This document shows positions 1-32,958 of a stretch of 32,958 nucleotides of DNA, in pieces. The notes beneath the pieces are model-generated. The model searched no databases, had not been told where the DNA came from, and saw only the letters and a program-made list of their open reading frames with translations. Every line of letters begins with the position of its first letter. Within the stretch, counting starts at the first letter, position 1. A program made the position numbers and the translations under genes. This stretch comes from Verrucomicrobiota bacterium (GTDB lineage Bacteria; Verrucomicrobiota; Verrucomicrobiia; JABWAM01; JAHFSZ01), in NCBI GenBank assembly GCA_023265515.1, contig JAHFSZ010000006.1, positions 7,549 through 40,506 on the forward strand, given 5' to 3'.

Positions 1-1059
1 ATGGGCCGCGAGATCGTTCGAGAGTTGCTCTCGTCTCCCGGAGTGCATGTCACCGTCGCGGACACCCGCACTGACTTCTACGATCAGCATCCGCCAACAT
101 GGGTGAAGAAATACCATCGCCGTCTCGCCTGGAAAAAAGTCGATTTGCTTCGCGAGCCTGCGAAATTGGTCCGGTTCTTGCGCGGACATCTGGCGATGGT
201 CAATGCCACCACCCATCATCTCAATCTTCCCGCCATGAAGGCCGCCTTGCGCGCGCGCGTCCATTACCTCGACCTCGGCGGTTTGTTTCACTACACCCGC
301 AAACAACTCAGGCTGCATCGTGCGTTCGAGCGAAAGAAGCGGCTGGCCATTCTGGGCATCGGCTGCGCGCCGGGACTGTCCAATCTGCTCGCCGTCCATG
401 CCGCCGAGGGGATGGAGAGGATTAACTCGATCGAGATCAGGGTGGGCGCACGGAGTCTTGCCCATCGAAAAATGCCGAGGGGCGTCGTCGAGGTTCCCTA
501 TGCGATCGGGACCATCCGGGAGGAATTGACGCTGAAGCCATGGGTCTTCGCGCGGGGCCGTTACCACGCCATGCCGGCGCGCACGGGGAAGGAAAAATTT
601 CCATTTCCAAAACCCATCGGTGATCAAACTGTCTTTTACACGCTTCACTCCGAGGTCGCCACGCTGCCGGCAAGCTTCCGAAGCAAGGGCGTCCGGCAGG
701 TGAGCTTCAAGATCGGCTTCGAAGAGCCGCTGATCCGGGCCTTGCTTCGCCCCGGCAAGAAAACAAAGTTCGTGATGCCAACACACGTGAAGGATATGGA
801 GATCACCTGCGCACGGGTCCACGGCTGGAAAAACGGCCGGAAAGCCCGGGTGATGGCCTACGCCATGATCCGTTCGCGCGCGGGGGTGAGTGCTGGGACG
901 ATCGACACCGCGATCCCGCCGGCGATTGTCGCCTCGATGCTGCCTGACATCAAAAAGGCCGGCGTTTTCGCCCCGGAACAGGCCGTGCCTGTCGGCCGGT
1001 TCCTCCGCGGGGCCCGGTCCAGGGGCATTCGCATTCGCCGCGTTGGAGGGAATCGATGA
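1..1059 (+). CDS. Saccharopine dehydrogenase-like NAD(P)-binding oxidoreductase, 5'-truncated by window edge
   Basis: ORF opens at base 1 within what looks like the end of a Rossmann N-terminus (MGREIVRELLSSPGVHVTVADT; the preceding GxGxx motif would lie upstream). Downstream text (YLDLGG, LGIGCAPGLSNLLA) resembles the saccharopine dehydrogenase family. Confidence 0.75.
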   Translation: MGREIVRELLSSPGVHVTVADTRTDFYDQHPPTWVKKYHRRLAWKKVDLLREPAKLVRFLRGHLAMVNATTHHLNLPAMKAALRARVHYLDLGGLFHYTRKQLRLHRAFERKKRLAILGIGCAPGLSNLLAVHAAEGMERINSIEIRVGARSLAHRKMPRGVVEVPYAIGTIREELTLKPWVFARGRYHAMPARTGKEKFPFPKPIGDQTVFYTLHSEVATLPASFRSKGVRQVSFKIGFEEPLIRALLRPGKKTKFVMPTHVKDMEITCARVHGWKNGRKARVMAYAMIRSRAGVSAGTIDTAIPPAIVASMLPDIKKAGVFAPEQAVPVGRFLRGARSRGIRIRRVGGNR

Positions 1060-1069
1060 AGCTAGGGTT

Positions 1070-1720
1070 TTAAACTGGCGGACAGTACGGCTCCACGAAC
1101 ACCGGCACCTTCAACATTTTTTTCAGAACCCGCCGGTTTCCCGGGGTCGCCGCGGCGTGGGTGCCGTCATGGTCATTGAGAATGACGGCGAGCACTTTGA
1201 GGCCGGTGGAGCGTGCTGCTTCCACCGTGAGGAGGGTGTGATTGAGCGTGCCGAGGCCCGCGCGGGCAATGACCAGCAGGGGCAACCGGAGTGATTCGGC
1301 AAGGTCGCGGACCGACATCGACCAGGTGAGGGGGGTGAGCAGACCGCCGGCCCCTTCGACGAGGACCATGTCGTATTGTCTCTGGAGTTTTCGCAAAGTG
1401 CCGCGAATCCTGGCAAGGGGAATGCTGGGTTTCAATCTCTGCGCGACCGGAGCAAGCGGTTTGTGAAACCAGCAAGGGTTGATTGTGCCGAGCGGAATTC
1501 TTTTTTTGGCCAGCTTCCAGTAGGTCACGGCGTCCGCGCGCCCGCAACGGCCGCATGCGACGGGCTTGATCGCAACGGCGCGAAGCCCGGAGTCTTGAAG
1601 TCTCCGGACCAGATGGGCGGTGATGAATGTTTTGCCCATGTGCGTGTCAGTACCTGTTATGAACAGTCCTTTGATTCTCCTTCGGAGAATCAATTTTGCG
1701 AGCCCAGCCGATGCTTTCAT
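1070..1720 (-). CDS. bioD: Dethiobiotin synthetase
   Basis: GLFITGTDTHMGKTFITAHLVRRL P-loop, AIKPVACG, VLVEGAGGLLTPL motifs; adjacent to bioA and bioF. Confidence 0.93.
   Translation of the reverse strand: MKASAGLAKLILRRRIKGLFITGTDTHMGKTFITAHLVRRLQDSGLRAVAIKPVACGRCGRADAVTYWKLAKKRIPLGTINPCWFHKPLAPVAQRLKPSIPLARIRGTLRKLQRQYDMVLVEGAGGLLTPLTWSMSVRDLAESLRLPLLVIARAGLGTLNHTLLTVEAARSTGLKVLAVILNDHDGTHAAATPGNRRVLKKMLKVPVFVEPYCPPV
1671..1693. repeat. Perfect hairpin TTGATTCTCC-TTC-GGAGAATCAA (10-bp stem, 3-nt loop)
   Basis: Read directly; falls in the first codons of bioD on the minus strand. Confidence 0.9.
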
Positions 1721-1738
1721 GATTGATCCTGCTTCCGG

Positions 1739-1801
1739 AGCACTTCAGCGCCGGTCATTCTCATTGGCACGGGCGAGTTTCCTCTCCAGCGCTGAAGTGC
1801 T
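1739..1801. repeat. Perfect 13-bp inverted repeat AGCACTTCAGCGC / GCGCTGAAGTGCT, 37-bp spacer
   Basis: Arms at 1739-1751 and 1789-1801; spans the 3' end and stop of bioA. Confidence 0.9.
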
Positions 1802-3184
1802 AAGCGAGATTGCGTCGTAGATGACTCTGCATATCCGTTCAATCTGCCTGGGTGTTACACAGTACGGCGGCATCAACACGATGACATCGCCGATGGGGCG
1901 GGTGAGAACGCCCTTCTTTTTGGCGAGGTGGCAAACTTTTGCCCCCATTCGCTCCTGCCACGGATACGGCCCGCGAGTTTTCCAGTTCTTCACCAGCTCG
2001 ATGCCTGCGACCAGCCCTTTTTGCCGGATGTCGCCGACATGCGGGAGATTCCAGAGGGGTTCCAAGCAGCGTGCCAGGACTCTTTCCAACCGCCGGATGC
2101 GATCGAAGGTGCCTTCGCGCTCGAAGATTTCCAGATTGGCCAGGGCCGCCGCGCAACCCAGCGGGTTTCCCGTGTAGCTGTGGCCGTGAAAAAACGTTTT
2201 CAGTTCGTGGAACTCTCCGAGGAACGCCTGGAACACCCGCTCGGTCGTGAGTGTTGCGGCAAGCGGCATCGTTCCGCCCGTCAAACCCTTCGCCAGACAC
2301 AGCAAGTCCGGTGTGACGCGCTCCTGGGCGCAGGCGAACATGGTCCCAGTCCGGCCGAAAGCTGTCATCACCTCATCCAGGATGAGAAGCGTGTTCGTCC
2401 TTCGGGCGGTGCGGGCGATCCTAGCCAGGTAACCCGGTGGATGAACGACCATGCCGGCGACGCCCTGGACCGCCGGCTCGACCACGAACGCGGCGTATTT
2501 TCTGGATTTCAATTTTTTCTCAGCCAGGGCAACGCATTCCCAGTTGCAGCGGCGCGCGAGCATCGCGTTTTCGCGGGCAGGCTTTGCGCGGTTGAACGGG
2601 CACCGATAGCAGGACGGCGCCATGACCTGATCGGACTTCACCAACAGCGGTTTGAATTTCCCGTCGAACAGGGGAACATGGCTGAGGCTGACGGCGCCGA
2701 GCGTGTCGCCATGATACGAGCCTTCGAGCGCGAGAAAACGGCGGCGCGGCTTTTCTTTTTTTTGCTGCAGCCAGTATTGGAAGCTCATTTTGAGCGCAAC
2801 CTCGAGCGCCGTCGAGCCGTCGTCAGAGTAAAAGACGCGATTCAGCGGCCGGGGGAGTTTGCGCGTGAGGCGGACGAGTTTTTCCGCCAGTAGCGAGGCC
2901 GGCTCATTGCCCTGGCCAAGGTAGGAACTGTGCGAAAGCTTGCGCAGCTGTTTTTCGATCGCGCGGCGGATGCGTGGATGGCCGTGGCCGTGGGTGTTGG
3001 TCCAGATCGAGGAGTTGGCATCCAGGTAACGGCGGCCTCGCACGTCGAACACGTGCGGTCCCTTTGCGCGGGTCAGGATGATCGGATCCGATTTGATCCA
3101 TTCGCTCATCTGCGTGAACGGGTGCCAGGTATATTTCTTGTCGAGCTTGGCCAACTGGCGATATTTCTGATTCATGTTGCTCAA
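1745..3184 (-). CDS. bioA: Adenosylmethionine-8-amino-7-oxononanoate aminotransferase (start TTG 3184 or ATG 3175)
   Basis: Class III PLP aminotransferase: YTWHPFTQMSEW, FYSDDGSTALEVALKMSFQYW, LLILDEVMTAFGRTGTMFAC, LAKGLTGGTMPLAAT, HGHSYTGNPLGCAAALANL. Confidence 0.95.
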   Translation of the reverse strand: MSNMNQKYRQLAKLDKKYTWHPFTQMSEWIKSDPIILTRAKGPHVFDVRGRRYLDANSSIWTNTHGHGHPRIRRAIEKQLRKLSHSSYLGQGNEPASLLAEKLVRLTRKLPRPLNRVFYSDDGSTALEVALKMSFQYWLQQKKEKPRRRFLALEGSYHGDTLGAVSLSHVPLFDGKFKPLLVKSDQVMAPSCYRCPFNRAKPARENAMLARRCNWECVALAEKKLKSRKYAAFVVEPAVQGVAGMVVHPPGYLARIARTARRTNTLLILDEVMTAFGRTGTMFACAQERVTPDLLCLAKGLTGGTMPLAATLTTERVFQAFLGEFHELKTFFHGHSYTGNPLGCAAALANLEIFEREGTFDRIRRLERVLARCLEPLWNLPHVGDIRQKGLVAGIELVKNWKTRGPYPWQERMGAKVCHLAKKKGVLTRPIGDVIVLMPPYCVTPRQIERICRVIYDAISLSTSALERKLARANENDRR

Positions 3185-4323
3185 ATCTTCTTCAGTTGAT
3201 CTGCAAGCTCTTCGAGTTGTTTCTTGGAATGTGCCGCCGAGATCGAAACTCTGAGTCTGGCCTTCCCCCTCGACACCGTTGGAAAGCGGATGGCCGGGAC
3301 GAAGAAACCCGCCTCCCAGAGTTTGCGTGACACATCGACGGCACGGGCCTCGTCGCCGATTTCAACCGGAATGATCGGCGAGACGGGATCGCGGCCAAGC
3401 CGCTTGCAAAATAACGCGATGTTGTCCCAAAGTCGTTTGCGGAGTGACGGCGAGCCGTGGATTTTTTTCAATGCGGCGGTTGCCACCGCACAAGTCGCCG
3501 GCGGCAGGCCGGTGGAAAAAATGAAACTGCGGGCGTGATTGATGAGGAAGTCCACCAACGCCCGGCTCCCGCTGATCGTGCCGCCCGCGCTGCCGAGCGC
3601 CTTGCCGAGAGTGCTCATGGTGATTTCGACCTCGTTTTCCACGCCAAACTGTTCGGCAAGACCGCGGCCATTTTTTCCGAAAACGCCCGTGGCATGCGCC
3701 TCGTCGATCATCAGCCACGCGCGATATTTGTTCTTAAGCTCGGCGATTCGATCGAGCGGGGCGATGTCGCCATCCATCGAGAAGACGGTTTCGGTGACGA
3801 CCAGAATATTTGAATTCGGATCCTTGCTGCGGTTGGCCCACGCGAGATGCTCTTCGAGCTTTTTCAAGTTAAGATGTGGATAGACGCGGATCGTGGCGCC
3901 GGACTGGCGGGACGCATCAATGATGCAGGCGTGGCAGAGCTTGTCGACGATCACGGTATCACCGGGGCCGAGGAGCGAAGGGATCGTGCCCATGGCGGCG
4001 GCGTAACCGCTGTTGAATACCAGCGCCGCCTCCGTTTGTTTGAAACGGGCCAGCTCCAGCTCCAGATGGGAACAGGGACCAAGGTTGCCGGAGATCAGGC
4101 GGGAGGCGCCGGCCCCGGTCCCGAACTTGCGAATCGCGGCCGCCGCGGCTTTCTTCAGTTCGGGATCGGCGGCGAGGCCGAGGTAGTCGTTGGAGGAAAA
4201 GTTGTGAAGCCTGCGTCCGGAGACGGTAACAACGGGCCCCTGGGCGGATTCCACCTTCCGAAGCCTGCGGTAAAGGTTTTGCCTTTTCGCTTCGGCCAAT
4301 TTGTGTTCGAGGAATTTTTTCAT
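3181..4323 (-). CDS. bioF: 8-amino-7-oxononanoate synthase
   Basis: MKKFLEHKLAEAKRQNLYRRLR...NFSSNDYLGLAADPELKKA, GTGAGASRLISGNL, DEAHATGVFGKNGRG, TLGKALGSAGGTISG. Track ORF runs to 4530, but homologous sequence starts at ATG 4323. Confidence 0.94.
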   Translation of the reverse strand: MKKFLEHKLAEAKRQNLYRRLRKVESAQGPVVTVSGRRLHNFSSNDYLGLAADPELKKAAAAAIRKFGTGAGASRLISGNLGPCSHLELELARFKQTEAALVFNSGYAAAMGTIPSLLGPGDTVIVDKLCHACIIDASRQSGATIRVYPHLNLKKLEEHLAWANRSKDPNSNILVVTETVFSMDGDIAPLDRIAELKNKYRAWLMIDEAHATGVFGKNGRGLAEQFGVENEVEITMSTLGKALGSAGGTISGSRALVDFLINHARSFIFSTGLPPATCAVATAALKKIHGSPSLRKRLWDNIALFCKRLGRDPVSPIIPVEIGDEARAVDVSRKLWEAGFFVPAIRFPTVSRGKARLRVSISAAHSKKQLEELADQLKKI

Positions 4324-4324
4324 C

Positions 4325-5047
4325 CTAGTGTTGGGGAAGAATGCGGCTGTCGAGGGCGAAGACCTGTCCGGAAACATGGTCCATCGATAAGAGGTGGAGG
4401 ATGAACTGCGCGACTTCCGCTGCGGTCGAAGGGGAGCCCAGAGTGTTTTCCGACTCGAACTGCCGGAGCGTTTCCGGGTCCATCCGGCGCACCATCGGCG
4501 AGCCGGGCAGGAAACCGGGCAGGACGACATTGGCCTGGATATTGCGCCTGCCGTATTCGCGCGCGATGCTTTGCGCCAGCCCGATCAATCCCGATTTCGC
4601 GGCGGCGTAACCCGTCTGGCCCGCGCGGCCGCTGCGTCCCGCGTGCGAGCCGACAAAAACAACATGCCCGCGCCGCTGGGAAACGAAGACCGGCAGGAAA
4701 CGGCGGGCCACGAGAAACGCGCTGCGCAGATTCAGATCGACGACCTCATCCCATTCTTGCGGCGAGGTTTGGGGGAGCAACGCATCGCGCGTCGCGCCGA
4801 TGCAATGAACGACAGCCGACACGTGAAGGTTGCTTGTGGCGAGTTTGTCGGCAAAGGCGTCAAGCGCGGCGGCATCGAGGACGTCAAACTGGAAGCGGAG
4901 GTCGCCATCGGGCAGGCGGCGAAAACCACAGGCGGCAACGGTGGGGAACGACCTGGACTGGCGGGCCTCGCGAACGACGGCGCTTCCAAGAGTTCCCGAT
5001 GCGCCGAAGACCAGCAAAGTGTCGGAAGCTGGGTTGTTAACCTCCAT
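4325..5047 (-). CDS. Short-chain dehydrogenase/reductase (FabG-like) coupled to bioF
   Basis: LLVFGASGTLGSAVV cofactor motif, NLRSAFLVARRFLP, YAAAKSGLIGLAQSIAREYGRRNIQANVVLPGF (YxxxK). TAG stop is 1 nt from the bioF ATG. Confidence 0.88.
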   Translation of the reverse strand: MEVNNPASDTLLVFGASGTLGSAVVREARQSRSFPTVAACGFRRLPDGDLRFQFDVLDAAALDAFADKLATSNLHVSAVVHCIGATRDALLPQTSPQEWDEVVDLNLRSAFLVARRFLPVFVSQRRGHVVFVGSHAGRSGRAGQTGYAAAKSGLIGLAQSIAREYGRRNIQANVVLPGFLPGSPMVRRMDPETLRQFESENTLGSPSTAAEVAQFILHLLSMDHVSGQVFALDSRILPQH

Positions 5048-5111
5048 GCATGGGATAGTTAACAATTTCCTAGCGACATTTCACCAACAATCTTAACAGG
5101 CGCATCGCGTG

Positions 5112-5771
5112 CTAAATGGATCTGGCCTTAGTCTCGAAGACAATTCCGTCCGAGTCGACGTGGTGAAAGACACCCGCTTGCTCGGAGATCTGCTTGAGCA
5201 GATCGTTAAGCGTCGCATCCTCGGCATTGAGCGTGATTTTCTTCTGGCCGGCGGAAGCGGGAACCAGGTTGACAAAGTTGACAGCCTCACCTTCCGGAAC
5301 CTGGCGGCGGGTTTCCTCACGCAGAAAGGAGATTGCCGCGTCGAGAGGCATCTCCTTCCAATCGATGCGCTTGAACCGGACATCCTCGAGCGCCTTGCGA
5401 ACGGCCTTTTCCTTTTCTGGATCGTAGTGCCGGGCTTCATGGATCATCTGCAGGAAAACCTTGGTCGGCTCGTCGTCGGGATTCTTCTCGAGGTAGGAAA
5501 GGAAAAGGTGTTCGGCCTGATTGTAACTTCCCGACCAGAAGAGCTGGCGAGCGGCGACAAAGTCAGGATCCTCGACGCTCGGCGTGTCGACGGGTTTCTT
5601 CGGCAGTTTGGGCACTTCGAAGTTTTTGGAGTCGCCTCCCTTGCCAAACGGGGACTCTTTTTTCGAGCCCTCGCCGCCGCCGGTCGCGGACTGCGCCTGT
5701 GAGGCCCCCGCTGCCAGCGCGGCCAGCGCGACAGCCAACGCAAGGCTCATCAGCTTCTGGGGATGTTTCAT
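5112..5771 (-). CDS. Secreted protein with STN/secretin-N-like C-terminal region
   Basis: Signal peptide MKHPQKLMSLALAVALAALAAGASQAQ; C-terminal KKITLNAEDATLNDLLKQISEQAGVFHHVDSDGIVFE resembles an STN fold. Track start 5828 is probably too early. Confidence 0.6.
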   Translation of the reverse strand: MKHPQKLMSLALAVALAALAAGASQAQSATGGGEGSKKESPFGKGGDSKNFEVPKLPKKPVDTPSVEDPDFVAARQLFWSGSYNQAEHLFLSYLEKNPDDEPTKVFLQMIHEARHYDPEKEKAVRKALEDVRFKRIDWKEMPLDAAISFLREETRRQVPEGEAVNFVNLVPASAGQKKITLNAEDATLNDLLKQISEQAGVFHHVDSDGIVFETKARSI

Positions 5772-5775
5772 GACC

Positions 5776-7053
5776 TTATTTTTTGACGATCCTTCCTGCC
5801 ACCATAACAAAAGACGGCGAATCCGCAAATGCTATGATGCTTTTGAAGGGGTCGGCGCCTCGGTGGGGTATCGCGATCCAATCGGCCCAATGAGGCCAGT
5901 TTTCGCGTTCTCCCAGCGCGATGGCACCGTTTTCAGTGGCCATCTGAACCACGCTCTTGGCCGGAATCTTCGGGAATTTTTGAGCCAGTTTTCTCATTTC
6001 TGAAAACATGTTCATGTTCCGGTTGCTGGCCAAGCTATCCGTCCCCAAGCAAAGATTGACGCCGAGCGCACGAAGGTCATTCAACCGGAAAGGGGGGTGG
6101 TGAAAAAAGGCGTGCGAACGCGGGCAGTGAGCGATCGAAAAATGCCCCCGATGGGTCTTGAGCGACCGCAGATCCTGATCCGATAAGCAGTTCATGTGGG
6201 CCAGGATCGCCGGCGCCCGCGAATGCATTTTCCGGTGCGCGGGTGACGGCGTGTTCGGAGTCACGGGGCGCCGGGGCGGGCGGGCCGCTCGGCATGACTC
6301 GAGAAGGCACTGAAAAGGCGTTTTGTTTCCGCAGTTGGACATGTCGCTGCCGATGTTTCTGACCCAATCAAACAGGGGCCCCGAAGCGTTGTGGAACATG
6401 TCCCATTCATCTCGCGATTCGGCGACGTGCGTGGTCCAGGGCAGGCGGTGATTATCGCAGAAGGTGACGGCCTTTTGGAAAAGTCCCGGTGTCACGGAAT
6501 AAGGGGCATGTGGCGAGAGTGAAAGCCGCCTGTGGGCCGAGCGCGCCGCAAGATTTTTTTTCCACTCACCTGCGGTTGACTGGCCGGCACGGCCCAAGTC
6601 GAGTAGTTCAACAAACCACCAAATCCCAGGTGTGTCTTTGAGGTTCAGGGATGAGATGAGGTGCGGGACGCAGGTGATGTTGGCGATCGTGGTGGTTCCA
6701 GATTCGAGGCATTGGAGCATTCCGCGCTGGATCGAAGTTTTGTAATCGGCATCGGACCACGAGCGTTTTTTTTCGACGATGCGCGACACCCACTCGGTGA
6801 AACCGCCGGCAGCCGGAACCCCACCCTTCATCAAAGTATAATCGAGGTGGCAGTGCGCATTGACCAGACCGGGCATGAGGATCCGGTTTTTGAGCGGGAT
6901 GACTTTCGCGTTTTTCGGGATTGAAAGCCGGCTTTGGGCGCCCGTCCCGAGCGTCCGTTCACCGCAGATCGCGACAAAGCCGTGGGGGATGACCTTCAGT
7001 CTGCGGTCGATCACCACGGGCGCGAGCAAGAGGATCAGATTTTCGGACTTCAT
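5776..7053 (-). CDS. Metal-dependent amidohydrolase (chlorohydrolase/deaminase type; possible aminodeoxyfutalosine deaminase)
   Basis: MPGLVNAHCHLDYTLMKGG (HxH metal motif), HVAESRDEWDMF, AHCPRSHAFF, LGTDSLASNRNMNMFSEMR. Start ATG 7053 preferred over 7281. Substrate guess rests only on the nearby mqnD-like gene. Confidence 0.8.
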   Translation of the reverse strand: MKSENLILLLAPVVIDRRLKVIPHGFVAICGERTLGTGAQSRLSIPKNAKVIPLKNRILMPGLVNAHCHLDYTLMKGGVPAAGGFTEWVSRIVEKKRSWSDADYKTSIQRGMLQCLESGTTTIANITCVPHLISSLNLKDTPGIWWFVELLDLGRAGQSTAGEWKKNLAARSAHRRLSLSPHAPYSVTPGLFQKAVTFCDNHRLPWTTHVAESRDEWDMFHNASGPLFDWVRNIGSDMSNCGNKTPFQCLLESCRAARPPRRPVTPNTPSPAHRKMHSRAPAILAHMNCLSDQDLRSLKTHRGHFSIAHCPRSHAFFHHPPFRLNDLRALGVNLCLGTDSLASNRNMNMFSEMRKLAQKFPKIPAKSVVQMATENGAIALGERENWPHWADWIAIPHRGADPFKSIIAFADSPSFVMVAGRIVKK

Positions 7054-7061
7054 CCTGGTTT

Positions 7062-7092
7062 TACGCTGTACGCTGTACGCCGTACGCTGTAC
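7062..7092. repeat. Heptameric tandem repeat: TACGCTG TACGCTG TACGCCG TACGCTG TACC
   Basis: Read directly; lies in the 48-nt intergenic gap between divergent starts at 7053(-) and 7102(+). Confidence 0.93.
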
Positions 7093-7101
7093 CAGAAAGA
7101 A

Positions 7102-7668
7102 ATGTCCGGAATGTCCATCATCTTTTGCGGCGTGGCGATCTGGAACGTGATTTTCCTGATCGTGACGATCGCCACGGCCTACCTCGGTCGCGCCGCCGAC
7201 CCGGGGGCGTGGTGGCATTTCACAGCCGGCGTGTTTACCGGGATCTTCACGATGTTCACGCATTGCCTGGTCATCATTCACATGGCCGGATCCAGCAAAG
7301 GGATCAAGGAAGCGATTGGAGCGTACGGCCTGTCGGACGATCCGGAGACGGGATTCCAGAGGCGGGTCCGGCGCAACCGCGCGAAAATCTCCCCCTACGC
7401 TTACCTCGGCTGTCTTTTAATCATGAGCGTTGTCTTTCTCGGCGGCTGGCATCATGCGAAGCTGATCCGCCACGAGGGTTACCACTTCGGCCTGTCGTTT
7501 GAGTGGCATCGCTGGGCAGCGTGGTTCGCGGTCGCCTTCAATCTGTATGGCTTTTGGAAGGAGTATCAGGTCGTCCAGGACAACACGCGAATCATCCAGG
7601 AGCTGAACGGCTTGCTGAAGGAAAAGGGGTTGGTTGACAAGTTTGAATTCATCCCCGTCAAAAAGTGA
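7102..7668 (+). CDS. Polytopic membrane protein of unknown function
   Basis: MSGMSIIFCGVAIWNVIFLIVTIATAYLG and further hydrophobic segments; GGWHHAKLIRHEGYH His-rich stretch. Upstream extension to 6934 is antisense to the amidohydrolase 5' end and passes through the repeat. Confidence 0.75.
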   Translation: MSGMSIIFCGVAIWNVIFLIVTIATAYLGRAADPGAWWHFTAGVFTGIFTMFTHCLVIIHMAGSSKGIKEAIGAYGLSDDPETGFQRRVRRNRAKISPYAYLGCLLIMSVVFLGGWHHAKLIRHEGYHFGLSFEWHRWAAWFAVAFNLYGFWKEYQVVQDNTRIIQELNGLLKEKGLVDKFEFIPVKK

Positions 7669-7672
7669 CTCG

Positions 7673-7771
7673 ATGAAGGTGGTCCGCGATTCCGACCTGG
7701 AGGAGGCCGTGCGTATTCTTGAAAAGGGCGGAATTTCTGATAAGCAGGAGGAAAACGGAGGTTCAACTTGA
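7673..7771 (+). CDS. Small ORF, 32 aa: MKVVRDSDLEEAVRILEKGGISDKQEENGGST
   Basis: ATG 4 nt after the upstream stop; its TGA overlaps the TTG start of the downstream CDS; no stops. Below the track length cutoff. Confidence 0.5.
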   Translation: MKVVRDSDLEEAVRILEKGGISDKQEENGGST

Positions 7772-8364
7772 CCTGGAAGACCAAACTGCAAATCTTTGTC
7801 ATTCTGTTGATGGTCGCCGGCTATCTGGCCGGATACGTTAACTACCGCAGACCGCATACGGCGTGGGCGAAACAGGCGCAGCCCGGGGTTCCCGAGCCCA
7901 GGGCGGATGGCGTGGCGAAAATCCTTTTCAAGCCGATGGAGTTCGTCGCCAAGCTGGCCAAGGACACGCCAGTCGATGTCAACGCGTGGGTTGACCGGTA
8001 CGACAAGACGGCGAATCCGGATGGGCCGGCGATGAGCGAGGAGGAGCTTTCCCAGCGATTCATCGAGGCGCACAAGGAGGCGAACATCCGGAAGATCCGG
8101 CAGCTTTTTTACAACAACTATCTCCCGGACGACGACATCCGCCAGATCGGGCGCCTGTTTGATTACGGCATCGCCAGGGTGATGTTCACCGACCTGCCGC
8201 CGGGGACCACCGCCCACTCGAATTTTGAGGGTGAAATGGCGGTGACGCGGATGATGATCGTCTACTACATCACTTCGCCGACGATGCTGCCGAGCCAGGG
8301 CCGCTTCTACGTTGGTAAGAAGGACGAGCGATACTTCCTGATGATCCGCTGGGCCAAGGGATAG
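7768..8364 (+). CDS. Membrane-anchored protein of unknown function, TTG start
   Basis: N-terminal TM helix (LQIFVILLMVAGYLAGYVNY); GGAGG Shine-Dalgarno at 7757-7761 sits 6 nt before the TTG. Confidence 0.78.
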   Translation: MTWKTKLQIFVILLMVAGYLAGYVNYRRPHTAWAKQAQPGVPEPRADGVAKILFKPMEFVAKLAKDTPVDVNAWVDRYDKTANPDGPAMSEEELSQRFIEAHKEANIRKIRQLFYNNYLPDDDIRQIGRLFDYGIARVMFTDLPPGTTAHSNFEGEMAVTRMMIVYYITSPTMLPSQGRFYVGKKDERYFLMIRWAKG

Positions 8365-8373
8365 CGCGCGAAG

Positions 8374-9228
8374 CTAAAGCTCGACGAACTCGAGCTTGAA
8401 CTTTTCACGGATCATGCCGGCGGCGCGGCCACGCTCGAGGAACTCACGGATGGCGGCGCGACCTTTTTCGCCGTAGTCGAGCGTGTAGTCATTGACATAC
8501 ATCCGGACGAATTTTTTCGCGAGGACCAGGTCGAGGTCGCGTGCGTAGCGCATGACGCGGGGGATGGTTTCCTCGGTGTTGCGAAGGGCGTGGGTGATGC
8601 TTTGTTTGACGATGGCGGTGATTTTGCTGACAAGCTCGGGCCCGAGCGACTTTCGGATCACGTTGCCGCCGAGCGGGAGGGGCAAGCCGGTGTCCTCTTT
8701 CCACCAGGCGCCAAGATCAATAATGCGGTGAAGTTTCTCTTTTTCATAAGTGAGTTGGCCTTCGTGGATGATGAGGCCGGCTTGGACCTTGCCGGCGCGA
8801 ATGGCCCCAAAGATCTGATCAAAGGGGATGACGATGTGGTTGAACTCGCCCAGATAAAGCCGAAGTGCGAGAAACGCCGAGGTGAGCGTTCCGGGGACGG
8901 CGATCGTCATTCGGCGAAGGTCCTTGGGATCGCATGGCTCGGAGGCGACGACCATGGGGCCGTACCCATCGCCCATGCTGGCGCCGCATGGCATCAGAGC
9001 GTAGTTTGCTGCGACGCGCGGGTAGGCGTGGATCGAAACGGCGGAGACATCGAGCTCACCACGCATCGTCCGCTCGTTGAGCGTCTGAATGTCCTGGAGA
9101 ATGTGCCGGAACGACAGACCGCCGGTGTCAATCTGGTGTTGTGCGAGCGGATCGAACATGAACGCATCGTCCGGGTCGGGGCTGTGCCCCAGGGAAATTT
9201 CTCGTGTTTTTTGCGTCGTTTCGCTCAT
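8374..9228 (-). CDS. mqnD: 1,4-dihydroxy-6-naphthoate synthase-like protein (MqnD family, futalosine pathway)
   Basis: ISLGHSPDPDDAFMFDPLA near N-terminus, AVSIHAYPRVA, AGLIIHEGQLTYEKEKLHRIIDLGAWWKEDTGLPLPLGGNVI. Track start 9405 is probably too early; ATG at 9228 chosen. Confidence 0.85.
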   Translation of the reverse strand: MSETTQKTREISLGHSPDPDDAFMFDPLAQHQIDTGGLSFRHILQDIQTLNERTMRGELDVSAVSIHAYPRVAANYALMPCGASMGDGYGPMVVASEPCDPKDLRRMTIAVPGTLTSAFLALRLYLGEFNHIVIPFDQIFGAIRAGKVQAGLIIHEGQLTYEKEKLHRIIDLGAWWKEDTGLPLPLGGNVIRKSLGPELVSKITAIVKQSITHALRNTEETIPRVMRYARDLDLVLAKKFVRMYVNDYTLDYGEKGRAAIREFLERGRAAGMIREKFKLEFVEL

Positions 9229-9292
9229 GGTGGCCTTTACAACCAGGCGCGGGCAGATTACAAGTTCCGGATATTCAGAACAACCCCTGATC

Positions 9293-10384
9293 ATGAAAAA
9301 GCTTTCCGAAAACGCCCTCATGAAGGGAATTCCGCCGGAGGTGGTGGCCGACCTGGAAAAGAAGGCGAAACGGTTCGATTTTCCGGCAGGGTTGACACTT
9401 TTCAACGAAGGGGATGAGGGCAGCGTGGTCTACCTGCTTGAATCGGGAATCGTCCAGGTGCTCAAAAAATTTCAGTTGGACCGCATGGTTCTTCTTGAGG
9501 AGCTGAAGGAGGGGGATTTCCTTGGCGAACTGGCGCTGTTGGACCGGCAGGGGCGGTCCGCCACGGCGAAGGTGTCCACCCGCGTGACCGGCTGGAGCTT
9601 CGATGACACCATCCTCGACGCACTGCTCACCAAGGACAAGGACGTGGTCATTCACTTTTTGAGCACGCTGTCCGCCCGGATGCGCCAGGTGAATACAACC
9701 CTGATCCGACAGAAGGAGACGAGCGAGCGGGTGACGCTGCTCGGCAACATGGTTGGCGGAATCGTGCATGATTTGAAAAACCCGCTGGCTGCGATGCGGA
9801 TGTCAGCGGAGCTTTTGGGGATGAAGGCGCAGGACGAAAAGAGCAAGAAGGTGGCGGACCTTCTCCTCCAGCAGATCGACCGGCTGACGGCGATGATTCA
9901 TGAATTGCTGGAATTTGCGCGCGACCGGATCGAGTTGATGAAGGTTCTGGCGCGTTTGGATGACATCATCACGCAGAGCCATGACTTCTTCGCCGAAACA
10001 TGCCGCGCGGCGAACATTGCATTCGAGTTGAAGCTGAAGGCGCCGAGGAAAATTGAGATCGACCCGACCAAGCTTGGCCGCGTGGTCACCAACCTGATCA
10101 AAAACGCCATTCAGGCGCTGAAAGGGCGCAGTGAGGCAAAGATCGTCCTGGAGACGTCGCAGGGCGAGCAGGAAACAAGCATCGTCATCTCCGACAACGG
10201 ACCGGGGGTTCCTGAAACCATCCGGAACATGCTTTTCGAGCCGTTCGTGACCGCCGGCAAGAGGGACGGGACGGGGCTCGGACTTTCCATCGTCCGCAAG
10301 GTGGTCGAATCCCACGGCGGGAAGGTGACTTATCAGACGGAGACCGAAAAGGGCACGACTTTCCGGATCGTTCTGCCGGGATGA
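9293..10384 (+). CDS. Cyclic-nucleotide-binding-domain/sensor histidine kinase fusion
   Basis: N-terminal CNMP-type domain (LFNEGDEGSVVYLLESGIVQVLKK...GDFLGELALLDRQGRSATAKV); HisKA H-box GGIVHDLKNPLAAMR; HATPase NLIKNAIQAL, ISDNGPGVPE, GTGLGLSIVRKVVESHGG. Confidence 0.9.
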   Translation: MKKLSENALMKGIPPEVVADLEKKAKRFDFPAGLTLFNEGDEGSVVYLLESGIVQVLKKFQLDRMVLLEELKEGDFLGELALLDRQGRSATAKVSTRVTGWSFDDTILDALLTKDKDVVIHFLSTLSARMRQVNTTLIRQKETSERVTLLGNMVGGIVHDLKNPLAAMRMSAELLGMKAQDEKSKKVADLLLQQIDRLTAMIHELLEFARDRIELMKVLARLDDIITQSHDFFAETCRAANIAFELKLKAPRKIEIDPTKLGRVVTNLIKNAIQALKGRSEAKIVLETSQGEQETSIVISDNGPGVPETIRNMLFEPFVTAGKRDGTGLGLSIVRKVVESHGGKVTYQTETEKGTTFRIVLPG

Positions 10385-10406
10385 CGCCAAACCAGCGACG
10401 GAAGCA

Positions 10407-10856
10407 ATGAAGGCGAAGAACTGGATGATTTTGGGTGTTTGTCTTCTTCTGATCGGCGCGGCAATCGGAGGTTGGTTTGCGTTCCGCCAGCAGTTTTACG
10501 TCTTTCTGATCTATCATGGCAAAGGCAACTGGGCGAGCACCCGCCTGGCGAATCTTCCGGACGTCGACCTGGCGATGCTCGAAAAGCACCTGGAGAGCGA
10601 CAAATGGTTTGTCCGGTGCTCGGTGGTGAGGACGTTTCGGAAGATGGATGACCGGGAGCGGGTGCTCCCGATCCTCAAAAGGCAGGTGCCGCGCGAAAAG
10701 GACAGTTACTGCCTGTTGGAGCTGGCAGTCGCGCTGGGCAAGTTCAAGGCGCCAGACGAAGCCATGTCGATCATGCAAGGCTTGAGGGATGATCCGAAAG
10801 TGGGTTCGCAGGCCCGCGAGTTTCTCCAAAAATCCTCCTATCCGGCGGGGGACTGA
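10407..10856 (+). CDS. Single-TM, HEAT-like repeat protein
   Basis: TM helix WMILGVCLLLIGAAIGGWFAF, then helical repeats DKWFVRCSVVRTFRKMDDRERVLPILKRQ and LLELAVALGKFKAPDEAMSIMQGL. Confidence 0.6.
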   Translation: MKAKNWMILGVCLLLIGAAIGGWFAFRQQFYVFLIYHGKGNWASTRLANLPDVDLAMLEKHLESDKWFVRCSVVRTFRKMDDRERVLPILKRQVPREKDSYCLLELAVALGKFKAPDEAMSIMQGLRDDPKVGSQAREFLQKSSYPAGD

Positions 10857-10890
10857 CTCACCAGATTTGCCATCCGGTAACCCGTGGGGT

Positions 10891-12810
10891 ATGGACGCCT
10901 TGTTGAACACCGGACTCGAAAGACATGATCCGGAGTCGTGCCTCTCCTCCGGGATCGCCGCGCCGGCACCAGGGCCGATCGCCAGGATCGGCTCATCGCG
11001 CTGGGCGTATGCACTGATTGCCGCCCTCGCTTTTCTGACCTTCGCCAACTCGCTGGGAAATTTTTTCCTCATGGACGACTTCTGGCACCTGAACAAGATC
11101 GCAGGCATGGACGGCGGCGAGTGGTGGAAACCGTGGTCGTATTCCGCAAAGGACAATGACAGCTACTGGATGGCGATGCACAAGATCCGGGGGATTCAGG
11201 AATCGGGTTTCTTCTTCCGCCCGCTGGTGACGCTCCTCTTTGTGCTCACCGAAGCGCTGGGCGGAGGAGCTCCCTGGGTATCCCATTTGAGCAACATCCT
11301 CTTGCACGTGGCCACTTCGATGGTGTTCCTCGCGACCGCGCGGGCAATTTTTGGCAGAAATCTGGCCTCGTTTGGCGCGGCAATGATTTTTGCGGCCCAC
11401 CCGGCTCATTGCGAGAGCGTCCAGTGGATTGCGGCCAACGCCGACCTGCTGGCAGGCCTGTTTATCGCGATTGCCTTCTATGGCCACGTCCGCGCCCGCT
11501 CGGACGGTGTGACCGGAAGCTGGCGCTGGGTGGCGCTGGCTGCGGGCGGATTGATTCTCGCGCTTTGCTCCAAGGAGATGGCGATCATGTTTCCCACGGT
11601 GGCGTTTTTTTACGACCTGATGTTCTATCGCCGGGCGCAGAATTCAGAACCCACTCGCCTCGCCGGTGAAGCCTGGTGGGGAACCCGGAACTCAGAAGCC
11701 TCTCTACGCTCCACGCTCCACGCTCCACGCTTTTACGGCGTGCTGGCGGTCTACGCCGTCATCTCGCTGGTTTATCTCGGCTACCACGCCCGGGTGATCA
11801 GCGGCGTGGTGGAGCTGAATGCGGGCGGCAATTATATGGCTGACTGGCGCCAGCCGGGCTTTTTCAGCGCAATCGCGGTCAACCTGGCGACTTACCTTTG
11901 GCACTTTTGGACATTCTTTCCGCTCATGCCTCTCGATACCCGCGAGGCATGGGGCGACGCGCCGTGGCTCGTGCTGCCCGTATGGGGCGCCCTGATTGCG
12001 TTTTATATCGGGCTTGGGCGGAAATTCACTGACAAGAAACGCTATCATTTCTTCTGGTTGTGGCAGGTGCTGACGGTCCTGCCCGCTCTGCCGATCCTGA
12101 TGTCGCAGCGGGTGCTTTACATCCCGTCGATCGGATTTTGCCTGCTCGTCGGTCTGATGCTGAAGGAGCACTGGATGCCCTGTTTCGAGAAGCGGGCACG
12201 CGGGTGGCAGCTCTTCCCGGCGGCTGTCGCCCTCTGTTTTCTTACGACGTTCGCAATGAACACGATGTGGAGCCGGCCGTCGCTGATGATTCGCGACCAG
12301 ATCGCCCAGATCAAGAGGGCGCTGCCAAGCACGGAGCCGGGCGCGCGGATTTATCTGATCGACATCTGGCCTCCTTCGTACGGAATCGAGGAAGGCCTGC
12401 GGCGAAGCTATGGCGACCGGAGCCTCGACATTCAGGTTTTGAGTTTCAGCCCGAAGATTCTCGACACCGCCGATCCGGCGTGGGATCGGCCGCTCGAGCG
12501 GCTGTTCGCTGCGTTCTTTCCCGAAGCATGCGGCCCGCTGGTGACACACCACCGGCTGGATGGTGCAGGGCGCCTTCATTTGGAACTTTCAGACGCGGTT
12601 TATTTCCATGGGCTGGTCGAGGGGCTTTTGCCGGTTGAGCCGCGGCTGGGAAACGAGCTCGCGGAAGTCCAAAACGGTCCGTTTCGCGTAATTTTGGGTG
12701 TGAACGAGGCGGGGGGCGTCAACCGGATGGATTTTTCTTTTGCCGAGGACGGCCGAAAATCCTATTTTCTTGTCTTTGAAAATGGCCGTTACAAACGCAT
12801 TCCTGAGTGA
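10891..12810 (+). CDS. Polytopic membrane glycosyltransferase-like protein (PMT/TMTC-like N-terminal region)
   Basis: Multiple TM segments; FFLMDDFWHLNKI, HLSNILLHVATSMVFL, FAAHPAHCESVQWIAANADLLAGLFIAIAF resemble TMTC/PMT-type proteins. Start ATG 10891 lies past the upstream stop. Confidence 0.68.
   Translation: MDALLNTGLERHDPESCLSSGIAAPAPGPIARIGSSRWAYALIAALAFLTFANSLGNFFLMDDFWHLNKIAGMDGGEWWKPWSYSAKDNDSYWMAMHKIRGIQESGFFFRPLVTLLFVLTEALGGGAPWVSHLSNILLHVATSMVFLATARAIFGRNLASFGAAMIFAAHPAHCESVQWIAANADLLAGLFIAIAFYGHVRARSDGVTGSWRWVALAAGGLILALCSKEMAIMFPTVAFFYDLMFYRRAQNSEPTRLAGEAWWGTRNSEASLRSTLHAPRFYGVLAVYAVISLVYLGYHARVISGVVELNAGGNYMADWRQPGFFSAIAVNLATYLWHFWTFFPLMPLDTREAWGDAPWLVLPVWGALIAFYIGLGRKFTDKKRYHFFWLWQVLTVLPALPILMSQRVLYIPSIGFCLLVGLMLKEHWMPCFEKRARGWQLFPAAVALCFLTTFAMNTMWSRPSLMIRDQIAQIKRALPSTEPGARIYLIDIWPPSYGIEEGLRRSYGDRSLDIQVLSFSPKILDTADPAWDRPLERLFAAFFPEACGPLVTHHRLDGAGRLHLELSDAVYFHGLVEGLLPVEPRLGNELAEVQNGPFRVILGVNEAGGVNRMDFSFAEDGRKSYFLVFENGRYKRIPE
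11638..11700. repeat. Degenerate heptamers CAGAATT CAGAACC ... GGAACCC GGAACTC AGAAGCC
   Basis: Read directly; inside the 10891-12810 CDS, next to the CCACGCT array. Confidence 0.65.
11704..11731. repeat. Heptameric tandem repeat: CTACGCT CCACGCT CCACGCT CCACGCT
   Basis: Three perfect and one near-perfect unit, in-frame in the CDS, encoding SLRSTLHAPRF. Confidence 0.95.
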
Positions 12811-13732
12811 TTCGACGTTTTCCAAGCGGCATGTGGTCTTCAATGCCGACGATTTCGGTTATTCCAGCAACATCAACCAGGCCGTCCAGATCGCGCATGG
12901 CGGCGGTCTGCTAAAGAGCGCCAGTCTGATGGCGACAGGAAACGCCTTCGACGAGGCCGTTTCAATGGCGATGACGCTGGAGGACTTCCAGGTGGGCGTC
13001 CATCTCTGCGCCACGCAGACGCGCTCATGCCTGCCAGGACGCCATCTTCCCGGCTTGATGGGATCTGATGGGTATTTTCGCCACGGTTTGGCCGAGATCG
13101 GTTTTCGGCTGTTGTTTGCCAGGCGGTATGTGCTCGAGATCGTTCGGGAATGGCGGGCCCAAATCGAGAGAATCCTCGGCGCCGGCCTTCGCCCCGATCA
13201 CCTCAACAGCCACCAGCACCTGCATATGCATCCGGCGCTCTTCGGCCGGGTGCTCGACCTGGCGGAGGAATACAAGATCCCGCTGGTACGGATGCCTCAT
13301 ACGAACTTCCAACTCAACGCGCGGCTCGACCGCAGCCGTCTTGTTTCCAAGTTCCTGAAGGCGGCGGTGTTCAATGGACTGCGGGGCTGCTGCCTTGCTT
13401 TTCACGAGGTGGATCGCCCGAGTGTCCATCTGGCGGACCACACGTACGGCCTTTTGCAGATCGGAAAGAGCGATGAGGCCTACCTCGCGAAGTTGTTGCC
13501 GTGGCTTCCGGAGGGCTGCTCCGAAATTTACATCCATCCCGGACTCCGGCCGGAGCCTTGTTCGCCGCACATTCGCCGCGACGTCGAGCTGGCCGCGCTC
13601 CTTTCACCGCGTCTGTGCGAGATGGTGGAGAACGAACAGCTGGTGGTTACCACGTTCCGGCAGTGGGTCGATTCTTTTGAAGCTGAAACGGAGTTGCCTT
13701 CAACGATTGAGTCGATGGCGGTCCGCAGCTGA
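12782..13732 (+). CDS. ChbG/HpnK (YdjC-like) carbohydrate deacetylase family protein
   Basis: RHVVFNADDFGYSSNINQAV, VGVHLCATQT, DHLNSHQHLHMHP metal-binding motif, EIYIHPGL. ATG at 12782 overlaps the preceding CDS end. Confidence 0.86.
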   Translation: MAVTNAFLSDSTFSKRHVVFNADDFGYSSNINQAVQIAHGGGLLKSASLMATGNAFDEAVSMAMTLEDFQVGVHLCATQTRSCLPGRHLPGLMGSDGYFRHGLAEIGFRLLFARRYVLEIVREWRAQIERILGAGLRPDHLNSHQHLHMHPALFGRVLDLAEEYKIPLVRMPHTNFQLNARLDRSRLVSKFLKAAVFNGLRGCCLAFHEVDRPSVHLADHTYGLLQIGKSDEAYLAKLLPWLPEGCSEIYIHPGLRPEPCSPHIRRDVELAALLSPRLCEMVENEQLVVTTFRQWVDSFEAETELPSTIESMAVRS

Positions 13733-13747
13733 CCATCCTGGCACGGT

Positions 13748-15517
13748 GTGAACAGGATTCGCATTCTTACCGAGGCCGTGGCCAACAAGATTGCCGCCGG
13801 CGAGGTGGTGGAGCGGCCCGCCTCTGCATGCAAGGAGCTGATCGAAAACTCCATTGACGCCGGCGGCGCTCATATCCGCATCGACGTGCGCGGCGGCGGC
13901 CGCACCCTGATCCGCGTCACCGACAACGGCTGCGGCATGAGCCGGGACGACGCACTTCTCTGCTTCGAGCGCCACGCCACCAGCAAGATCAAGACCGCCG
14001 TCGATATTGAAGAGATACGGACGCTTGGATTTCGGGGCGAGGCGATCCCGAGCCTCGCGGCTGTCTCGCGCTTCAGGCTCCTGACGCGCGAGCCCAATGC
14101 TCTCGAGGGGACGGAAATTGAGGCCGACGGCGGAAAAATCCGCTCCGTCCGCGCCGCGGGATGCCCGGCCGGAACCCAGATCGAAATGCGGCAGCTCTTT
14201 TTTAACGTTCCCGCTCGGAAAAAATTCCTGAAAAGCGAACAGACGGAGCTGGCCCGCATCCACCAGCTCGGGATTCTTTATGCTCTTGCTCATCCGCGGA
14301 TTCAGTTTTCTTTGCGCCACCACGAGCGGGTGCTGTTGGAGGCGCCTCCGGCAGAAAAACTGCGCGAAAGGGTGCGCTCTCTCTTCGGTGGCGAGATCCT
14401 GTCGCAACTGGTGCCGGTCGAGCACGAGGGACATGGCATTCGTGTCGTCGGCCTCACCGCGAAACCCGGATTTGTACGAAGCAACCGGCGTGAGGTGCAT
14501 TTTTTTGTCAACCAGCGCCCGGTCGAAAGCCGCGCGGTCTACTACGGCCTCCTGGAAGGATATCACAACGCGCTGATGAAGGGAAAATTTCCCGTCACGC
14601 TGCTCTTTGTCGAGATCGATCCCGCGGGAGTCGACGTGAACATCCATCCGGCCAAGCGCGAAGTCCGTTTCCGCGACGAAGCCTCCGTCCAGGCTGGAGT
14701 TGCGCAAGCCGTGCGCGAGGCGCTTGGAAAAGGGGAGGGCCGTCCGGTGGCTGTCTCGGCGGGAACCCCGATTCTGATGCCGGATCGCTCCTATGTTTCA
14801 ACTGGTGTCCAAGAAGAAGTTCTCGTTCGGGAGTCGCTTTCCCTGAGTCTTGACTCGGCGACACGGCGACACGGCGACACGGCGACAGCTGCGCAGACCG
14901 GACCCATGGCGGCTTTGGACCTTGGACATGGGACCTTGGACATCGGTGTGATCCACGGCATCGTCGGCCGGCTTTATATCCTGGCCGAAAACCGCGGCGG
15001 CCTCGTGATCATCGACCAACATGCCGCGCACGAGCGAATTCTCTACGAGCGACTCCTTGACCAGCTCGCCAAGAAAGCTGCGCCGTCGCAGAAGCTGTTG
15101 GCAGCCAGGAGCGTCGAGTTAACTCCGGCTGATTTCCAATTTTTGAAGGAGCAGATTCCTCTTCTCGAACGCATGGGTTTCGGCGTTTCGGAGTTCGGGA
15201 AAAACGCCCTGATGGTCGACGCACTGCCGCCCCATCTGCCGCCGGAAAACCTCGGATCACTTTTCCGTTGTATCGCCGACGCGCTCCAGGACGCGGGACG
15301 GGGAGTGAACCGCGAACGGTTCCGCGAAGACGTCATTGCCAAGACGGTTTGCCGTGCGGCGGTCAAGGCGAACGATCCGCTGAAGATCAAGGAAGCCGAG
15401 AGCCTGCTTCGAGATTTGCTCGAGTGCCGCCAGCCCTATTGCTGTCCCCACGGGCGCCCCACGATGATCCAGATTACCAAGGAGGAGCTTGAGAAAAAAT
15501 TTGGAAGACGGGCTTAG
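13748..15517 (+). CDS. mutL: DNA mismatch repair protein MutL, GTG start, predicted endonuclease-competent
   Basis: NKIAAGEVVERPASACKELIENSIDAGG, DNGCGM, GFRGEAIPSLAAVSRF; C-terminal DQHAAHERILYE fits DQHA(X)2E(X)4E; CCPHGRPT Zn-site motif. Confidence 0.96.
   Translation: MNRIRILTEAVANKIAAGEVVERPASACKELIENSIDAGGAHIRIDVRGGGRTLIRVTDNGCGMSRDDALLCFERHATSKIKTAVDIEEIRTLGFRGEAIPSLAAVSRFRLLTREPNALEGTEIEADGGKIRSVRAAGCPAGTQIEMRQLFFNVPARKKFLKSEQTELARIHQLGILYALAHPRIQFSLRHHERVLLEAPPAEKLRERVRSLFGGEILSQLVPVEHEGHGIRVVGLTAKPGFVRSNRREVHFFVNQRPVESRAVYYGLLEGYHNALMKGKFPVTLLFVEIDPAGVDVNIHPAKREVRFRDEASVQAGVAQAVREALGKGEGRPVAVSAGTPILMPDRSYVSTGVQEEVLVRESLSLSLDSATRRHGDTATAAQTGPMAALDLGHGTLDIGVIHGIVGRLYILAENRGGLVIIDQHAAHERILYERLLDQLAKKAAPSQKLLAARSVELTPADFQFLKEQIPLLERMGFGVSEFGKNALMVDALPPHLPPENLGSLFRCIADALQDAGRGVNRERFREDVIAKTVCRAAVKANDPLKIKEAESLLRDLLECRQPYCCPHGRPTMIQITKEELEKKFGRRA
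14856..14887. repeat. Perfect octameric tandem repeat, 4 x CGGCGACA
   Basis: Read directly, inside the mutL linker; encodes SATRRHGDTAT. Confidence 0.97.
14915..14942. repeat. Heptameric tandem repeat: TTGGACC TTGGACA TGGGACC TTGGACA
   Basis: Read directly, inside the mutL linker 27 bp after the octamer array. Confidence 0.92.
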
Positions 15518-15684
15518 ACAGCCTTGTTTATGGGCATTTTGTGGTTTTTGGCCTTGGGGGGGTGCTTCAGGGTGTCAAGGCGGGTTGAATATCGCTTGCG
15601 AATTGGACGTTTAAGACCCATATGCTAGCCTGGACGGTTTGATAAACTCCTGAATTTGAACGAGATCCAGCGTAAGTTAAGCAG

Positions 15685-16596
15685 ATGGAAAGGCTTGTCC
15701 GCCTCTTTAATCACAACCTGCCGATATCACGGCGCCATTTCTTTCAAACGGTCGGCCGGGCGGTCGGCGTCTCGGCCATCGGGGCCATGGCCAGCGGGAC
15801 CTATGCCTACGCGGTCGAGCCGAGGTGGCTGGAGACCAACCGCCACACCGTCACGCTGGCTAAGTTGCCGCCTGCCTTTGCGGGGACGCGCATCGTCCAA
15901 CTGAGCGACCTGCATCACAGCGAATACCTTGGCCGCCAATATCTTGAAGAAGTGTTTGATGCCGCGATGGCCGAGAAGCCCGACCTGATCCTGCTCACGG
16001 GCGACTTCATCACCGGTTTCCATGGCAATGTGAAAGCCTACCGGAACCGGACCGGCGACTTTTTCCTCCGCGAGCTCTCCGACATGCTCCGAAAAGTGAA
16101 AGCGCCTCTCGGCGTTTGGGGATGCCCGGGCAATCACGACTTCTGGTACGGGTTCTCGGCGGTGAGCCGGTTCCTTCGGCAGAGCGGAGTTCGAGTTTTG
16201 CGCGACGAGCATGTCCGGCTGAACCGGCAGAACCAGCAACTGTTGTTGATCGGACTGACTGATCTCTGGTCGGAGCCGATTCGCTGGCGTCGCGCTTTGC
16301 GGCACACCAGCCGTAAGGACTGCCGCCTTGTCATGATGCACAACCCGGATTCCTTCAGCCAGACCGTGAGGTTCGAGCTGGATTTCGTCATGTGCGGGCA
16401 CACACACGGCGGGCAGATCAGCCTGCCGTTCATCGGGCCGCCGATCCTGCCGATCGCCAACCGTGCTTTCATCCAGGGCTGGTTTCGTGAAGGGGACACC
16501 CAGATGTATGTGAACCGGGGCATTGGCGTGATTGGCCTGCCGATCCGCTTCAATGCGCGTCCCGAGATCGCCGTCTTCGATCTGCAGCGGGCTTGA
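15685..16596 (+). CDS. Metallophosphoesterase with Tat-like signal (YaeI/YkuE-like)
   Basis: SRRHFFQTVGRAVGVSAIGAMASG Tat-like motif; LSDLHHSEY, LLTGDFI, CPGNHDFW, MHNPDSF, CGHTHGGQI metallophosphoesterase motifs. Confidence 0.9.
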   Translation: MERLVRLFNHNLPISRRHFFQTVGRAVGVSAIGAMASGTYAYAVEPRWLETNRHTVTLAKLPPAFAGTRIVQLSDLHHSEYLGRQYLEEVFDAAMAEKPDLILLTGDFITGFHGNVKAYRNRTGDFFLRELSDMLRKVKAPLGVWGCPGNHDFWYGFSAVSRFLRQSGVRVLRDEHVRLNRQNQQLLLIGLTDLWSEPIRWRRALRHTSRKDCRLVMMHNPDSFSQTVRFELDFVMCGHTHGGQISLPFIGPPILPIANRAFIQGWFREGDTQMYVNRGIGVIGLPIRFNARPEIAVFDLQRA

Positions 16597-16709
16597 ACGT
16601 CGCTCCAGCGCTGAAGCATCCGCTCCCACGTGCCACGCGAGCAACGATGCTCCTGCAAAGCTTTCCGTGCTTGCCGCCGTTGTTGCTCCGGGTTAACAGT
16701 TCAGCAGCC

Positions 16710-17981
16710 ATGCTGGACATCAAGCTGATCCGTGAGAATGCCGACGCCGTCAAAAAAGGACTTTCGAAGCGGGATCCCGCGTTTGCCGGCGCCGTTGATT
16801 CGATCCGAAAGCTTGATGAAGACCGGCGCAGGATCATCGTCGAGACCGAGACTCTGAAAAACCAGCGCAATGTGGCCAGCCGGGAGATCGGCCAGATCAA
16901 GTCCAAAGGTCAGGATGCCTCCTCGGCGATGGCGGCCATGAAGAAAGTGGGTGATGACATCGCCACGCTCGACCAAAAGCTTCGCGAGATGGACGAGAAA
17001 GTCCATCGCGAGCTTCTTCTGTTGCCGAACCTGCCGCACGATTCCGTGCCGGCCGGCGACGGATTGGCGAATCGTGAGATCCGGACCTGGGGCAAGAAGA
17101 GAAAATTCGAATTCAAGCCCAAACCCCACTGGGAACTTGGCGAAAATCTCGGTATCCTCGACTTCAAAGGAGCGGCGAAGATCACCGGCAGCGGGTTCGT
17201 TTCCTTCCGCAAGCAGGGAGCGCGTCTGGAACGCGCTCTCATCCAACTGATGCTCGACATTCACACGCGGGACCATGGCTACATGGAGATTTCGCCGCCC
17301 TATCTGATCAACGAAGCGAGCATGATCGGCACCGGCCAGCTGCCGAAATTCGCCGTCGACATGTATGGGCTGAAGGATGATCCGCTTTATCTGGCGCCGA
17401 CGGCCGAGGTGCCGCTCACCAACCTGCACCGCGAGGAGATCCTGAAGGAAGAACAGCTTCCGATCCGGTACTGTGCTTATACACCGTGCTTCCGGCGCGA
17501 GGCCGGGTCGGCGGGAAAGGATACGCGAGGCATGATTCGCGTGCATCAATTCGACAAAGTCGAGCTGGTGAAGATCGTCCATCCCGGGCATTCCTACGAT
17601 GAGCTGGAGCAGCTCCTGTTGAACGCGGAAACGATCCTCCACATTCTGAATCTCCACTACCGGGTGATCCTGTTGAGCAGCGGGGACATGGGCTTCGGCG
17701 CCGCCAAGTGCTACGACATCGAAGTGTGGTGCCCGGGCATCGACGCCTATCAGGAGGTGTCATCCTGCTCCAACTTCGAGGCGTTTCAAGCCCGCCGCAT
17801 GAACCTCCGATATAAAGGCGGGGACGGGAAGAACCACTTTTGCCACACGCTTAACGGATCGGGCACGGCTCTGGCCAGGCTCTTCATTGCCTTGCTCGAA
17901 AATGGACAGCAAGCCGATGGCACCATCGTCCTGCCTGATGCGCTGAAGCCGTACTGGGGAGGCGACCTGGTCATCCGGTGA
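16710..17981 (+). CDS. serS: Seryl-tRNA synthetase
   Basis: MLDIKLIRENADAVKKGLSKR; TAEVPLTNLHREEIL, PCFRREAGSAGKDTRGMIRVHQFDKVELVKI, EVSSCSNFEAFQARRMNLRYK, LNGSGTALARLFIALLEN. Confidence 0.97.
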   Translation: MLDIKLIRENADAVKKGLSKRDPAFAGAVDSIRKLDEDRRRIIVETETLKNQRNVASREIGQIKSKGQDASSAMAAMKKVGDDIATLDQKLREMDEKVHRELLLLPNLPHDSVPAGDGLANREIRTWGKKRKFEFKPKPHWELGENLGILDFKGAAKITGSGFVSFRKQGARLERALIQLMLDIHTRDHGYMEISPPYLINEASMIGTGQLPKFAVDMYGLKDDPLYLAPTAEVPLTNLHREEILKEEQLPIRYCAYTPCFRREAGSAGKDTRGMIRVHQFDKVELVKIVHPGHSYDELEQLLLNAETILHILNLHYRVILLSSGDMGFGAAKCYDIEVWCPGIDAYQEVSSCSNFEAFQARRMNLRYKGGDGKNHFCHTLNGSGTALARLFIALLENGQQADGTIVLPDALKPYWGGDLVIR

Positions 17982-18047
17982 TCCGCGGGACGCGGCGTGC
18001 GCGAAAATTCCTCGCCTTTCCAGGTCCGAACGGATAAAAAAAACGCC

Positions 18048-18884
18048 ATGGAACCGCAATGGTACTACACCCTTCAGGGCCAGCAGCAGGGCCCAGTTCC
18101 GGAAAGCCAGCTTCGGTCTCTGCTCCAGAGCGGGCAGGTCCTACCCAACGAATTTGTATTTAAGGAAGGGATGAGCGACTGGGCTGCGGCGTCATCGCGC
18201 GCCGAGCTCATGGGGGGACTTTCCCCGATTACGACGACTCCCGCCATCGGCGCACGGGTCGGCGAGCTTTCGATTGGCGCGGTTTATCAGGAGGCGATCG
18301 CGGTGTTCAAGGAGAGTTGGATTCCGCTCTGTCTGGGTTTTCTTCTTGTCCTCGCGGTCTCTTTCGGCGGCGGGCTGGTTGCTGGCGTGATCGGCGCGAT
18401 AGCCCACGACCGTCATAATGTTCTTGGCAATCTGCTGGGCTTTGTCATCAACGGACCGCTGACGCTCGGGACATGGTTTCTGATCTTGAACGCCGTCGAC
18501 CGCAAGCCGGTGTCGCCAACCGATGTGCTGGAAGGCTTCAGGCATTTCCTTCCGGCCTTTATCCTCAATCTGCTCATGATGGTGGCGATGCTTGTCGGCC
18601 TGCTCGCCCTCATCATCGGCATCTTCATCGTCGCGATCCTGTTGAGTTTTGCCTGGCTCTACATGGCCGACCGCGGCTGCAGCCCGGTGGACGCCATGAA
18701 GCAAAGTTTCGGGTGCGTGAAATCCAACTTCCTCACCGTACTGGTCCTGATGCTGCTTTGGATTCCCATTGCCATCGCCGGTCTTCTGGCCCTGATCATC
18801 GGGCTGATTCCCGCCGGAGTGTTCTGCTGGCTGACCCTGGCTGTCGCCTATCGGTGGTTGAACCCCCCGACGCCAGTGGCCTAG
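18048..18884 (+). CDS. GYF_2-domain membrane protein
   Basis: MEPQWYYTLQGQQQGPVPESQLRSLLQSGQVLPNEFVFKEGMSDWAAAS (GYF_2-type), then several hydrophobic segments. Confidence 0.8.
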   Translation: MEPQWYYTLQGQQQGPVPESQLRSLLQSGQVLPNEFVFKEGMSDWAAASSRAELMGGLSPITTTPAIGARVGELSIGAVYQEAIAVFKESWIPLCLGFLLVLAVSFGGGLVAGVIGAIAHDRHNVLGNLLGFVINGPLTLGTWFLILNAVDRKPVSPTDVLEGFRHFLPAFILNLLMMVAMLVGLLALIIGIFIVAILLSFAWLYMADRGCSPVDAMKQSFGCVKSNFLTVLVLMLLWIPIAIAGLLALIIGLIPAGVFCWLTLAVAYRWLNPPTPVA

Positions 18885-18980
18885 AGAGGCGAGGGTTCGC
18901 GCCGAATGCTGTCGCAGTAGGGCGTTTTCCCCGCTAGAAACTGCTTTTGCAGCGCCCCGTGCAATGGCATTCTTTGGAGC

Positions 18981-19988
18981 ATGGCCGCTCATCGGAAATT
19001 CCCGGTTGTTTCCCGGCGGGGCCTCTTTCAGTCGTTTCAACAGTCGGTCGCCGCGAGTCGGCTCTGGCGCCCCGGCGAGAAACTCCTCGTCGGCGTTTCG
19101 GGCGGGCCTGATTCGGTCGCCCTGCTTCATCTGCTCTGTGCCACGGGTCACCGGCCGGTGGTCGCGCATGTGAACCACCGGCTTCGCGGGTCTCAGAGCG
19201 ACCGGGATGAGCGGTTTGTCCACGATCTGTGCGCCCGGTGGGGCCTGGAATTCGAGGGCGTGCGCGTCAGCACCCGGATCGAAGCCCGAAAAAGGGGCGA
19301 GTCGATCGAGGAGGGCGCGCGTCGGCTGCGCTATGATTTTTTTCGGCAGGTGGCGCGTGAACGCCGGATTAAAAAAATTCTGGTCGCCCATAACCGAAAT
19401 GATCAGGCGGAGACTTTGCTGATGCGCCTGCTTCGCGGATCAGGACGAAGGGGGCTGGGGGGAATGAAAATCATTTCGATTTTGCCTCTTGCGCGAACCT
19501 CCGGATCCACGCCACTGCTCGTGCGCCCGCTCCTGAGGATTTCCCGCGGCGAGCTGCTCGCCTATTTGCGGCAAAATGAGATCCCGTTTCGCCGGGATGC
19601 CACCAATGATCAGGAACACTTTTTCAGGAACCGGATCCGCATTCGTCTCATTCCATTGATCGAAAAACATTTTCAGCCGGCGGCGGTGGAAGTGTTCGCA
19701 AGGACGGCCGAGATTCTTGCCGACGAAGATGGGATTCTTGACAGGAGTGTCCCGCGCTTCGGTTGTGCATCGCGTCTGTCGAGGGCGAAACTGCTGAAGC
19801 TTCCCGAGGGACTGCGCGGCCGTGCGCTGTCGCGGTGGCTGGTGACAAGAGGATGCGCGGTCCCATCATGGGAGAGAATCGACGCGGTGATGAGGGTGCT
19901 GGCAGGGGATGCACGCGGACTCCGGCGAATCCAGCTTTCCGGCCGCAACGCCGTCGCCATCCGGAATGGAACGCTGGAGATTGAATAA
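18981..19988 (+). CDS. tilS: tRNA(Ile)-lysidine synthase
   Basis: LLVGVSGGPDSVALLHLL PP-loop, AHVNHRLRG, HNRNDQAETLLMRLLRGSG, RRDATNDQEHFFRNRIRIRLIP. Confidence 0.94.
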   Translation: MAAHRKFPVVSRRGLFQSFQQSVAASRLWRPGEKLLVGVSGGPDSVALLHLLCATGHRPVVAHVNHRLRGSQSDRDERFVHDLCARWGLEFEGVRVSTRIEARKRGESIEEGARRLRYDFFRQVARERRIKKILVAHNRNDQAETLLMRLLRGSGRRGLGGMKIISILPLARTSGSTPLLVRPLLRISRGELLAYLRQNEIPFRRDATNDQEHFFRNRIRIRLIPLIEKHFQPAAVEVFARTAEILADEDGILDRSVPRFGCASRLSRAKLLKLPEGLRGRALSRWLVTRGCAVPSWERIDAVMRVLAGDARGLRRIQLSGRNAVAIRNGTLEIE

Positions 19989-19991
19989 GAA

Positions 19992-22547
19992 ATGTTTGAA
20001 CTGACCCATCCATGGTTGTTGCTCCTGCTCGCGGGCATCGCCATCCTCTGGTACGGGCTGCGCCGGTCGCTGGCCGATATGACGGGGCTTCAGCGCCGTG
20101 CTTGCCTCGTCATCCGGCTTTTGATCTACGTTTTGCTCATCCTTGCGCTGGCAGGCGTGCGATGGATCCGGCACAGGGACTGGCTTTCCGTCGTTTATCT
20201 CGTCGACCGGTCCGCCAGCATCAGCGGCGAGGCCCTGAAAGATGCCGCAAAGTTCATCGAGGACTCCTCGAGGAATCGCCGCGAAAACGACCGGGTCGCG
20301 GTTCTAGGCTTCGGCACATCGTACGAGGTGCTCTTTCCCCTGCAGAACCGGTCGCCGTCAGCGCTGAATCTTGTCGCCGCGCCGGATGCCCACGGCACGG
20401 ACATCGCGGGGGCCATGGAGGCGGCAGCCGCGCTCTTCCCGCCCGAGTCAGAGAAAAAAATTGTCCTGCTCTGCGACGGTAATCCGACCCGGGGCGACGC
20501 GCTGGCGCAGGCAGTCCGGCTCGCAGGCGAGCGCATCAAGCTCGACACGGTCCTGCTGAAGAATCCGTTCCGGCCGGAGGTCCTGGTCCAGGAGGTTGTT
20601 TTGCCCAAAGAGATCAAGCCCGACGAGCCATTCCAGGTTCTGGTCAGGGTCAGGAGCACGCTGGCGCAAAAGGCGGAGGTGAAACTTCTTAAGGACCGGT
20701 TTTTGATGGATCGCAAGACGGTCGACCTTCGTGCCGGTGAGAATGAGGTCCTCTTTGAAACCCATGGCGGCGAGACCGGTTTCCATGCCTACGAGGTGGT
20801 GGTGCAGGCGCCGCAGGACACTGTTTTTGAAAACAACCGTGCTCTGGCGACGGCCGTGATCTCCGGCGCCCCTCGTGTCCTTCTGGTGGAATCGGAGGAG
20901 AGCCAGGCCCGTTATCTGGCCAATGCGCTGCGCGGCGAAAAAATCGACGTCACCGTGCGCAACACACTCGGCATTCCGACAGGGCTGGAGGATCTCCAGA
21001 ACTTCCATCTTGTCATCCTGAGCGATGTCGCGGCGCCCGATTTGTCGGTGCGGCAGATGAATCTGATCCGCACCTGGGTGAAGGACCTGGGTGGAAGTTT
21101 CATCATGCTCGGCGGCGAGAACAGCTTTGGATTGGGCGGTTACTACCGCACACCGATCGAGGAGATCCTGCCGGTGAGCCTGGAAGTCGAGAAAAAGCAA
21201 GATCAGCCGTCGCTCGCCCTGGTGCTCGTCGTCGACAAGTCGGGGTCCATGAGCGGCAACAAGATCGAGCTGGCCAAGGCCGCTTCGACCGCGTCTGTGG
21301 AACTGCTGAACAAGGATGATGAAATCGGCGTCATCGCGTTCGATGGATCGTATCACTGGGTGGTGCCACTGCAGGCGCGCCGCGATCCGCGCGATATTAC
21401 CGAGACCATCCTGACCATCCAGGCCGGTGGCGGCACCAGCATTTATCCGGCACTCGACCAGGCTTACCAGGCGCTGTCCAGGAGCCGGGCGCGGCTCAAG
21501 CATGTCATCCTGTTGACCGACGGCCAGAGCAACGAGGGCGATTACGCCTCGCTCTGCTCGCGCATGATGCAGGAAAAGATGACCGTTTCCACGGTGGCAA
21601 TCGGGCCGGACGCGGCTTTTGATCTTCTTCGGAACATCGCGGAATGGGGCGGCGGGCGTTTTTACCTTTCGGAGGATGCTTCGAACGTGCCGCAGATTTT
21701 CACCAAGGAAACCATGACGGTTTCACGTTCGAGCCTCGTCGAAGAGCCTTTCCGGCCGAAAGCGGTCCGGATGGGCTCCATTATTCGGGGAATCGAATGG
21801 GAGAAGGCGCCACTGCTCCTCGGCTACAACGCGACCAAGCCAAAGACAACGAGCGAGGTATTCCTTATGAGCGATCTGGGCGAGCCAGTGCTGGCGACGT
21901 GGCGCTTCGGCCTTGGCAAAGTCGGCGCGTTTACCAGCGATGCAAAAAATCACTGGGCTTCCGAGTGGCTGGAGTGGGGCGGATACCAGAAATTTTGGGC
22001 TCAGGTGGCGCGGGGTCTCATGAAGGCCGATGCCGAGGAGAGCTTCCAGCCGGTGCTGCTGGCCTCCAATGAAGGCGTCCATCTGGCGATGGACTCCGTG
22101 CGTCTCGACGGCAGCTTCGAGGACAAACTCTCGACGACGGTCCAGGTGGTTGACCCGCTTGGCCAGTCGCAGACGGTGCCCGTCGTCCAGCCGGCGCCTG
22201 GCCGTTATGAGGCCAGCTTCAATCCACAGACCCTGGGCGGATACCTCGTTCAGATCACCCAGCGGGATGAGAAGGGTGACGTCCTGCATCAGGCCACACT
22301 AAGCTATGTCAACAGTTACCCGCAGGAGTTTTTGAAGACCGATCCCGACCAGGAGTACATGCAGAAACTGGCCCAAGCCGGCGAAGGGCGATCTTCCCCC
22401 GCGCCATCGGAGATTTTTGCGCGGGAAGGCCCTGGAATCACCGCCCGCGTGGATTTAACGAATGGCTTTTTGATCGCGGCGCTGTTATTGTTCCCTTTGG
22501 ACATCCTGCTCCGGCGGTTGGACTGGGAAAGGTTTCGCGCAACATGA
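19992..22547 (+). CDS. Membrane protein with two vWA domains and an intervening GATase1-like region
   Basis: BatA-like N-terminal TM pair; first MIDAS VYLVDRSASIS, second LVVDKSGSMSGNK; VLLVESEESQARYLANALRGEKIDV between them; C-terminal TM. Confidence 0.88.
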   Translation: MFELTHPWLLLLLAGIAILWYGLRRSLADMTGLQRRACLVIRLLIYVLLILALAGVRWIRHRDWLSVVYLVDRSASISGEALKDAAKFIEDSSRNRRENDRVAVLGFGTSYEVLFPLQNRSPSALNLVAAPDAHGTDIAGAMEAAAALFPPESEKKIVLLCDGNPTRGDALAQAVRLAGERIKLDTVLLKNPFRPEVLVQEVVLPKEIKPDEPFQVLVRVRSTLAQKAEVKLLKDRFLMDRKTVDLRAGENEVLFETHGGETGFHAYEVVVQAPQDTVFENNRALATAVISGAPRVLLVESEESQARYLANALRGEKIDVTVRNTLGIPTGLEDLQNFHLVILSDVAAPDLSVRQMNLIRTWVKDLGGSFIMLGGENSFGLGGYYRTPIEEILPVSLEVEKKQDQPSLALVLVVDKSGSMSGNKIELAKAASTASVELLNKDDEIGVIAFDGSYHWVVPLQARRDPRDITETILTIQAGGGTSIYPALDQAYQALSRSRARLKHVILLTDGQSNEGDYASLCSRMMQEKMTVSTVAIGPDAAFDLLRNIAEWGGGRFYLSEDASNVPQIFTKETMTVSRSSLVEEPFRPKAVRMGSIIRGIEWEKAPLLLGYNATKPKTTSEVFLMSDLGEPVLATWRFGLGKVGAFTSDAKNHWASEWLEWGGYQKFWAQVARGLMKADAEESFQPVLLASNEGVHLAMDSVRLDGSFEDKLSTTVQVVDPLGQSQTVPVVQPAPGRYEASFNPQTLGGYLVQITQRDEKGDVLHQATLSYVNSYPQEFLKTDPDQEYMQKLAQAGEGRSSPAPSEIFAREGPGITARVDLTNGFLIAALLLFPLDILLRRLDWERFRAT

Positions 22548-25500
22548 AATGCCTGAGGTTAGCGGTGCTTCTGTTCCTCCTGGCGGGGGGGATGGCTGGG
22601 GTCCAGGCGCAGACCACTGAGGCGCCGCCGAAACCCGCCCTTCTCGAAAAGTACAAGCAGCTCCTTGAGAAACAGCCCGTGGAAGGCACGGCCTTGGACC
22701 GGCTTTGGGAGCTTTATGGAAAGCATTTTTCCACGCGCGAGCTGATCGCGGAGTACCGGAAGCGTGCCGAGGCGGATCCCGCCAATGCCAAGCTTCAAAT
22801 TGTCGTTGGCCTGTTGGAAAAGAAGGCCGGGCACCCGGAAGCCGCTGCCGTTGAATTGCAGAAGGCCGTCGAGCTTGCCGCCGAGGAGCCGCTTGCATGG
22901 CAAGCGCTCGCCGATGTTCAGCTGGCGCTCGGCGGCAATGCGGATGCGGTCAAGAGCCTGGAAAAAGCCCTGGCACTTGCCAAGTCCCCGGTGGTGAAAA
23001 TCCCCCTCTACGAAAAACTGGGTCATGCGCATTCCCAGAACAAGGACTGGAAGGCCGCCACCGAGGCGTATGAAAAAATTTCAGAGCTCGATCCTGACAA
23101 TGTGCAGACGCATCTCCAGCTGGCGCGCACGTATGAGGAGATCAACATCGTCGAGCGTTCTCTCGCCCACTACGAGGCCGTCGTGAAACTGGGCGAATCG
23201 TTCCAGCGCTGCACCGCCTACCGGCAGATCGGCCTGCTCTGGGAGAAGCAGGACAGGTTCGACGAGGCGCGCGCTGCTTATGAAAGCGGCCTGCAGCTCA
23301 CTTCTTACGGCAACTGGTTGCGCCAGGACCTCCAGCGAAAGCTGGTCCAGCTTTATGAACGCCAGGGAAGGCTGCCCGAGCTGATTTCCAAACTACGGCA
23401 GCAAATCCAGGCCGAGCCCGGCAACCTCGATCCGCGCTGGTTTCTTGCGGACATCTACGCCAGCCAGAGCGACCTGGACCGGCAGATCGAAGTGCTGAAC
23501 GACGCGCTCAGCATTGCCTCGAACATAGCCGACCTGCGCAAGCAGCTCGCCGACGCCTACCGCGAGCGCAACAATTATGAAGAGGCGGCTGTTCAGTACG
23601 CCGAGCTTTTTCGCCTGGAGGGGCGCTATTTGGAGCACGCGATCGCGGCCTGCGAGATGTGGGTCGCTGCCAGGAAGCATGGCGAGGCGACGAAGTTTTG
23701 GAAAAAGGCTTTGAGCGAGCACGGGCCGGATGTCGACTGGTACCTGGCCGCCGCGCAATTTCATTCCGCCAACAAGCTCCCCTCCGAGGCGGTTCTCTTT
23801 TTCAACAAGGCCCTGGAAATCGACCCGCACCACATGCCGACCCTGCTGGCCCTCGGCGAGCACTACTATAACCTGAAACAAACGGGCGATGCCGTTGCCG
23901 CATGGAAAAGGCTCGTCGTTCCCTCCGACAAGGAGGATACACGGCTTGAGCAGCAGACGCGTCTGGCGGAACTGCTGAAAGAGCACGGTCTGCACCAGGA
24001 GGCCGCCCAGGTCTGGGAGGAAATCGTCAAGAGACGTCCCAACGACGCGGTTTGCCGGCTCGCTCACGGCCGCCAGTGTCTGGAGTCCGGCGATCCTGAA
24101 AAAGCGCGCGCGCAGTTCGAGAAGGCGATGTCACTCAACGGTGACCTTGCATTCCGCTTGACCGTGCTCGATGCCTTGCTGGATGCGATCGAGCAGGATC
24201 GGCAGCAGGAAAACGGCCTGGCTGGTTATGCCGCTGAGCGTGAGAAAGTCTATGCTTCGGACCGGAGCCGCGACAACATTCTGATCCTTTCGCGAATCTA
24301 CGGCCGTCAGAAAAAGTGGAGCCAGTCCTTCACCGCGATGGAAAATTACCTGGCCGATCATGCCGGCGACGTGCAGGTCCTCAAGGAATTTGCCGATGTG
24401 GCTTCCCGCATTCCGGGCAAGCACGACCGGGCTGAGGCGGTATGGAACAAGCTTCGCCAGCTTGATCCGGGCGAGGAGCGCTCCTATCTGAAACACCTCG
24501 TCCGGATGAAGCTCGACGAAAAGCGCTCGATGGAGGCGGTCCAGTATGCCAAGGAAATTGTCGATCTCAATCCCCAGATGGCCGCCTCTTACATCGAGCT
24601 GGCTGACGCCTACCAGCAGGCGCACCAGCCCTCCGCTGCCATCGAGCAAGTGCGCGTTGCCGTGCAGAAAGATCCGGCGAATTTCGACTACCGGCGCAAG
24701 CTCGCCGACATGTACCAGAAGTTTGGCCGCTACGACGAAGCGGAGGCTGAATTGACCGGAATGTTGTCGATGCCGATGGAGACGCCCGTGCGAATGAACG
24801 TGCTGCAGGACATCATGTCTTTGGCGCTCAAGCGCAGCCGGCTCGACGACCTGGCACAGAACTTCCGCAAGAAACTGGAGGAGAATCCCGACGATTATTT
24901 TTTGCATCTGGCGAACGCGGAAATCTTAAGGGTAGTCGGCGATGACCGCGGATCGTACGGGATGCTTCAGAACGCGCTCAAGCACGCGAAGGAACCGGCC
25001 GAGGCGCTCAGCCGCCTGGTGGAAATCGCCTACGAGGAGGACAACTTGAAGGAGGCCATTCGCTACCAGCAAAGGTTGATGCGCCTCGCCCGCGATCCGA
25101 GCGCCTCATCGTATCTCAAACTGGCCGAGCTTCAGGAGGAGGCCGACGACACACCGGCCGCCGAGGAGACCTGGGGCCTGATTTCCAGGCGCTTCAAGGA
25201 CGACGAGGTGGTCCTTCGCGCCGTGGCGAGCCATTTTCGGGAGAAGGAGGCCGACAACGCCACCCGGGAAACTTACGAGCGGATCCTGGTGATCGACCCG
25301 AGCGATTATGCGACCTGGATCGAGCTGGCGAAGCTTTCGTTGAAAAGCGACAACAAGAAAAAGGCGGTCGACTGTTTCCAGAAGGTGCTGAGCCTGTCGG
25401 CGCTGCGCCATGCTGGAACCGAGTTGATCCTGCCCCCGTTGAGCCTGGTCGGAGACCCGTCACTCTGGTCCTCGCCCCAGGCCGCCAACGACGCCGGACG

Positions 25501-28500
25501 CGGTCCGGTGCGGGCGCGGCCCGGAGCCGGAGCGATGGCGCCAACGAATGTGCCACGCACGCTGGGTGCCAGGCATCTCTCCCGCGGCGGGCTTTTCTCG
25601 AATTCTCCATCGATTGACTTGCGCAAACCTCCGGCATCGCTCGAGGAAGCCCGGCTCGTTGCGATCGCCCATCTGGTTTCGTTGATGACGCCGCAGGAGC
25701 TCGCGGCTTGGGCGGGCCAGCTGGAGAAGGAGCGGCAGGTTCGCACGGCGGTCCGGCCGGAGGATGTTCCGAAGAACCAGGAGCTGATTCTTTTTTACGT
25801 GCTGACACAGAACAAGGAGAAGGGGGTCGCACTTCTGTCCGAGTTAAGCTTCGCCCAGCCGGGCAACTACAACCTGCGGAAGTTCTTCCTGCATGCGGCC
25901 GCGGTCTGGAACCGGATGGACGCGGTCGCGACATTTTTGCAAGAGCACACGCCGAATGGACTGCCACCGCGCGAGGGGTTGTATGAAGTCATTGATCTTT
26001 TGATCAGCCTGGGCAACAGCAGGGAGGCCCTCTCACTCGCCCAGCAGTTTATCGAAAAATATCCGGACATTGAGACCCACAGCGAGTTGGTTCATATCTT
26101 CGCCGACCGGCAGCGGTATGTCGAGGCGGTCCAGCTTGCACGGCTGGCTTTGCAGAAAAATCCGTCAGGTCTCCAATCGATGCATTATCGCTCCTGGCTG
26201 GTGGAGTGGCTTCTTTTGATGGGCCAGAGCGAAGAGGCCTCGAAGCTGGCCGGTGAAGTTGTCTACCGGGATGTGGTGGACCTGATCAGTGACCAGGATT
26301 CCAAGGTGCGGGTCCTTCGCCAGGTGCCGTTTTTGTTCAGCGAGCAGGAGATTTCAAAAATGATGGCTGAGCTTCCCGACTACATGGAGCGCCACTCCAC
26401 GCCCATCGACCGGTCTGCGACACTGGGCATCCTTTACACGGTGTTCGGCGATGATCAAAAGGCGGCACCGCATCTCGCCCATGCGGCCACGCTGAAGGGC
26501 GACAGCCTTGATTTCCTCAGGGAAGCATCGATGTGGTTTGAACAGCAGCGCTATTCCGGCGCCGCGAAAATTTTCTGGGATGCCAGCAAGGTCTCGCTCC
26601 AGAAGCTCCCGGAAAGCGATGTCGTGGTGGCGCAAATCAAGGACATCGAACGCCGCGAGTGGGAATATCTTCTCCAGATGGGCTCCGAAGAGGAGGTCAA
26701 TCAGCGTTTGGACGCGATCCTCAAGGATCCGGCGACCGACGAGCGTGTCCTGCAGGATCTCGCCGCCCAGTTGCGCAACTACCAATATCTCGAGCAGTCC
26801 GCCTCCGTCTGGCAATGGCTGATCAACCGGAGTCCCGACAATGCGGCGTACAAGCAACAATTGATCATCGTCTACCAGCAGACCGGCGACTTCGACAAGG
26901 CCATCCAGCTGTGGAAGACCGAGATCGCCCGAATCGCAAAGGCTTTTCAAGGCAATGAAAACCATCCAGAGGTCGAAAAGGCGCGGCTGCGCCTCTTTGA
27001 TGTTTACGAGCAGGCGGGACTGATTGACGAACTGCAGGTGGAACTCGAGGCTCAGCTCAAACAGACTCCTGATGATCCGGATCTTCTCAAGCGATTGATG
27101 AGGGCTTACCAGCAGACGAACAATGAGCCGGCGCTGGCAGTCATCCGCGAGAAGCTCAACCGCATCAGCCGCCTCCAGCCTGCGGTGGCCGGCTCCAATG
27201 ATGTCGAGTACATGATCTACCACTACCAAAACCAGGGGAACATCCAAGCCGCACTCGACGAGGCGGAGAGGATTTACCGCAGGGAACCCGCCAAGAGAGA
27301 ACTGGTCCTGCCGATTCTGATCAACCTCTACTTCCAGGCCAACCAGCAGGACAAGGCAATGCGATTGGTGCGCCGGCTGCAGGCGAAGCAGGCTTCCAAT
27401 CAGCTCTCGAGGATCTATCAGACCGTTGGATATCAACTGCAATCCAAAGCGAAATGGGATGACGCCGTCCGGATCTGGAGGGCGGCGGCGGAATCGGCAG
27501 TCTCTATTCCTGAGGCCTACCAGTACCAGATGCGCCTGGTGGATATCTACCTGAACCATTTGACCGATTTCAAAGCGGCGGAATCGGAGATCGAACAGCT
27601 GGAAAATTCCGTTCAGATGAGCGACACGGGGCAGCTCACCGAGGTGATCCAGATGCGCGTCCAACTCGAAGAGCGGCGGTCGAACCTGAAACTGTTCGCA
27701 GAAAAGCTCGAGAAAAAACTGAAGGACGACCCGGACGACGAGATGACGCTCTGGTCGCTGGTTCAGGTTTACCAGAGGCTCGGAATGTTCGAGCCGCTGG
27801 GGGCGATTGTCGAGCGGCTCATCGCACTGCATTCGGAGGACGAGGTTCTGCTCCAGCAGCTCGCCGGCGTCCTCAAAAACCAGCGGCAGTGGAAAAATGT
27901 GGAAAAAATCTTTCGCCAAATGATTCAGCGACAACCGCAGAACGTCTATTACTATACGGAACTGGCCGGTGCCCTGCTGAGCGACAATCGGAAGGACGAG
28001 GCGGAAAAGGTGCTCCGGCGCGTCGAGCAGCTCGGAGGCCAGGTCAGTCCCTGCGCGCAAATCGCCCAATTCTATCTTGGCCGCCAGATGTGGGATGAGG
28101 CGAACCGCTATTTTGAGAAAGCACTGGCTGAATCAAGGGGTTTCCGAAGCCTCTATGTCTACCAGCAGTATGCCGAGAGCCTTGCCCGCCAGCGGCAGTA
28201 CGAGAAGGCTCGCGATATTTACAAGAGAATCTTTTCATTTCCTCAGGGACGGCAGTACTACTACAACCTCTTCTCCCTCTACCGCGAATGGGGACGGATG
28301 GACGTCCTGCTCACCGATTTCGGCCCCGAAATCAAAAAGATGCCTTTTATGATGAAACAGCAGCTTTACCAGCAGCTGATTCTCGGTTTCAAGGAGCAGG
28401 GGGATTTGCTAAGAGCGATCCGGTTATTCGAGGAACAGCCGATCCATTTCACCGATCCCTACCTCTATCAGAACGTTGGCGAGGCCTACGATGGCCTGCA

Positions 28501-28858
28501 GCAGTATGAAAAGGCGGCCATCGCATTCCAGGAGGCGGTGACGCGCCAGCCTAACAACCAGCAGTGGATCCAGCGGCTCGCCGACACTTACTGGAAATGG
28601 TCGCAGCAGGTATCCAAGACGGGTGATCTGAAGACAACCGAGACGCTTCTCATCAAGGCGTGCAAGCTGCAACCCATCAACCAGCAGTATCACTTCGAGC
28701 TGGCCAGGCTTTACGAAACCGGAAACGAGCCGCGCAAGGCCATCCAGGTCTACCGGGACCTGGCTGATGTCACGCTCTCGCCCTCGGTCAAGAAGAGCTG
28801 CGAGGAGCAAATCCAGCGGCTCGAGAAAATTTCCGGCGCCGTCCCCAGTGGCGGTTGA
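22544..28858 (+). CDS. Very large secreted TPR-repeat protein (2104 aa)
   Basis: Signal peptide LAVLLFLLAGGMAGVQAQ; dozens of TPR-like helical pairs (e.g. DWKAATEAYEKISELDPDNVQTHLQLARTYEE). ATGA overlap with the vWA gene. Confidence 0.93.
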   Translation: MKCLRLAVLLFLLAGGMAGVQAQTTEAPPKPALLEKYKQLLEKQPVEGTALDRLWELYGKHFSTRELIAEYRKRAEADPANAKLQIVVGLLEKKAGHPEAAAVELQKAVELAAEEPLAWQALADVQLALGGNADAVKSLEKALALAKSPVVKIPLYEKLGHAHSQNKDWKAATEAYEKISELDPDNVQTHLQLARTYEEINIVERSLAHYEAVVKLGESFQRCTAYRQIGLLWEKQDRFDEARAAYESGLQLTSYGNWLRQDLQRKLVQLYERQGRLPELISKLRQQIQAEPGNLDPRWFLADIYASQSDLDRQIEVLNDALSIASNIADLRKQLADAYRERNNYEEAAVQYAELFRLEGRYLEHAIAACEMWVAARKHGEATKFWKKALSEHGPDVDWYLAAAQFHSANKLPSEAVLFFNKALEIDPHHMPTLLALGEHYYNLKQTGDAVAAWKRLVVPSDKEDTRLEQQTRLAELLKEHGLHQEAAQVWEEIVKRRPNDAVCRLAHGRQCLESGDPEKARAQFEKAMSLNGDLAFRLTVLDALLDAIEQDRQQENGLAGYAAEREKVYASDRSRDNILILSRIYGRQKKWSQSFTAMENYLADHAGDVQVLKEFADVASRIPGKHDRAEAVWNKLRQLDPGEERSYLKHLVRMKLDEKRSMEAVQYAKEIVDLNPQMAASYIELADAYQQAHQPSAAIEQVRVAVQKDPANFDYRRKLADMYQKFGRYDEAEAELTGMLSMPMETPVRMNVLQDIMSLALKRSRLDDLAQNFRKKLEENPDDYFLHLANAEILRVVGDDRGSYGMLQNALKHAKEPAEALSRLVEIAYEEDNLKEAIRYQQRLMRLARDPSASSYLKLAELQEEADDTPAAEETWGLISRRFKDDEVVLRAVASHFREKEADNATRETYERILVIDPSDYATWIELAKLSLKSDNKKKAVDCFQKVLSLSALRHAGTELILPPLSLVGDPSLWSSPQAANDAGRGPVRARPGAGAMAPTNVPRTLGARHLSRGGLFSNSPSIDLRKPPASLEEARLVAIAHLVSLMTPQELAAWAGQLEKERQVRTAVRPEDVPKNQELILFYVLTQNKEKGVALLSELSFAQPGNYNLRKFFLHAAAVWNRMDAVATFLQEHTPNGLPPREGLYEVIDLLISLGNSREALSLAQQFIEKYPDIETHSELVHIFADRQRYVEAVQLARLALQKNPSGLQSMHYRSWLVEWLLLMGQSEEASKLAGEVVYRDVVDLISDQDSKVRVLRQVPFLFSEQEISKMMAELPDYMERHSTPIDRSATLGILYTVFGDDQKAAPHLAHAATLKGDSLDFLREASMWFEQQRYSGAAKIFWDASKVSLQKLPESDVVVAQIKDIERREWEYLLQMGSEEEVNQRLDAILKDPATDERVLQDLAAQLRNYQYLEQSASVWQWLINRSPDNAAYKQQLIIVYQQTGDFDKAIQLWKTEIARIAKAFQGNENHPEVEKARLRLFDVYEQAGLIDELQVELEAQLKQTPDDPDLLKRLMRAYQQTNNEPALAVIREKLNRISRLQPAVAGSNDVEYMIYHYQNQGNIQAALDEAERIYRREPAKRELVLPILINLYFQANQQDKAMRLVRRLQAKQASNQLSRIYQTVGYQLQSKAKWDDAVRIWRAAAESAVSIPEAYQYQMRLVDIYLNHLTDFKAAESEIEQLENSVQMSDTGQLTEVIQMRVQLEERRSNLKLFAEKLEKKLKDDPDDEMTLWSLVQVYQRLGMFEPLGAIVERLIALHSEDEVLLQQLAGVLKNQRQWKNVEKIFRQMIQRQPQNVYYYTELAGALLSDNRKDEAEKVLRRVEQLGGQVSPCAQIAQFYLGRQMWDEANRYFEKALAESRGFRSLYVYQQYAESLARQRQYEKARDIYKRIFSFPQGRQYYYNLFSLYREWGRMDVLLTDFGPEIKKMPFMMKQQLYQQLILGFKEQGDLLRAIRLFEEQPIHFTDPYLYQNVGEAYDGLQQYEKAAIAFQEAVTRQPNNQQWIQRLADTYWKWSQQVSKTGDLKTTETLLIKACKLQPINQQYHFELARLYETGNEPRKAIQVYRDLADVTLSPSVKKSCEEQIQRLEKISGAVPSGG

Positions 28859-28931
28859 TCCTTTTCCAGCGGTCCGTTCAAAACAGGGTTGAAATTCAGG
28901 GGTGCCTCCTTTAGATTGCGCGTCCTTTTCC

Positions 28932-29945
28932 ATGAAGGCCATGAAAAACATCGCAGTGCTCGGCGCGACCGGAGCCGTCGGTATCGAGGTACTCCATACG
29001 CTCGAGCGGCGGAACTTTCCGGTCGGCCGCCTCAAGCTGCTGGCCTCGTCGCGCTCGGCAGGAAAAAAACTCCGTTTTAAGGGCAAGCTGGTTGCCGTCG
29101 AAGCGGTGACGCCGGATTCCTTCCAGGATGTCCAGATCGCGATCTTCAGCGCCGGCGCGAGCCGCTCTCTCGAGTTCGCGCCGCACGCCGTGAAAGCGGG
29201 CGCGGTGGTCATTGATAACTCGTCCGCCTACCGGATGGATCCGCAGATCCCGCTCGTCGTTCCGGAGGTCAATTCCGGGGACATGCGCAAGCACAAGGGG
29301 ATCATCGCCAATCCGAATTGCACGGCGGCGATCATGGCCGTTGTCCTCTGGCCGATCCACCAGGCCGCGAAAATCGAAAGAATTGTTGTCTCGACCTACC
29401 AGGCCGCCAGCGGCGCAGGCGCCAAAGCGATGCAGGAGCTCGAGGAACAGAGCCGCGATATCCTGGCGGGCCGCGCGGCGAAAAAAGAGGTTTTGCCGCA
29501 CCAGATTGCGTTCAATGTTTTTTCACACAACGCCGAGATTGCCGACAACGGCTACAACGGGGAAGAAAACAAAGTTGTCCAGGAGATGCGGAAGATGTTT
29601 CACGAGCCGCAGCTCAAGATTTGCGCCACCTGCATTCGCGTCCCGGTGATGCGGGCGCACTCCGAGTCGATCGTCATTGAGACCGGGCGAAAACTTTCGC
29701 CGGAAGAGGCGGTGAAGATTCTCGGCAAGGCGCCTGGTGTGCGGCTGGTGAACGACCCGCGAAACAACTACTTTCCGATGCCAATCGAGGCATCCGGCGA
29801 ATTTGACGTCCTTGTCGGCAGGATTCGCAGGGACTTTTCCGCCAGGGAAGGCCACGGCTTGGCCCTCTTTGTCAGCGGCGACCAGCTGCTCAAAGGCGCG
29901 GCCCTGAACGCCGTCCAGATCGCCGAGAGCCTCGCCGACCTGTGA
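28932..29945 (+). CDS. asd: Aspartate-semialdehyde dehydrogenase
   Basis: NIAVLGATGAVGIEVL, FSAGASRS, VIDNSSAYRMDPQIPLVVPEVN, NPNCTA, STYQAASGAGAKAMQEL. Confidence 0.95.
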   Translation: MKAMKNIAVLGATGAVGIEVLHTLERRNFPVGRLKLLASSRSAGKKLRFKGKLVAVEAVTPDSFQDVQIAIFSAGASRSLEFAPHAVKAGAVVIDNSSAYRMDPQIPLVVPEVNSGDMRKHKGIIANPNCTAAIMAVVLWPIHQAAKIERIVVSTYQAASGAGAKAMQELEEQSRDILAGRAAKKEVLPHQIAFNVFSHNAEIADNGYNGEENKVVQEMRKMFHEPQLKICATCIRVPVMRAHSESIVIETGRKLSPEEAVKILGKAPGVRLVNDPRNNYFPMPIEASGEFDVLVGRIRRDFSAREGHGLALFVSGDQLLKGAALNAVQIAESLADL

Positions 29946-30082
29946 TTTTAAAGGCCTTTCGCAACCATTAAGGCAGTATAGAGGGGCTTTTACGGGTTGA
30001 GGGGGTGGCCCCCCCGTCGAGGCCGAAACATTGTCCAAATCAGTTGACAGAAAGCTGGTCATGCACGAGAGTTTGATTTAAT

Positions 30083-30313
30083 ATGACAACTGGAATGCTC
30101 GGCACGGAAGACAATAGGGGAGTCAAACTCATTGGATCTTTACCGATCCGGCAAGCCAACCACGAGGCGCAAGCCGAAGACACCGTCCGTTGGTTTCGCT
30201 CCCTCAGCAAGCAGGAAAAGCGATTCCACATCCTGTTTTACGCGCTGGCCGCCCTGACGGGTATTCTGATCGTCCAGCTGATCTGGCAGATCGCGATCCT
30301 GACGGTTCGGTAA
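30083..30313 (+). CDS. Small single-TM protein
   Basis: 76 aa, C-terminal hydrophobic helix FHILFYALAALTGILIVQLIWQIAIL; follows a non-coding gap. Confidence 0.5.
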   Translation: MTTGMLGTEDNRGVKLIGSLPIRQANHEAQAEDTVRWFRSLSKQEKRFHILFYALAALTGILIVQLIWQIAILTVR

Positions 30314-30336
30314 AGACCCTTGCCCCGCCGGTTGTC

Positions 30337-30543
30337 CTAGTAGCCAACGCCCGGCCCGCCGGCCCCCAACACGCTCTTGTTTTCCCATTTCTGGGGCTTG
30401 TTCCAAGGGATGGTGGAAACATGATCTTCATCCGACTGGGCTTTTTCGGTTCCTTCTGTCGTCCCGCATCCACTCAAGGCAAGGAGCAGCAGGCTCGCGG
30501 CAAACGAAAGGCCACGAAGAATCGTTTTCAAACGGATGCGCAT
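30337..30543 (-). CDS. Small lipoprotein
   Basis: 68 aa; signal sequence with lipobox LALSGC. Confidence 0.55.
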   Translation of the reverse strand: MRIRLKTILRGLSFAASLLLLALSGCGTTEGTEKAQSDEDHVSTIPWNKPQKWENKSVLGAGGPGVGY

Positions 30544-30557
30544 GACAGGAAGCTATA

Positions 30558-31343
30558 CTAGGAAGCAGTTTCCGCTGCAATCGCGGAATCACCTTCCCGG
30601 AGCTCGCCATGGGTCCACTTCGGGAGGATGTCGCCGATCGAAATGGAGGGCTCGACCGAAGTGATCTTGACGCGGCCGACCAGCTGGCCATCGCGGTAAA
30701 CCAGCATCGACTTATTGGCGACGACGCCTTCGTTTTCGCCGACATCGAGGACGACAAAATTCCATTCGGAATTCACGGCCATCAGGTGGCCGACGAGGTC
30801 TTTCGGGATGTCACCATGCTCGCGGTTTTGAAGCCGCTTTTTCATGTTGGTGTTCTCACTTTGCAGCTCGGCAAGCTTCGTGGAAAGGAGCGCTTTTTCG
30901 TCATTGAGAACCTGAAGGTCCGACTGAACCCTCCTCATCTCATCGATGATTTTCGAAGGATCCACGCCCGGTGGCAGGACCTTGTTCAACTGCTCAAGCT
31001 TTAACGATGCGGCCTTGGCGTCAGCGGCGGTTTTGGCGAGTTCTTCCTTGGTTTTCTTCAACTCCGCCATGTGAGCTTCCGCCTTTTTCTTGTTCTCATC
31101 GGCCTCCTTCTTGGCGGTGTCCAGAGCCGTCTGTGTGGTTTGAAGTTCAGCAGTGGCTTTTCTGGCCTTGTCCTCGGCGCCGCTCAGCTTGGAGGAGGCA
31201 TCGGAGGCCTTCTGCTCGGCTTCGGTTTTGGCCTTTTCCGCATCGCTGAGCTTTTGGCGTTTTTGGAGTCCGAGGAAGATGCCGCCAATGCCAGCAAGGA
31301 TGACGACCAGTAGAATAATCCTCAGGATCAGTGATTTGGACAT
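30558..31343 (-). CDS. Membrane-anchored coiled-coil protein
   Basis: TM helix SLILRIILLVVILAGIGGIFLGL, long Ala/Lys/Glu-rich coiled coil, C-terminal beta-rich tail WNFVVLDVGENEGVVANKSMLVYRDGQLVGRVKI. Confidence 0.7.
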   Translation of the reverse strand: MSKSLILRIILLVVILAGIGGIFLGLQKRQKLSDAEKAKTEAEQKASDASSKLSGAEDKARKATAELQTTQTALDTAKKEADENKKKAEAHMAELKKTKEELAKTAADAKAASLKLEQLNKVLPPGVDPSKIIDEMRRVQSDLQVLNDEKALLSTKLAELQSENTNMKKRLQNREHGDIPKDLVGHLMAVNSEWNFVVLDVGENEGVVANKSMLVYRDGQLVGRVKITSVEPSISIGDILPKWTHGELREGDSAIAAETAS

Positions 31344-31397
31344 AGGAGTCACTTCACGTTGAATTTCAGGGACTTATACCGGGTGTAGCCGGGAGTG

Positions 31398-31874
31398 TCA
31401 ACCTCGCTGAAACTTTCTTTTGGTTCTTGTTCGATGGTCGTCCAACCAGTCTGAAAAATCCTCTTCCGCGCGGATGATCATTTCAAAAAAACTGTCAGGG
31501 GAAATGGACGATGCGCCAAGCGCGCTGACGGTATTCTCGATCGCATGGTCGGCAGTCACGACCAGGTAGCGTGAAGGCGAGGTCGCTCGTCCGACACGCT
31601 GTTCGATCAACATGTCCGCGCTCTGGCCTTCGGCCGAAAAGACGACCTCGATCTTCCTCTCGGTCGCCGTTTTCCGACGGATCCCTTGGTCCGCTTGTCT
31701 CGCCTTGCCGCTGCGCCCATCGAAGAACACCGTCATCGTCTCACCAGCATGGTCCTGATACTGCTGGAGCCGGTGGACCAGCAAGTCGCGGGCGAGGGCG
31801 AGCCGCCTGGCAAGGGCCTTGCGCAGTTCAGGCCGGGCATGAATGACGCTGTAGCCGTCGACGAGGTAATGCAT
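31398..31874 (-). CDS. YacP-like NYN-domain (putative RNase) protein
   Basis: YLVDGYSVIHARPEL, MTVFFDGRSGKA, IEVVFSAEGQSADMLIEQ, LVVTADHAIENTVSALGA. Confidence 0.82.
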   Translation of the reverse strand: MHYLVDGYSVIHARPELRKALARRLALARDLLVHRLQQYQDHAGETMTVFFDGRSGKARQADQGIRRKTATERKIEVVFSAEGQSADMLIEQRVGRATSPSRYLVVTADHAIENTVSALGASSISPDSFFEMIIRAEEDFSDWLDDHRTRTKRKFQRG

Positions 31875-31916
31875 CCGTAAACGATATCATTTTCCGGGGC
31901 TGGGGCAAAATTAAAG

Positions 31917-32540
31917 ATGGCCTGCCATCCCAAGATTCCTATTGATTTTTGGGTGCTGAAACCTACGATGGCCTTCATGTTTCTGACCGTGCTGTTGATT
32001 CTTGCCGCCGCACTCTACCGGTTCCTTCCGCATCCGGGGAATTTCGCGCCGCTTTCCGCCATCGCAATCTGCGGGGGGATGTATTTGAGCCGACGCATGT
32101 CGTTGATCGTTGTCCTGGGCATGGTGCTGGCCACCGATCTTTCGGAAAACTTTCTCAAGTATCATGGCGCCTACGGCGTCATGCCGCTCGAGGCGGTCGG
32201 GCATTACGCGGGATTTCTGGCAGCGATCTGCCTGGGGTGGTGGATCCGTCCGCGCAAGAATGTCTGGACGGTGACGGGGGGAACGATCACCGCTTCGTTC
32301 CTGTTTTATCTGACCACCAACTTTGTTTGCTGGCTCGACAATCCTGCCTATGCAAAAACACTGCCGGGACTCGTCCAATGCTACACGGTTGGCCTTCCCG
32401 GCTGGCCGAGCACGGTCGAATTTTTTATCAAGACATTGGCCAGCGATCTTCTCTTTGTTGGCTTGTTCGTGACAGCCAGTGAGTTGGCAGTTCGCGGCCT
32501 CCCGCGGACGCGCTTCGAGTGGCTTCTCGCCAAGGTCTGA
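31917..32540 (+). CDS. DUF6580-like polytopic membrane protein
   Basis: ALYRFLPHPGNFAPLSAIAICGGMYL, TTNFVCWLDNPAYAKTLPGLVQCY, TLASDLLFVGLFV. Confidence 0.72.
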   Translation: MACHPKIPIDFWVLKPTMAFMFLTVLLILAAALYRFLPHPGNFAPLSAIAICGGMYLSRRMSLIVVLGMVLATDLSENFLKYHGAYGVMPLEAVGHYAGFLAAICLGWWIRPRKNVWTVTGGTITASFLFYLTTNFVCWLDNPAYAKTLPGLVQCYTVGLPGWPSTVEFFIKTLASDLLFVGLFVTASELAVRGLPRTRFEWLLAKV

Positions 32541-32713
32541 GGATTCACTCAAAAGCCCTCATTTTGACGACTCAGCCGACTGTCAATTTCAGCCTGTTTG
32601 AAAGGGATTTGCTCGAAGGAGCGACCCGATAGCTGTGGCAGGAATGGGTGGGCCTGAAGATTAGGGTTGCCAGCCCGGCGGCGTTTCCTTACAAGATCAC
32701 GCTCTATTTCAAT

Positions 32714-32958
32714 ATGAAAAATGATTTTCTGGCAGGCGCCTTGAAGAATATTCAGAACCCGAATCTGCTTGTGAACGTGGTTTCTCGCCGCGTCCGCCAG
32801 CTTGGGCAGGGGCACCGTCCGCTCGTCGAACTGGAGCTTGGGATGACTTACATGGATACGGCCCTCAAGGAAATCGCTCTTGGCAAGTTGCAGTTCGAGC
32901 TCGAGCCGGTTCCCGAAACGCCTGTCCGTCCCAAGAAGAAGAGTTCCCGCCGCGCCCG
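32714..32958 (+). CDS. rpoZ: RNA polymerase omega subunit, 3'-truncated by window edge
   Basis: Own translation: MKNDFLAGALKNIQNPNLLVNVVSRRVRQLGQGHRPLVELELGMTYMDTALKEIALGKLQFELEPVPETPVRPKKKSSRRA..., open to window end. Absent from the supplied ORF track. Confidence 0.82.
   Translation, partial: MKNDFLAGALKNIQNPNLLVNVVSRRVRQLGQGHRPLVELELGMTYMDTALKEIALGKLQFELEPVPETPVRPKKKSSRRA

Follow-up and report, generated by a model that had tools for sequence, protein, structure and literature searches.

MoxR–DUF58–vWA operons are widespread, and we know of no targets for them outside a few soluble pairs. The window studied here, the whole stretch of 32,958 nucleotides taken from contig JAHFSZ010000006.1 of a Verrucomicrobiota genome, encodes a membrane vWA protein and a giant TPR protein in overlapping genes, with no MoxR or DUF58 gene at the locus. 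The question it raises is whether the two proteins form a module of their own, an envelope scaffold of undefined function as a sequence-only reading had suggested, or belong to a larger system encoded partly elsewhere.

The overlapping vWA and TPR genes

The features of the window are as follows (positions in the window, strand, description).

18981–19988, +, tilS, neighbour only
19992–22547, +, ORF, inner-membrane protein of 851 aa, a vWA domain followed by a GATase1-like region into which a second vWA is inserted
19992–20174, +, N-terminal double TM anchor in a BatA-like arrangement (PF07584 below threshold, 18.3 vs 25.9 bits)
20190–20558, +, vWA domain 1, MIDAS D72/S74/S76, T136, D162, DxSxS invariant
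20898–21179, +, N-terminal half of GATase1_like (profile 28–140), without the catalytic Cys
21219–21704, +, vWA domain 2 between the GATase1_like halves, MIDAS D415/S417/S419, T482, D510
21777–22010, +, C-terminal half of GATase1_like (about profile 164–242)
22449–22523, +, C-terminal TM segment (hydropathy)
22544–22547, +, ATGA overlap of 4 nt between the vWA gene stop and the TPR gene start
22544–28858, +, ORF, giant TPR protein, 2104 aa, with signal peptide, periplasmic or secreted
22649–22717, +, family-specific N-terminal motif RYxxxLxxxPxxGxAxDRLWxxY, common to both giant-TPR subtypes
25415–25642, +, mid-protein segment (residues 958–1033) with a non-TPR stretch, rich in Gly/Ala/Pro/Arg, that separates two TPR blocks, from the sequence
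28902–29945, +, ORF, asd, neighbour only

Both ORFs and their translational overlap were borne out, as were the flanking genes: 3 nt separate the end of tilS from the vWA gene start and asd lies downstream of the TPR gene, neither being a Bat partner. Among the ORFs of 29 relatives’ tilS loci (about 1.5 kb flanks), vWA and asd were recognised in none, and several of these loci had a serS–tilS arrangement. The linkage of the pair to tilS and asd is not conserved and looks local; the vWA–TPR adjacency itself is kept in part of the class.

Pfam recognises two VWA domains in the vWA protein, and the two intact MIDAS motifs read earlier from the sequence are indeed complete, with DxSxS, Thr and Asp in both. 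The DxSxS of vWA domain 1 occurs in 53/53 aligned homologues, and 44 of the 52 other aligned homologues retain that of vWA domain 2. Hydropathy indicated two N-terminal TM segments and one at the C-terminus. The GATase1_like profile matched in two halves, positions 28–140 on residues about 302–396 and about 164–242 on residues 596–673, so vWA domain 2 (residues about 409–571) sits inside the GATase-like fold. Because neither half contains a Cys (the protein has Cys only at 38, 161 and 522), this fold is degenerate and probably non-catalytic, and activity as a class I glutamine amidotransferase was rejected for want of the catalytic residue. The “GATase-like middle” of the sequence-only reading is thus right as a profile match, but it is interrupted by vWA domain 2 and lacks Cys. 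An AlphaFold2 model of the vWA protein made without an alignment reached a pLDDT of 40 and was discarded.

The partner is, as described before, a giant protein of 2104 aa with a signal-peptide-like N-terminus, which has no lipobox Cys. TPRs cover nearly its whole length, and members of its family range from about 1700 to 3700 aa.

A matching MoxR–DUF58 locus in the same genome

The source genome contains three MoxR genes, each beside a DUF58 gene; the absence of these partners holds at the window locus but not genome-wide. On contig C101 the order is T505–MoxR–DUF58–BatA603, with an unrelated glycosyltransferase-like gene close behind. What this set misses is precisely the vWA gene and the giant TPR gene present in the window, a two-piece arrangement read from a draft genome (88.5% complete, in 103 contigs). 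The C101 MoxR matched AAA_3 with 214 bits, the DUF58 protein encoded directly after it scored 126.6 bits, and BatA603 matched PF07584 (53.6 bits) and VWA_2 (54.8 bits). T505 belongs to no known family and has a hydrophobic N-terminus followed by a coiled-coil-like region; its match to NCBIfam antiphage_ProA (E 0.004, 14.6 bits vs a cut-off of 1500) was taken as coiled-coil noise and rejected. The tetranucleotide signatures of C101 and the window contig correlated at r 0.78, with values of 0.51–0.61 for other genomes. In the relative G300 a BatA gene lies directly upstream of vWA, and its sole match in the source genome was BatA603 of C101 (40%, E=6e-119).

Of the three loci, C66 and C77 have their own vWA–TPR pair beside MoxR and DUF58, whereas C101 does not. 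C66 carries a canonical Bat set (MoxR, DUF58, a 232-aa protein, a BatA-type vWA, vWA/TPR, BatD and TPR/SH3), and C77 a set related to it. The 232-aa protein matched nothing in Pfam or NCBIfam. BatD was found in the source genome only in the separate C66 operon, with none in the C101/window set, and the C66 protein had no matching counterpart beside vWA in relatives.

Arrangement of the six genes in relatives

Relatives came from a genome search; a related-locus search of genome contigs gave nothing but a Bat-type operon from a distant alphaproteobacterium (Shimia, L035). At L122, L125, L126 and L129–L132, the genes T505, MoxR, DUF58, BatA, vWA and giant TPR form one run. L036 has the identical run, with T505 seen only as an ORF, and in L128 and L146 the giant TPR gene stands at the 5' head. 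Other relatives, like the source genome with its C101 and window parts, have the set broken up, into two to four pieces: family f41 (L116, L136, L250 and others) has three, while G058 and the second G198 set have four each. Relatives carry the vWA gene 3' of MoxR–DUF58–BatA, several with the giant TPR gene adjoining, and a homologous TPR adjoins a homologous vWA in eight loci besides the window. The pair thus stands as a functional pair of the envelope but not as a two-protein module, since relatives have its vWA gene within MoxR–DUF58–BatA runs.

Co-occurrence and shared history of vWA and TPR

Of the 384 class genomes, 36 had a detected member of the giant TPR family, whose absences are soft because only five TPR candidates per genome were scored; a vWA orthologue (E<=1e-50) was present in 138. 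Every giant-TPR genome had vWA (36/36, all E<=1e-117), and vWA and TPR distances gave a mirror correlation of r=0.94 that none of 5000 permutations equalled and that fell to 0.84 with paralogues swapped, although shared ancestry inflates both the co-occurrence and the mirror-tree values. In three genomes (G198, G169 and G290) vWA is present in two copies and the TPR in two subtypes; their grouping agrees between the two trees, the two paralogous sets segregating set by set; MoxR, T505, DUF58 and BatA are duplicated in G198 as well. The giant TPR is not universal: it was not detected in the part of the vWA clade comprising families with a permease-NHL propeller gene, and in this sister clade that gene lies beside vWA.

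The co-occurrence, the mirror correlation and the joint segregation of paralogous sets indicate that the neighbouring vWA and TPR genes are a fragment of a MoxR system that has been broken up. We consider it probable that the window pair is the distal part of six components: T505, MoxR, DUF58, BatA-like, vWA-GATase-like-vWA and giant TPR.

Alternative explanations

That the pair is instead a stand-alone envelope scaffold working without a MoxR ATPase is unlikely, even though it is linked in the window only to tilS and asd and the vWA subtype of families f18 and f27 had no DUF58, BatA or MoxR in the flanks read (about 5–10 kb). G198, the checked case among genomes with that subtype, has matching T505–MoxR and DUF58–BatA pairs elsewhere, many relatives hold the orthologues within MoxR operons, and the matching half lies on C101 of the same genome. 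Somewhat less probable still is chance adjacency, by which a giant TPR of the usually unlinked subtype landed beside an unlinked vWA gene of unrelated function. The f41 giant TPR gene does lie near recN/tyrS, far from vWA, and the window TPR is closer to f41-like, usually unlinked members (26–32% identity) than to the operonic subtype (18–25%); the tree, in which the root placement is not confident, puts it on the trunk between the two. Neither the invariable co-occurrence, the mirror correlation and the ATGA coupling nor the homologous TPR–vWA neighbours at the eight other loci fit such an accident.

The presence of vWA, TPR, MoxR, DUF58 and BatA N-terminal domains in one set would also suit a piece of a canonical Bacteroides-aerotolerance (Bat) operon. 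We regard this as very improbable: C66 already supplies the genome with a canonical set and C77 with one related to it, BatD was not found in the C101/window set, and neither a vWA-GATase-vWA architecture nor a 2000-aa TPR is a Bat feature. Least credible of all is a component of a MoxR–vWA biological-conflict or defence system. The C101 MoxR matches PF20030 (bpMoxR) above its cut-off, but with 47 bits falls far short of its AAA_3 score; no PADLOC family convincingly matched any of the six proteins, and the gene set is retained across families of the class.

Comparison with known systems

The preferred six-component system resembles the Bat and MoxR–DUF58 operons of Bacteroides, Leptospira and Borrelia in its MoxR AAA+, its DUF58, its BatA-type double-TM anchor with a periplasmic vWA, and its TPR partner. 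Borrelia BB0173, with a BatA domain, three TM segments and a periplasmic vWA, offers a precedent for the topology (PMC5700661). Unlike Bat, the window/C101 set had no BatD or BatE, its window-type vWA is inserted into a GATase1-like fold, its TPR partner has about 1700–3700 aa, and the genes are split between loci while true Bat-type operons stand separately in the same genome. In Rhizobium, according to work cited in PMC5700661, loss of a MoxR–DUF58 operon caused envelope and morphology defects, and the MoxR operon cmdA-D of R. leguminosarum (RL3499–RL3502) was needed for envelope integrity (Vanderlinde 2011, Neudorf 2015); the same source credits that laboratory with a TPR envelope protein. 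The likeness to cmdA-D, a MoxR–DUF58-type operon plus a TPR envelope protein, is one of description as given there. Deletion of bat in Leptospira gave no phenotype (PMC3557215), which we count against our explanation.

In the soluble NorQ/NorD (PMC9976466) and RavA/ViaA pairs, a MoxR hexamer and a vWA protein likewise remodel a membrane complex, whereas the vWA proteins of the present set have a membrane anchor and a predicted periplasmic location, with DUF58 as a cytosolic vWA-like partner. MoxR–vWA–beta-propeller ternary systems (PF20030; PMC7159879) also combine MoxR, vWA and a repeat protein, and the sister-clade permease-NHL propeller recalls them. The set studied here differs in its far better fit of MoxR to AAA_3, its TPR repeat protein and its lack of defence hallmarks, and no beta-propeller family was found in the window pair or the C101 set.

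Proposed mechanism and significance

Judging from topology and known MoxR/vWA pairs, a hexameric MoxR and the cytosolic DUF58 would supply ATP-driven force, which the two inner-membrane vWA proteins may relay to MIDAS-bound partners in the periplasm. There the TPR solenoid would act as a scaffold that gathers client proteins, and as a result an envelope complex may be matured or maintained, or envelope proteins remodelled. We tentatively raise the possibility, doubtful as it is, that Verrucomicrobiota-like bacteria have a new MoxR machine of six proteins spanning the envelope, whose cytosolic AAA+ ATPase would drive the giant periplasmic TPR solenoid through MIDAS domains. Its periplasmic repeat module would be exchangeable (giant TPR in one clade, a permease-NHL propeller fusion in another), and the set would have been kept, co-evolving, after the operon broke up.

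Gene neighbourhood alone misleads at this locus: MoxR is missing beside the pair, yet not from the system. The preferred reading would place a family of giant repeat proteins in a class of machine that is known yet little understood, and the giant periplasmic protein, which occurs together with vWA and evolves in step with it even when unlinked, is a probable client adaptor.

The vWA protein and the giant TPR protein

Both open reading frames, their sizes, their ATGA overlap and the flanking tilS and asd genes agreed with the sequence-only reading. The following features of the window are referred to here:

1070-3184 (-): class-III aminotransferase, then AAA_26 protein; probably bioA-bioD
9089-10384: histidine kinase (PF00027 + HisKA + HATPase_c) with an N-terminal cyclic-nucleotide-binding domain
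13748-19988, co-directional with the vWA-TPR pair: mutL, metallophosphatase, serS, GYF_2/DUF975 membrane protein, tilS
19992-22547 (+): vWA protein, 851 aa
22544-28858 (+): giant TPR protein, 2104 aa

The two MIDAS motifs claimed for the vWA protein were indeed intact, with DxSxS, Thr and Asp complete in both vWA domains; DxSxS was invariant in domain 1 of the 53 homologues compared and missing from domain 2 in eight. The proposed GATase-like middle matched GATase1_like (PF07090), but as a domain split in two by the second vWA (profile positions 28-140 at residues about 302-396, and 165-242 at residues 596-673). It contains no cysteine, and amidotransferase chemistry is therefore unlikely. Two transmembrane segments are N-terminal and one is C-terminal; experiments on the BatA-domain protein BB0173 of Borrelia, whose vWA is periplasmic, revealed the same layout (PMC5700661). 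From sequence we infer membrane anchoring and a periplasmic location.

The N-terminus of the giant TPR protein resembles a signal peptide and has no lipobox Cys, and TPR matches cover nearly all of the protein. Giant TPR proteins are a family of their own among TPR proteins: 29 of them could be aligned through the N-terminal motif RYxxxLxxxPxxGxAxDRLWxxY and the 300 residues after it. One subtype (about 1900-2200 aa) is usually unlinked and another (about 1700-3700 aa) mostly adjoins vWA.

MoxR and DUF58 genes in the same genome

The pair had been described as lacking MoxR/DUF58 partners, which does not hold for the genome, where three MoxR genes (PF07726) lie on other contigs (C66, C77 and C101).

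Gene order in the window genome and in relatives
C66 (L053): MoxR–DUF58–232-aa protein–BatA-type vWA–vWA/TPR–BatD–TPR/SH3
C77 (L054): MoxR–DUF58–369-aa protein–vWA–vWA–TPR
C101 (L055): T505–MoxR–DUF58–BatA603, then almost directly an unrelated glycosyltransferase-like gene
Window genome, two pieces: [T505–MoxR–DUF58–BatA] + [vWA–TPR]
L122 (genome G263), L125, L126, L129-L132, one run: T505–MoxR–DUF58–BatA–vWA–giant TPR
L036 (G042): MoxR–DUF58–BatA–vWA–giant TPR; T505 counterpart a putative, unaligned ORF
G135: giant TPR first (5') in the run
Family f41, three pieces: [T505–MoxR], [DUF58–BatA–vWA], [TPR]; TPR near recN/tyrS in several
G058 and second set of G198, four pieces: [T505–MoxR], [DUF58–BatA], [vWA], [TPR]

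The C66 run is a canonical Bat operon. The 2.2-Mb genome thus has three MoxR systems, C66 and C77 carrying further MoxR-DUF58-vWA-TPR operons, one with BatD. BatA603, the BatA-like vWA protein of C101, was the sole match in the genome to the vWA-adjoining BatA of G300 (40% identity, full length), a relative with T505 and MoxR on separate contigs. C101 carries the tetranucleotide signature of the window (r 0.78, versus 0.67-0.82 for other contigs of this genome and 0.51-0.61 for other genomes).

T505 (L055 6654-8171) is a conserved protein with a C-terminal motif like IKRYFESIRPQ, encoded 5' of MoxR in single-run loci and most scattered sets. It matched no Pfam family, and a weak NCBIfam match was rejected. 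A 959-aa TPR protein is encoded 5' of it on C101 (L055 1999-4878).

Conservation and shared history

Orthologues of the vWA protein (E <= 1e-50) were found in 138 of 384 class genomes, and also in same-phylum genomes outside the class. A stand-alone vWA subtype (L190-L195, L199-L202, L208) occurs mostly in families f18 and f27; no MoxR, DUF58 or BatA adjoined it in the flanks read, and in G198 the matching partner genes are scattered elsewhere in the genome.

tilS was found in 109 of 113 class genomes. Around it in 29 relatives serS–tilS recurs, and neither vWA nor asd was recognised within about 1.5 kb 3' of tilS; the tilS/asd linkage of the pair looks accidental.

A profile of the N-terminal motif region detected giant TPR proteins, counted as ORFs of at least 1600 aa, in 36 of the 384 class genomes, all 36 of which encode vWA at E <= 1e-117 (hypergeometric probability 4e-18 against the 138-genome vWA set, optimistic given shared ancestry). 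Pairwise distances of the two proteins correlated at r = 0.94, a value reached in 0 of 5000 permutations, and swapping paralogues in G198, G169 and G290 lowered r to 0.84. In both trees, the vWA copies of these three genomes follow the TPR subtypes: the operon copy matches the subtype found in operons, the lone copy the unlinked one; G198 also has two sets of MoxR, T505, DUF58 and BatA. Species history alone would hardly explain such matching of paralogues. The window proteins lie on the trunk between subtypes, close to G263, which has all six genes together; neither tree has a certain root.

The pair exists, and its members are linked in function. Rather than a two-protein module, it is a piece split off from a MoxR–DUF58–BatA–vWA–TPR system, and the same genome encodes the rest.

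In some loci (L038 4613-6991; L041 12033-14369) a fusion of a BPD_transp (binding-protein-dependent) permease domain and an NHL beta-propeller is encoded between BatA and vWA, just upstream of vWA, and these belong to a vWA clade without detected giant TPR. It may therefore be that the repeat partner in the periplasm can be exchanged, which is a lead and not a result.

Possible role

A comparable case is Rhizobium leguminosarum, in which, as cited in PMC5700661, envelope integrity suffers when a MoxR-type operon is lost; the same group described a TPR protein with an envelope role. Deletion of bat in Leptospira gave no phenotype (PMC3557215), which stands against a general stress role. In NorQ/NorD, which remodel a membrane complex, the AAA+ pore is plugged by the vWA protein (PMC9976466). 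The gene set, its split, the co-occurrence and the conserved MIDAS residues are shown here; analogy with NorQ/NorD suggests that MoxR and its vWA partners may remodel membrane complexes, with DUF58 a likely adaptor in the cytosol. Signal or force would cross the membrane by way of the BatA-like and window vWA proteins, and on the periplasmic side the TPR solenoid would collect clients.
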